Below are positions 1 through 64,000 of a DNA stretch of 64,000 nt, one piece after another. A model generated the notes under the pieces. It was given only the letters and a program-made list of their open reading frames with translations, ran no database searches and had not been told where the DNA came from. Made by a program: the position numbers and the translations under genes. Location: assembly GCA_025617375.2 (NCBI GenBank), contig JAMYGW020000013.1:248001-312000 (forward strand), in the 5' to 3' direction. The stretch's first letter is position 1, and the number at the start of each line of letters is the position of its first letter. The stretch is from Acarospora socialis (Eukaryota; Ascomycota; Lecanoromycetes; Acarosporales; Acarosporaceae).

Positions 1-1337
1 CATACGTCGTAGCTGGCATGAGGAACATGTTGGGCGTTACTGATCACCGACACCAGGTTCTGGTCATCTACGAACTCAGGCGTTAGGACGGACCCTGAGC
101 AATGTGGCAAGTGTGGGCCGAACACAATGCAGTCGTAGCAGGGTGTAAAGAGGTAATAACGCGGAAACTAGCAATGAAGCGGCTTGAAATATTGCTGAAG
201 GTCTCCTTGCTGGGACTATAGACATAGGAGGACCGAGGAAGTGTAAGATCAAACACTCGACTCAAGCAGGAGCATGGCCCAATAACAAAGGGACGCTCAA
301 TAGAGCTCCTATGTACGAAACGTAAAGAGCAGACCCATCGCTTGGTCCACATCATGTGGCCTTGCTAAGACTAGAGTTCTTTAGTCCTCGGGGACCCGAG
401 CAGAGTGAAAGCATTAAGGTATATGCAACCGAGCACCGCTCCCAGGCTTTGGACTCTGCCGAGAAACTTTCGATGAGGGTGTGGATTGTCGCCAACAGTT
501 GAAAGTCCAGCATAGATAATCAAGCAAAGCTTATATGGTGGAGCGCCGCTTCCAAGCAAAGCATCAACTAGTACTGGTAGCCTTGAGCTTGCATTCGATT
601 GAGGTGAGAACGCCAGGAAGTCTCATCAACACGCCAAATTTTCGAAATATGTACAAACAGACTCTGATGCACCATGCCAAAATGCAAGATTTCCTGGTCA
701 ACCAAATCCAAAGTGCATATCCACGTTGGTGTCCACGAAACCGAAGGCCAACGGTTATCCAAGTCGCCGCAGCGACAATTGCACATCGGCCCAAATGAAA
801 GAAATTACAAGGTAGCCAACACACAATGTTGCTTCATGCAGTCCGGATAAGGCGAGGCCTCCTTCACCTATGCACACGTATATCGCTTGAACATAAGGAA
901 TCATATCCTGTACTGGGAGTTGGTTGTGAAAGGAAATGCCAGCCATCCTCGGATGCACGACCCTCGGACTCCAGGAGCACGCCGGGAGATATTTCATAGA
1001 AACACCCTGCACCGTTGACAGTTTCCACTGGCCTTATCAAACATTGGTAGTATGCTGCAAGTATCTTTTCCTGAAGATCAAACAATCCTATGGGAAGTCC
1101 GATCTCAAATGAACCTAGCCGGCTCCGAAAGGCTATTCAGAGTATACCAGATAAGGGAGCTAAATAGATACCAATCGGCTTGGAACATGAGGACCGTCTG
1201 GAGGTTCAAGGTAGAGCATTGTACCAACTGAGATTTCCATCGGCCGTACGAGTCCAACATCCAAGTAGGGAGTACAAGTGAAAGCCAGGTATCAGATCCA
1301 GATGTGTAAAGCCTTTCAGACTACACACAACATTACC
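1..1337. other. Left edge, no supported gene
   Basis: Short open frames occur on both strands, the longest about 90 codons, but none carries a motif I recognise or joins to another across plausible introns. The part next to 1338 is presumably the 3' untranslated region of the reverse-strand rfeG gene. Confidence 0.5.
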
Positions 1338-2490
1338 CTACCGCTCACGTCGACGACGGCCGGTTTCTTCCCTTGCGCCATGGGGTTCCCTCGCTGGATA
1401 GGACTCCCGAGGTGGTGGCTGTGAATATGAAGGTTGTGCGGGCATGTAAGCTTGTCCGCGGCTCACCGGGGGCATCGGTTGTCCTTGGGTTGCATAGTAA
1501 TAACTCGCTTGGGCTTCTGCGTCAGTGCCAACCACGTTACGGCTCTGACCCGCTCCGGGTGCCGGTTGCCCATAGGCGTACATCTGGGATCTGGGCTCTC
1601 TTGACGGTCCAAGTGGCGGCTCATAATCGGTCGCGCTGGGAGAAGGATAGGCATAGGCAGTAGTGGATTGTTGATAGGGTACGGACGTTTGCGTATATGT
1701 ATAGTCCCCTGGTCCATATGATGCAAACGCCGCTTGCGCCGGTATTCCCTGGGAGACGGGCACCCCAGGCGGCATCTGCGGCGTTTGCAGACCCTGACCC
1801 GAAAAACCATAGTATTGACGCGTCCGATGCGTCAGGGATTGAGTATAATCAACTAATTTCCTGTCAGGCTTGCGACCCGTTTTGGAATCTCGCATTGAAC
1901 TACCTCCGTAGCGCGCATCCGTCTGATCTCTCTCCGCCTGCCAGCGCAGCGAGTCTTGTTTGAGATCTGCAATCATCTCCTAATCGGGCGAGATCAGAGT
2001 CAGTCCAAGCAGCGAAGAGGACTGATCAAAGAGCGTGCTCGTACCGACGTGAATGGGCGATAAGCCTTCACCATGTAACCTCGGACACCCTAGAGTGAGA
2101 GATTAGTCTTCAAACGGGGGATGAAATTGGCGGCACAGGATGGCAGACATTGTACTCCATGGGTTTGATAAGCGCATCGGGGCCAAGGTAGCGACAGATG
2201 TCGGCTTGGATGACCTCCCGACTGATGCCGTCTCCGGGAACAAAATATTCGGCTCTCCTGGAAATTATATCTCCTTGGTCTAGATCATACCGGGAAGGGT
2301 CTCTTGGGTCTCTTGGGTCTCTGGGGTCTCTGAGGTCTCTAGAGTCTCTGGGGTCCCTTGGGTCTCTCGGATCTCGGACATCACGAGGATCCCAAGCGTC
2401 ACGAGCATCTCGAACATCTCGTACATCTCGAACATCGCGAGGATCACGAGGCTCTCGACGGTCCCTATGGGCATCACGACGAGAAGACAT
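1338..2490 (-). CDS. rfeG: RfeG-like putative transcription factor
   Basis: Three exons: 2490-2149, 2089-2045 and 1979-1338, giving about 342 residues. The introns (2148-2090 and 2044-1980) have GT-AG ends and joining them keeps frame. The N-terminus is a run of Arg-Asp-Pro/Val triplets. Next comes the conserved block EYFVPGDGISREVIQADICR, then RGYMVKAYRPFTS from the 45-nt middle exon, joined to EMIADLKQDSLRWQAERDQ. This arrangement matches what I remember of the fungal RfeG family, annotated as a transcription factor with a winged-helix-like core. The C-terminal ~150 residues are disordered and rich in Tyr, Pro and Gln, ending in a basic RRRRER tail. The first ATG upstream of the repeats was taken as the start. 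DNA targets are unknown; the family call is firm and the molecular role is not. Confidence 0.85.
2293..2463 (-). repeat. Imperfect 9-bp tandem repeat inside rfeG
   Basis: About 19 copies of a 9-bp unit (forward strand like GGGTCTCTT, drifting to ACATCTCGA) encode repeated Arg-Asp-Pro / Arg-Asp-Val triplets near the protein N-terminus. The unit equals three codons, so copy-number changes keep the frame. Confidence 0.9.
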
Positions 2491-4468
2491 GTTTATGCAA
2501 AAGACAAAGAATCAGCCGACTAGGGCGGTTTTGAAAAATCCGAGGGCGATGCAGACAGTCTTGGCCAATATCCTAGGGAGTAGAATCAAGAGAATAGAGA
2601 CAAACGTCGAAGGAAGTCCAGCAGAAGAGCGACAATCGTCCCGGAAGGGTTCCAGGCAGCAAGAGTATCCTATCCAAGTGATGGCGGATCAGGCTGAAGA
2701 AGAGCGACGGAGAAATACAAGGCTGACGATGGAAATGGTGGCGGTGGTGATATTGGGGTGGGTGTTGTTGATGGTTGGAGAAATGGGTAACAGTCTTCGA
2801 TGCAAAAAGGCAGCGGTGGGCGGGGTCGGCAGCAGTCCAAATAGTTTTGGGGGGGGGTTGGCCTCAAGCCTACTCTCGGAGAAAGAGTTTTCTAAGGCAG
2901 CACCGACAATACGGAGTACTCGTAAGGTGGGTACGAACGAGGGTGTCTAACTTGAGAGAGCGTTAGAACTGATGCGGCAAAGCGAGGACGATGACTGGCC
3001 GGGTGGGAATAGAGTAGAGTACAGTCAATAAGGTAACGGTAATAAGGATTGTTTTATGGTGATGATATTATTCGAACCAACTCAATGGTTATGAGTGGTG
3101 ACAAGTGGTTGGTAAGGTAAGGTACGTAAGGTATGTGCACATGTAGTGTACAAGTACCGGTACGAGTCCCAGTCCTGGTCCGTTAAGGCTATCGCTGGCG
3201 TGGATGCCTGCTTGGAGCTGTTTTCAGCTCCTGGCAGGTATCGACGTGGTTGTCACTGAGAGGTGGAAGAGCGTAGGTGGTGAGACCGGGAAGAGATACG
3301 GAGTACTCGTTAGGTATCGAAAGTGGGAAGTGGGGCTGCCGCTGCAGCTGCGGCTCTGCCTCCGGTTTTTCTCACCGGTCTTGCTGCACTGCACCGTCGG
3401 ACGAATTGGCCTTGGAAGGCTACGCTTCTTTACCTTACGGGCGATACCTTACCTACCTAGGTACTTACCTTACTTCGCCTTGAAGTCCCTTGGACTTATG
3501 AGTACACCTACAGGTAAAGTATGTAAGATACTCCTCACGACTCTGGTTACAGAATCTGATATCATTTATGCTACGTGTAACAGTAAGTCATCATAGCACA
3601 TACTCATACATACCATCGTCATATCTGCTGCTGGACTCAGAAAGTTTGCAGTCTACCTAGTCGCCGCTTGGACTGGATTCTGATTCTTGCCATGTTCTTG
3701 ATAGGCTCCGAGATATCCACAAACAAGGAGCCTGAATGGCGGCAAAGTCGGTCGGGCAGCAATGCAGTACCGTACCCAAGGAATCTTACTAGCTGAACCA
3801 CAGCGTCCCCACCATATCAGAGCCCAGGACCACCGGTAAGGCAGCAACAATCGAGTCCTGGCTTTGCCACCGACTTGACTTTTGATCCATCAGTCCCTTG
3901 CAGGGCTGTGGGTCATACCGTACATCGAGTAAATGTCCATGGCTGGACTACGTATATATGTGCAGGTAGTGCCTGACCTTACATATGCTCCTGGTCGCAT
4001 GCAGTCTTTGAACTGCCTCTCGATGAAGTGGCGTTACTGTATTCTCCTCACAGATCCTGTACGTCTCGATCGCTGTATGCAGGCCTGTCCGAAAGCAGCG
4101 ACCTGAGGATTCAGTGAGCCCTTTCGAGGACAGCGCGGGTCCCACAGGGTCTTTGCGCTTTATCATATTGTATGAGCCATATATTTGTATGCCCGTCGTG
4201 TCCAATCCCCGCGTCTACTCTATGCGGTCGAACGGAATTACACCCAGTACTCGCGAGACACATCGAGATCCCGATGTCAGGCCCTGCCATGCGACCACTG
4301 ACCGCTTTCTGATTCCCCAAACATACCCAACACCACATCCATACATTCCTTCCCGACTGCATAACCACGTGGAACGCCGAATCCCAAGTGACCCAGTTGG
4401 AACACCGAAAGAACGCGATATAAAAGGGAGTGTGTTGATCTCATGAGGTAGTTCACGCCCCATGCATT
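2491..4468. other. Intergenic, rfeG upstream region
   Basis: No supported gene. The first ~350 bp are purine-rich on the forward strand, hence pyrimidine-rich on the rfeG sense strand, as in many fungal leaders. From about 3,000 to 3,560 the DNA is studded with short words such as GGTAAGGTA, TACGGAGTACTCG and TTACCTTAC that recur in other intergenic parts of the window. Open frames here lack recognisable motifs. Confidence 0.6.
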
Positions 4469-6766
4469 TCAGCGACCGAATGTCAGCCGGCTTTGCCCTT
4501 TCTCGGTAGTCTTGAGCCCAATGGAACCGGCAGAGCCGGGGACGCCAGGCTTTCGAACGGGATAATTCGCACCTGCACTCCAGTTGAGTGGCGCCTCGCC
4601 CTTCGTCTTGGAAGCACTGTCCGCTGCAGGGGATACGTCCGACAGCTTGTGACGTTCCTGCTCGTGCAGCCCCTTGGCGAAATGCCAGTCGTCGTGCTCG
4701 TCTTTCCGAGACATGAGCATAGACTTACTGCATCGATCGCAGAAGTACGCCGTATCAGGATGTTGGTGATGTTCCAGGTTATTTTCAGAGACTGCGTCTA
4801 GAGTGCCAGCAGCTTCATGCACTGCTCCTGCGCCTTGAACTTCGGCGTCAGCGGCGAGCGGAGCTGCGTTCCTTTGCGGCCCTCCTTCATCTGTGTACTC
4901 GGAGATGCCTTGTAAAGTTTTGCTATACCACCCTCTTTCATGGTCTTGAGGTGCTGAAACGCCCGTCCTTGCGGACTGGACTTCCGTGACTTCCAATTGA
5001 TGGTTTGCCTGGTCGCCAATGGCTGCCCCTGTGTTGATATCGGCACCGTTGGATCCTAATCCGAAGACTCCGGGATCGGAGTCGGAGAAGTCATCTTCCT
5101 CTTCCTTGCTGCTCCCCTTGGAAAAGAATCTTTGAATCCCTCCATCGTCTATTTTTCTTCGCTTTCTGCCTCGGTCGACATCTGCAGGGGAGGTCTGATG
5201 GCAGAGACCACGGCTTGAGAGCTTCAGTGCCTTAGCCTCGTCGCCTCTGACCAGAAACCCTCCAATGCCGCGGTTGCCCGTAATGCCGTCCTCAAAGCCA
5301 CCAACACTAAGTTGAAGGTTGGCGCAAGGCCATGCTCTACCATCCACCACGACCTGACCGAGTAGGCTTTTCGCGAGATCGAACAACATGGCCTCATCGA
5401 TGGGCTTGCCCGACGGTATTGGAGCCTGTCGAGACCTCATTTGCGCGCCTTGGCGGTGGTGCAAGTTCATTGTCTTCGGTCGACGTCTGTTTGTGAGTAC
5501 TCCCTCCTCGACCAGGCGGGAATAGATATCAGCCACGAAAATTCGTAGCCAGCGCACCGCTTGCTCAAAGGTGTTTATACTCGGTCGAAATGACTTCGCG
5601 GATAGCATAGACTTAATCTGTGTACGCGAGTTGACTTCGCTGTGATCGATCCCTCGAATGGTCTGATAGATCCACGTGCCGGTGTCGTCCCCAAACTTCG
5701 ATTTAAACATTTCCAAAGAAACTTTGAGGAGTGCCGTGACGGTATCTATTCCAAAGGTAGCTACCACTTCGTCGCCTAGCTTACCGCCAAGGTTCCGGAT
5801 CTTGGTGAACTTGAAGCTACTCAGAAATTGCTGGACTGCTCTGTTACGAACGATGGTTTGCTGATTCGGCTTCTTGTAACCGGACCCTAATTTTGCAATG
5901 AACTTGTTATGAGCAATGCCAGCCGAACATGTATACTTGAGCCGCTCTTTGATAGTAGCGCGGACAGATCGTACGATCTCTGATCCTATCAACATAGCAA
6001 CGTCATCCCAATCTGGATCATCATCTTCGGTCTCAGATGTGTCAAGGTCCACCAGCGCATCAGTATTCCATTCCAATGCCGTGGTTGGGGGCCTTGGTAG
6101 GTTCTCCGACGGGTCGTCATACGGAGCAGGTCCGTTAAGCTCCGGGTATCGTTGGAGGAGAACTGAGTGTATCTGCGCAGACAAATCCAGGAAGACTTCA
6201 TCAATTCCCGCTTTCTCGACCCTTTGCGAAGGTGGCGCTGGTAGAAGCTCCTTGATAGTGGCCAGGATCTTCCTCGACTCGAGCCGATAAGGATCAAGGG
6301 ATACCTTATGGGAATGAATCCCTTCGAAGGCGTGCTCATGGTACGCCCATTTCTCTTCCCCTTCCTTCCATGTGGCGACATGCTGCATTATCAAGTTCGG
6401 ACAGAGCTTTTTGGCTTCGGTGATGGTGATGTGTCGACTTAACCCAAAGCTTCTTGCGGGATAGTTGATCGCTATAAGCCCTTGCCATTGCTACATGTTG
6501 CCATCAGATTGACTGCCACTGGCCATTGGTCGGGCATTTACCTGGACAGCTAGCGGCTGGTCTTCCGGAACGTTCAAGCGGACCATCTCACACTGAGCAT
6601 AGAAGGCGTCAAGGTCAATATGTGCGATAACTCGGAGGGGACATGTCGTTGAGGACGTGCCCAGCTGCGAGAGATGCTTGTACGTGAACTTTGACTTGCG
6701 TCTATTCGTGCTTCCAGGGAACGATGAGAGTGGCGATGAGCAGATGAAGGGTTGCGAAGACGACAT
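4469..6766 (-). CDS. RAD30: DNA polymerase eta (Y-family, translesion synthesis)
   Basis: Two exons, 6766-6542 and 6490-4469, with a 51-nt intron; about 748 residues. Polymerase eta copies past UV photoproducts in the nucleus. Residues ~47-60 read IAHIDLDAFYAQCE, holding the first metal-binding Asp of Y-family enzymes. The splice joins AVQ to QWQGLIAINYPARSFGLSRH, the canonical fingers segment. The second catalytic pair lies in GIDEVFLDLS (Asp/Glu near 172-173). Little-finger sequence follows (SFRPSINTFEQAVRWLRIF). Near residues 655-685 a UBZ-type ubiquitin-binding zinc finger is visible (FCDRCSKSM...HDDWHFAKGLH). The C-terminus QSRLTFGR resembles a weak PCNA-interaction motif. The length is somewhat above the yeast enzyme, within the fungal range. 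The GST-like gene is transcribed divergently about 660 bp away. Confidence 0.95.
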
Positions 6767-7425
6767 GAGGATCAGTCGGTTCGATTTTCGAACTGGCGAA
6801 AGGACGATGATGGTATACCGGGTCTAGTGAGACTTCGGGCTTTGGCAAGTCAACTCATCGCCCAGCTGCACCCAGGGCCGCTGCCTCATTATGGCGTTGT
6901 GCAAAGTACGAGTAAGTGCCGTTTGGTGGGGCATTGAATAACGATAGTTCCCGTTGAGGCTCGAGATGCACCGTGAACGCGCTTTCGCGACGGGCACTCG
7001 CTTGAGTACATACCTTAATCAATGGACTAAAGACGCATGATGTCATAGATGACTTGAAAGGCCCAAAGCAGAACCGATCATAGGTACCTTAATCGAGTAC
7101 GAGTAAGTATATTGTTCTGTTTACTCAATCATATGCGTACTCTGAACATTGCAGATCGAAAGTCAAGACGTGCAGTACTGCTTCAGAAGTTGTTCAGCCA
7201 CCATATGTAGATTATAGGTAGGTAGATAAATGCTGTTGGGAGGTCCGTCCGTTCGCGCTACCCCGCGAACATCATGAGGCTTCCACCAGAAGCCGAGGCA
7301 CGTACCTGATATTTCGAATCCACGGCTGTTACACTTTAGGGTATTGTTTTCGTGGTCTACAAGACTACATCATTTTATTTCTACAACCTCCAACCGACTG
7401 CTGAGTTTCGAATCAGGACCTCAGT
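6767..7425. other. Divergent intergenic region between RAD30 and GST-like gene
   Basis: It holds the promoters of two divergent genes. I see no further coding sequence and no well-defined operator. GTACGAGTAAG and TAGGTAGGTAG words appear around 7,090-7,230. Confidence 0.6.
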
Positions 7426-8618
7426 ATGTCCGCGCCTAACACTATCGTCCTGTTCCACTACCCCTTCAGTCCATATGCCCGGAGAGTGATCTGGTATGTT
7501 AGAACTTCCTTCCCAGTCCCATGACACAGGAGTCTACTGATCATCTGTTACCCAGGTATCTTACATTACGACAAATCGAATATACCGAGTGTGTTCGTAG
7601 AGCGGTCTCTTGCTCCTAAGCATTGTGAGCTAAAGCGTATCAGATACAACCGCCGATACTCCCTCGGGAGGACCTGAGTGCTCTGGGTGTCGCCTATCGA
7701 CGCGTTCCCGTTATGAGCATTGGTCGGGATATCTACTGTGATACACGCCTGATGCTCTCGAAGCTCGAGGAGAGGTTTCCCGAGGGGGCACTTGGTGCTC
7801 GACAACCGGAGCACCAGGCCTTTCAGGAGTTGCTTGAGAGATGGACTATCGACGGTGGGGTCTTCAACCGCGGCGCAGAGTTAATTCCAACCGACATGCC
7901 CTTGTTCAACGACCCTAAATTTACCAAAGACAGGGAAGAGCTTTCGGGACGTAGCTGGGCCAAGGAAGACGTTGCGAAAAAGAGGGCTGAGGCGTTGGCG
8001 GATATGAGGGAGATGTTCCGCCTGTTGGAGACCACTCTGCTCGCGGATGGTAGAGAATGGATTCTAAAGACCGAAAAGCCCTCCCTGGCTGACATCCAGG
8101 GTAAGTCGTCCCATCACTGTTGCTTCCATTGCAGTTCACATTCAACTTCTCCGCTAACTGAACGTCTGCTCATAGGTGTCTGGCCGTTCCATTGGCTCAC
8201 AGATATGAAAGGTGCTTTGCCCTCCGACGTCATATCGGAGAAGCAATTCCCCAAGGTCTTTTCTTGGATCGGTCGCTTCAGGAAGGCCATCTCCGCAGCC
8301 AAGTCACAAGCGCCCAAACCGATGCGATTGAAGGGCGCAGATGCCGTTAAGCAAATACTGGCCGCCGATTTCGCAGAGGCCGAAGAGAGTGTGGACCACA
8401 GCGATCCACTGGGTTTGAGTAAGGGCGAAGATGTGCAAGTTTGGCCTATTGACAGTGGCTTCAAGCATAAAGACCGAGGCCGCCTGGTGTCGCTCACGTC
8501 TAGGGAAGTTGTGATTGCGAAAACAAGCAAGGTGGGCGGAGTGGAGATTCATGTCCGTACTCCGAGGCACGGTTTCAGAATCGCCAAAGCCACCGCAGAT
8601 ACTGCGGCTAAACTGTAG
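7426..8618 (+). CDS. Glutathione S-transferase-fold protein
   Basis: Four exons: 7426-7493, 7556-7592, 7644-8100 and 8176-8618; about 334 residues. The N-terminal ~80 residues form a thioredoxin/GST-N domain: IVLFHYPFSPYARRVIWYL, then YTECIQPPILPREDL, a cis-Pro region (RRVPVM) and DTRLMLSKLEERFP. A helical GST-C-like half follows (REWILKTEKPSLADIQGVWPF). The last ~120 residues, past the usual GST length, hold a beta-rich tail (GEDVQVWPIDSGFKHKDRGR). The third intron is 75 nt with no in-frame stop, so a read-through form is also open. Each splice was set by frame and by motif continuity. Substrate is unknown; many such fungal proteins are annotated only as GST-like. RAD30 lies divergently upstream; no shared pathway is implied. 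Confidence 0.85.
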
Positions 8619-9589
8619 ACTATGAATATAGGAATACCGGTGTTCCTCGTTTTCATCATTGCCCGCACCATATCCTCAGCAAGCGTCTAAGGTTGATCAA
8701 TCTCATTCCCGGTCAGGACCGCCTGGATGCTTCTCTGAAAACCACACTTTCCCAAGTCACATCGACCGAGCCTGACTGACGTCACGATCGTTATGGCTGT
8801 GTAAGGTAGTTCGGATCCACCATCCTCAAGGTTGCTTTTTTGATTTTTTGAAACCTGGAACCTCTCAGATGTAGGGTTTAACTCTTGTCCACAACGGCCG
8901 AGACGGTACCTAGAGCCAATCCAGTTAGGTAACAACGGGTAAGCCACGAGGGATGAGATCTCGAGTGAGACAAAGTTTGAGTGCATAGAGTATCTTGTCA
9001 TACAGCTTCCTTACAATGAGTGCTGTGCTTTGGTGGACAGTAACTGTACTGATGTCTACCTACCTTTACACAATTTGTGCCCTAAACAAGGTGTAGCGAT
9101 AATTGCGTCAGCTGCGAATGGCAAATGGTTCAATAAAGATCATCAGACAGACCCGAAACCTCTATCACACGTGATGATAAGACAGAGTGATTATTACTCC
9201 GTACTGTACATTGGACCAGATTGGGGGTCATTCCTCTAATTGGCCGGTGGAAATAATAATATACCCATAGGATAGGTAATACATAATATGTACACAGTAT
9301 AAACGTAGTAGTAATATCTTACGCCTCGTCATGCAATTTTTGTTGGCGTGACGTTTGGCGCCCCGCTGCCTCCTCAGCCCCCTCCGTTCGACTTTCTCAA
9401 CCTCACTCGAGTCTTTGCTCGTCAACTACTTCCGCCCATCTTGAACTCAAACCTTAAGTTTTAGAATTCGCAAAACTTCTACAACTGGGGATTTGACTTC
9501 TGTACGACTATCTGCCATCTCTCGACACTTTCTGCCTGAAATCGTTGCGCTTGTACTCTGTCCTGCACACCGTTTTCTACTTAGCAGCC
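8619..9589. other. Intergenic region
   Basis: No supported gene. It contains the 3' end of the GST-like gene and the leader of the downstream DUF8035-type gene; a pyrimidine-rich tract around 9,360-9,470 fits a fungal promoter or 5' UTR. A TTACTCCGTAC word occurs at about 9,195. Confidence 0.6.
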
Positions 9590-11313
9590 ATGTCCCGACG
9601 TGGCTATCCGGTGACGGAGATTGACTTCGAACGAGAACGTGACTATTATTCAAATGGTCGTGAACGGGAATATGAGGAGATCGATATCAAACGACGTCGT
9701 GAACCCGATTTTCTTCGTGAAGATTATGGGAGGACAGACGCAGGCCCACTGGTTCTGAGGGAACGGAAGATAGACGATTTCGAATACCGGCCAAGAGAAA
9801 AGCCGCGAGTGAGGGAGCGTGACATCGAACGAGAGGAGCTGATTATTCGACCACGCGAGAGGGAAAGACCGAGGGAGATCGAGATCGAGCGGGAGGAGAT
9901 CAGATACCGCCCGAGAGAAAGGGAGAGACCGGTAAAGAGGGATGTCGAGAGGGACGAGTTCATCTATCGACCCAGAGAGCGTGAGAAGCCACAGGAAGTC
10001 AGCTATGAGAAGGACGAGCTTATCGTGAGACGCGGTGATCGGGAACGTCCGAGAACGCCGGCTTATGAGAAGGAAGAAATTGTGGTGAGACGTGGCGAGC
10101 GAGAAAGGCCGAAGGCTGCCGCTTATGAGAAGGAAGAGATCATTGTGCGCCGTGGTGAACGTGAGAGACCGAGAGAACGAGACTATGAACAAGAAGAGAT
10201 CATCATCAGACGAAACGAGAGAGAAAAAGAACCCGAACCGGAGCCCGAGCCGGTGCCGGTGCCAGAACCGGAGCCTATCAGGGCACCGCCCATACATCAA
10301 GAGATCATCACACATCATCGCCACATAGACCATGGTATTATCACCTACGCATCCTCTCCATATGCCAATACACTTGCTAAGACTCTACTGCAGGATTTGA
10401 GAGGCAACCCACACCGCTGCCACCGCCACGAAAGAAGTCTCCATCTCCAGAACCCAGCTTTGAGGAGATTGAGATTCGACACCGGTAGGAAATAAACCAC
10501 ACACGTTAAGACTCAAGCTTACAGATTCGTTTCTTAGTGGTATGCGAAATGGACAGGCGTACGATGACGACATAATCTTCGAACGCGAGACTGGCCGACG
10601 AAAAGCGCGAGACGAGCGTGTCAATCGTCGGCGTTCCTTAAGCGGTCGACGAGCTTATGCGCGCGAGGAGTTGGACATTGTGGAAGAGGCCGACTACTAC
10701 AACCAGCGGGTCAGCGAGAGGGCCTACATGGGTGAAGCATACAATGGCGCCACGAGAGACTGGGCCATTGTGGATGTCCCGCCGGGCACGAAGCGGGTGA
10801 CCATGGACGGTATCGGCGGTGGCAGCCAGGAAGTCACATGGCAGCGGTATAATGGCGTGAGGCGGTCCAAATTCATCACCGAAGGAGATGAGTACGGGGC
10901 GGAGATAGCAGATCGAGGAAGGCGGTTCGTTGGAATCAAGTCGAAGCAGGACAATATGTGGACTGAGATCACGAAAGATCTTGTGGTGAAGGAAGCCATC
11001 GAAGAGCTCGGGTATGATTTCGAAGAGACGGAATTCTTTTTCTACGTCATCGAGTATCTCCGTTATGTAGGACCTTTCCGATCGAAATGAACCATAATCA
11101 TGACAACGCTAACTGGCACATCAGGAGGATGTGCTTGAATTGGTGGAGTTATCGGAAGATATCCGCAGGGATCGCCGTGAGCGAATCCGTCAGATTCAAT
11201 GGGAGCGTGAGAGGTTGAATGACCGCCGTGAGCGACGACCTTGGGATGAGCAGCGTGTGGTGGAAAGGGAGGTGATCTACGAAGGCAGGAGGCCGGGGCG
11301 GTACTTGATGTGA
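9590..11313 (+). CDS. DUF8035-type repeat protein, function unknown
   Basis: Four exons: 9590-10334, 10394-10484, 10538-11066 and 11125-11313; about 517 residues. The start MSRRGYPVTEIDFERERDYY was preferred to an ATG 45 bp upstream because it begins the conserved-looking sequence. Residues ~80-219 are seven 20-residue repeats rich in Arg and Glu (consensus EKEEIIVRRGERERPR). An acidic-proline linker (EPEPEPEPVPVPEPEP) follows. The C-terminal half is globular: DWAIVDVPPGTKRVTMDG, EVTWQRYNGVRRSKFITEGDE and WTEITKDLVVKEAIEELGYD. That globular part matches my memory of the fungal DUF8035 family; no biochemical role is known to me. The third intron was placed by joining IEYLRY to EDVLELVELSEDI. 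The last exon returns to charged Arg/Glu sequence. Confidence 0.8.
9827..10246 (+). repeat. Seven tandem 60-bp repeats in the DUF8035-type gene
   Basis: Seven in-frame 20-codon units each begin with ERE/EKE/EQE and contain a central R-P/G-R-E-R-E-R-P core. The three 5' units have IIRPRERERP and the four 3' units IVRRGERERP, pointing to at least two rounds of local duplication. The last unit decays into Glu-Pro dipeptides. Confidence 0.9.
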
Positions 11314-12090
11314 TTCACGAAGGACGGAATGGGAGCATCATTGCCGGGTCTACTCCGTTGCTGGATTTCCGGCCATTCAAGTGAATCCAGGAGGGTGCCC
11401 TGCACACGTGCGCGAACGAGAAGTGGGGACGTGGATCTGTGTAGTAGCTACACTGCGGGAGCTGCTTGATGTGTGGATGTCTAACGAATTGATGACTGAG
11501 ATAGCATGGCGTGCGAGCATACGAGACACACTTCACACGTACAGGCGGAGCGTTGCATCTCTGTAGCCAGAGACCCGACACAGTGAGCCTTTGAAAGGTG
11601 TTCTTGCGTCGTCGATTAATGGGGCAGCCGTGCTTAAGGTATGCCGGTGTTTACTTGAAACATGGAGAAACACTACGATACCCAGAGTTCTGCCTCCCAT
11701 GATGTAGAACCAAGTAATGATCCAGTGTCGAACCATGGATTCTCACTGAAGGTAGTGTATGCCCTTGCTCAAGTCCGGCAAGTTAGGGCTGGGACCAAGC
11801 AATAGAAATACATAGTACATGTATGTATTAATTCTACTGCCTCCTTAATCTACTCTCAAGAAACTAGATCACAACAAGACAAGTAGATGTACTCAGTACG
11901 ACAGTGTCCATAAGGTGTGCTGAGGTTTCGTCGAGTAAGTTCAATGCCTGCTGACCTCACGTGAATAAACATTGTGCGGTTCCCTCTAATGCAGCTTTAG
12001 CCGCAGAGCCCCACAGGCCCTCAGTAGCGTTACAGTGGGTCCCATCACTTGTAAATCAATAGCGAGGACATTCTTCCAGCAACAAGCAAA
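11314..12090. other. Intergenic region
   Basis: No supported gene. Small open frames on both strands look non-coding. It leads into the tRNA gene. Confidence 0.6.
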
Positions 12091-12161
12091 GCGTGTGTGG
12101 TTTAGTGGTAAAATCCGTCGTTGCCATCGACGGGCCCTGGGTTCGATTCCCAGCACACGCA
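12091..12161 (+). tRNA. tRNA-Gly (GCC anticodon)
   Basis: The 71-nt sequence folds as a tRNA. The 7-bp acceptor stem GCGTGTG pairs with CACACGC, and the A box reads TGGTTTAGTGGTA. The anticodon stem TCCGTCG/CGACGGG region encloses the loop TTGCCAT, so the anticodon is GCC. The T-arm is CTGGG-TTCGATT-CCCAG, containing the B box GGTTCGATTCC. No intron is present and a T-rich run follows within ~15 bp, fitting a Pol III terminator. Confidence 0.95.
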
Positions 12162-12430
12162 GCTCTTCTTTTGTACTTTTTGTCTCTGTGCCCTATGGAG
12201 TTGGTCATGCCTTCTCTGCCATTCGATGTGTGTTCAGGAGAAGTGCTCTGTGTGGCGGTTGATATCTATAAGCGAGCTGACCTAAGGTCTTAACTCCGTA
12301 AACAGCTACCGACCAATCACGACCAACCTACCTTAAAGTGCCGTGATGCACCTCAGGGAAATGAGCAGCTCTCTCAAGACATCATACCTCGTACCTGAAC
12401 GAATTTGCTCAGCGCGGCCCTCCTCTCGTC

Positions 12431-13792
12431 ATGGATGCTTTGAGTCTTTACGTGGTAACGTTCAATTGTGCTCGTGAATTGATAAATCCCGAAGCCATCG
12501 CGCCCCACCTATTCGATGCTCGACCTTCTATAAAGAGCAACACTTGCACACCACCTGATCTTGTCGTCCTTGCTCTTCAGGAGCTTGCTCCAATTGCTTA
12601 CTCCTTTCTCGGAGGATCGTACCTGATCCCTTATCTTGACCGCTTTCGACATGCCATAGGGCTCGCAGCTTCAAAGCTAGGAAATGGAAACTCGAAGTAC
12701 AGGAACATTGTGACCCGTAACCTGGGAATGACCGCAATCATGATATTCGTGCGTCAAGATCATGTGGAAGCCATTAAGGCAATAGAAACGGCAGGAGTCG
12801 GTGTGGGGCTGCTGGAGATGGGTAACAAAGGAGCTGTTGGTGTGAGGTTGGGCTACTCGGCAGGCGCAAGCGATACTGAGGTCATGAAGTTGACGTTCGT
12901 CGCGGCACATCTCGCTCCTATGGAACCTGCGTTGGAACGGAGAAATGAGGACTGGCTGAATATTGTCAGACGGTTGGTGTTTGCACCAGTAGATCAGGTG
13001 GCGTCCCGCAGGATGGCTCGGTCTTCGAGCGGAGACGGCGAAGAGGCACCATTGCTCCTTGACGCCCCAGACGATCAATTCATGCCTGCAGCAAGTCTCT
13101 ACAGTGCCACGTCCCATCTGTTCTTGGCAGGCGATCTCAACTATCGCACAAGTAAGATCAAGCCTGGACCGGTACACTACGAATCCTATCCGCAGCCGAC
13201 TCAAGACAAAAACGATCCAAAACACTACTCCCACCTCCTCAAGGATGACCAACTCATACAAGAAATTGAAGCTGGCCGAACATGTCATGGCCTCAAAGAG
13301 GCACCTGTCACCTTTCCCCCAACCTATAAGTATGCACACAGGCGGCATGCGAGGGCTCGAGAAGACGAAGAGGCGATATGGGACTGGGCGAGACATCGAT
13401 GGCCGAGCTGGTGTGACCGCATATTGTACCTCGATATCCCTACGTGGATGCAAGATGTGGTCCCCTCCGCGGCGATTACGGTCCATGGCTACGTAGCACT
13501 CCCGCTGCTGTCAACGTCAGATCACCGTCCCGTGGCGCTGTCGTGCTCTTTACCCCTCAGGGCAATACCACCGCCTAGCGGTGATCTTGCGAACAGTGAT
13601 CCACGTCTGAGTCCACCTGCTGCCATAGATCCGACGTGGAGAGAGAGAAGAGCGTGGGCAAGGAAATGGGAGATCATTGTTGGTATCGCCTCTTACCTGT
13701 GTCTGACCTGGGAGGGTAACGGCCTCTTACTCGGGACGCTTATCGGAGCCACTGGCGGGTGGCTGGTTATCAGGTCTCTTCTTGCTTCTTAG
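12431..13792 (+). CDS. Tail-anchored inositol polyphosphate 5-phosphatase-like protein
   Basis: One uninterrupted frame of 453 residues. It belongs to the endonuclease/exonuclease/phosphatase fold, 5-phosphatase branch. The N-terminal strand LYVVTFNCARE is followed by the catalytic Glu region VVLALQELAP (~residue 48). NKGAVGVRL lies mid-protein, LFLAGDLNYRTSKI around 231-244, WPSWCDRILY around 322-331 and STSDHRPVALSC around 361-372. These are the diagnostic phosphoinositide 5-phosphatase motifs. A Trp-rich region then leads to a hydrophobic C-terminal segment (~415-450) ending VIRSLLAS, which looks like a tail anchor. That layout recalls yeast Inp54, an ER-anchored PI(4,5)P2 5-phosphatase, but the exact substrate is inference. 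Lack of introns is unusual beside its neighbours. Confidence 0.87.
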   Translation: MDALSLYVVTFNCARELINPEAIAPHLFDARPSIKSNTCTPPDLVVLALQELAPIAYSFLGGSYLIPYLDRFRHAIGLAASKLGNGNSKYRNIVTRNLGMTAIMIFVRQDHVEAIKAIETAGVGVGLLEMGNKGAVGVRLGYSAGASDTEVMKLTFVAAHLAPMEPALERRNEDWLNIVRRLVFAPVDQVASRRMARSSSGDGEEAPLLLDAPDDQFMPAASLYSATSHLFLAGDLNYRTSKIKPGPVHYESYPQPTQDKNDPKHYSHLLKDDQLIQEIEAGRTCHGLKEAPVTFPPTYKYAHRRHARAREDEEAIWDWARHRWPSWCDRILYLDIPTWMQDVVPSAAITVHGYVALPLLSTSDHRPVALSCSLPLRAIPPPSGDLANSDPRLSPPAAIDPTWRERRAWARKWEIIVGIASYLCLTWEGNGLLLGTLIGATGGWLVIRSLLAS

Positions 13793-15981
13793 GTCGCACG
13801 ACTATTGCGCAGATAATGCTGAGCAAAGCAGCATATCCACGACAGGTCTTCCGTTTTGCCCGCAAATTCAACTTGATCTAATATAAGAAGTGATGAGCTG
13901 AACCCCAGTCACACTGTCTACGATCTTAATGGTACCAATGCCCCCAAAGCAACCACTCAGAATGTTGCCAATCGTTTGGAGGTCAATGTATGTTTCAATC
14001 TACCGTGAAGGTCCCTCCGAAGGTCTGCGAATCATGAGATCAAGCAGTCAAGTTTGACCATCACCGGGGTTTCAGGCGGTTTAGCAGTCGCAATGCGAAC
14101 CGGAGCACTAGATATTTACCACCCGAACCTCAACAATGCAAATCGAACTTGTCACACGCGGCAACCTTTACCATGCCCTAAACATCCTGTATGTGAGTCG
14201 CGGACGTCGTCTATCGGCAGCAGTAAATCCTAGTCCACTCATGGACTCCGTCTGGCCCAATGCTCCAGGGGGTCACGACGGCTTTGCAATATGCAAGCGA
14301 AGTGATTACCTACATTTACTAAGTTGGATCCATCAAGATCCATATGTGCATGTTCGATTCAACCGACTCTGTTGTTGTGCAGCCAGATGCTACAAACCTA
14401 TCAAACCATATACTTGCGTAGGAACATCAGAAACATTGCGTGCTTGTGTGACTAAGGATTGCTTGTTTATCTTTTCCGCTCCGCCTGATGAGTCTGACAA
14501 CCTGTTCTTGAGATGGGGCAAGAACAGTGTTTGCTTTGTGCGTTGGACAATCAAACTTGCCGAGCATCTGCACCTTGCCGTCGATGCTGGCGCTTTCTTT
14601 CAGCTGATAGGCCACACGTCACCAGGACCGTCTCACTCCCAAGCCTGGACTGGGTGGGCCCAGCTAGATTGTGACAATATAGGAGGCCAGATACCATATT
14701 CTACCAGTACCGCTGCTTGCTTCTTTCTCCAAGTGATTTGGCTTCGGGAATGAAGAAAGCATCTAATCTCACAAATTCCTAGAATGTCCATAGTATGCTG
14801 TTGTCAACCATCTTGTCTCTCATCAGCTATAGAGTATTGGCTTCCGCCTCCCCTTGGAGCTTTATATTGACGCTTCGGGTATCATATGTCTCTCCTTCCA
14901 AAGCGTCACTTTGCAAGGCTCTTGTTAACAATTTTTACTTGTCCTCACATAGACACTGTCGGGTCGTCTATAGACGGACAACGTTTTCGTCTTCGTACTG
15001 CCCACAACAGCTTTCCGGGACTGCCATGTACTCCTGCGTCAATTACTCACGAGGCTGCCGAGGAAGGGTTAATATTCCTGGCGGGCGTTGTCGGGACTGT
15101 GTGGTTGGTTCACCTCTTAAGCTTGAAGCGGTCAGTATAGAACTTACCACTGTTCAGTCCCTCAACCTGCATAGGCCATTTGTTCCCGCCTCACACCAAC
15201 CTCCACACAATTGGAAGAGGTCGGAGGCCAGCATGTCGCTGCTGGTTCCGGTCAATGAGGAGTGCGCCGTGAGACCGCAGCATTTTGGTGGTGTTGGATT
15301 TAGGGAAAGTCCACATGATCGCGATATTCCTGAAGCTTTGAAGGCCTTCCTCCGGGCTAGAGGATGTTGAAGCCTAGAGATGTCGTCAAGTTTAAACCTG
15401 GCTTGCAAGCGTTGCTCAATACAATCAAAGATTTACCTCCAATAGTCCAGTCATATCTATCGCACTGTTTCATGAAGTCAGCTCTGCAAAGCTTGACAAT
15501 CAAGATAGGGTGAACATCAAGTAAGGGAACACAGGTGTCGGAACGACTAAGGTAAAGCAAGCACTTTAAGATTGGTCGACAAAGCCCGGAGCCAACCACA
15601 TTATGTATACCAAGGTAAACACTACCCAATTTAGTGTGGTCATGAGACAAAGTTCCCTTTGAAGTCCTTTGAGTCCACGTCCTCCGCACAGAACTTGACA
15701 ATAAATTGCTCTGGGAACTCTGCAAGCTCTGGCTGGCATACCTTAGGGCTTGCGATGATTAGGAAGATGACATAAGCAGGCTAAAGGTCAAGTTAGCGGA
15801 GCCGCCCGCGAGGATTGGTAGCATACGTAAGCCTGAAACACCGCCCGCTTTGTGCCTTGCCTGTTACATTCTCTTCTACCTACCTACATTGTTGGCCTTA
15901 TCTTTAACAACCTCCCTTTCCAACACATCATCACCTTCAAACACTCTTACTGCTTCAAGAAACAAAGACAGCCAATACAGA
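13793..15981. other. Intergenic region with unsupported open frames
   Basis: Two forward frames, 14136-14753 (205 codons) and 14795-15370 (191 codons), are long for this region, but their predicted proteins show no recognisable motif and odd composition, so I do not call them genes. The last ~130 bp before 15982 are rich in CT and CA, as expected of the leader of the next gene. Confidence 0.5.
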
Positions 15982-17174
15982 ATGATGTTCCGGCCTCTGC
16001 TGGCAGCCACTACTTGTGCTGTGGCCGCCCAAGCTTTCCTCGTCCCCTTAGAGGTCGCCGACAGCGCGATCGCATCCTCTGACAATCTCCACACCAACAT
16101 CATCTCTCCAAGCAACCGTGTCATCAAGCTTGACTGTCCCGGTTGTGATTTCGCCGAACACGGCGAGGATGGAAGTTACACGTGGGTAGCTGGGGTGCCA
16201 AACGCTCTGATCCTCAATTTCACCACCGACGACAACCAGCTCTTGATGAACGGAAGGCCCTTCTACCCACATGTCGCGAGTTGGTATGCTCCGCAAGTCC
16301 GAGCTGAGGACTCGTTGGTCGAGCTGAAGGAAGCCGGTTACCCGTCTGAACTTATACTCAGTGGCTCGTTTGCTGCCATTCAGGAGACGCCGTTTGTGGA
16401 GAACGAAGGGCGAGTGTTTGGTATCGACTACCAGATCACTGGCATCAACGGGCAGGAGATTAAAGTAGATACTGTGCATGTCAGGGCTTTGCAGGCTTCG
16501 AATGACAAGGTGAGCTACAACCTGCGCTAACCGACGGCGCTTACTGATACTCGAAGCAGTTTATGATCCTTACCATCGACCTGATTCCCTACCAGACGCC
16601 TACGCCCATCCCTGGCCAGAACGGGGATGAAGAATGCACACTCCCACCCCGTCTCTGTCGTGCCAACGCCCTCCTTGCGTCCAAGGTCGCAGAGATGAAA
16701 GCCAACATCGCCAAAGCGAGAGCCCGCCTTGCAGCCAAGGTCGCCGCCATGAAAGGCGGCATTGTCAAGGGCTGCCATGGTCGATTCCGTCCTCATCACG
16801 GCGTTGGTGGTAGCGTTCCCAAGCCTCACCATCATCATCACGCCGGACCCCATCATCACCATCATGGATCGATGGCCCGCAAAGTAGCGCGTATCTTCGC
16901 ACAGGTCGTTCTACCCATCCTCGTCGGCGTGGCGGCCGGGATGGCGGCCAGTGCTCTGGGTATGTTACTTGGACGCTTGATTGTCTTCTTCTGGATCCGC
17001 TACAGACGTGGGGGACAGATGGAATCCAGCGCCGTGATCCGGCACTCGGAAGAGGCTATCCTCGGGGACGGGGAGAAGGATGGGCTGTTGGACGAGCAGA
17101 TGGAGCACCCACCTGTCTATGAGGAACTTGAAGGCGTGGCCGTCAAAGTGCAAGCGGAGAAGGAGACTGTCTAG
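15982..17174 (+). CDS. Secreted-type single-pass membrane protein with His clusters (DUF7728-like)
   Basis: Two exons, 15982-16509 and 16560-17174, with a 50-nt intron; about 380 residues. A signal peptide is evident (MMFRPLLAATTCAVAAQAFLVP). The luminal domain contains DCPGCDF (a possible redox or metal pair), an Asn-glycosylation site (NFT) and IVGIDY/ITGING-like beta-strand sequence. The splice joins QASNDK to FMILTIDLIPYQ. An Ala-rich amphipathic helix (ASKVAEMKANIAKARARLAA) is followed by two His clusters (HHHHHAGPHHHHHG). One transmembrane helix lies near ILVGVAAGMAASALGMLLGR, followed by an acidic cytosolic tail with PPVYEEL. I associate this layout with the fungal DUF7728 group from memory; the role is unknown. 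The His cluster could bind metal. Confidence 0.75.
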
Positions 17175-17911
17175 AGCGATGGGGAAAAGGCAAGCTGGGA
17201 AGTTAAGGACGATGTACGGTTTTCATAGGTTAACAGTAGGTTAAGGTAGAAAGGCGTCGGCACGGGCAATCACGGAGGTGTCTTTGCGGAGTTGTTCTCC
17301 ACCATGAGGAATCACTATCATTCATAGCTTCTCCTATTCGGTCAATCAATCAACTTATATCCTCTTCAAGATGTCGCTCGTGATGCACTGCCACGTTTCC
17401 ATACCTTATCAACGAGGTAAATACGATGAAATGTGAAATCTCATATTTGATGCCTCCTTCAGTAGAGACTTGACCCGGGCGTGTAATGACCAGGATGTCA
17501 AGCTCACATTGTCAGGTGTGGTGGACCCTCATATATGCCGTTGAAGGAGAGCACTTAGAACAGTGTTCATTGATGTCTTACAGGAGGTCAATTCAGTAAA
17601 TACAAGAGCCAAATGAGCCAGACATGGAGAAACTACCAAATGTGACCCAGCGCCTTAGCTATGCATCAAAGAACACGATAGGACCGTTAAAGGAACGACA
17701 CGAGCAAGAAGCCCCCGGAGCGCGACCTGTGCGCCCCAAGCCATGCCATGTTATGCCATGCTATGCTATGCGTGCAGCCACAAAATCCAGGCCAAGAACG
17801 CTGCAGCGTCGTTCGGCGTAAAAAGCAACGCAGACACAACGTTGCGTCAGTATCATACAAAGGCAGACCAGGAATAGACCGCCAACAGAACGCCGCACGG
17901 GCTGAGACCGT
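17175..17911. other. Convergent intergenic region
   Basis: It lies between the 3' ends of two convergent genes. It has a small ATGCCATGCTATGCTATGC-type run around 17,740-17,770, and no gene I can support. Confidence 0.6.
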
Positions 17912-19617
17912 TCATGACGAAGACTGGCGGTGCTTCTCCCTCTGCTGCCCTCTCTTGCCACCCGTCCCTTCACTGAGCTGTCGATCGCGGTTCAACAAGT
18001 CCGAAAGTTGGCTCTTCGACCTCCGCGGCGACGCGGTGGGAATGAGATCCTTATTCTCCGTTGCTGCGGAGCCGCCGGGACCTTCCTGCCTCAATGGGAC
18101 CACTTCCGCTTTGCTCTTGCCTCTGCCCTTCGCCGATGGGTGCTCGCCAAAGTCCAACATACCCGTGGCCTGGAAAGAGGCCGGAGCGGCGGCCGCGGCA
18201 GAGGCTTTCGCGACCGGTCGGGTCAGGTTGGCCGTGAGGTTTTCGTGCCGACGGCGATCGACGAAACTGGACCGGAAGTCACGGTCCACCAGCCAGTCTT
18301 GGTGAGACCGCTCGCCCGCGACCGTACTCGCCGAAGACGCTCGGCCGGGTTGTGATTCCGCGGTGTGCGCTGCGGCGAGGATCAAGGTGCGTGACAGTGG
18401 AGAGAGTGCAATGCCAGGGGATTCTGATCAACAGACTTAGCACACTCACACCGAATGATACATCATCGGTCACCCTTACCCGGTAAAGAGCCGCGTGGCA
18501 ACTCCAGGACGGAGGACTCTGGGATGCTCCTCTCTTGTGCTAGAGCGGCCAACCGTGGTGATGTCACCTTCGACGCACTGCTCGAGGAGGATTGCGACGA
18601 TTTCCGTCGAACGGCGTTCGGTCTCCTCCGATTGCTCGCCGTATTCGCAACGAACGCGGTCCTCTTCTTCGAAGGCCTCTGGAATGGCTCTTTCTCTGCT
18701 CTAGGCGAAGGTGAAATGGGCGGGCGTGCCGCATGTGTGAGACTCGCAGCCGAACTGGCTCTTGGGGATGAATTTGCAGCTGGCCCGGACGTGGCAGTTG
18801 GCGGCTCGACCGCCAGGTGGGAGGTCGATGGGGATCCATCCGAGCCGGACTGCTCATCATTCGGACCGTCAAACGCCGGGGAGAGGACTCGTGCCGTTTT
18901 CGGAAGTTGGTTTGGTGAGCCAGCTCGTGATTTTTTCAATATCGGTGGAAGAAATGTGACGCTTCTCTGACCTTTACGGGCCGAGGCTGGTGTTCCATCT
19001 CCTTCCGAGAAGTCTTCCGATTGCTTCCGGCCGTTCGCCGCTCCCGTCACTCTTGTAGTTTGAGATTGTGGTTCGGAAGGAGGCGCCAAGTCAACGTCCG
19101 AAATGTGTCCTTGCGTCGAACGGGAGTCGGTTGACGGCAGCGCACGGAACGGGTCGTGTGGGGGAGATATCTTGTGTACCGTGAGATCAAGCTTCGGATG
19201 TGGTGGGGGCCCGGGGAACAACTCACCGAACGGACGCTTGGTTCCCTTCCCGCCAGCGTTGGCGATTGTGTGGGAGTGGTCCTGATAATGCTCGGACCTT
19301 CGGAGATACGTAGAAACTCCCTCGCTACCGTCGAGCCCTTGATGCGATGATGGATCCGTGGACTGCTCCATATCCGCCAGAAGAAATACTCGAGCCGTGG
19401 TCCGACGAGGCCGTCCAAGACGGCTTTGTTGGTCGTGTAGACTGACCGCGACACGGGGAGTCAGCCAGAGGATCCTCGGTACGGCGAGCACCACCCGGTC
19501 TGGCTTACCCTTCCACAGCTGAGCAATGTCCTCGATTGCAACGTAATCGATGCTCTCGATATCGCCCGTGATGGCTTCGCTGTTGGTGACGAGCCCTTTG
19601 GGTAGAGCGTCCGTCAT
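17912..19617 (-). CDS. Nitrogen regulator areA GATA-like (DUF1752) protein
   Basis: A long open frame hides the true structure. I place four exons, 19617-19509, 19441-19227, 19170-18480 and 18369-17912, giving about 490 residues. Introns are 67, 56 and 110 nt with GT-AG ends, and all phases agree. The first splice turns an unconserved frame into IAQLWKVYTTNKAVLDG...LEYFFWRIWSSPRI, which is the DUF1752 'areA GATA-like' domain (LARIWK...R-LEN-WRIW) seen in many fungal regulators. The middle contains a typical basic LPPILKKSRAG motif and long Ser/Pro-rich disorder. The last exon has FQATGMLDF, KAEVVPLRQEG and RSKSQLSDLLNRDRQ, which recur in this family. No GATA zinc finger is present. A role in transcriptional or TOR/nitrogen signalling is inference from family name only. 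Confidence 0.8.
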
Positions 19618-22582
19618 GACCGGAGCAGGCTCGGCGACGATGGGACCCGTCTGGGAGATACGGGAGCAGAAGTGACAATCAAGTGATCGACATGCTTTCA
19701 GATCACGACGGAGGCAGAGTCGTGGTCGGGAGCACAGATATGGCTGTTACCGAACCCAGCGCGACATTGGAGCTATCGTTACCGCGGTATTGACTGGAGC
19801 TCGGGCTCTTAGCGTTGTGGTAAAGTTCACGGGCAGCTTCGGACTAGTGGTAGTCGTGAGTCGGTGGTAAGTGAGCGAGTTGTCAGATGCGTCAAGGAAG
19901 GGAGGAGGATGGGGTTAAAGATAACTTAGGGTGGACAGAAAATGGCAGATCGACCGAGGGGTTGTTAACTGACCGGAGGATTTGGTCCGGGGGTGGCATG
20001 TGGCGAAGAAGGATTACAGGGAGGACGGCAAAGCTGAGAAGAAGGCGCATGAAGAAGGATGATGGTAATCATACTGAAACAACGTTCCCTTCGATTTCAT
20101 TGGTATCAAGATGGAACATTTGTAGTATTCGATAGAGTCCAGTCCGGCATCCCCTAGCGGTCATCTGTCATGAGGCTGATCTACCTTAGGTATTCAAGGA
20201 TTCCGTGACAATGACCTCACCGTGCAGCATGGCCTGGACTTGCGCCCTGAGGTCCAGCAAGTACCTTAGGTAAGGTAAGGTAGGTACGCATCAGGTAGGT
20301 AGGCACAGTACTGTACGAGGGCATGTGACTCGAAATTTGTTGTCGCTTTGCGGGATCTGTACGAGCCAAGACTTGGAGGTCCAGAGATGTTGACGTATGA
20401 GTACAGGGCCTTGAGGAGACGAAGGCTTCCAGAAGCGACTCAAGCTCGTGACCGCGGGTAGCATTTCCTTCAAAAATACCAAGTACTTTACCTGCCTTAA
20501 CAAGGGGATGTAGCAATGGAGAAGACGATGATGAATTGTCGACCTTGCAAGTTGCATTGCCACGATCCAGCAGCACCTTTCTGTTTCCGCCCTTAGCACC
20601 TTTCGATCTCGACCTTCTAGCCCCGTCGCTTTAGTAATCCATGACTATGATCCGTCCACCGGGAGAAGGATCAATGACTTTGGAAAGACCCAGGCATCAG
20701 GTTACCTGATTGGAGGTCATGTCAAGGGTTTAAGCACTGAAGGATCCAGTGGATGTCCTTTCGCCTTACTCGGCCTCTCTCAAGATGCTTACGTTATGAT
20801 TCGGTCCGGGATGTCACCTAGTAGGAAACGGTGACGGTGGTTGGAAAAGGATCGACATGGTGGTGGTGCGTTGCCGATTAGCTGCATCACACTTTTGTGA
20901 TTTTTAGGGCATCGTCAGGCAGGAAATCCTTTGGATGGATGGGTGTTGTGTGACATGGCTTCAGTTGGGAAGGAGAGAAAAGACATAAATAATAATAAGA
21001 AGAATGATATTAAATGACAAGAGATGTGATAAGTGACGTGGAAGGTGCCGAGTGGGTGGCCACGTGCGAGCCACTGGGCTGGGCCCTTAGGGTGGCTTGA
21101 CGTCTGGCCCGAGTCCAGATTTGGCCGGTGGCTCTTTACGGTACGCTACGCTACCTTAGCTGAGAAGATCAATAAGGTACTCGTACCTTACCTTGCCTTA
21201 TCAATATCAATATCAACCCACTCTAGGTACTCAAGTACGAGTACCTTACCTTGCACATACATCATCTTAGGTGTTGTGCCCTGAGGTCAGACTAATGTAC
21301 TCGTCCAAGTACCTACTCCTGTTTTCTTCCGCGTTCGCTTATATTCGTGGGTCATGTGTTCAGAGTGTCGCAAGATACCTTAGCACAACAGTGTAGGTAT
21401 GCGAGGGCGCTTCTGAATACCTTACTCGTACTGAAGACGTCTGTATCCAAGGGTAGAGTACTCATAAATTACCCACAGCCGCGCTTTACTCGACACAGAG
21501 TGCGTGACTGCGAAGGATTGCTTTTCGATATTAGGGTAAGTACTTCCCTTAGCTTCCTTTGGAGATAGAGGATCGTCTGCAAGAGAAGCCCACGTGAGGT
21601 AGCAGTGAATGCTTGTCACGTACTCGTATAACGATCACTTTACTCGTACAGTACTACTACCTAGATGTATCGTACAGATCGAATCCTTCTCGGGCGGCGC
21701 GGGAATCGGCTCCTTCCGATGCGCATCCTTTGACTGCCCCACTCCACGCGATCCCACTCATAGCGATTCGATCGATGTCGGTCAGCCTTCGAGACATTGC
21801 AGATCGCTGCATTCGTGATTTCCCGCAGACGGGATTCCCGACGAGTACCTGACACTTAGGTACTGACAGATATTAATATTGGTACTTGAGTACCTAGTAC
21901 CACGACGAGGCTGCTGGAAGATGGGATGGTCGTCACAATGCAGGCAGCTGATAGGTGAACAGCCAGCCGAGCGGCGACACTCGTCCCATCAGCAGTGCCC
22001 CTTTGCACCTTCCATCGTGTGACTCGTGCTCTGAAGGTTACATGCTCACTCCCTTTGCTGTCATATGACTGATCATCATCATCATAATGGAAATTCCACC
22101 TGGTCACTATCTTACTTGTACCTGACAAGTCGTCCATCTATCGAATCAGAATGATGCGGCTGCCCGCACGAGAATCCCCTAATGCACCGCCACCAACCGG
22201 CAGTTGCTTATAAGGCTCACCGCCACGATGGCTGCCACATCCTGCCCCGCATCTAGCGTCGGAGACCATCGCAAACGTACGAGTACTCATTGAGAAGAGG
22301 CAGGCGATGGACCCCTTTGTTTGACATTCGTCTACATAAATGCGTACCATTTTCAACATCGGTCACTCAAACTTGCCTCATTTCGCCATGATGGCGAAGA
22401 TGAGCCAGACGCTGAAGCCAACGCAGGCGGAGTGGCTTACCGGCCACGGTGGAGGAAAGAGAAAACAGTATGTCTACGAAGCTTGTAAAATCTGGATCAC
22501 ACCCTCACCCATGCGGACGGGGACCCAAAGCCGTCACACGTTTCGCGCTCCGCAAGCACGGTCCCAGAATCGCAAATCAAGG
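19618..22582. other. Long intergenic region
   Basis: Nearly 3 kb without a supported gene. The first ~500 bp are probably the leader and promoter of the DUF1752 gene. Clusters of GGTAAGGTAGG/TACCTTACC/GTACTCGTAC words occupy 20,255-20,300 and 21,120-21,480. Open frames are under about 130 codons and lack motifs. Confidence 0.55.
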
Positions 22583-23877
22583 CTAAGTGACGGTGTAGCC
22601 ACCGTCCACTCTCAAGTCCGCGCCCGTGACATAGCCGCTGGCGTCGCTTGCCAAGAAGGTCACCACCCCCATCAGGTCCTCGGGCTGACCCATCCGACCC
22701 TGCGGGATCAGCGAAATCCACTGTCGCCGTAGGTCGGGATTGTCATCCAAGATCTTCTTGGTACTGAATGCGCAAGGTCAGTCGTGCCTCATAGCTCGGG
22801 ATGGGACCAGCCGCGATTACTCACAGCGACGTCAGCATGTAGCCCGGGCTGATGCAGTTGACACGAATGCCAGCATGCGCCCATTCGACCGCCAAGCTAG
22901 CGGCCAGATGCCTCACCGCCGCCTTGGCGGCATTGTATGGCGCTTGCGGTTGAGGGACGTTGACGATGCTTCCGGACATGCTGCCAATCATGACGATGCT
23001 CCCTGGGCTTTTTCGCTGCATCAGATGCTTCGCCACACCGACGGCAAAGAGGTACGTCCCATCCACGTTGACTCCCCACAACTTCTTCATCCGGTCGTAG
23101 GGGTACGAGATCGCGTCATAGTTCTCCGTAAACCCAGCCGAAGTGACCAGGTTGTCGATCTTTCCATGGTCACGAATGATATCGGCAATCGCCGCGTCGA
23201 CCGACTCGGGGGACGAGACATCTGCATAGTGCGCGGTGACTTTGGGAACTCTGCCGGGTGTCAGAAGCATGGTCTTGGCCCGGAGGATCCGAGGACGAGG
23301 TCGGACGGTTCAGACATACTGCTCAGAGCCTGGGTTCTCACTCATGAAGTGTGCGATCAACCCCTTGGCTTGCTTTTCGGCTTCCTCCTCTGTGACGACG
23401 GGGCTTTAGGCCCGTTGCAAGTCTCAACCTGGCAAGGTCGGCGGTGCACTTACTGTTGAGGTCCACAATCGCCACGTCAGCCCCGCTGACGACCAGGGCT
23501 TCGCTCATCACCAGTCCCAGCCCTCTGGCCCCACCTGTGACAACCCCGACCCGACCCTCCAGCGAGAAAGAGGCTAGGGTCCGCTTGAAATGTAAGCCAC
23601 CCCTTCCCTGAACGGGAACGCTCGAAGGCAACTCGTGTTCCTCTGGATATTCGACACGGACATCTTTGTCCGTACGGGCGAATCTCCCTTCGTGTTCGCC
23701 CGAGCCACCTTCCGCCGACGATGCCGTTCGCTTCCGCCTATTGTCGTCATTGAAATTCGAAGCGGTGTTGGAAATAGGACGTAAAAATCTCGACGTTGCG
23801 GCGCGAATGAAAGCGTTCCGCGAGGAACCGGAAGCGAGGAAATGCGATGAAGTACGGACAGCTCGGTGCGCCAACAT
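22583..23877 (-). CDS. Short-chain dehydrogenase/reductase, probably mitochondrial
   Basis: Four exons: 23877-23454, 23389-23320, 23250-22825 and 22763-22583; about 366 residues. Introns are 64, 69 and 61 nt. The first ~90 residues are rich in Arg, Ser and Ala ([20 protein letters not shown]), a likely mitochondrial presequence and linker. The classical SDR fold follows. The cofactor motif is TGGARGLG, with the acidic residue in VAIVDLN favouring [10 protein letters not shown] is the NNAG equivalent. The catalytic Ser lies in VMIGSMSG and the catalytic YxxxK in [15 protein letters not shown] and the C-terminal [13 protein letters not shown] complete it. Sequence style resembles fungal sorbose/xylulose reductase and arabinitol dehydrogenase-type SDRs; the substrate cannot be fixed. 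Splices were set by joining DLN to KEEAEKQ, SEQ to [11 protein letters not shown] and MLTSL to [11 protein letters not shown]. Confidence 0.9.
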
Positions 23878-24859
23878 ATTCGGGATGGAGTTCGGTGAGC
23901 CTCGTCGTAGTTGTGGTTTAGATCTTCAGTATCAAGGTCATTTATGACCGACTTCCACCCCTTCTTCGTTTTCGCAGACAGGTATTGTCTTTGAATTTGA
24001 ATCCTTAGAGCTAGAAAAACAAAGTACCACCTGCAGTTGGCAAGAGCGGACTAAACGGAAACGATTGGAACAGGTCAAAGCAAGTCGAAAATTCTCCGCT
24101 TCAGTGTGAAAGACGATTCAATGCAGAGTATTCTAACGTCCGAGCCCCTAAGCCAACTGGAAATTCAGAGTGTGGGTTTTCCCAACGGGATTGCCAGAAC
24201 TCGACGTAGCAAGTACACAAAGATCATACGCTTACTCGGATTCGAGAGGTGCAATGTAACTTTACGTAAGTATCCCGCAGAGTAAGATAACCCCCATCCT
24301 GATACCATTGGAGGGTTCCTTCCCATCTCGTGACCTAGCAAATGCACCGCCAAGGGGGGGTTTATGTCAAGTATCTCCGGCTAAGTAGTAGGTCCATCCA
24401 AGTAGGTAAGGTAGGTAAGATAGACAAATAGCCCTCCGTCGAACTTGCCCGCTAGCTACTTGATCGCCCGGAGTTACCAAACTCAATGATTAAGGTAATA
24501 AGGTAACTCTTCTTTTGGGCACTGAGCCCAGCACCACGTCTTCTGTTCCCTGCCATTTGAACCACGTCCCAGGTGCTCTACCTTCCCAGGTCCCAAAGGT
24601 ACCCATAGGTAAGGAATTGTCCGAAAGCTAGGCCAATAAATGTTATACAACCGAGTGTGCTGTCAGTGGAATCACTGATGGTCTACGAGTTTCACGGGGA
24701 CTTTACATTCAGAAGCCGCTCTCTCCGCATTTGCAGATGGCTTGCAAATCTGGTTGCATGCAGCTAGCTACATGACCACAAATCAAAGAATTAAGGTATC
24801 CATTCACGCTGGGCGTTCAATATCAGCATGCCACGGCCTCGCACAAACATTACGGAAGT
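23878..24859. other. Intergenic region
   Basis: No supported gene. Promoter of the dehydrogenase gene at the left; AAGTAGGTAAGGTAGGTAAG words around 24,400. Short open frames lack motifs. Confidence 0.6.
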
Positions 24860-25448
24860 TCAGACCGTGGCCCTCCCCGTGTGTAAGGACCTATGTTTGC
24901 GAAACCTGAAGAACAGGACCGCACTGTAAATAGCACTCAAAAACCACAACAGCATGTTGATCAGGTCGATCCAGACCGCATTCTTCATCCTCTGCACCCC
25001 GGAGCTGCCCGCTGGGTCCACGTGCATATAGATCTTCCCAAACAGGCCGAAAACAGCCACCCACAAGATGCTGGTACCCCGCCATCAGTATCCGAGTCCA
25101 CCGGTGAGGGAGGAGTGGCCACTTACAATAGTACAATGTCCCAGGCGAAGAGGTAGAAGGACTTCAACACAGGGACCATGTAGACGAGGCAGGTCAAGGC
25201 AGACAGCCCGGCAACAACCTCCGCGTAAACCTGGCGAGATAGCTTCAGTATCCAGCTCCACCGAGACCGAAACCCTCACTCACCCATCTGGAGTCACCAC
25301 CTCCGCCATGCTTCCGCGCATAATCAATGTCTGTACCGTAAAGGCCGGCTACGGTGATGGCGAAGACAAACTGCAGGAATCGGAGAACGGCATGTATAAC
25401 CCAACCCACAAAGCCACCACTTGACGATGATCGGTCCTTGAAAGGCAT
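24860..25448 (-). CDS. MARVEL-domain integral membrane protein
   Basis: Three exons, 25448-25284, 25230-25127 and 25070-24860, with introns of 53 and 56 nt; about 159 residues. The product has four hydrophobic segments: VIHAVLRFLQFVFAITVAGLYG, VYAEVVAGLSALTCLVYMV, the segment spliced as WDIVLFILWVAVFGLFG, and WIDLINMLLWFLSAIYSAV. The loop between helices 3 and 4 reads KIYMHVDPAGSSGVQRMKNAVWIDLINMLLW, which is characteristic of fungal MARVEL proteins. These act at membrane junctions or in vesicle traffic. The C-terminus is short and basic (FRFRKHRSLHTGRATV). No neighbour suggests a specific partner. Confidence 0.85.
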
Positions 25449-26090
25449 TAGGAGCTGGGGAATCTTGATACTATTGGATTCGGATTTCCTCTAGATGGTC
25501 ATAACTATGATGATACCCGAGAAGTGACGTGGGTCCTCTGCAAACTGTGTACACAGATGGTGAATGTGTCTTGGCAAAGGTAACTGTTGTGAATGTCGCC
25601 AGGACACTGGATGTGTCTCACGGCAGACCTCTGGTGATGGTTTGGGTGGAGAAGTAGAACAAGATGCGAATGTTCTCCCCGTAACGGCCCAAGGACGGAT
25701 CCGGAGAGATCAATGTTCAACGTTGTTATTATTGTTCACGCCAAAAGGGTGCAAACGGTAGGTATGATGCACGGCGCTTTACCGTACTCGTGATTAGTGT
25801 GGGTAATGGGGAATGCGGGAAGAAGCGAGCCGAAACAGACCAGGGAATAACTGTAGAGACGAGTACGATAAAACGAGTTGGGAGGAATCTCAAGGGCTTC
25901 TGAGCTTCTTATGCAACCTATAAGTGTACCCTCAATTTGAATTGTTTGAAATTGAAAAGTTTCGCCCATTTCGGCGATTGATTGCATATACCACCTTTTC
26001 GCTACTGGGTGGTGCCGCGAGATCGGGAACCTAATAACACAAAATTGTGTCTCACATTGTAAGATCATCATCTAGTGCATGTATTGCTAC
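25449..26090. other. Intergenic region
   Basis: It lies between the MARVEL gene start and the mccA stop, both reverse-strand. No gene or clear regulatory signal was found. Confidence 0.6.
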
Positions 26091-28495
26091 CTACACTTTG
26101 GAATCCTCAAACTCGACTAGTGCCGTGCCCGCTTTGCAAAGATCCTATGAGGGCCGAGTCAGTACAGGCGCGTTTTGGAATAAGGCACAACCACATACCC
26201 CCTTCCTGTGTACAATCTTGGAGATGACCCCATCATGAGGGCTTCTGATAACCGTCTCCATCTTCATACTCTCGATCACCACAAGCGCTTGATCCTTCTT
26301 GACGACAGCACCTTCCTCAACCTCGACACGAAGAACCTTGCATGGCATGGGTGCGACGACGCTCACCGTACCCTCCTTGACGCCCAGAGCCTTGTCTAAC
26401 CAACTAGGAGTGGAGCATTGGAGTCTGTATTGCCGGCCCCGCTGAAAGATGGTCATATCACCGTCGACATTAACAATGGTAGTGTCCAGCCGTGTGTGCG
26501 GATAGAAGCTTGTGAGTGACCATGATATTGGATCAAGCCGTCCTTCAACGGCGGGGTACATTGTACCATTTACCGATATATCAAAAAGACCGGGGCCAAG
26601 CTGTCGGATAACCACTCGCGTGGCGGGGGCTTCACTTCCAGCGCTTGCTGCTTTGTTGACGAAAGAAAATTCGCGTTCCTGGTAGCCAGGGCTGAACCCA
26701 ACGATTGCGCCGGGAGATCCGAACATGTTATCCTTGCCCCTTTCGGCACTCTCTTGTAGGAGCAAGCCCAATGCCGCTTGAGCAAACACCTCATCCGCAG
26801 CCAGTACTTTCTGGAACAGTTCGTCATGATGTTTTTCGATGAAACTGGTCTCAAGTTCGCCAGCAATAAAGGCTTCGTTCGCACATATCCTCTTGAGAAA
26901 TTCGATATTGGTAACCGGCCCGACGACTTCATATCGTTCTAAAGCGGCGAGGAGCCGTTGTATCGCCGAGGTACGTGTAGGTCCTCTCACGATCAGCTTC
27001 GAAATCATAGGGTCATAGTATGATGATATCTCGTCACCGGCGTAAAATCCGGCATCAACACGTACGTTCTCCGTTGTGGTGGGCGTCCGTAAGTGCAGGA
27101 GCCGACCAGAGTCTGGCGTGAAATTGCTACCAACTATCAACCTTGAGTTGATTCTCGATTAAGCAGCGCACTCACAGATCCGGATTTTCCGCATAAATTC
27201 TAGCTTCTACGGCGTGTCCTAGCCCTGCTATCCTGGCTTGGACTTCGTCCTGACGAAGCGGTAATTGTCCCCCTTCTGCAACGATAATCTGCCACCGCAC
27301 CAGATCTTCTCCGGTAACCATTTCCGTGACAGGATGCTCCACCTGCAGTCGAGTGTTCATTTCCATGAAGAAAAATTGGCTAGTCTCATTATCGAATATG
27401 AATTCGACCGTGCCCGCACCTTCGTAGCCAACCGCCAATGCTGCGGCCCTCGCTTTTTGCCATAAATCCTGCCGGACTTCCTCGTCCAAGTGAGGCGCAG
27501 GAGACTCCTCAATAATTTTTTGATGACGCCTTTGGATGCTACAATCCCTTTCGCCCAACGCCACACAGCTGCCATGCCTGTCGGCAAAAATCTGGACCTC
27601 GATGTGCCGTGGTGTGGTGATATACTTCTCGACTAACATGGCATCGTTTCCGAAAGAGTTCCTGGCCTCGGACTTGGCTGATTCGAGCTGCGATGAAAAA
27701 CTTCCAGCATCTCTAACAATCCGCATACCCTTCCCTCCACCGCCTTTGATGGCTTTCAAAAGAACGGGAAAGCCAATCTTCTCGGCCTCGGCCTTGAGGA
27801 ACTCAGGGGCTTGATCTCGGCCATGGTAGCCAGGAATGCACGGCACGCCGGCTGCAGTCATGATATTCTTGGACTCGCTGTGGACGTCAGCTGGAGTGTA
27901 TGGTTAGATAAGAGAAATTCAAACCTCTTGTCTCCCATCGCCTCGATAGCCTCCCATGGCGGACCAATGAAAATGAGCCCCGCCTCCGTACACTTCCTGG
28001 CGAAAGTGGAATTCTCACTAAGCTATATGATAATATTAGATATAGCATTGCTATTATTGGACCTTGGCGAGCACGCACAAAGCCATAGCCAGGGTGTATC
28101 CCCACGCAACCTTCCCTTCTAGCCGCGTCAATGATCCGATCTCCGTCAAGATACGCGCTCGGGTCACCAAGATTGACAGCATATGGAGAGCTCAAGGCAT
28201 GCTGGGATTGTGCATCAGGGTCTGTGTAGATCGTCGTACACCGAATGCCGTGCTCGGAAGCTGTCTTGCGAACGCGGCTGTCATAGGTCTAACATTTAGC
28301 TCAGTGCCACGTAGAGATAATGAGGACATACAGGGCTATCTCGCCGCGGTTCGCGATCAGTATTGAAGTCAAGGGCGTGATACCCGCTGAAGCCTCTCTT
28401 AAGGAAGAGTTGCGTCTCCGGACGTCCAATCTTGAAACGCCGAAGAGGATTCTCCGGGTACCGGAAGCATTGCGAAGAAAGGACCGCAGAGCCAT
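26091..28495 (-). CDS. mccA: 3-methylcrotonyl-CoA carboxylase, biotin-carrying subunit
   Basis: Six exons: 28495-28332, 28277-28079, 28022-27925, 27877-27176, 27126-26199 and 26144-26091; about 714 residues. Introns are 46-56 nt. The enzyme carboxylates 3-methylcrotonyl-CoA with MccB in mitochondrial leucine breakdown. The N-terminus is Arg/Ser-rich (presequence). [17 protein letters not shown] opens the biotin carboxylase domain, followed by [17 protein letters not shown]. The ATP-grasp Gly-rich loop is [34 protein letters not shown] and [14 protein letters not shown] complete the site. Near the C-terminus lies the biotin-attachment motif [11 protein letters not shown] (biotinyl Lys between the two Met). 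The tiny last exon supplies [18 protein letters not shown]. Length and motifs fit a functional protein. ivdA and mccB lie within 6 kb. Confidence 0.97.
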
Positions 28496-29456
28496 GAAAA
28501 CCGTGGCCGCATGCCGTCTCTATCGTCACCTAGCTTTTCACGTTCTTTCCATAATCAATGTACAGGCACGGCGATTGACAAGGAAGCAAAATCTCACTCA
28601 GAAGTCACCCATATGTTAAAGCACCTTAGGTATGGCCCTGCATACTCGGCGGACCGATCGTAACCGACTGTGGGGTAAGGTAAGTTACCGGTACCAAGTA
28701 CGGAGTACGGACGAGGCTAGAGGACAGAGGTCGCGGCAGAGCCATAACCGGCATTTTATACAGAGAATATGTCTAGATGGCATCAACAGCACTCATTTCA
28801 ATGCTTTCAGTATTACACTGATATGATACTACACTGAATATTTAGTTGCAGATTTTTGATGTTGTTTTCTCTGTTGTTATGCGTCCCTTTATCATACTGT
28901 GAAAGGGAGACATTCGGGTGTGTGCTTATCTGGGTTTGCCATCATTTCTGTCCACTGGCCTCGGGAGTACAAAGTGTACTTGTAGGTACCGAGTACCTAC
29001 ATGTTTGCCTAATTGATATCTAAGGTACTCCGTAGGTAGGGCACGAACAAAAAGGTATAGATTGAAAGGTCCAGAACAACACGATAGTCACCGTTGAAAG
29101 TACAGTACAGTATAATAAGATAATTGGAATGACAGTAACATTCGATGCGTGCTTACATCTCTTATAACGGCTCCGAAGAAGGATACTCAATGATCAAATG
29201 ATGGATCTGTCTGTGCCTATTTGTACGAATCGTAGCATGACCGCCTACATACTCTCAAATTAGCGACCTTCCTAGAACACTGCTCCCCTCGACTGCGTAA
29301 GATACCTTTTTCCTACACGCCCATAGTACCACTTTCAGCACCGAAGAAACCCTGACGTCAAGGTGTCGGCCTTAGGGAGCAGACAGACTCACCACGGTTG
29401 CGTATGCCCTCGATCATCTTAGCACAGCTCGTCCGAACTTCGGCCCAACAACCGCC
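28496..29456. other. Intergenic, divergent promoter region
   Basis: It lies between the divergent mccA and the acidic-protein gene. Words TACGGAGTACGGACG (~28,697), GTACCGAGTACCTAC (~28,986) and GGTACTCCGTAGGTAGG (~29,022) are present. No gene is supported. Confidence 0.6.
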
Positions 29457-30281
29457 ATGTCAGACGACGAAGACTATTTTGATGATGACGATGATGACTA
29501 CATCTACATCGACGATGGACCAGTTGCGGAAGCTGTACGTATAATGCATGGACATCTCCACCCTCGCTCATAAGTGGTAATGCAGCGAGCCCCTCGAACT
29601 TCCTTCTAATTCTCGGCGCAGGACGATCTCGCCGAGCACACCATGCACTCGCCTGTTTTGAGAGACCACGACCCTTACGATGATCTTGCTGAGTATTGGA
29701 GCGATTGGGAGTACTATTCAGACGATTACTATGACGAAGCGCCTGCGCGGAGCCAAAAAGACGTGATAAGCAATGAGGTGGATTCGAGGCAGACTGGTGA
29801 AAAGAGGAAGTCAACAGCCATAAAGGTTGGAAGGCGGAAGCGGCAGAAACAGGATTTGGCAGAGGCTAGACATGGAAGAGGCCTTGTTGATCGGACATGT
29901 TTTGAAGTCGGTGGAACTAGATCAAATACCCCCATTGTGGTATGGAGGTCGAAAGAGGAGGCTAAGATTGAACCTGTCACTCGTCAGGGTCACGGGGAAA
30001 GAGTTGCACTTCTCAAGGACTGGAGAGTGAGATTTGGGACGCACTCGCACGATGGTGAGATCAGTCGAAATCCCAACCTCAAGACACGTGATCCAGGTCA
30101 ACCTATCGAATCACAAGCAGATATGGATGGATACCAGGTTGTGGCTACGAGAGTCCCACGGGTCGCGAGAGCACACGCTAGCCCTCCAAGCAGGAGGGAT
30201 ATGCCAGATAGCAACAATAATAGCTCTCCAAAAAGCCGATTGCAGGCCACCCGATCATCTGACGCTGGGCATCCTATTTAA
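29457..30281 (+). CDS. Conserved acidic fungal protein, function unknown
   Basis: Two exons, 29457-29534 and 29622-30281, with an 87-nt intron; about 245 residues. The N-terminus is extremely acidic (MSDDEDYFDDDDDDYIYIDD), and splicing joins GPVAEA to DDLAEHTMHSPVL. A Tyr/Trp/Asp block follows (DPYDDLAEYWSDWEYYSDDY), then a basic nuclear-localisation-like stretch (KVGRRKRQKQ) and VVWRSKEEAKIEPV...GERVALLKDWR. These blocks resemble a Pezizomycotina-wide hypothetical protein I have seen but cannot name. A further 3' exon is possible. It lies inside the mcc/ivd cluster between mccA and ivdA, without evidence that it shares their job. Confidence 0.65.
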
Positions 30282-30732
30282 AGGATGGCCTCGGAGCTTC
30301 GATAATATGGCGGTTACAGCAGCAGTCATGAATATTGCGCTGCTGGCCGAATCCAGGCTCTCTCTACGGGGCAAACGGCGTCTCTGCAGGGAATGAAATG
30401 CAGATGAAGCACTCAGCATCGAACCTAAGCCACAATGAAAGGCTCCAGGTTCTCGTACGTAAGCCACACCGACGACCAAATACAGCCAGCGGCGACTAAG
30501 AAGCAGCAGAGCTCCAATTGGCACACATCAATTGGGGAGTCATAGCATATCTAATGGGATCTGTGAGATACTTACATCACCGGAGTCACGTACTTGCCGT
30601 ACTCCCTAGTCCTATCGTACCGAAAGGCCGTAGCTCGCGAGGCTATACTTTCCCAACTCTTCGCCTCACACGTTACAAAGAATGCTTGTGGTTTTGACGT
30701 TTGAGCAGGGACCGAAAAGGGGCAGTCTTCAT
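30282..30732. other. Convergent intergenic region
   Basis: It lies between the end of the acidic-protein gene and the ivdA stop. An extra 3' exon of the acidic-protein gene may lie here, since frames stay open to about 30,396, but I found no motif. Confidence 0.5.
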
Positions 30733-32262
30733 TTATGTCTGATGACCTTCATTTTCCTTATTGAACGCTCGCCCGATGACCATCCGCCTAATCTCACTAG
30801 TGCCCGCTCCAATCTCATAGAGCTTAGCATCTCGTAGTAATCGGCCCGCAGGAATTTCGTTCACATAACCAACCCCTCCCAGGAGCTGTATGGCATCCAG
30901 TCCGCATTCAGTCGCGCGCTCGGCCGCATACAGGATTGCCCCTGCGCAATCGTGCGTTTTAATGATGCCTTCCTCGTCGACTTGTCTGGCTGTGGTGTAA
31001 GTGTAGGAGCGGGAGGCCTGCATCTTAGTGTACATGTCCGCAAGCTTCCCTTGGACGAGTTGATTATGGGCGATTGGTGTATTGAACTGCTTCCGCGAAT
31101 GGGTATAAGGTAGGACCAGATCCATAGCAGCTTGCATAAGACTACGCCGCACACAGATTAGCAGACTAGCTGATGCCCGAGTGATCGGTACCCACCCTAA
31201 TGGTCCAGCACTGAGAACCAGTCGCTCGATATCCAGGCCTTCCATTAAGACTCTCACGCCGCGGTTCACCTCTCCGAGCAAATTTGCCCTTGGGACGAAG
31301 ACATTATCGAAGATCAGTTCCCCAGTATTCGACCCTCTCATACCGAGCTTATCTAATTTTCTGGCACAAGCGAAGCCCTCGAATCCTTTTTCCACCACGA
31401 AAGCTGTAATGCCCTTTGAGCCCCGCTCAGGTTCTGTCTTCGCGTAGACAACGATGATATCGGCATCTGGTCCCTTGTACACTTCAGCGGCAGCTCACGT
31501 CGACCGTGCCAGGCATGGACTAACATTCGTAATCCACATCTTTGTGCCGTTCAAGACCCACCCACCATCGACCGCTTTAGCTACCGTTTTCATGCTGACA
31601 ACATCCGATCCCGCCGAGTGTTCCGACATTGCCAGAGCCCCAACCGTTTCACCAGATACCAAGCTGGGAAGATATCTCTCTTTCTGCTCGTGAGATCCGT
31701 TGAGGGACAACTGATTGATACATAGCTGAGAATGTGCCGCATATGAGAGACCGATACTTCCTGGCGAGGTGAGAAGCAGGAATTTGGAGGGTTGAGTCTC
31801 GTGTACCTGATGCTCGACTTATTTCTTCCATGACGATGCAATGTGCCTGATAACCCATCGCTAGCCCACCGTAATCCTCTGCGGCAGTAATGCCAAGAAA
31901 GCTTTCCGTCTACATCAGTCATGCATTCTGGACAAGTGTCGGGAAGCTCATACCCAGCATCTCCTAGCTTCCTCCACATGTCCACAGGAAACTCATTGTC
32001 GCGATCCGTGCGAGCAGCAATGTCCTCAGATATTTCTCGCCCTTGACAACCCCATCAGACCACGTATTGAACTCTCTCTGCACCGGAGCATACTCGTGAA
32101 CTCTTGGGTCCGTTCTCTCAGCTCAACCAATTCATCGTGAGTTGGCGGCACAAAGCCCTTTGGATGCTTAGTTGAGGCCGCCCGCCGAAGTTGGCAAGAG
32201 GTTGGGTGTCGCCGACATCGACCCCAATGCCGAGCATATTGCGATAAGGAAGTCCGAATCAT
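30733..32262 (-). CDS. ivdA: Isovaleryl-CoA dehydrogenase
   Basis: Six exons: 32262-32094, 32041-31954, 31901-31807, 31760-31525, 31473-31196 and 31141-30733; about 424 residues, the family's normal length. Introns are 46-54 nt. This mitochondrial flavoenzyme oxidises isovaleryl-CoA to 3-methylcrotonyl-CoA, the substrate of MccA/MccB. An Arg-rich presequence ([20 protein letters not shown]) leads to the acyl-CoA dehydrogenase fold. Visible blocks are [74 protein letters not shown] and [20 protein letters not shown]. The catalytic Glu lies in [35 protein letters not shown] and [17 protein letters not shown] follow. It is transcribed divergently from mccB. Confidence 0.97.
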
Positions 32263-32483
32263 CGTGCGCAGTAATCACGCCGGGCGCATTGAGTCCAAAG
32301 AAATTGTCTCGTCCTGAGAACAAGATGAGATTACGCGTTCGACGAGGTTCAACGGTAACTTACTGGTGTGCGATGAAGCAACATACCCCACGCTCGGCTA
32401 TTGACGGGCCCGGGATACCTAGGTTACGGAGTGAGATACTCCGTATATAATGAAGATACCGTTCGGATGGGATTGGCAGCGTT
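32263..32483. promoter_or_regulatory. Shared divergent promoter of ivdA and mccB
   Basis: Only 221 bp separate the two start codons, so both genes are probably co-regulated. An 8-bp inverted repeat, TACGGAGT (32425-32432) and ACTCCGTA (32438-32445), has a 5-bp spacer and overlaps a TATATAA (32444-32450). The same ACGGAGTAC word occurs in several unrelated intergenic regions, so it may not be pathway-specific. Confidence 0.6.
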
Positions 32484-34534
32484 ATGACTGTCAAGATGGC
32501 CAATGCTGCTCCTCGATGGCTTATTGCAACAATACTGAGACCATGTCATCGTGTCGCTGCCACCAGGACCTCAAAACCTCAGTCATTGCGGCCAGGTCAA
32601 CCACATCGATGTCGCGCAGTCTCCACTCACACATATGCCCACCAGGCTTCACGGGTATCAGCTTTGCCAACCCATGTCGATAGCTCCGCACAGGAATTCC
32701 AGGAGAACTCCAGGCGGATGGACGAGCTTATGGGAAGATTGAACGATCTGCACGCACGGATTGCACAAGGAGGACCTGAAAAGGCTAGGAACAAGCATCT
32801 CTCCAGGGGCAAAATGCTTGTACGTGAGTAGGTTCGCATCTCGAACTTCCCACCTGTCCCTAGGCTGAGATGTCCCTACTATCAGTCGTGTCTCGGCTCT
32901 CATTGATCCCGGGACCTCATTTCTAGAGCTATCGGCTATTGCAGGCTTTGAACTATACCCTGAAGATGACGTCCCTGCGGGAGGAATCATCACAGGCGTA
33001 GGTGTCGTTGAAGGCGTTTCATGTATGGTTGTCGCGAACGACAGCACGTGAGCCTTCCCATCCCGAGGCGAAAGCGCCGACCGAACTCACCACGATACTA
33101 GAGTAAAAGGGGGCACCTATTATCCAATCACGGTCAAGAAACACTTACGGGCACAAGCAATTGCACAGGAGAACCGTAAGTCATGGAATTCCCGCACAAG
33201 ATATATGCTCAGATTCGTTATTCGCAGGACTTCCATGCCTATATCTGGTGGATTCTGGCGGGGCGAATCTGCCTCATCAAGCCGACGTGTTTCCAGATCG
33301 AGAACATTTCGGCCGCATTTTCTTCAATCAAGCTCGAAGTAGGTCGTGCCCGGCTTTAGACTGGCCTTCGGACGTGCTGACGAGAGATAAGTGAGTTCTT
33401 TGGGTATCCCACAGATCTCGGTCGTCATGGGCCCCTGTACAGCTGGTGGCGCGTACGTTCCGGCCATGTCCGATGAGTCCATAATCGTTGAAGATCAAGG
33501 GACAATATTTCTAGCAGGCCCTCCTCTCGTGAAAGCAGCTACAGGCGAGATTGTGAGCGCCGAGAATCTCGGAGGCGGAAAGCTCCACAGCTCTATATCG
33601 GGGGTGACAGATTACTTGGCGGTTGATGATGCGCACGCATTAGTACTGGCCAGGAGGTGCGTGAGCAACCTTAACTGGCCCACGCAGGTCCGGCCACAGA
33701 GGAAGTGGAAAGAGCCACTGTACGACCCACGAGAGCTAGCCGGTATCGTAGGCGTCAATTTGCGGAAACAGGTCTCAGCACACGAAATCATCGCAAGGGT
33801 CGTTGATGGCAGCGAGTTCGCAGAATTCAAACGTGAATACGGCAAGACCCTCGTAACTGGTAGCTGGCATGTTTCCTTGCTATAGTTGAACGCTAATGCA
33901 TGCAGGATTTGGACACATCTATGGTCAGCAGGTCGGCATCGTTGCCAACAACGGCATCTTATTCTCCGAGTCGTCGCTAAAGGGTGCTCACTTCATCGAA
34001 CTCTGCACACAGCGAGGAATTCCACTCGTCTTTTTGCAGAACATTAGTGGCTTTATGGTAGGCGCTGATGCTGAAAAAGGAGGGATCGCCAAGAACGGGG
34101 CAAAACTGGTCACGGCCGTTGCTTGCGCAGACGTGCCCAAGCTTACTGTCGTGTTCGGAGCCAGTGCCGGAGCGGGAAACTATGGCATGTGGTATGTTAG
34201 CACCCTAGCAACCGGATACCGGTTGTTTGCTCACGTCTCTAGTGGTCGAGCCTATTCGCCGCGCTTTCTGTGGATGTGGCCCAACGCAAAGATCGGAGTG
34301 ATGGGGTCGGAACAATTGAGTTCGGTGATGGAGGCGGTGGGCAAAGTCATTGATCCAGAGCTCAAAGCTCGTATTGACCGTGAGAGTGAAGCGACTTTCT
34401 CGTCGGCGAGATTGTGGGATGATGGAATAATACCACCAGCTCACACTAGGCAGGTTCTTGGGTTGGGCCTGAACGCGGCTCTGAGTGGCAGCGTGTCTCC
34501 ACAGACAACAAAGTACGGTGTTTTCAGGATGTGA
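32484..34534 (+). CDS. mccB: 3-methylcrotonyl-CoA carboxylase, carboxyltransferase subunit
   Basis: Seven exons: 32484-32827, 32886-33047, 33102-33175, 33228-33338, 33392-33859, 33906-34191 and 34243-34534; about 578 residues. Introns are 46-58 nt. It transfers the carboxyl group from biotin on MccA to 3-methylcrotonyl-CoA in mitochondria. An Arg-rich presequence precedes [13 protein letters not shown] and [19 protein letters not shown]. Next come [108 protein letters not shown] and [19 protein letters not shown]. All are standard acyl-CoA carboxyltransferase blocks. The start was chosen as the first in-frame ATG; a second Met follows four codons later. Confidence 0.97.
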
Positions 34535-34738
34535 ATTCATCATAGAAGCGAGATGTTCAAGCCAGGCGTCCCACACTCAGGCTGCTCATCTCATTGGTCC
34601 ATCAAGACCATAGATCATGACCGTCATCAAAACGTGTTAATGCTAATCTCTAACAACTCGACACGGAGAACCTCAAGCGTTTCTTCGACCATTAGACTAT
34701 GTGAGGGAACGGAAAACATTGGGACCCCTTCCAATGGT

Positions 34739-35771
34739 TTATAAGATCGTGCATCTCTGCCGTTCTGGTCGTCGTCGACGCCTTGCATGCCGATTAGGCC
34801 GCTCCCTTCTTCGGTGGCTCCCTTCCTGCTCGCGCACCGGTGCCGAGGAGAGGTCCTTGCGAATGATCTGCCTGCAGAGGTTGACAAAGACTTCATCCAC
34901 ATTGGCCCGCCTTCTGGCCGACGTCTCGTAGTATGGAGCGTTGCCCCAGCTTTGCGAAATTGCAAACGCTCGAGCGCGTGACACGGCGCGATCCTCTTCC
35001 AGGTCAGATTTGTTGCCCACAATGACGAGGGGGACTCTCTCGTCATCCTTGATCCGTATGATCTGCTCCCGAAGCTCGTAAAGTTCGTTTAAGCTGCTCA
35101 AGCTCGTAATCGAGAAGACGAGCAAGAAACCCTGACCTATGTGCGAGTCAGACAAATGTGCGGTCAATTAGTTCGTCGCAATACCTGATTTCATATATAA
35201 CTCTCTGCACAGCGGCCAAGTCAGTATCTTTGTTAATGATATGGCAGATTTATGAGGTGAAGGCCAACCTCATTGCAGCTGCTCTCAGATCAGTCACAGG
35301 CTGCACGCCTTATACAGGGTGCCCACTCACTGAACTGTTCGGTTCCGGCGGTATCTAATCTGGAATTGGTCAACTTTACCACACAACCGAGTCAGTGCTT
35401 CATTCACACGCACATTTCCAACATGCATTGCCTGCCCTGTATTCTGTCAGCTTTGTCAAAACCTCCGCTTTACTCGGTTCGTACATCGACTTCGATTTGC
35501 TTTCTATAGGAGTCCTCGATAGTGGGATCATAACTCTCTATCCATACATTCTGTACGAATTGGGCTAGACACCAGTCAGATCAGATATCACTGGCCAGAT
35601 CTTCACTGGATTCCAGTCAGGCAGTCGTACCGGTGAGGCAGCTTTTTCCCACACCGCCTGACTCACACGCACGTCAGTAAACAGGTATGCCTCTGGCAAT
35701 GTGATGGATGATGTACCTGCACCTAGAACGACAATGTGATACTCTCTGCTGTCGCAACGTGTGAGCTCCAT
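34739..35771 (-). CDS. RSR1: Ras-family GTPase of the RSR1/BUD1 (krev-1) type
   Basis: Eight exons: 35771-35717, 35657-35631, 35564-35485, 35436-35414, 35359-35331, 35278-35269, 35204-35185 and 35136-34739; about 213 residues. All seven introns are GT-AG, 48-66 nt, and every phase agrees. Two exons are micro-exons of 10 and 20 nt. The spliced protein shows the P-loop [10 protein letters not shown], switch [17 protein letters not shown], switch [19 protein letters not shown], the guanine motif GNKSDLEED and the ETSAR loop. The tail is strongly basic and ends CTIL, a CAAX box whose final Leu predicts geranylgeranylation and plasma-membrane location. Yeast Rsr1 ends the same way and guides cell polarity; in filamentous fungi this branch is linked to polarised growth. 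The mccB stop lies about 200 bp away, convergently. Confidence 0.95.
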
Positions 35772-37691
35772 CTCTATGTGCTTAGGGCAGTGGTTCGAAC
35801 GAACCGCTGAGCCATGGCTCTAAACAGCACGCATCGGTTGGAGTAGCGGCAGAGCGACTTTTGAGCTTTTGCTACTTCAAAACACACACGCCCTGGGGAT
35901 TGTAAGCAGCCTTATGGGCTTAAGGCTCTGCAAAGGGTCGGCCGTCGTCTCGATTGAGCTCGCAAAAGAGTAGCCGGCGTATTTAAGGATTTGAATCCTG
36001 CAGTATCGATCTTCCCAAGCACTTCCAATCTCGAGACGATAGACAGATCAATTAGGATGCCATACTTGACGGGGCCAAGGTAGGGATGGATATGGCAATG
36101 ACAGCTCCAGACTTTCCGTTTACCTCCATGTAATATCGTTTCCAATATTCCGGGATCGCAAGATTTTCGGAGCGCCTGCGCTTATCGATAAGTTCTACCC
36201 GTCCCTCTTGCGACCGCGGAAGTGGCACACTGGTGGCTGGCAAAAGAGCGATCGACAACTTTGTGCGCGCAGGGTCGAAATGTCTGTTTTTGGTTGACGG
36301 GGAAGTTCAAAGGGGCAATCGCTCTAAGAGTTAGTTTATCTGGCAGGGCGAGGGAGGAACACCAGTGGTACAAACACAACTCTTACACTGTTACCTGACG
36401 TGGATGGGTTGACAAGCTGCTTTCTTGCGATCGCATTAATAATATTTGCATGATCTGCTCAACTCTCCGCTGTTGGTCCGCGTTGTTTAAGGCGGGCAGG
36501 CTAAGGATAGAGTGAGATTTAGCGCTTGCACTACTGGACAATATCGGTTACTTCACGCTTCTGTGGGCGCCAAATCCAAGACGGAGGGACAAGTGAACCC
36601 GGAGCTCGGGCCAGGCTAGTGAATGGTGTCTCGTGGCCCCCTTCAGTCGGAAGACACCTCACATCTTAAAAACATCCTGTTTTTGGCCAATGACAAAACA
36701 GGAAGCCCTAAATATAGTCCCGTCACCGCACATATCACAAGGCGCTGCACGCACAGTACCGGCATATGGCAGCAAGTCCATGGTGGCGCTGTCAATTACA
36801 ACTCCCATTGAATTTGCCGTCCTTTACTTCGGCTTCACAGCAGAGTACGACTGTCATGCACTCGGGGCTGCACACCATACAAATGCGCTGAGATTTCATT
36901 CAGAACAAATGTTATCCTCATAGGATCGAGTAAACACACACTACTCTCTCGGACACAGCCTCCGGGGCTACCAGAAGCACGTTGGATGTGAGTCTGCCTG
37001 ACTTGTTGGAGTTAGCTGATACGAACCTCCTTTTTCTTTGCTTTTATGATTGCAGCAGGAAAGTTATCTCCATTTCAGTGCTGTAAAAGAGAGGACTTTG
37101 ATGCCTTCAAGCAAGTCGAACTTTCGCAGCATGTGAAAGTATAGGAGTTCTGTGCAGGCTGTCCTTCAGATTTCTACCACAAGCACCTTAGTTAGCCGAC
37201 GCCACATGACCATCAACTTGTAACCATTACCTACGGAGTACTTTGAAGACAAATCCTCATGCCCAGATTGAAGAAATCACGATGCCAAAGAAAATCACAC
37301 GAAGAGCGGTTCCTCGATCAAAATCAAATACAAATTGGCACTGACGAGCTGCGGAGGTCGCGGTCATCTAAACCCCCCCCTACTCGCTGATCTTTATATC
37401 GAGCACGAATTAAACCCTTAGTCTTCTGTGGCATTGGCAAATTTTTCCCTGACGTCCGTGAAGCGAAGTGACTGGAAAATATGGTAGTGAGTACTCGATC
37501 AATGGCCGATACAATTCGTTCAAAATGCAGGTTACCGTAGACCTTTGAAGCGGTTTCCAGTAATGGTATTGTACTGGCAGTGTCCAAACCTATATAGCTA
37601 GTTGTATTCCATATATCCAAATCTATTCCCGGTACCAGTATGAGCGAAAAGAGTAATGGGTTATCGTCAAACAAGGACTATATGACTCTGA
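35772..37691. other. Intergenic region with no clear gene
   Basis: Nearly 2 kb. A reverse-strand frame near 36,052-36,258 (containing LSIALLPATSVPLPRSQEG and PEYWKRYYMEV) looks more protein-like than the rest and may be an exon of an unidentified gene. I could not extend it. A TACGGAGTAC word occurs at ~37,231 and a palindrome GGTTCGAACGAACC at ~35,792. Confidence 0.45.
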
Positions 37692-40298
37692 TCACAATTC
37701 CACCAATCCTCTCCAAACCCTCATGAGCCTTCTCCGGAATACCAAACAAATGAACAACATTCCCATCACCATCAGGATTAGCGTCATGCCCCAGCTATCT
37801 GTCTCAGTCGGTTGATTACTGTACCCGGGCAACCGCGGCTGATATCCGGATTGAAGATCAGGCATTGCTAAGATCCTCACGATCAGTGAAGTCCAACCTG
37901 TAAAGTGCTGAGTTCTCTGGCCTTTGCCCGTTTCCGGGTTATACTGCTCCCATGCAAAGCCTGTCTCACTCCAAGATTTGTAAACGGTGTTTACCAGGTT
38001 TAGCCGAAGCTCCGTGTATATGTTGTGCACTTGTTGCTGACATGGGCCTGGCTGTGGAGCGAGTTCCTGATCCTTCGATGAGCTATGAGATTCTCCCGTC
38101 GAAAGGAGGGGGAATGTGGACGGAGTATACTTACCAATAACCTTTGCATCACCATGTAGTTGATATTGATCCAGACTGGGCTTCTCCAATAATTTTCATC
38201 TGTGCCGTAGTACTTGTCCTTGGGGCTAAGACTACGGAGGCCATAAGGACTCCACAGCTCTTCAGGATCCCGTATCAGATCCAGCACAGCTTTGAGGTGA
38301 GAGTGGTCTGGACCCATAAGACCGACGAGGAAGGGGAACAAGGAAATGTAGCCTTTGTGGCAGACCTTCTCTACCCGGTTTCCACCTACTATGGTTGTAT
38401 CGCAATACGTTTGATCGAGCTCAGACCAGTGGATTTCATCAATACTTCGAATAACATGGGACTCATGCTTTGAGAACATTTCCTGGTCTTCATTCTCGCC
38501 AAGAAAAGCTGAGACCTTCCCCAAGGCCACAGCCATGGAGCCAACCCAGCAGAGAGCATCCACATGCAGTTCCTCTGGATGTGGTGGCTGCGCACGAGGG
38601 TAATCATCAAGGCCACTGGTAAGGATATGTTGTGGTGTGCGACCTCGCCATCGATATCCTTGATTGACGTCAGAACCGGGAAGTTGATAATTCGTCAAAT
38701 TGCCAGCCTGTGTTCGACAAAACCATTCATAATGTTTCTTCATTTTGGTATAGATAGCCTTCAAAAAGGCTTTTGCTGCCTCAGGGTCACTCAGATACCG
38801 ACTTGGAGCTCCTGAGAAGGGTAATTCCCCACTGAGTCTTGCGACAAACGCCTGGACAATCAAGAACAAAGTTGGTGGATTCGCGTAGTGCTGGTATTGT
38901 GTCTGGAACTCCGATGGAACCTTGCTTCTCGCCTCAGCGCCAAGAATCTGTTCCCTGGCAATCCAGCCCTTCTCGTCAATCAGGTCGAACCAACTTGACA
39001 AAATTTCTAGAGCGAGGTCCACGTCCCAGTCCAGGATAACTTGGAGGTGGAAGCCTTCGTCCCAGAGGAAGCCTCGAGGGAAGAATGGCCTGGAGGGTAC
39101 TGCGCTGAAAAGCTGGTAAGGGCCCTGTTCTTTAACAACAGCACGCGATCGTGCCGAAGAGGCTCCATCCCAGAAGTTCTGGGCAGTCTCGGCGTTTTCC
39201 GGCGCAGAAGAAACGTCGACTCTGCTTGTTCCGTAGAAGTATCCAATTCCTCCCATAAGGTTGGAAAGAAGAGACTGGGAGAATCTGATATGCTGCTTGT
39301 CTTGGAATGGCGCTTGGGGTGAGTAAACTGACTGGAAACGCTTACTGAACGTGGACAACGCATCCTGAATTCCTTCCGTCAAAGAGCTGGATGTCATGGC
39401 TTCGGATATTGAATCTGAGGAGAATAGAACGTCAAATTCGAAACCTCCCTGGAAGCTTTTCTGCACAAAATGAAGGTTTCCTTCCCCAGGATTATCAGCA
39501 ACCATTTCTTCGTGAGAATCACTGCTCCTGAGTTGGTCAATGAATATCGACTTTGCCTGCCAGATAGTGTCTGTGGGAACTGTCAAACTCTTGACAGACG
39601 TCCTTTGAAGAGATTCGCTGTCAGCTCGATGGTCTGGGATCTGGACCTTGAAGTTGGGCAAGCCGACCATCGTGCCGTCGCAAACTACATCACTGTTGAA
39701 AAAGTCGATATTGTGCCCTTCTGCACATTCTATCCTTGAATTTGAATCCTCGCTGCCAAGGTAGAATATCACAGTGGTCTTCTGGTCGTAACGTGCATCC
39801 ACCCTTGGACTACCTTTGATTCTCAGGCCCCATTTCCCACCACCTTCCTGATCGGAGACCTTGGCAAAGCGGATAATCAAGTCCAGTTTGTTTCTCGTAT
39901 CATTGACGGTTTGCATGCCTCCTTTCCGGACATCGTAGGTCGTCCAACCATAGCCTGCCATGCCGTCATCTTGCTCGCATGTGTGTCGGAGATCTTGAGG
40001 TTTGGTCAATATCAGTTGATAGGACAGTGCAATTAGAGTCTTCTTGTTGCGTACTGGTTGAGATATCTGAACGCTCCTCGGCAATGGACCACATCAATCC
40101 CATAAGCAATGAATTTGGTATTCGCGGCCGTATACCAAGGTATAGGTTGGGCCGATATGGCCCCCACAATAATGATGCATTGCTCAAAGTCGACAGTCCT
40201 TCAGATACTGCTGGGAATGCTTCGTTCAGGGCACCGATCATGAGTAGAATGAGTAGCAACATGGCACGTATCCAAGTCAACCATTGCCAGAGGCGCAA
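37692..40298 (-). CDS. CWH41: Mannosyl-oligosaccharide glucosidase (glucosidase I, GH63)
   Basis: Three exons, 40298-40055, 39993-38135 and 38072-37692, with introns of 61 and 62 nt; about 827 residues, close to yeast Cwh41. It removes the outermost glucose from N-glycan precursors in the ER. A hydrophobic N-terminus (WIRAMLLLILLMIGALNEAF) acts as signal or anchor. SLLWGPYRPNLYLGIRPRIP begins the GH63 N-domain; the splice joins SDIST to NLRHTCEQDDGMAGYGW. The catalytic domain contains FFPRGFLWDEGFHLQVILDWD (acidic catalytic region), YQHYANPPTLFLIV, LHVDALCWVGSMAVALGK and YYGTDENYWRSPVWININY. The final exon has FAWEQYNPETGKGQRTQHFTGWTSL. It then ends in an extra hydrophobic helix (GMTLILMVMGMLFICLVF) plus basic residues, which is not usual for this type II enzyme. 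The exact second-intron acceptor could alternatively lie at 38025. Confidence 0.96.
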
Positions 40299-40833
40299 GA
40301 GACAGCAGCTACATGTAGCTTCATTCCACTGTCCGCTTTACGCACTGCATTGTGGTGATCTCGAGCAATATGTAAAGCTTCATCGCGACTGTGTACAGAT
40401 AATCACGTGATCCTTGGGCTACCGCCTGCAGCTCCAGCACTTGCCGCAGCTTAGTGCTCGTGTTCTTCAAATCAGCGCGGTAGATCACTCGTGGCTCCGC
40501 TTCCAGCTTTCGTGGCATTCTATGTAAAATTAATGGGTAAAAGACTAAGTTGGTCCATGCGACTGCATAAAAGACTTCGCTGGTCGACGCCACGAATAAA
40601 AGACTCGGATAGTCATTTCTCCGATGACTTCCAAAGGTTCGCTGCCACTTAACCACCAAAACACCTCGCTGTCGCCCACATTCAGATACTATTTATTGTG
40701 ACATTTACACCTCATTGTTGCGCATCAACTAAAGCTGAAATAGTAATACTTTTGTTGAAGTAGATGACTCAGATCATGCTTACTAAGCAAGCATTTTTGA
40801 AAGCATAAAGACTACACATTTGTGATTAGATTT
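40299..40833. other. Border between gene-rich and AT-rich compartments
   Basis: Base composition shifts sharply at about 40,680-40,740; the last CpG before the transposon block that I saw is at 40,721. The stretch 40,541-40,640 holds a degenerate tandem repeat. No gene is supported; the glucosidase promoter presumably lies at its left end. Confidence 0.7.
40541..40640 (+). repeat. Degenerate ~29-bp tandem repeat, homologous to 47,340-47,420 inverted
   Basis: Three units each begin TAAAAGACT and continue with a TGGTC/TAGTC core. A 62-bp part (40,551-40,612) is homologous, in reverse orientation, to 47,354-47,415 inside the AT-rich block. The two differ only by C/T and G/A changes. This copy keeps its CpG sites and serves as a near-unmutated reference. 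Confidence 0.8.
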
Positions 40834-41007
40834 TGTTGAAATTAGAAGGCTCTTTAGGAGTTCAACCCTATCTGGCCTAGTGTCAGAATCTTCTGTATCA
40901 TGTGATACACTTAGTCATCACACACAAAAGTTATTCTTTGTGTATTCTAGTCTTCTAGATAATTAAGACACCTAATATCAAGCAATAAAAACATTTCAAT
41001 TTCAACA
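40834..41007 (+). repeat. Copia 5' LTR
   Basis: 174 bp, starts TGTTGAAATTAG and ends CAATTTCAACA, so the ends are TG...CA inverted. It matches 47080-47253 and 47424-47599 along its whole length, differing mainly by C/T and G/A changes. Confidence 0.93.
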
Positions 41008-41009
41008 GA

Positions 41010-41019
41010 TTATGAGCTC
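41010..41019 (+). other. Probable Copia primer-binding site
   Basis: TTATGAGCTC starts 2 bp inside the 5' LTR. It is complementary, with one C-to-T change, to the anticodon-loop region of initiator tRNA-Met (tRNA sequence recalled from memory). This fits half-tRNA priming as known for Drosophila copia and yeast Ty5. Confidence 0.5.
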
Positions 41020-41249
41020 AACTTTCTGTCTTATCTAGAATGTTTTCTTGTCTTCAATTGATCTTGCTGTCATCATTTCAACAGCATCTTTTCTCATTTT
41101 GATAATCTATCTGAGTGCTTTCTCAAACAATTCTTTTGTCACTTCAATATTCTCAAATGACATTCTTCTTTTTCATCTTTTTCAATAGTCTATGCATTTT
41201 GATGTTCATTTTGCAGAAACAATTCACATAATTATGACTTCTTTGAATG

Positions 41250-42258
41250 ACACTTTCAACTTCTCTTGTCTTGCTGACACTGATAACTATGTCTCATGAA
41301 CTATTAACATTAAGTTTGTTCTTATGAACAAGAATCTATGAGCTGTTATTTTCAATACTTTCTCTGAATTCATTGTCACATCTAAAGCAGTCAACAATCA
41401 GAACTCAAAGTTCTCACTGAAATACATTATCTGAAGTAGAAAAAACAACAGAACATGTGTTACTATAGTTTTTTCTTGTTAAAACAGTTCTAAAAACTTT
41501 ATTCAAGATCTATCTGTTCATCAGATGTGATTAAAACTGAAGAAGTTGTATGAGATTTAAGAATTTAATGTCAGATATTTCACATTCACTATGCTTCTTG
41601 ATCATCATTACAACACTTTTAAGTTCATTAAAAACTATGTTGATCAGCTTAAGACTTTATCACAACATTTAAAAGAGATAAATTTTATCTTTTCAAACTG
41701 AATTATACTTACAATTCTTCTTAACAATCTGAGATCTACTTTCAATGTCTTTGTTATGACTAAATATCAATTTATTTGAGTCATTATTTCTATCTTTGAT
41801 GCTCTCACTGTCAAACTCATTGATGAGACTAAAATGAAAAATAATAAGATCTCAGTGATCATGATCTTTTGAGACAAAAATTTGAACTTAATTTCTAAAT
41901 CAAACTTCAAATTAATGTTGTCACTTCTTTGCACTCACTGCAAGAAGACTGATCATAAGAAACATAACTGTTTTCTTAAATATTTTCATAAGAAGAAGAA
42001 ATTTGATATAATTAAGTTTGTTAAGCAAAAGAGCAAGAACAAAGACAAAGTGATTAAGTTATTCACTTCATTCAAGTTTAGTGATAACAATATCACAACT
42101 CTTAACTTTATAACTTATGTCAATGAACTTCATTCTGATACTCATATCATTAAGTTTTATTTCAAAGTTCATGTTTCTGAGTTTCATTTTGAAGTTCATA
42201 ATGTTGTTGAGCTTTATTTTCATGCTTATGTCATTGAATCTCATATCATAAACATATG
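41250..42258 (+). pseudogene. Copia gag remnant with CCHC zinc knuckle
   Basis: The frame, read through stops, gives a Copia-type gag: MNKNLWAVIFNTFSEF with TGA at the conserved Trp. Then from 41,882 there is an intact 125-codon stretch whose LCTHCKKTDHKKHNC (Cys at 41,930 to Cys at 41,971) is a textbook C-x2-C-x4-H-x4-C nucleic-acid-binding knuckle. Stop codons upstream make it non-functional. Confidence 0.85.
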
Positions 42259-42479
42259 AGCTGTCAACACTGCAATCTTTGATCACTTATGCTCAACATA
42301 TGAGTTTTTCATCATCTATGAATCTTTGATAGATTTCTTTTTACAGTTAATGAAGTGACTAAGATCATAGAAAAAAATTAAGTTTCTTTATGTTTAGTCT
42401 GTTCTGATGAAGATATATAAGAGATTATTCTTAATAACATTATACACTCTCTTATCATCTTTGCAAATCTCATTTTCAG

Positions 42480-43200
42480 TATTTGTATGTGAATTGAAGA
42501 CATTATGTTCAACATAAAGAATTGCATTTTACATTATAATGACAAAATCATTGAATATGCATCTGAAGTTGATGACTTATTTTGATTACAACTTAATGAT
42601 ACACTTCAATCTCATGTCTTTGTGACTAATAAAAAGTTCAAGATATCTTTTAAAACATGACATTGTTGACTAAATCACTTAAATCATGTCAATATCAAGT
42701 AACTGATCAAGATTGTTGATGATATTGATCTTAAGAATCTTTCTAAATGTCAAGATATCTGTAAATTATGCATTAAGATCAGACAGATGCATTGTTTTTA
42801 CAATGTTTTTATTGAGTGAATAACTCAATCACTAAATCTTGTTTATTCAGACATTGTTGAATCTATTACACTCATTACTTATAATGATTCAAAATGATTT
42901 GTTATCTTCATTAATAATTTTATCAGATTCATCTGAATGTTTCTCATGAAGTTTAAGATCAAAACAGTTAAGCATATCAAGAATTTTGTCACTTTAATGA
43001 AGACAGATTGTTCTAACTATTCTTTAAAATATCTTTGCATTGATTTTAAGTGTAAATATCTTGTTCTGAAGAACTGATTCATCATTAATGAAATTACATG
43101 AAAATCTACTATGTCTTACTCATCTGAAGAAAACAGCATTTCTGAATGACTGAATTGCACTATTTGTGAGTTCATTAAAGCTATGCTCAAAGACTTTAAT
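42480..43200 (+). pseudogene. Copia GAG-pre-integrase and integrase remnant
   Basis: At ~42,650 the expected H-R-R-L-G-H motif reads H-Cys-stop-L-N-H, explained by CGT to TGT, CGA to TGA and GGT to AAT. The integrase zinc region (CQDICKLCIKIRQ) and the first catalytic Asp block (LVYSDIVESIT) follow. Many TGA and some TAA stops interrupt the frame. Confidence 0.75.
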
Positions 43201-43850
43201 CTGAAGTTTTATTTCTGATTAAAAGTTATTTGAATTGCTATTTATTTAAAGAATTGATCTTTTACTTGTACACTCAATACAATACTCTATGAAGCATGAA
43301 CAGACAATGTTTCTGATCTCTCAAGTCTTTGTGTTTTTGATATTACTGCTTGAACACATATTTCTAAGAAATGATGTCAGCAAGAAGTCAAATTTGATGA
43401 TCACAGTCTCAAATGTCACTATTTAGACATAAATAATAACTCTATTTATCATGTTTGAAACTCAGAATCAGAATATATTCTTATTACTCATAATTGTTTT
43501 GTGAAAGAAGATATTAATGTCTATGAAAACATAATTAACATAGAGATCTACAGCAAGAAAAAGACATTTAATACTGTTAATCTTTCTTTTAATTTCTTAT
43601 TTTCATTCACATCTTTGTCATCACAATCTTCTTTCTTTTCAGAAGAAGTTTTCAGATCAGTTACATCATTATTGTGATTTTTGCTTTTACAGTGTTTTCA
43701 AGATCTTTGAGACATCAATTCAAACAATTCTTGTTTATTGAACACATCTTAATTTAGTATGTTCAGCATAGAAAATCAAGACTTAACACTGTCTATTTGA
43801 TATTTTATTATTGCTCAGTTATCTTTTTCATCAATACTGTTTAATATTAT

Positions 43851-44817
43851 TTATTTATTTATTTATTCTTCATACATCACATGCAACTATAGTAGTTATG
43901 ACAACTTAGTAGAACATTTGTTGAATATGCAGATTTATTCTGACAATTCATATGTATAATATATGAATTACAGATTTATTCTGATAATTCTAATTGCTTA
44001 TTGATCACTTCTGAACAGTCAATCTGATTGTGGGTCTCAGTGATCAGTAGTTAAGGAAATTTGAGATTTGATGTCTAAATAATAGATAAATAATTGTGTA
44101 TATAGTGTCTTTTATAGACAACTAAGATCTGTAGAATTTTTCATCACTTGTTTTTCTTATACAACTGAATGACTTGGTGGTTGATTTGGTGAGTGGTGTG
44201 GGATTTGAACTCACAATCTTTGAAATTAAGCAATATACTAGTGGGGTCACTACTTCTCTAGTTTTTCACTTAATTTCTTAGATCACTCAAGCAGTATACA
44301 TTCACTATAGGGTGGTTGTGTGATATAGTGGACAGTTTACCACGCTGGTAGCCTTTTTAATTTAAGTGAAAATTCATGAAAGTAGTGATTCCAATTGAAT
44401 TTCTCACTTAAATTATAAGATTGTGGGTTCAAATCCCACACCTCCCACATACATTATTCACTGAGCTGTTCAGTTGTATAAGAAAAACAAGTGGTGAAAA
44501 TTCTACAGATCTTAGTTGTCTATAGAAGACACTATACACACAATCATTTATCTATTATTTAGACATCAAACTTCAAATTTTCTTAACTATTGGTTGCTGA
44601 GACCCACAATCAGGTTGACTGCTCAGAAGTGATCAATAAGTAATCAGAATTATTAGAATAAATCTGTAATTCATATATTATACTTATGAATTGTCAGAAT
44701 AAATCTGCATATTCAACAAATGCTTTATCACAAGTCATCATAGTGCATGTTTGCTGATATAGACTATAAAAGGAAGAATAAATAAATAAATACATTCACT
44801 ATACTGCTTGACCATTC
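43851..44817 (-). mobile_element. SINE copy D, interrupted by SINE copy A
   Basis: Reverse-oriented SINE. Its TTTATTTATT tail complement lies at 43,851, and its tRNA-like head runs to 44,309 and resumes at 44,804-44,817 after a nested forward SINE. Flanks carry a perfect 14-bp duplication CTGTTTAATATTAT (43837-43850 and 44818-44831). It belongs to the same subfamily as copy C, with CTAG-ended hairpin arms. Confidence 0.88.
44310..44789 (+). mobile_element. SINE copy A, nested in copy D
   Basis: About 480 bp. It begins exactly at GGGTGGT (44310-44316), which pairs with ACCTCCC (44440-44446) as a 7-bp tRNA acceptor stem with one mismatch. The T-arm is a perfect GTGGG-TTCAAAT-CCCAC (44423-44439) with a Pol III B box. 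The element ends in AATAAATAAATAAA. A 14-bp duplication ATACATTCACTATA (44296-44309 and 44790-44803) marks its insertion into copy D. A ~19-bp hairpin sits between the A-box region and the T-arm. Confidence 0.92.
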
Positions 44818-44929
44818 CTGTTTAATATTATGATTGATTATTCTTTTCTTCATTTTGAATTCTCATCTTTGTTATCTTCATCTCAGAATTCTCAACTTTC
44901 TGACTTCTTTGATGACTCTGATGCACACT

Positions 44930-46520
44930 TTTTGTATGTATATATTGCAATCTCTTTGAGCAATATCATCAAATCTTCTATCTATAAACAAGTCATTGAG
45001 TTATCACTATACAAGAAGTGAAAGCAAGTGATGAAGAACAAAATACATTCTTTAAAGAAAAACAACATATAAAAAATGATCTCTGTGTCATCAGATCAGC
45101 ATGTTCTTCAAGAATATTGAGTGTATAAGATTAAGCATGATGCACATGATCAAGTTAGTTGTTATAAGACTCACTGAGTAGTCAAGAGCTACAAACAACA
45201 ATTCAGCATTGACTATGATCAAATCTTTGCATTTGTTGTTAAGTCACAAATCTACAAAGCTTTTTTCATCTTAATCACTCATTTTGATCTAGAGACTGAG
45301 TAAATAAATATGACAATCACATTTCTTTATAATTCTATCAATCAGATTATCTATATAAAGCTTTTTTATGAATATGAACTTTCTGACATAATTGTCTTAC
45401 TTAATAAGATTTTATATGATTTAAAGCAGACATCTTGTCTTTGATATAAGACTCTACACAATCATCTTATCTCTTTTAATTTTCATCATCTTAATTCTGA
45501 TCATAGTGTCTTCTTTTAAATCAATGACAGTGTTATCATCACTGTCTACATTGACAATCTTTTTCTTATAGAAGAGAATAAATCAGTTATTCAAGACATC
45601 AAAGTACATCTTATTAACATTTTCAAGATGTCAGATCTCAGTTCTGTGTTCTATTATTTAAGTATGAAGATTGAGCACAATCATTTTGAATACACTATTT
45701 ATCTTATTCAGACAGTCTACATTAATAAGATTCTTAAGACATTTCAACAGTTGCAGACAGTTTCTGTCAACATATTTATGAATTTTAGTGCAGTACTCAT
45801 GAAGAAGTTCATCACTCAGACTGACATCATCACTATTTAATGCTATCAAAAGACAGTAAAATCACTAATATACATCATGTTACAGATGTATTCTGACATC
45901 ATCTTCATCATCTTTATCATCAGTCAGTTTGATCAGAATCTGAATGTCTCACATTATAATACTGTCAAGTAAGTCTTCAAATATCTCACTGACACTATAA
46001 ACTTGAGTGTCATCTATAGCATCACTGATGCAGATCTCATTGACTACATCAATACTGATTAAAACAGATGTTGCAATACTCAGAAGTTCACTGACACTTA
46101 TTTTTTTTTTCTCTTCAAAAATTCTATTAATTGATGTTCTAAATGTCAACAAATTGTTGTTTTGTTGTTCACTGAGTTTGAATACATGATTGAAACACAA
46201 GCAACAAAGAAAGTCATATAACTTCATCATTTTCTTACAGAAATTGACTTTCTTGATAACAATGATTTTATTGTTATTTGTGCTGACAATTGTGATGTTA
46301 TAAATCTAGCTTGAAACTCTGAGTTTCACATTCACATTAAGCACATCAATATTCAGTATCACTTTATTCATGAAACTGTCAATTGCAATCTCATCAATCT
46401 TGAGTTTGTTTCTACATCTGAACAAACAGTTAACAGACTCATTAAGTCTTTATTTATTATCAAGTTTTGTTGCTTTTTTAGTCAGCTAGATCTTCTAGCT
46501 GCAATGACTTTATAAATCAA
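44930..46520 (+). pseudogene. Copia reverse transcriptase and RNase H remnant
   Basis: Reading through stops gives the Copia RT order: EYWVYKIKHD, SIDYDQIFAFVVK (family: GIDYDETFAPVVK), KILYDLKQTSCLWY (LYGLKQ) and VYIDNLFLIEE, the catalytic Y-x-D-D at ~45,544 with its second Asp changed to Asn. VSVNIFMNFSAVLM and an RNase H part with DADLIDYINTDW follow. Many stops are TGA at expected Trp positions. Confidence 0.88.
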
Positions 46521-47079
46521 ATCAATGAAACATCAATTAGTTGCAATCTGAGTAATTAACTTACTTATTTATGAAGTATGACAGATCATAGTCTACATCA
46601 TAGCAATTAAGTTAACTTCTCAAATTATCAACTAATTTTTTAATCACATATTTAAGTTCTAATCTCATCATCACTTTCTTTGTCAACTAAAACTTATGTC
46701 AACAACATTATATATTGAATTGACAGAACATTCATTAGTGATGATCAGAATAACTGACTTAACAAGTTCATGAAGTATAACAGATTATAGTTTACATCAC
46801 AAGATTGTCAAATCAGTTCTTCTCAATTATTCATTCTTTTTTGTTGCACATTCAAGTTCTGATCTCATCATTGCTTCACTTTTTGTGTTTTTACTATGTC
46901 TTTTTTCTTTTCATCTCATTCTCACTTTCTCATCTCACTGTTGTCTCAATCTTTTTTATGATTTCTTCATCATCTCACTGTCAAATCTATCTCTTAATAA
47001 AATCAGAAAATCTATACTGACTAATGAATAAGTATCTAGATTGTTTAGAATGTCTAGATTGACTAGATTTAAGAAGAAG

Positions 47080-47253
47080 TATTGAAATTAGAAGACTCTT
47101 TAAAAGTTTAACTCTATTCAGTTTAGTGTTGAAATCTTCTGTATCATGTGATATGCTTAGTTATTATACACAAAAGTTATTCTTTGTGTATTCTAGTCTT
47201 CTAGATAATTAAGACATTTAATATTAAGTAATAAAAATATTTCAATTTCAACA
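47080..47253 (+). repeat. Copia 3' LTR
   Basis: 174 bp, same length as the 5' LTR. The first base pair of the terminal inverted repeat is changed (TATTGAAATT instead of TGTTGAAATT). It is followed by the GATTT target duplication. Confidence 0.92.
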
Positions 47254-47423
47254 GATTTGTAATGATATGAGAACTACTATACTCTGTAAAGACATTGTGA
47301 TTATGAATTTAGATAATGCAAAAGTTGTAGAAAATTTTGATGTTGAGTTGACTAGCAAAGTCTTTTATTTGTGATGTCAATCAGTGAAGTCTTTTATGCA
47401 GTTACATGAATCAACTTAGTATT
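47254..47423. other. Spacer between Copia copies, with inverted homology to 40,551-40,612
   Basis: 170 bp of the pre-existing target DNA. Positions 47,354-47,415 reverse-complemented match the compartment-border tandem repeat. Ten of 62 positions differ, all C/T or G/A. Confidence 0.8.
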
Positions 47424-47937
47424 TGTTGAAATTAAAAGACTTTTTAGAAGTTCAACTCTATTCCATCTAGTGTCAGAATCTTCTGTGTCACATGATATCA
47501 CTTAGTTATTACACACAAAAGTTATTCTTTGTGTATTCTAGTCTTCTAGATAATTAAGACATTTAATATTAAGCAATAAAAATGTTTCAATTTTCAACAA
47601 ATTATGAGTTCAACTTTCTGTCTTATCTACAACATTTTTTTATCTTTAATTAATTTTGCTGTTATCATTTTGACAGCATCTTTTCTCATTTTGATAATCT
47701 ATCTGTGTGCTTTCTCAAATAACTCTTTCTCAATAATCTATCTGCATACTTTCTCAAGTTGTTGTCTCAATATTCTCAAATGATGTTCTTCTTTCATCTT
47801 TCCAATAATCTATACATTTTGATGTTCATTCTGCAGAAATAATTCACATAATTATGACTTTCTTAAATAACACTTTCAACTTTTCTTGTCTTACTGACAT
47901 CAATAACTATGTCTCATGAGTTATTAATGTCAAGTTT
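47424..47937 (+). mobile_element. Second Copia copy, 5' fragment only
   Basis: A third LTR (47424-47599, 176 bp) is followed by AATTATGAGTTCAACTTTC and the start of the Copia interior. It is co-linear with 41,008-41,320, then breaks at AAGTTTATT where SINE sequence begins. The remainder of the element is missing from the window. Confidence 0.88.
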
Positions 47938-48099
47938 ATTTATTTATTTATTCTTCATTCTATGCATGCAGCTATAAAAGCTATGGCATTTAATAGACAT
48001 ATAATGAAAGATGTAGACACAAAACAAACTTCAAAATCTTGTACATGTGAATAATTAATCTGAATACTTTTTGATCACTTCTGTTCAGTCAATCTGATG
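47938..48099 (-). mobile_element. SINE fragment G, divergent subfamily
   Basis: Starts with a TATTTATTTATTCTTC tail complement and ends with TTTTGATCACTTCTGTTCAGTC, both shared with full SINEs. The middle is shorter and different. The head is absent, so it is a 3'-end fragment or a second SINE type sharing the tail. Confidence 0.6.
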
Positions 48100-48576
48100 T
48101 TTTATTTATTCTTCAATTTTATAGTCTATATGCAATGATATATGTTATGACAGACTTGTGTTAAGGTATTTGTTGAATATGCAGATTTATTCTGACAATT
48201 CATATGTAATATATGAATTACAGATTTATTCTGATAATTCTGATTGCTTATTGATCACTTTTGAGCAGTCAACTTGATTGTGGGCCTCAACAGCCAATAG
48301 TTAAGGAAATATGGGGTTTGATGTCTAAATAATAGGTAAATGATTGTGTATATAGTGTCTTTTATAGACAACTAAGATCTGTAGAATTTTTTTCTCACTT
48401 GTTTTTCTTATACAGCTGGATGACTTGGTGGATGGTTTGGTGGGTGGTGTGGGATTTGAACTCACAACCTTATAATTTAAGTGAGAAATTCAATTGGGGT
48501 CACTACTTTCATGAATTTTCACTTAAATTAAAAGACTATTGAAGTGGTACACATTCACTGTACCACTCTACCACTC
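48100..48576 (-). mobile_element. SINE copy E
   Basis: Reverse-oriented, about 477 bp, with the same tRNA-like head (complement of GTTCAAATCCCAC visible near 48,447), hairpin and TAAATAAA-type tail. Its head abuts the decayed LINE at 48,577. No clear target duplication was found. Confidence 0.85.
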
Positions 48577-48584
48577 TTTGATCT

Positions 48585-51500
48585 TTGTTGCATGCATCAT
48601 TGCATTTCTTGCTGTTATAGTCTGGCAGTCTATGCAAGTATGCTTTGAAATAGTCATGACCTAGTTTCATTTGTGTAAAAGTAGCAAATGAAAGTCTGTC
48701 TGCACTTTTCAGATCTTCTTTGATGTGAAAACTAGGTGTTTGATCAAACTGAGCATAGTATCTTTCTTGAGTTGTCTTTTTCCAGTGGGTGGTTCAGTTT
48801 TCCAGTGCTTTGATCTTGATTTTGTGTTTGATATAGCTAATAGATGTAAATCTATCAATATCTGATGAAATTGACTGCTTTGCACCTGATTTTGCAGCTT
48901 TATCTGCTATTTCATTGTCTTTAATGTTCTCATGTTCAGGGACCCAATGAATATGAGGTGTAACTTCATAATCTATGAGTTTTTGAAGAGTTTCTTGACA
49001 TTTAATAGCTAGATGCTGTTCAGATCCTTGATTTGTGATTTGAATTCTTTGTATAGCTGCTTGATTGTCTGAAAAGATTCATATGTCTTTGATTCTTTGA
49101 TATTTCATGATTTCTTTGAGACTTAACTTCAAAGACTGTGAAATTCCAAACAATTCAGCATCATAGACTTTCATGATGGTTTCTAGATTTCAAAATTGTT
49201 GATGTATAATATCTTTATACATGTAGCAAAGACCTGCACCTAGATTTTCATCTAGTTTTGACTCATCTGTGTACAAAACAGCATTTTTAAACTTGATTTT
49301 CTTAGAGAAAAGTGTTTCTAGTCTCTTTAGATGTTTCAAAGTAGTCAGTTTCTTGTCAGATTTGCTGATTTGAATGTCTATGTTTAATAAAACACTTCAA
49401 GGTGCACAGCATAACTCATTTTGAGTTGAAATCTTCAAATTTAGTGTTTCTGATAGATATTTGCAAATGCTATATAGCACTTTAATCAACTGAGTTGGGT
49501 GTTTCTTCTTAATGAGAGAGTTTGAATGTTGATTTCAGTCAAGATAATGATTTTCATCAATATTACATTCAGTTTCAAGTTCTGATGAGTAGATGTATGA
49601 AGTTCTTTGTCTAATTGAATGATTTTCTGACAAAGTAGCTATTCTTAAAGCATATAGCTCTGTTTTTTGATCAAGTTTAAATCTGAGTGATAATATAGCT
49701 GATTTTAGCTTCATATCAGCTGATAATGAAGATCTAAATGCATCTAGAATTTTTCTAGTTGCTGAATTTTGAAGTTTTTGAAACAGCTTTTCAAAATTCT
49801 TTTGTTGTTTTCACCATACTGGACTTCCATAGTCACTTATAGATGTAATGCAGACTGTGTACAGCTGTTTTCCAGCTGATGTTGATAAACTTCATTCAGA
49901 ATTCATCAGTCTATGCAGTAAATGCAATGTTCTAGTTGCAGAAGCTATTTTCTTTTGTATATGTGTCTTAAAAGACATTTTAATGTCAAATCAAACACCT
50001 AGTCAGTGTACAACTTTAGAAGAATGTATAACAGTGTTATTTGATAGTTTTACTGTTGATATAGCTTGATTTTCTTTCTGAAAATGAATGAGTTCTGACT
50101 TGCTGTCATCAAATATAACTGCATTTTCTTCAGCTCATTGAAATGCAGTTTTTGTGACTGATTCTAATGTTTTGCTGTTGTCTGCAGCTGTTTTTTCTTT
50201 CACAATAATAGTCACATCATCAATATAGCTTGATAGCTTTAGTTGAGTGTGTTTATTGTTGATTTTTGTGAATAGAAATCACATATAGATCAAAAATAGC
50301 ATTGATGATATAGATGATTCTTGTGGAATTTCAGAATTGACACTTTGTGAGTGATTTTTTTCATCATCAAAAGCTAGAGCAATTGTTCTATTTGTAAGAA
50401 AGCATTGCACTCATTTTAGTACAGTTTATGATAAATGTAGTCTTTTCATGACTTTTAGCAGTTGATTTAAAGACACATAGTTAAATGCATTCTTAACATT
50501 CAAGAATAAAGCTGTCAAGACTTTGTTGTTGTTGATTGCTTGTTGAATGTCATGTGTTAAACACATAGCTGCATTCACAGCTGATCTTTGCTTTCTATCA
50601 CTCATTTGCTCATGATATAGCAAGTCTGTGATTTCAGTTCAATAGAAAAGTCTTGTTGTTATTATCTTTTCAGATATTTTGCTCAAGCAATTTAGTAGAG
50701 TGATTGATCTATATGCTTTGAGTATTGAGTAGTTTACTTTGTCTTCTTTTCTCAGAATTACACCAGTTTCTTGACACCAGCATACTGAATGATAGTCTTG
50801 ATTTATTAAAACTGAATAAACAGTGTGAAATAACTCAGATATAGCTTGATATGCATATTGAATTATCAAAAAGAACAATTCATCTGGTTCAGGTGCTTTC
50901 TTTGTTGATGAAGTCATAATGATTTGTTTTATTTTCTTAGAAATGACTGAAAATCATGATTTTGTTGAGCTATTATCACATTCTAGCTCAACTGAATTGA
51001 TTTGAGGTGATTTTGGAAACATGATCTCAAGAAAGATATCACACTTGTCTTTAAATATGAGTTTCACTTTGCTTTCATGCTTTATAAATGATGTTTTCTC
51101 TATTTTTTGTGATTTAGTGTAGTGATATGCTGTAAAGACATCTTTTTCAGCTGCATCTTGCAGAAAAGTAGTTCATGAAGTGTGTTTGACTTTTTGAATT
51201 GCATGAAAGTATCTATTATTTATTTATTTATTCTTTCTTTTATAGTCTATATCAGCAAACATGCACTATGATGACTTGTGATAGAGCATTTGTTGAATAT
51301 GCAGATTTATTCTGACAATTCATAAATATAATATATGAATTACAGATTTATTCTAATAATTCTGATTACTTATTGATCACTTCTGAGCAGTCAACCTGAT
51401 TGTGGGCCTCAGTGATCAATAGTTAAGAAAATTTGAGGTTTGATGTCTAAATAATAAATAAATGATTGTGTGTATAGTGTCTTCTATAGACAACTAAGAT

Positions 51501-52846
51501 CTGTAGAATTTTCATTATTTGTTTTTCTTATACAACTGAACAGCTCAGTGAATAATGTATGTGGGAGATGTGGAATTTGAACTCACAATCTTATAATTTA
51601 AGTGAGAAATTCAATTGAGATCACTACTTTCATGAATTTTCACTTAAATTAAAAAGACTACCAACATGATAAACTGTTCACTATATCACACAACCACTCC
51701 ATGAAAGTATCTATTTCTTGCATTTCTAAACTGATTTCAGTTTTCTTGTGATTTGTGATGCTTTCAGTATCTTTTAAAATCACTCATTTCAGTTCTGAGT
51801 ACTGATAATGATTCAGATCATCATACTTTAGCTTTTGAGCAGAGTTTTCTCTTTGATATATGCAGATCTGCTGCATTTGCTATCAAATTTCTAAGAGAAA
51901 TAGCTATTTCTTTTAGATTTTGATTTGATGATGTTTGCATTAAGCTTTGAATTTGAGTATCAGCTTGTGTTGAGTTTATTTGCAGTGTTTCTGCAAATTT
52001 AACTCAGTCTGCTTTGTCTATGTTGTATGATGCACTCAGTGAACTTTCAATTCATTCAGACTCATTTGCAGTTAATTCAAACTGAATAACTTCATGATCT
52101 GATTCAGACTCCATATCTTGCTTTACTTGTCAGTTTCTTGTGAAATTGCAAAACAAAGATGTTGCAAATGTCAAATCAATCACTGATGTTGCATTGTCTG
52201 AGTGATGTGTATAGATGTTTGTGTCTGATGTGTTTAACAGCTCATAGTTGTGAATTTTTAGTCAGTTTATCAAAGAAGTAGCTCTTATAGAGTTTTCTAT
52301 TGATGAATTTCATTATGCATGATGTGCATTAAAATTTTCACAGATAATAGCTCTTTGTGATAGTTGAATTGCTGTTAAACATCTGTCTATGATTCATTGA
52401 TCATTGTTGATTTGCTGTGACTTTTCATTGTATATATTAAGTAACAGTATACTAGAAATTTCATTTGCTGAAATACTGAGTATTTGCAAATCTGAGTCTT
52501 TTGACAAGTCAGATCTTGATATACACACTAAATTTTGTTTAGTTTTAGACACAAATGTCATAGTTCTAGATCTAAAATCTTGATTTGATGTGAATATCAA
52601 ACTAGTAAAAGATGAATGTGAAATAGTGATTTTGTTGTCTCTTGCAATTCATGATTCTTGAAGAAGAACTATGTCTGCAGTTTTTGTAGCTGAATTCAGA
52701 CATAAGTACATGACATTCATAGATCTTGCACAGTTGTGTTGTAGAATGATGATTTGTGATGAATTTATTGTGTTATTCATGACATTTTCATAGATAGTGA
52801 ATCTGCTGTTGAAGAAATAGACTGTAGTGCTTTGAAAACACTGCAT
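48585..52846 (-). pseudogene. LINE ORF2 endonuclease-RT-RNase H remnant
   Basis: The endonuclease begins at IILQHNCARSMNVMYLCL and contains ADIVLLQES (catalytic Glu). The RT has a partly open stretch (TSSTKKAPEPDELFFLIIQY). Its catalytic box is SSYIDDVTIIV at about 50,214-50,226, followed by FQ-stop-AEENAVIFDDSKSEL, where the stop TGA stands for a conserved Trp. RNase H shows YTDESKL, KVYDAELFGI, SDNQAAIQRI and HWVPEHENIKDNEIADKAA. A terminal Cys/His motif ends at CNACNKD. It is interrupted by SINE copy F and by many TGA/TAA stops. Confidence 0.88.
51218..51699 (-). mobile_element. SINE copy F inserted in the LINE
   Basis: About 482 bp, reverse. A perfect 16-bp target duplication CATGAAAGTATCTATT flanks it (51202-51217 and 51700-51715), and LINE sequence resumes directly afterwards. 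Tail TATTTATTTATTC complement and tRNA-like head are both present. Confidence 0.93.
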
Positions 52847-54366
52847 TCTGCACTATTTGCTTGATGTTTTTCATCACAATTGCTGCATTTATAGACTATA
52901 TGTGCACAAGTGATTTCTTTTGACTGTGTGAAACAAAGAAAACAGTCATGTTCTCTAGTATTGTGATTTTCTGCACAGAATTGACAAGTGTCTTTGTTTT
53001 TGCATACAGTTTGCAAATGTTCAAATTTTTAACACTTTCTGCATTGATCTGTTGACTTACATATGTTGTAAACTGCAGTTCTGACTGATGTTTCAGTTAT
53101 TATCAGTCTGTTTCTGAGTAGTTTCTGAATTTCTTGTTCTGATTTGACAGTCAAAACAATAGAATTATGCAGTTTTTCTTATCTGACTTCTTCTGAGATA
53201 AGTCAGTGTGATAGAACAGTTAGTTTAATGTTTTTATTGAAGATTTCTACTTCATCTTTGACTAGTTGCATGTCTTCTTTGTTGTTGAAAATAGCTGTGA
53301 AAATTCCATGTGCTACTATTTTGTATCACTTTTCATTCTTTGTGATTTCTATGAATTCAGATAATGAATTTCAGATTTGTTGATGTTTTAGCAAGTCTTC
53401 TGCTGTGTCTTCACTGGTTGTGAGCACTATACTAGCTTTGAATTGTGAAATAGCAACTGTGAAAATCAGCAAATTGTCTATTTTTGCTGTTTTAAGTGTG
53501 TTGTTGATTTTGTTGTGCATGTCTATGACATTGATAGTAGTTGTGAATGTTTTTGACTTCATAACTAGATGTCTTTCTCTGAAAGTAGTGAGTTTATTCA
53601 CTACTTTTGACTTTGATACTTTTTTTTGAACAGTTGTTCATGAATTTTGAGCATTTTGATCTTTGCTGCTTGCAATTGATGCATATGTAGCTGATTTGAC
53701 TGTTTTTGTTGATGTTGATTGTTCAAAGCTGATTTTGTTTGTCTGTACAAAGTTAATAAAGTTTATTTTGTTTGTCTAAAAGACAAATGCTGATTTCTCT
53801 GTGGTTTCTGACTTTGTTTTAGACATTGTGTGAAGAATTTTGTTTAATTTGATGTTGACTTCATCTTTGAAGCTGTCTAGTTGTTGTTGAACATTTAGTT
53901 TCTGATGAAATGTTTCATCTGACTGTTTGAGTGAATCTAGATTTGCATTTTGTCTTGCTTGATTCAGTGTCTTGATGCTAGTTTCTAATTCTTGTTGAAC
54001 TATGAGATTTGTGAATTGCTGAATAGCTTGCTTGAGGTAGTTTCTGACTTGTTGAAGTAGTTTGTCATCATTTTGACTTTTTGAGTGTAGATTTGTGCAG
54101 TTTGCATGATGAGTTTCATGCTGATTTGATTCTTCATCAGAAGAAATAGCTTTTAGCACTGAACTGACAATGACTTTTCTCTTTTTAGACTTTAGAATAG
54201 TCTTTTGAGAAGATTTCATGATGATTTGTGATCTCAACAGATCTGGTGAACTCATAAAGAGTTGTGAAAGTGCTGTTTTTGATGATTTTTGTTGTTTTGT
54301 AGGTGTTTTTGGATTTTCTAGATTGAAATCTTGCATGAAGTTGCTGAAATTCAGTGCAAAAGTCAT
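52777..54366 (-). pseudogene. LINE ORF1 (gag-like, CCHC knuckles) remnant
   Basis: A 196-codon open stretch at 54366-53776 starts the protein with a Lys/Gln/Ser-rich region and a coiled-coil-like part. Later pieces give the knuckle array: CKNKDTCQFCAENHNTREHDC and CSNCDEKHQANSAEC near 52,850-53,010, typical for nucleic-acid-binding LINE ORF1. Several stops lie between pieces. The frame overlaps the ORF2 start by ~70 bp. Confidence 0.75.
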
Positions 54367-54430
54367 GATATGAGATGTTTTTGAAATTCATTCTGTTCAA
54401 ATTCAAAATTCTATTCAAATTTAAATTCAG

Positions 54431-55899
54431 AAGATCTATGTTTAGCAGTAATTATCTAGTTTTTGAAGATAAAAACTAGATTTTTCTGAGATTCTAGATT
54501 ATAGAAGCTTTGAATTCTTATTTCATCTAGAATAGACTGTATTCAATTGTTTAATTCAGATGTTGCTTAATATCTCAATTCATCTAGAGTAGATAAACTC
54601 TACAATAGACTTTTATCAGCTCTACTATAAGCAAGACTATACTATAAGTCACTCAATCACTAAATCTTGAAACAGATGTGTTTAGAGCAAGATTTCTATG
54701 TGAAGTCTTGTATTTATATCTTAACTACTCAGACAACATTGTTTGTCAGTCTGAGCTTTTATCAGCAGATAGAACTAGAAAATAGCTATCTGCTTATATT
54801 CTTCACTAGATCTTTGTGAGATGCTTTTAGTGTAGAGTATGTCTTCACTGATAGGTTCTTTCTGCATGCAAAATGCTAATCAATTGACAGAAGAAATGCT
54901 CAAATTCCAGCTAAATTTGTCAAGAAATAGCTATTTTGCAGCTAGTTTTTGTGGAAACTGCATGCAGTTGCTGAAATTGAGCAATTTGATGTAATTCAGT
55001 CTGTAATGCTTAGAAATTTGATCTGAAATGCTGGTTTTTGAGTGAAAATAGCTGAAAAGTAGTTGATTTTGTTGATAAACTAGCTTGTTTTGATGATAGA
55101 GCTATGTAGGTATGTTGTATGATGCATGAATTGATGTAGCTTGGTGTGTATAGACTGGAATTGCTGTGTAGTTGATGTAAAAGTGATGTTTTTGGTGTTT
55201 TCTTGGTTGTATTGGTGTTTTTGGTGTTTTAGTGTGAGTGAGACTTAGTTGAGATGTCTGATGATGCTTGGTGCACAGAAATTCTGTCAAGCAAGCTAGA
55301 AAAATTTAAGTGAAAATTTGTGAACTTCAAAAAATCTAGATACTAAGGGGTACAACTAAACAGTTCAACAACTTTGTGTGCAATAAAGATATCAAAAAGC
55401 AGTAACAGTATGAATTTTAGAAGAGGTCAAGGTGAAGAAAACTGTCAATTCAGATTTTTCAAAAACACATTGATTGTGGTGATGCTGATGTTCAAAATGT
55501 TGTTTTGAGTTTTTGACTGAAGATATGTGAAAAATTTTCACTGAATAGTAATTGAGATCCCTCATCATCAGTATTGATGATGAAGATAAGCTGTTTTGAG
55601 AGTTTATGAAAGTGAATGAGACAAAGAATTTGCTCTATTCAGAATTTTGATAGCTGGTTTGGTTGTGGTTCTGTGGTTTTTCTGCCATTGAGCTTGTTTT
55701 TGTTGTGATATCAGTCTGTAATGATAGTGAGTAGATATTGAGCTGAGATATGCAATTGAGATCACATATATTGACAATAACTTGTTTCTTGTGTTTAAAC
55801 AGACTATTCAATATTATTGTTTTTCAGACTATGAATATCAGAAAGTCAAATAAAATAGACTGAGTTGATCATTTTATTCACTCTTGATAGTGTAATTCA
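54431..55899. other. AT-rich sequence upstream of the LINE, unclassified
   Basis: CpG-free. The right-hand neighbour of the LINE start probably includes its 5' UTR. A reverse frame at 55102-55290 with a THTKTPKTPIQPRKHQKHH repeat and the word TACTAAGGGGTACAAC at ~55,340 stand out, but I cannot classify them. Confidence 0.5.
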
Positions 55900-57185
55900 T
55901 CAAACTTATCATTCACTAGTTAGTGCACTTCTTTCTTAAGTGAATATATCTGTTTGAACAGCTTAACTGCTTTTTCTTCTCAGTTCTTCTTTAAGAAAAT
56001 CTGCAAATAGTCTGATTTCAAAATGTTTACAGTTTCATCACAGTTCTGTCATAAGTCTGAGTAAGTCATCACAACAGTAACAAAAGTCATAACTTTGACA
56101 GATCTATCACTGTATATTGTAATACTGTTAGATAAACAGATCTTAGACATATCAGTAGACTTAGACAGACATAGAGTAACAAATTCAAGGTTCTCAATAC
56201 TGTCAGCATAACAACTCTCTTTTTTGTATTTCACAATGTGACTGAGATGAGCATGTTGAAGAATAATCATGTTGGTGAACTCATCATTTTGAATGTGAAC
56301 AAAGAACATATTTGTGTCAACAATATAACTGTAAGTCTTCAGATAGAATGAATGAAAAACTAAGTCTTTATTCTTTGAAAGAGACTGTTTTTCTGTCTTG
56401 ACTGCAATCTGTTGAACTGATTGTGATGATATTACATTCTTAGTGAAGAATCTAACAATTTGATGTGTATGATTCTTTTATGAAGTAATGCTTAGATTCA
56501 CTTGCATGTTGCAACATTTTTCTATAATTGTCTTTCATGATAAAATATCTGTACTGATTTGTTCTGATTCTATAACATTCATATAAATAAGAAGATTAGT
56601 TCAAAGATTATCAACAAGATAAATATCACAAATTATGTAAGCAACAGCAAGTTTTCTGTTCAATTTTTTGAGTAGATATAGATTCAGACAAACATACTTT
56701 CAGTATTTATGCATTTGACTGTCAATATCTTGCACAGTTATCTGACTCTTAGTGAACTGAATAACAGCATTGAACAATCTGACTAGTAGAAATACTCAAT
56801 TTACTAGTGACATGATACACTCAGTGTCTAGACAGACTGCTTCAATGAAGTCTTCATCAGACTTGAAACAAAAAGATATGATCATGTAGTGTTAATTGCA
56901 AAAATCACAATCAGATTCTTCAATAATGTCAGCTGCATCTAATTCAACAATGTCAATGATGTAGATCTTCACATTATTAGTAGCTATCAACATTGTCTTA
57001 AGTTTCAGTTTTAAGATTAAGCTCTTAAAAACAGACTTCTTGATCTTCTCATGAGTTGAATGAACATGCTGATGTAACTTGTTATTTGATTGAAAAGTTG
57101 TCTTACACATGTGACAGACATATGTAGTAAGAGTGTACACATGAAAAATATCAAGATGATAAACTGATTCTTTAAATAATTTCAA
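55900..57185 (-). pseudogene. Probable Ty3/Gypsy pol fragment (C2H2 finger and protease-linker region)
   Basis: Two open pieces. At 57185-56892, YVCHMCKTTFQSNNKLHQHV plus HSTH is a C2H2-like finger that I recall from the front of some fungal Gypsy polyproteins. At 56309-56049, MFFVHIQNDEFTNMIILQHA followed by HLSHIVKYKKESCYAD resembles the linker after the aspartic protease (family style: PLRIPRRTRLGTVVEY). RT, integrase and LTRs were not identified on this strand. Confidence 0.5.
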
Positions 57186-57189
57186 GATA

Positions 57190-58597
57190 GATGCAGCAGT
57201 ATCACTGTGACTGTAATTTGTCTGTTCTTCTTCTTTATTATCTTTCTGATAGATGTCATCTTCATAATTATAATTGTATTTTCTTATATATTCTTCACTA
57301 TTGTATACATTCTCAGCAATGTCTTCATCAGATAATTCAAACAGAATTGATTTGTCATGATATACTGACTGCAGTCAAGATGAATAATGTGACTGATAGA
57401 AAGAATGTCAATTATTTGAAGCATTTTGACAGAATTGATCATTACACTCAACATACTCATTTTATAAATAGATAACATTGTCAAAGATGATTTGCAGAGA
57501 CTGGTGATAAAGAATTTGAGAAGATGAAGAAACATTTATGTTGATGTAAGACTGCAGTGAATATGATTGATACAGCTAATAAGATTGATTGTAAGTATTG
57601 TTCTGATAGAGTTGATAAGAAAATTAAGACTCTTGAAACTAGTCATACAGATAGAATTGACAATTATTGTTGAAATTGTTATTATCTTGTTATCAACACT
57701 GTTACTGCTGAGTTAACTGAACAGATGATCTGATAGATTCAGTACAGCAGTTGTACTTATTGAATCATACTTTCTTTATATTCTTCATGTCTTTAATGAA
57801 GAAAGACATCATTGTTACAGTATTAAATCATTGAATACTTTTGCAAAGACTAAAATCAAAACAGTTTCAAATTCACATCAGCTGAACAGATGTCTTGATC
57901 ATTCTAATGTTCTTTGTGTGACATATAATGTTCAAGACAAAACTCAATGATTCTCAGTTGTTTCACACATCTTGAATAATGTATCATTTTATTTTCAAGA
58001 CTTTCATGACATTGAATTGAGTACACTTAAAGCAACAAAACAACATCTTCTCTCATCATTCTACATTATGATCTTTTCATATATACTCACACTTTATTGT
58101 CAAAAGCTGTTCAATATATCAGTCTTGAGTGATATAACAAAGACATTTGTTAAGATTTCAACACACCATTCTGTCAGTCTTGATATCAATTACATTTTTA
58201 AAGAAGTCAATGAATAAATGCACATCACAGAAGTAGATCTTTTCTTTAACATTAACAATATCATTGAAGTCATAATTCTTCATATTCAGATGCAGATTAA
58301 AGAATCTTACTTTTTCAGATCAAAATCAAGTGTCATTATTGTTATGTTGTTTTCAGAATGCATTCAATCAATCTGAAACAAATTTATCTGAATTATCTGA
58401 GTTGTCAGAATTGTCAGAATCTAACTTATATTGATATTGTCAAGACAGGTTTTGTTGATCTGAATAAGATTGCTTGAAATGATGAGATAGATTCACTGTA
58501 CAGTGAGAATCAGCTGAGTTAACTGTCTCAACATGATCTTTAACACAACTGTCTATCTTAATCTGTGCAATCATTCTGTAAAGTATTTACATCTGAG
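57190..58597 (+). other. Decayed coding-like stretch, unidentified
   Basis: A frame around 57,890-58,330 stays nearly open if TGA is read as Trp and gives a coherent sequence (NNVSFYFQDFHDIELSTLKA, SDITKTFVKISTHHSVSLDI). An adjacent frame shows CKYCSDRVDKKIKTLETSHT and NYCWNCYYLV, a possible zinc motif. It looks like a transposon-encoded protein, but I do not recognise the family. Confidence 0.4.
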
Positions 58598-59076
58598 GAG
58601 TGGTAGAGTGGTACAGTGAATGTGTATCACTTCAGTAGTCTTTTAATTTAAGTGAAAATTCATGGAAGTAGTGACCCCAATTGAATTTCTCACTTAAATT
58701 ATAAGGTCATGAGTTCAAATCCCACACCATTCACCAAACCATTCACCAGGTCATCCAGCTGTATAAGAAAAACAAGTAAGAGAAAAATTCTACAGGTCTT
58801 AGTTGTCTATAAAAGACACTATATACACAATCATTTACCTATTATTTAGACACCAAACCCCATATTTTCTTAACTATTGACCATTGAGGCCCACAATCAA
58901 GTTGACTGCTCAGAAGTGATCAATAAGCAATCAGAATTATCAGAATAAATCTGTAATTCATATATTACATATGAATTGTCAGAATAAATCTGCATATTCA
59001 ACAAATACCTTAACACAAGTCTGTCATAATGTATATCATTGCATATAGACTATAAAATTGAAGAATAAATAAATAA
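58598..59076 (+). mobile_element. SINE copy B
   Basis: 479 bp, forward. Perfect 13-bp duplication ATTTACATCTGAG (58585-58597 and 59077-59089). Head with GAGTTCAAATCCCAC B-box region, hairpin arms AATTTAAGTGAAAATTCA and its partner, and a GAAGAATAAATAAATAAA tail. It keeps several CCC and GG runs but no CpG. Confidence 0.93.
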
Positions 59077-60375
59077 ATTTACATCTGAGCATCAGAAAAT
59101 ACTGAATTGATTAGCAGTATGTTTTGATTGCTATTCTGATGACTTTTATTGTCATTGTTATTGATTATTTCTTGTGATAGAAATGATTCACATAATATAC
59201 TTTTGTTAACAAAGAAAAACATATGCAGATGAGTTTTAGAAGATGTTGATTTATGTGACTGATTAGTTTTTGAAGATGATGATGCTGTAAATAAATTGAA
59301 GTTGTGTAAGATAGAAACTATGAATTGATGAAAACTTCACTCAGCTTAAAATGAATCTGACTGATCTGATTGATCAGACTAATTGATATTGTCAGTAAAC
59401 TGAAATGAGATTTACATTAAAAATGCTGAATGATTCAATAGAGATGTCAAGTCATTCTTGAAACAGTGAATGATCTTGATAAAACTACTCTTAATGAATG
59501 ATCAACTGATAGAATACTCTAAATCAGAAAATTGACTGATATTCTTATAAGTTTGTTGAAGATCTGATGTATCAGCAAACTGATATCTGATGAAAATAAA
59601 GTATAAGATGATGATTCTGTGAGCTAAATCAATGATGTTGTTTGATATTGAGAAGACATAGACATGATTCATGAATTCAAACTGCTTTAGCTGATAAACA
59701 GCTAGAATACATCAGTCTGATAGACAAGATAGATCTTAACTTGATGACAAAGCAGCTGAACTAAAATCTACTGATGAGTCTGTTGAAGACTTTATTAAAG
59801 TAATAACTCATGAACAGAAGTCATAAGAGTGATGAGTTTGTATAAAGAATAATTAAGTAAATATAAACAAAAGCAAAATAACATCAACAGTGAATTGAAC
59901 AAGTAAGACTAGATAACATTGTCTGATAAAATTGTCATCATAAATATGTCAGACAGATAAGATCTAACAGTTAGGTAAATGGTAGACAGTGAAAACAGTC
60001 TTGATAAGATTGACAAGCTCAATATGTTGAAGATCTAATGAGTTCAGTGAGATAAAATCAGACTGATAGTGTTGTATGAAGATGATTGAATTTAAGACAC
60101 AAATCAATGATCATAGACTCAATGATTTGTACAATTGGTGCTATCAAATTATTAGAATCATTATACAAGTGAGTGAAAGATGTAATTGCTAAAGAGCTAC
60201 CTATGAAAAAACTCTGCATATATGTCTCTCATGAGTGTCTTTCATATCTAGCAATCAGTTCATTAAGCTCATGATGTCAGCAAGATTGCAAAGTGATCTG
60301 ATGAAACACATTTGACAGTAAAATTAAGACTGAGACTAATCTGATTTATAACACTCTTATTATTATGCAGATAAT
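59077..60375. other. AT-rich decayed stretch, unidentified
   Basis: CpG-free. With TGA read as Trp, long coherent forward segments appear (EFKTQINDHRLNDLYNWCYQ near 60,090; LKSTDESVEDFIKVITHEQK near 59,760), suggesting one or more dead transposon proteins. No known motif was recognised. Confidence 0.4.
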
Positions 60376-60863
60376 GGGGTGATCAAGTGGTATAGTGAAT
60401 GTATACTGCTTGAGTGACCTAAGAAATTAAGTGAAAAACTAGGGAAGTAGTGACCCCACTAGTATATTGCTTAATTTCAAAGATTGTGAGTTCAAATCCC
60501 ACACCACTCACCAAACCAACCACTGAGTCATTCAGTTGTATAAGAAAAACAAGTGATGAAAAAATTCTACAGATCTTAGTTGTCTATAAAAGACACTATA
60601 CACACAATCATTTACCTATTATTTAGACATCAAACCTCAAATTTCCTTAACTATTGGTCACTGAGGCCCACAATCAGATTGACTGCTCAGAAGTGATCAA
60701 TAAGCAATCAGAATTATCAGAATAAATCTGTAATTCATATATTATACTTATGAATTGTCAGAATAAATCTGCATATTCAACAAATGCTCTATCACAAGTC
60801 ATCATAGTGCATGTTTGCTGATATAGACTATAAAAGGAAGAATAAATAAATAAATAAATAAAT
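60376..60863 (+). mobile_element. SINE copy C
   Basis: About 488 bp, forward. Same layout as copy D: head GGGGTGATCAAGTGGTATAG, hairpin arms GAAATTAAGTGAAAAACTAG and CTAGTATATTGCTTAATTTC, B-box region GAGTTCAAATCCCAC, and a (TAAA)n tail. I found no clear target duplication. Confidence 0.88.
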
Positions 60864-61909
60864 CTAACTTTATAATTGAGAAATCTCAGTTGAAACATAA
60901 CATCAGATTGAATATCAGTAGCTAGAAGTCTTCAATCAGCATACTCAATGTCACAGTCAAGAATCACATTGGCTTTTTCTACTGAATGATCACAAAAGTT
61001 ATATCTCAATTGACTTTATTGAGTACTGTCAAAGTCATCACATCATAGCTCTTTGTTTTTCTTCTTATTCAACTCATTTCTTATAATCTCTGAATATTGA
61101 AATCTTTGAACTCTTAAGTAAAATCTACAAGAAATATGTTTATCTACACTTTCATTATGAAGCTGTGACTATTAACAAGCTAAACTTTCTATTCTATTAT
61201 CAGAGTGCTAAAATGAAGAACTTTTTCAAACAGAATACTCTCAGTACATGATGATTAACTGATCTTGTTTTTTACAACTCTGACATTGTTATCACAAAGC
61301 TTTTTCATTTCAAGACTGCTTCTTACACTATCTTTATCAATGAGAATGAAGTTCAGATCAATGTTTCTGTTATATTTTATACTGTTACTTAAATTAATGA
61401 GATTGTTAGTGCAATTCTGTCAGATATGACATCATTGTTGTATGTGTGAGTTTTAAATCTTAAGAACACAGTTCTGACAGCTGTTATGAATAGAACAATT
61501 CTACAGTGAATTAATCAAAAACTGTTGAATAAACAGCAGCAGCAGTGATGAAAGAAGCAGTCATGAAAGACTGTTGTAAAAACTCAAGTTCTTACTGTCA
61601 ACAAAAATAGAACTCTAGTGCAGAAGAAGAAGAATAAGAAGAAGAATTTGAATAAGAAGATGAAAAGATATTATGTATTGAGAGATAAAATTGAATTTGT
61701 GAAGTTGATCTACAAGAAACTGACTATGAACTACTTAGTCTTCATGTAATTAGTTATTCTAGACAACATCTACCTACTCTCTGTAGAATGAGTTGAATTA
61801 GATGACAGTGAGAGTGATAGTGAGATGACTCACTTAGATAACTAACTTGAGTAATTGACTAATACATTATGAAAGTGATAATTTGAATAAATCAATAGTA
61901 TTTTGATAT
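60864..61909 (+). other. Decayed coding-like stretch, unidentified
   Basis: Reading TGA as Trp, 61,130-61,800 gives a coherent chain (KMKNFFKQNTLSTWWLTDLV, FYNSDIVITKLFHFKTASYT) ending in a strongly basic Lys/Arg region (QKKKNKKKNLNKKMKRYYVL) and an acidic tail. Probably a transposon-encoded protein; family unknown. Confidence 0.4.
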
Positions 61910-62570
61910 AAACTAATTAAGTGACAGCAAGATGATCTGACTACATCAGCAATTTAATAACATGACTCAAAGCTGACTTAAAGCTAGATTTTGCTCACTT
62001 TTACTCAAAAAACTGCTCTGAGCTAATGATCTCATGTACTAGCTCTGAAGTGCTCTGAGCTAGCTCTGAGCTACATATAAAATGTGTATAAAAGTGAATA
62101 ATATTCATAAATAAAATCATAAAAAATTGCTTAATAATCAGTCTATTTTTAGAAACTTTCTTGACTTTAAAGATTTTTAATAACCATAACTAGATGTAGT
62201 ATTAGTAATAATAATATATTAAAGACTAGTGTATTTTGTCTGAATTTTTCAAAAATAAAATTATAAATGCACTAATATTGATGACTCATTTTTACACTAA
62301 GCAATTAAGCTTAAAGCTTAGTGTATAGCTTAATTCTAATTTTAGTAATTTGTAATATATGATGTAAAATACAATATTAATGAAATATATAATTTATAAG
62401 CTTACTAAGCAGCTCAGAGTCAGCTCAAAGCACTTAAAGCAAGTATACACAGCTAAAATCTAGCTCTGAGCTGACTTTGAGCTGCTTTTTCACTTTTTTT
62501 TAAGTCAAAATAGCTGAGCTGTCTCTCAACTTGCTGATGTAGATGACTGACTTAACTAAATAACAATTAT
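61910..62570. mobile_element. MITE-like element with long imperfect inverted ends
   Basis: The ends are inverted copies. CTACATCAGCAA (61941-61952) faces TTGCTGATGTAG (62531-62542); further out, TAATTAAGTGAC faces GACTTAACTA; further in, CTCAAAGCTGACTTAAAGC faces a GCTCTGAGCTGACTTTGAG block near 62,463. No coding capacity is seen inside. Internal AGCTCTGAGCT words are self-complementary. Confidence 0.55.
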
Positions 62571-62579
62571 ATTACATTG

Positions 62580-63790
62580 TTCAGAGTGACAGATCAATCA
62601 AATGTTAAAATATGTATCTTATGAATCATTACACTCAATTATAACATCATCAATATCATTTCACATCATTATCATGAACTTCATACTGACATTATCATCA
62701 GACAATCAGAGTCTCAATTACATTTTTACAGTTATCAACAAATTCATCAAACAAATACTTTTTCTATCTGACAGATCTATCTATACAGCTTTGAACTGAG
62801 CAAAGATCTTGCTTTTTGATTTAATGAAACACAATTAAAACATATCTCAACAAATCATCAGTTATCACAATAAAAAGTTTCTTTCATCATTCTGACAAGC
62901 TATTTTTGACTTTTTAAACACTAAACTTCTCAATTCTACAGCATATCATCTTCAAACTGATGAACAATCTGAATGTACATATTAAACAGTCAAAATTATC
63001 TTACAATATGCTCTATTTAATTCAAAGAAATCAGATAAAGATTTTATTATGATGTTACTGTATCTGCAAGACTATCTTAATAACAGTTGAAATTTATCTA
63101 CTGACTATGTATTTAACAAACTAGTTTATGAATTTTGCACAAATGACAGTCTTAATATGTTGTTGTTTTTCAATGTATCACTCAAAGATTATACTCATCT
63201 ATAGCAAATCTACTGCAACAAGATTAAACAAGCAATTGTGTTTGCAAATGTCATCTTAAAACACTATTATGATGTGCATCATACACTCATTATACTTAAA
63301 TTAATGATTTACTTGTGTCTATTTTACAGATACATCATTTCTGATCTCATCAATTGAAAGTTTTTAAATTGATGAGTTGACTCATTTTGAATCATAAAAT
63401 GTGTCAACAATCTAGCTTATCACTTTAATCTATCTTCTATGATGTGAATTCATTCAGTAATATCAGTTGCACAACTTAAATCTGTTTTGTCACTTAACAG
63501 CAATCTTTACAATTGACAATTTAATATTAATTCTTTTCTTGTTGAAAATGACACAGTTATCAATGACAAAATCAAGAACATTGATGTGATATCTTTCTAC
63601 AAAATTGAGTGTCTACTAAATAAACATATCACACAATACAGATGCAATCAATCAATGATGAAATATCTAGTCAAGTGAAAGAAATACAATCATAATCACA
63701 ATGTGTAATATGACATTAAGAACTTGAAGAATACAAAGAATTTGATACTGAACTATAAACAGATGACAATAACTACATTTATTTAATTGT
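62580..63790 (+). pseudogene. Ty3/Gypsy chromovirus integrase-chromodomain remnant
   Basis: Forward strand. The integrase core reads FHIIIMNFILTLS (first Asp region, changed to Asn), then NKFIKQILFLSDRSIYTA and STAYHLQTDEQSEC (family STAYHPQTDGQSERT: CGT to TGT and GGN to GAN). Near 63,560-63,740, a C-terminal chromodomain reads SFYKIECLLNKHI and MKYLVK-stop-KKYNHNHNV, where TGA replaces the Trp of YLVKWKGY. The upstream RT and LTRs are not visible. Confidence 0.85.
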
Positions 63791-64000
63791 CATTCTCAAC
63801 ATTATTTACATATCACTATATCACTTACCTGCTCTTTGATTGTTTAAAATGATTGAGTTATGAGTTTTTTGTTAAAAACTTTATCATCTCTGTTAACATC
63901 TATTTTGCTGATGCTGCTGAAGTTTCTAATTTATTAACATTACATATTGCTATTGACAATTTCAATAAGATCATCAGCTTTCTTTAATGAAAGACAGATT

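Follow-up and report, generated by a model that had tools for sequence, protein, structure and literature searches.

The window analysed here, a 64,000-nucleotide stretch of Acarospora socialis contig JAMYGW020000013.1, contains a gene part (positions 1–40500) in which the observed/expected (O/E) ratio of CpG is 0.92. From 40501 to 64000 the GC content is 0.295 and the O/E ratios are 0.03 for CpG, 0.23 for CpC, 1.53 for CpA and 1.20 for CpT; past 40721 the window holds a single CpG, at 44343. The transposable elements nested in this AT-rich DNA are listed in Table 1, in which CpS stands for C followed by G or C. Nothing reached the gathering threshold in an Rfam search of positions 38000–64000.

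Table 1. Elements and other features at the edge of and within the AT-rich part of the window.
Feature	Position	Strand	Remarks
MITE left part (~300 bp of ~470 bp), unmutated	40535..40833	+	left terminal inverted repeat 40540-40615
GATTT target-site duplication, left copy	40829..40833	+	precedes TGTTGAAA
LTR-retrotransposon-like element inserted in MITE	40834..47253	+	TG...CA ends, terminal direct repeats, 5-bp duplication
CpS-depleted AT-rich block with nested transposable elements	40834..64000	.	composition
Two SINE-like elements (full length ~486 nt), inverted to each other, one truncated	43910..44793	.	nested in LTR-type element; inverted arms I1, I6
GATTT target-site duplication, right copy	47254..47258	+	follows ...TTTCAACA
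MITE right part, CpS-mutated, between two LTR-type elements	47259..47424	+	right terminal inverted repeat 47349-47424
Second LTR-type copy, start (terminal repeat and adjacent sequence)	47425..47940	+	repeats D3/D4/D6; match 1-485 at C13:295426-295940
LINE (non-LTR retrotransposon) piece, CpS-mutated	48577..51217	+	aligns to L044, L045, L047 copies; resumes at 51700 past SINE
SINE-like 486-nt element within LINE	51217..51702	-	inverted arm I1
LINE continuation	51700..55680	+	3981-nt alignment to L047, 92.7%

The initial annotation had paired 40,551–40,612 with the reverse complement of 47,354–47,415 and described two homologous copies that diverge beyond 62 bp and differ at ten positions, all C-to-T or G-to-A. 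The pairing is real but its register was off by two: set against 40,551, the segment 47,354–47,415 gives no alignment, and the partner is 47,352–47,413. In full, the matching stretch measures 76 bp (40,540–40,615 and 47,349–47,424, 62/76 identical). Thirteen differences are present over the 62 bp, ten being the number up to 40,594; eleven are C-to-T or G-to-A, and those at 40,607 and 40,609 are transversions. All CpG sites are indeed changed, one of them on both strands, although 40,551–40,612 contains six and not five. At four CpC/GpG sites it is the 5′ C that has changed, in agreement with the description, and a fifth (40,607) shows only a transversion of the neighbouring base. No change at CpA or CpT is seen within the 62 bp, as had been reported.

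We rejected the interpretation of this pair as two dispersed repeat copies. The segments are the terminal inverted repeats of a single ~470-bp MITE, into which an LTR-type element flanked by a GATTT target duplication has inserted. When the left and right parts are joined, they align through the junction to the MITEs at L002 and L005 (84.9% and 83.6%). The observation is far beyond chance. With the majority of three copies from gene-rich DNA as the polarity reference, the right part is changed at 7/10 CpC, 7/12 CpG, 4/20 CpA and 0/16 CpT sites, which amounts to 14/22 CpS versus 4/36 CpW (Fisher p = 6e-5). In the left half, on the gene side, 1/35 CpS and 10/81 CpW sites are changed (p = 0.17). 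The gene-side half is intact and the 166-bp half between two LTR-type elements is mutated, showing that mutation took place in place.

The terminal direct repeats of the element inserted in the MITE are ~174 bp long (about 40834–41007 and 47080–47253) and 87% identical; the terminal repeat of the second LTR-type copy is also 87% identical. Positions 41400–43700 contain no CpG and no CpC and have 41 further matches in the genome. The one frame searched within the element, of 125 aa, had no Pfam match. Across 17 copies of a 2.3-kb segment of this family we counted 0 CpG and 5 CpC against 5589 CpA and 4654 CpT (10,243). CpA and CpT are nevertheless mutated as well, more slowly, and are not spared as had been claimed. 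Copies of this heavily hit family differ C/T at 33–37% of those CpA and CpT positions where the following base is the same in both. C:G-to-T:A transitions dominate the differences between repeat copies, the ratio of transitions to transversions being 31.9:1 for the LTR-type family and 9.7 for the LINE; pairwise transversions amount to 0.45% (1390/311217) and 0.34% (2171/631672), respectively, the latter count possibly inflated by subfamily structure.

The CpG-plus-CpC rule was tested on repeat families, as had been proposed, and it holds. In the LINE, after columns lacking a 60% majority and one 511-nt fragment had been dropped, the polarised changes in 24 copies were 460/2537 for CpC (18.1%), 34/190 for CpG (17.9%), 101/9098 for CpA (1.1%) and 118/7181 for CpT (1.6%). 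CpC is thus mutated 11–16 times as often as CpT or CpA, and CpA is not the preferred context that it is in classical RIP. The corresponding hazards are 0.20 for CpC, 0.22 per C for CpG (a value resting on 8 cytosines per copy), 0.011 for CpA and 0.017 for CpT. CpC mutation exceeds CpW mutation in 23 of the 24 copies. In a 2301-bp segment of the window copy, 73/106 CpC, 4/4 CpG, 13/380 CpA and 17/300 CpT sites are mutated. In the SINE family, the 299-nt core of which has 46 matches in the genome (self counted), 11 distinct copies show the same direction weakly (CpC 24/151, CpA 48/750, CpT 38/572; no majority CpG) once pieces <440 nt, identical copies and columns without a 60% majority are dropped. 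The LINE alignments on either side of the inserted SINE overlap by ~16 nt in L047, consistent with a target duplication. Sorted by the next base, C/T differences in 61 of 122 pairwise alignments (those at 85–95% identity) numbered 505/6284 before A, 1053/1542 before C, 48/48 before G and 422/4931 before T. Each repeat family tested bears out the CpG/CpC-targeted C-to-T rule, and does so strongly except in the SINE, where the signal is weak.

The LINE coding sequence contains 6 CpG versus 88 expected and 133 CC+GG versus 218 expected. Its shortage of CpG extends to open stretches, which means that part of the depletion was inherited. For this reason a reading of the CpC gradient across loci as pure kinetics was set aside. 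An alternative without mutation, in which the AT-rich DNA owes its composition to a foreign source or to an ancestor, or the match arose by chance, has next to no probability, as it is contradicted by the polarised changes within families and by the MITE with one half intact and one mutated.

Outside the window the composition recurs. The CpG O/E ratio is ≤0.02 in 30 of 35 repeat-anchored loci (L013–L047, some of which overlap one another and the window), and three of the five loci above this value (L025, L027 and L042) lie across the edge of a block. CpC O/E in the same loci ranges from 0.02 to 0.81 and CpA O/E from 1.26 to 1.69. On the gene side of the window's LTR-type element, CpS is kept in the flank up to 113 bp from the element, and just inside the element's edge seven CC/GG (40848–40971) and no CpG are retained. 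Among five other sampled flanks, CpS is kept to 19, 60 and 129 bp in three, and the remaining two sit in CpS-free DNA; at L087, where the edge position is assumed, 13 CpS lie directly inside it. In the window, the sampled flanks and the split MITE, mutation is confined to repeats and the DNA between them, and single-copy genes are spared.

Standard RIP indices do not register this process. In six AT stretches TpA/ApT is 0.66–0.74 and (CpA+TpG)/(ApC+GpT) is 1.48–1.62, compared with 0.71 and 1.18 in the gene part of the window. RIP is expected to raise the first index and lower the second, and published thresholds are >0.89 and <1.03 in one paper and >1.15 and ≤0.75 in another.

A survey for cytosine methyltransferases, which the initial annotation had suggested, located RID-like and DIM-2-like genes among three candidate C5-methyltransferase genes in the genome. 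The DIM-2-like gene (L009) matches DNA_methylase and DUF7893, with BAH just below the cut-off (29.9 vs 30.8 bits). Its best solved chain is 9bap (1.3e-191), which we take to be Neurospora DIM-2, and several of its hits are named 'Dim-2', including one from Pleopsidium flavum (62% over 100%); it thus combines a BAH-type region with a methyltransferase closest to DIM-2. The frame of L010 has a PF00145 match, PPCQ and the motif ENT, resumes past a probable short intron and ends shortly after the methyltransferase domain. We provisionally designate it RID-like on the strength of these features and its difference from L009 and L011. Its closest hit carrying a species name is from Pleopsidium flavum (Acarosporales, 51%); other hits are nearer than those from Pleopsidium flavum (85% for the DIM-2-like and 73% for the RID-like gene). 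The methyltransferase stretch of L011, by which this gene appears DNMT5-like, best matches 7r76 (an entry named Rad8; 2.5e-67), presumably Cryptococcus DNMT5.

The dCMP/cytidine deaminase domain, the one deaminase family searched, has seven matches in the genome, as expected for housekeeping enzymes. They provide candidates for an APOBEC/AID/DddA-like deaminase that would target repeats or RNA transcribed from them, an explanation that we consider very improbable. Such enzymes read the 5′ neighbour, and here it is the 3′ neighbour that dominates, shifting the LINE rate 11–16-fold against at most 1.6-fold for the 5′ neighbour, as expected of a C5-methyltransferase.

The probable explanation, in our judgement, is a repeat-directed, RIP-like C-to-T hypermutation with an altered 3′-neighbour rule. 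Transposable elements would be inactivated by C-to-T change at CpS on either strand, C before A or T being mutated more than 10 times less often than C before G or C. Repetition would direct the process, and its agent may be a RID- and/or DIM-2-class C5-methyltransferase, probably active in the sexual cycle, that recognises a strong 3′ base pair in place of a weak one. Repetition alone does not trigger immediate mutation, since at least 70% of CpC is kept by 21 of the 24 near-identical LINE copies. Neither strand runs nor strand correlation of the changes was found, which leaves no visible trace of a single processive pass. Examined as a mark of episodic mutation, heterogeneity of LINE singletons gave p = 0.46 in a count to which two old copies contribute the bulk of the CpC mutations, and p = 0.057 without five old copies. 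The partial sparing of the LTR-type element's edge, in the window copy and at L087, also speaks against the explanation.

Passive decay would account for the same loss by methylation of heterochromatin at CpG (DNMT5-like, maintenance) and CpC (DIM-2-like) followed by slow deamination of 5-methylcytosine, with no repeat-induced mutator. The presence of both genes fits this model, as does the lack of strand tracts, and the CpC:CpT and CpC:CpA ratios of only 11–16 in the LINE are of a size that 5-methylcytosine deamination could give. The process is not clock-like, however, because transversions are similar in the two families (LINE 0.34%, LTR-type 0.45%) and yet 82% of LINE CpC survives while almost no CpS is left in the LTR-type family. 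If the ancestral CpS number of the latter, which is an assumption, is set at the genome average, the CpS dose is estimated to differ ~40-fold between the families, and CpS loss in the LTR-type family to be thousands of times its transversion divergence. We therefore regard passive decay as unlikely. An arrangement of two processes, with CpG lost through methylation and deamination and CpC through a separate RIP-like enzyme, is improbable. It would suit the LINE coding sequence, nearly free of CpG and only moderately low in CpC, where CpG pressure looks older or stronger, but the per-cytosine LINE hazards are alike and the single CpS rule already predicts that CpG, as a target on both strands, would vanish first.

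The CpG/CpC rule is not wholly new. Its strength and kinetics are new, as are the lineage in which it occurs, with Pleopsidium as the nearest named relative, and the failure of CpA-based RIP indices to see it. A review reports some evidence that repeats in Coccidioides are mutated at CpG and CpC, and the earlier statement that a combined rule was undescribed was too strong. Coccidioides belongs to another fungal lineage than the Acarosporales, and the likeness lies in the two sequence contexts that the review names. Neurospora RIP shares with the present system C-to-T change on both strands of repeats, AT-rich blocks, spared gene space, mutated inter-repeat DNA and RID-/DIM-2-like genes. In contrast to the reported N. 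crassa preference of CpA>CpT>CpG>CpC (PMC5496416), CpG and CpC lead here and CpA and CpT trail, and TpA/ApT shows no rise. Trichoderma reesei is described as mutating CpG about as strongly as CpA (PMC5496416); the strong CpG is as here, but CpC is least favoured and CpA is a main target. A CpG signature at C-to-T sites of transposable elements is reported for Tuber, Microbotryum and rusts (PMC4352252), a survey whose main text names CpA, CpT and CpG signatures and not CpC. Among lichen fungi, Cladonia rangiformis is reported to have AT-rich compartments of transposable elements with sharp edges to gene space and RID and DIM-2 homologs (PMC12542154); the compartments resemble those described here, and the terms CpG and dinucleotide are absent from that text. 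In repeats of Endocarpon pusillum the indices are shifted in the classical direction (1.47 and 0.70; PMC3897900), the opposite of the Acarospora socialis stretches.

A survey published in 2025 and covering 1,239 fungi concludes that RIP-like defences share a preference for CpA (PMC12543289). Repeats depleted of CpG and CpC but retaining CpA are a strong counter-example to that conclusion. The stretches measured here would rate as RIP-free by the usual indices, and standard tests would miss the process. The findings raise the testable question of which part of a RID/DIM-2-class enzyme sets the 3′-neighbour rule, and they offer quantitative handles in CpG and CpC rates that are almost the same, in the split MITE as a natural experiment and in a LINE that is nearly CpG-free but open. 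Tentatively, the RIP methyltransferase of this lineage could read a strong (G or C) 3′ base pair and so represent a class of switched specificity, to which the resident LINE would have responded with a nearly CpG-free coding sequence; being negative by CpA-based indices, this class may be common and overlooked.

Cytosine loss in the window (C13:248001-312000 of a genome surveyed over 31.1 Mb and 38 contigs) depends on the following base. In 40501-64000, which is AT-rich from about 40.8 kb onwards, observed/expected (O/E) ratios were 0.03 for CpG, 0.23 for CpC, 1.53 for CpA, 1.20 for CpT and 0.66 for TpA. The fraction C/(C+T) was 0.49 before A, 0.067 before C, 0.007 before G and 0.34 before T, against 0.61, 0.47, 0.47 and 0.53 in the gene part. 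The nearest CpG before the block lies at 40721, and a single further one at 44343. Among 35 loci (L013-L047), anchored on a 299-nt SINE core or taken as 10-kb stretches (some overlap), 30 had a CpG O/E of 0.02 or less; the exceptions span block edges (L025, L027, L042) or contain young LINEs (L044, L047).

Features of the window and of other loci of the genome (window positions unless a contig or locus is named)
Feature	Position	Strand	Remarks
Gene-like part	1-40500		GC 0.515
Three tandem 60-nt units	10004-10183		gene-rich part; mutual likeness 68-72%; possibly a repeated protein segment
GH63 glucosidase gene	38.0-40.1 kb	minus	gene part
AT-rich block	40501-64000		GC 0.295 for 40501-64000
MITE, two parts	40535-40833; 47259-47424
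LTR-type element	40834-47253		second copy starts at 47425
Seven retained CC/GG	40848-40971		outer edge of LTR-type element
SINE-like copies	segments 44407-44448; 58693-58734; 60470-60511
Retained CpS, 13 sites	L087:700-800		assumed outer edge of LTR-type copy
LINE with 873-aa open frame	L044:7110-9731	minus	endonuclease, RT
Presumed LINE 5' end	L047:6000-6900		19 CpG in 900 bp, few in the remainder
DNMT5-like sequence (L011)	C8:612909-616397
LINE/SINE clusters	C1:2654-2804 kb; C8:204-255 kb; C10:180-305 kb; C13:289-351 kb; others		one main region on several contigs; possibly centromeres

The window block and five 10-kb stretches gave 122 alignments, in which we tabulated C/T differences at C-bearing sites. 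Sites followed by A, C, G and T differed in 9%, 54%, 70/104 and 11% of cases, respectively. The values were 8%, 68%, 48/48 and 9% in the 61 alignments of 85-95% identity, and 4%, 30%, 21/55 and 5% in the 19 above 95%. The rule of CpG plus CpC (CpS) mutation proposed in the initial annotation is right, and stronger than stated there.

Direction was visible in 24 copies of a 2301-bp LINE segment, out of 40 matches listed, polarised by column majority. Changes affected 460/2537 CpC, 34/190 CpG, 101/9098 CpA and 118/7181 CpT sites, so that CpC clearly exceeds CpT, as the rule demands; reverse changes (T-to-C or A-to-G) numbered 178/35280. The CpC rate was above that at CpA and CpT (CpW) in 23 of the 24 copies. 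In the 19 younger copies, 88/118 CpC sites segregated, as did 7/8 CpG cytosines, 32/383 CpA, 31/303 CpT and 50/1487 A/T sites. Per-cytosine hazards were alike at CpG (0.22) and CpC (0.20), so CpG sites, targets on both strands, would vanish twice as fast; those at CpA and CpT were 0.011 and 0.017, CpT being slightly higher (p = 0.004). The 873-aa LINE frame looks adapted to CpG mutation from its codons: it has 6 CpG where about 88 are expected for its amino acids, AGA for 26 of 31 Arg, and no NCG codon. The CpG kept at the presumed LINE 5' end may be needed by a promoter. Eleven SINE copies showed the same direction more weakly (CpC 24/151, CpA 48/750, CpT 38/572). In one of the window's SINE-like copies there is a motif resembling a tRNA T-arm, GTGGG-TTCAAAT-CCCAC. 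The remaining two have ATGAG or GTGAG as its left side, which G-to-A change in GG would partly account for.

The LTR-type family, spread along contigs unlike the clustered LINE and SINE matches, is further advanced. Seventeen copies of 2.3 kb (the window and 16 of 41 other matches) retain no CpG and 5 CpC beside 5589 CpA and 4654 CpT. They are about 15% apart, with 31.9 transitions per transversion and 951 variable columns purely C/T or G/A against 62 others. Because they differ C/T at 33% of CpA and 37% of CpT, CpW was also mutated after CpS was exhausted, and whether A or T follows makes little difference. Together with the LINE counts, this contradicts the complete sparing of CpA and CpT first supposed.

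The initial annotation had paired 40,551-40,612 with the reverse complement of 47,354-47,415 as homologs showing ten differences, all C-to-T or G-to-A. The pairing holds, but in another register: 40,540-40,615 aligns with the reverse-complemented stretch 47,349-47,424 (identity 62/76). Over 40,551-40,612 we counted 13 differences, two of them transversions and 11 C-to-T or G-to-A. Every CpG is indeed changed, at six sites (6/6) rather than five; the 5' C is changed at the four CpC/GpG sites reported, out of five rather than all. The segment has 21 matches in the genome; three pairs of them are inverted and spaced about 350-380 bp, and these are the ends of a MITE of about 470 bp. Once 40,481-40,835 and 47,258-47,500 are spliced together, the product aligns across the junction to MITEs at L002 and L005 (about 84%), and the insert has TG...CA ends, terminal repeats of about 174 bp and a 5-bp duplication, GATTT. 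The two segments are therefore both ends of a single MITE, split by an LTR-type element.

Passive decay could also remove CpS. By transversion divergence, however, the LINE (0.34%, which subfamily structure may inflate) and LTR-type (0.45%) families are of similar age, yet 82% of CpC survives in the former and essentially no CpS in the latter. Gene-side flanks, moreover, stay normal while DNA between elements is mutated. The MITE half facing the gene has 1/35 CpS and 10/81 CpW changed, and the 166-bp right half, between the LTR-type element and its second copy, 14/22 and 4/36; MITEs in the gene compartment retain CpG (O/E 1.01 at L002, 0.80 at L005). On the window's gene side, CpS persists to within 113 bp of the element. 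Of five further flanks sampled, three keep it to within 129, 60 and 19 bp, and the remaining two sit in CpS-free DNA. At the 19-bp flank (L087), the 13 CpS lie directly inside the assumed element edge, where the terminal motif was not found, so the margin of an element can escape in part, like that of the window copy; interiors keep almost none, and the mutator may thus have an edge effect. For Neurospora, a further pathway of repeat-induced point mutation (RIP) that depends on DIM-2 is described as acting on single-copy DNA flanked by repeats (PMC12543289). We therefore prefer RIP-like mutation over passive decay. That repetition directs it we only infer, since three results count against it: neither the LINE nor the LTR-type family showed strand tracts, 21 of 24 LINE copies retain at least 70% of CpC, and singleton tests for mutation episodes in the LINE were non-significant.

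The 5' neighbour altered the CpC rate at most 1.6-fold in the LINE (0.14 to 0.23) and almost not at all in the LTR-type family (0.24 to 0.29). A 3'-neighbour rule is typical of C5-methyltransferases; APOBEC-type deaminases read the 5' side. The PF00145 profile gave four matches at three loci, and the methyltransferase check suggested at the outset yielded candidates for both types sought. L009, a 1077-aa frame, is DIM-2-like by sequence (best solved chain 9bap, 1.3e-191; relatives named 'Dim-2'). L010, its domain split by a probable intron, appears RID-like from its PPCQ and ENT motifs (related at 51% to a Pleopsidium flavum 'hypothetical protein'). Among named sequences, the nearest relatives point to Acarosporales, lichen fungi. 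L011 matches 7r76 (2.5e-67) and would be DNMT5-like, alongside the other two in one ascomycete; the table of a 2026 review places DNMT5 in Basidiomycota and some Mucoromycota, though its text mentions the enzyme in Verticillium (PMC13297926).

In N. crassa the RIP order is given as CpA>CpT>CpG>CpC, whereas T. reesei hits CpA and CpG about equally, followed by CpT>CpC (PMC5496416). CpC is least favoured in both; here it is mutated about as fast as CpG per cytosine in the LINE. A transposable element survey gives CpA, CpT and CpG signatures, the term CpC being absent from its main text (PMC4352252), and a 2025 survey concludes that CpA preference is common to RIP-like defences (PMC12543289). The combination is nevertheless not new in print, contrary to what was first assumed: a review notes for Coccidioides some evidence that repeats mutate at CpG and CpC, a pattern resembling the rule here. 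In the literature searched, with most subscription papers outside it, we found no description of a near-absolute CpS rule with measured CpA and CpT rates. The process works like RIP but lacks the CpA preference of classical RIP, so we class it as a RIP variant. By standard indices (TpA/ApT 0.66-0.74; (CpA+TpG)/(ApC+GpT) 1.48-1.62), these AT-rich blocks look RIP-free.
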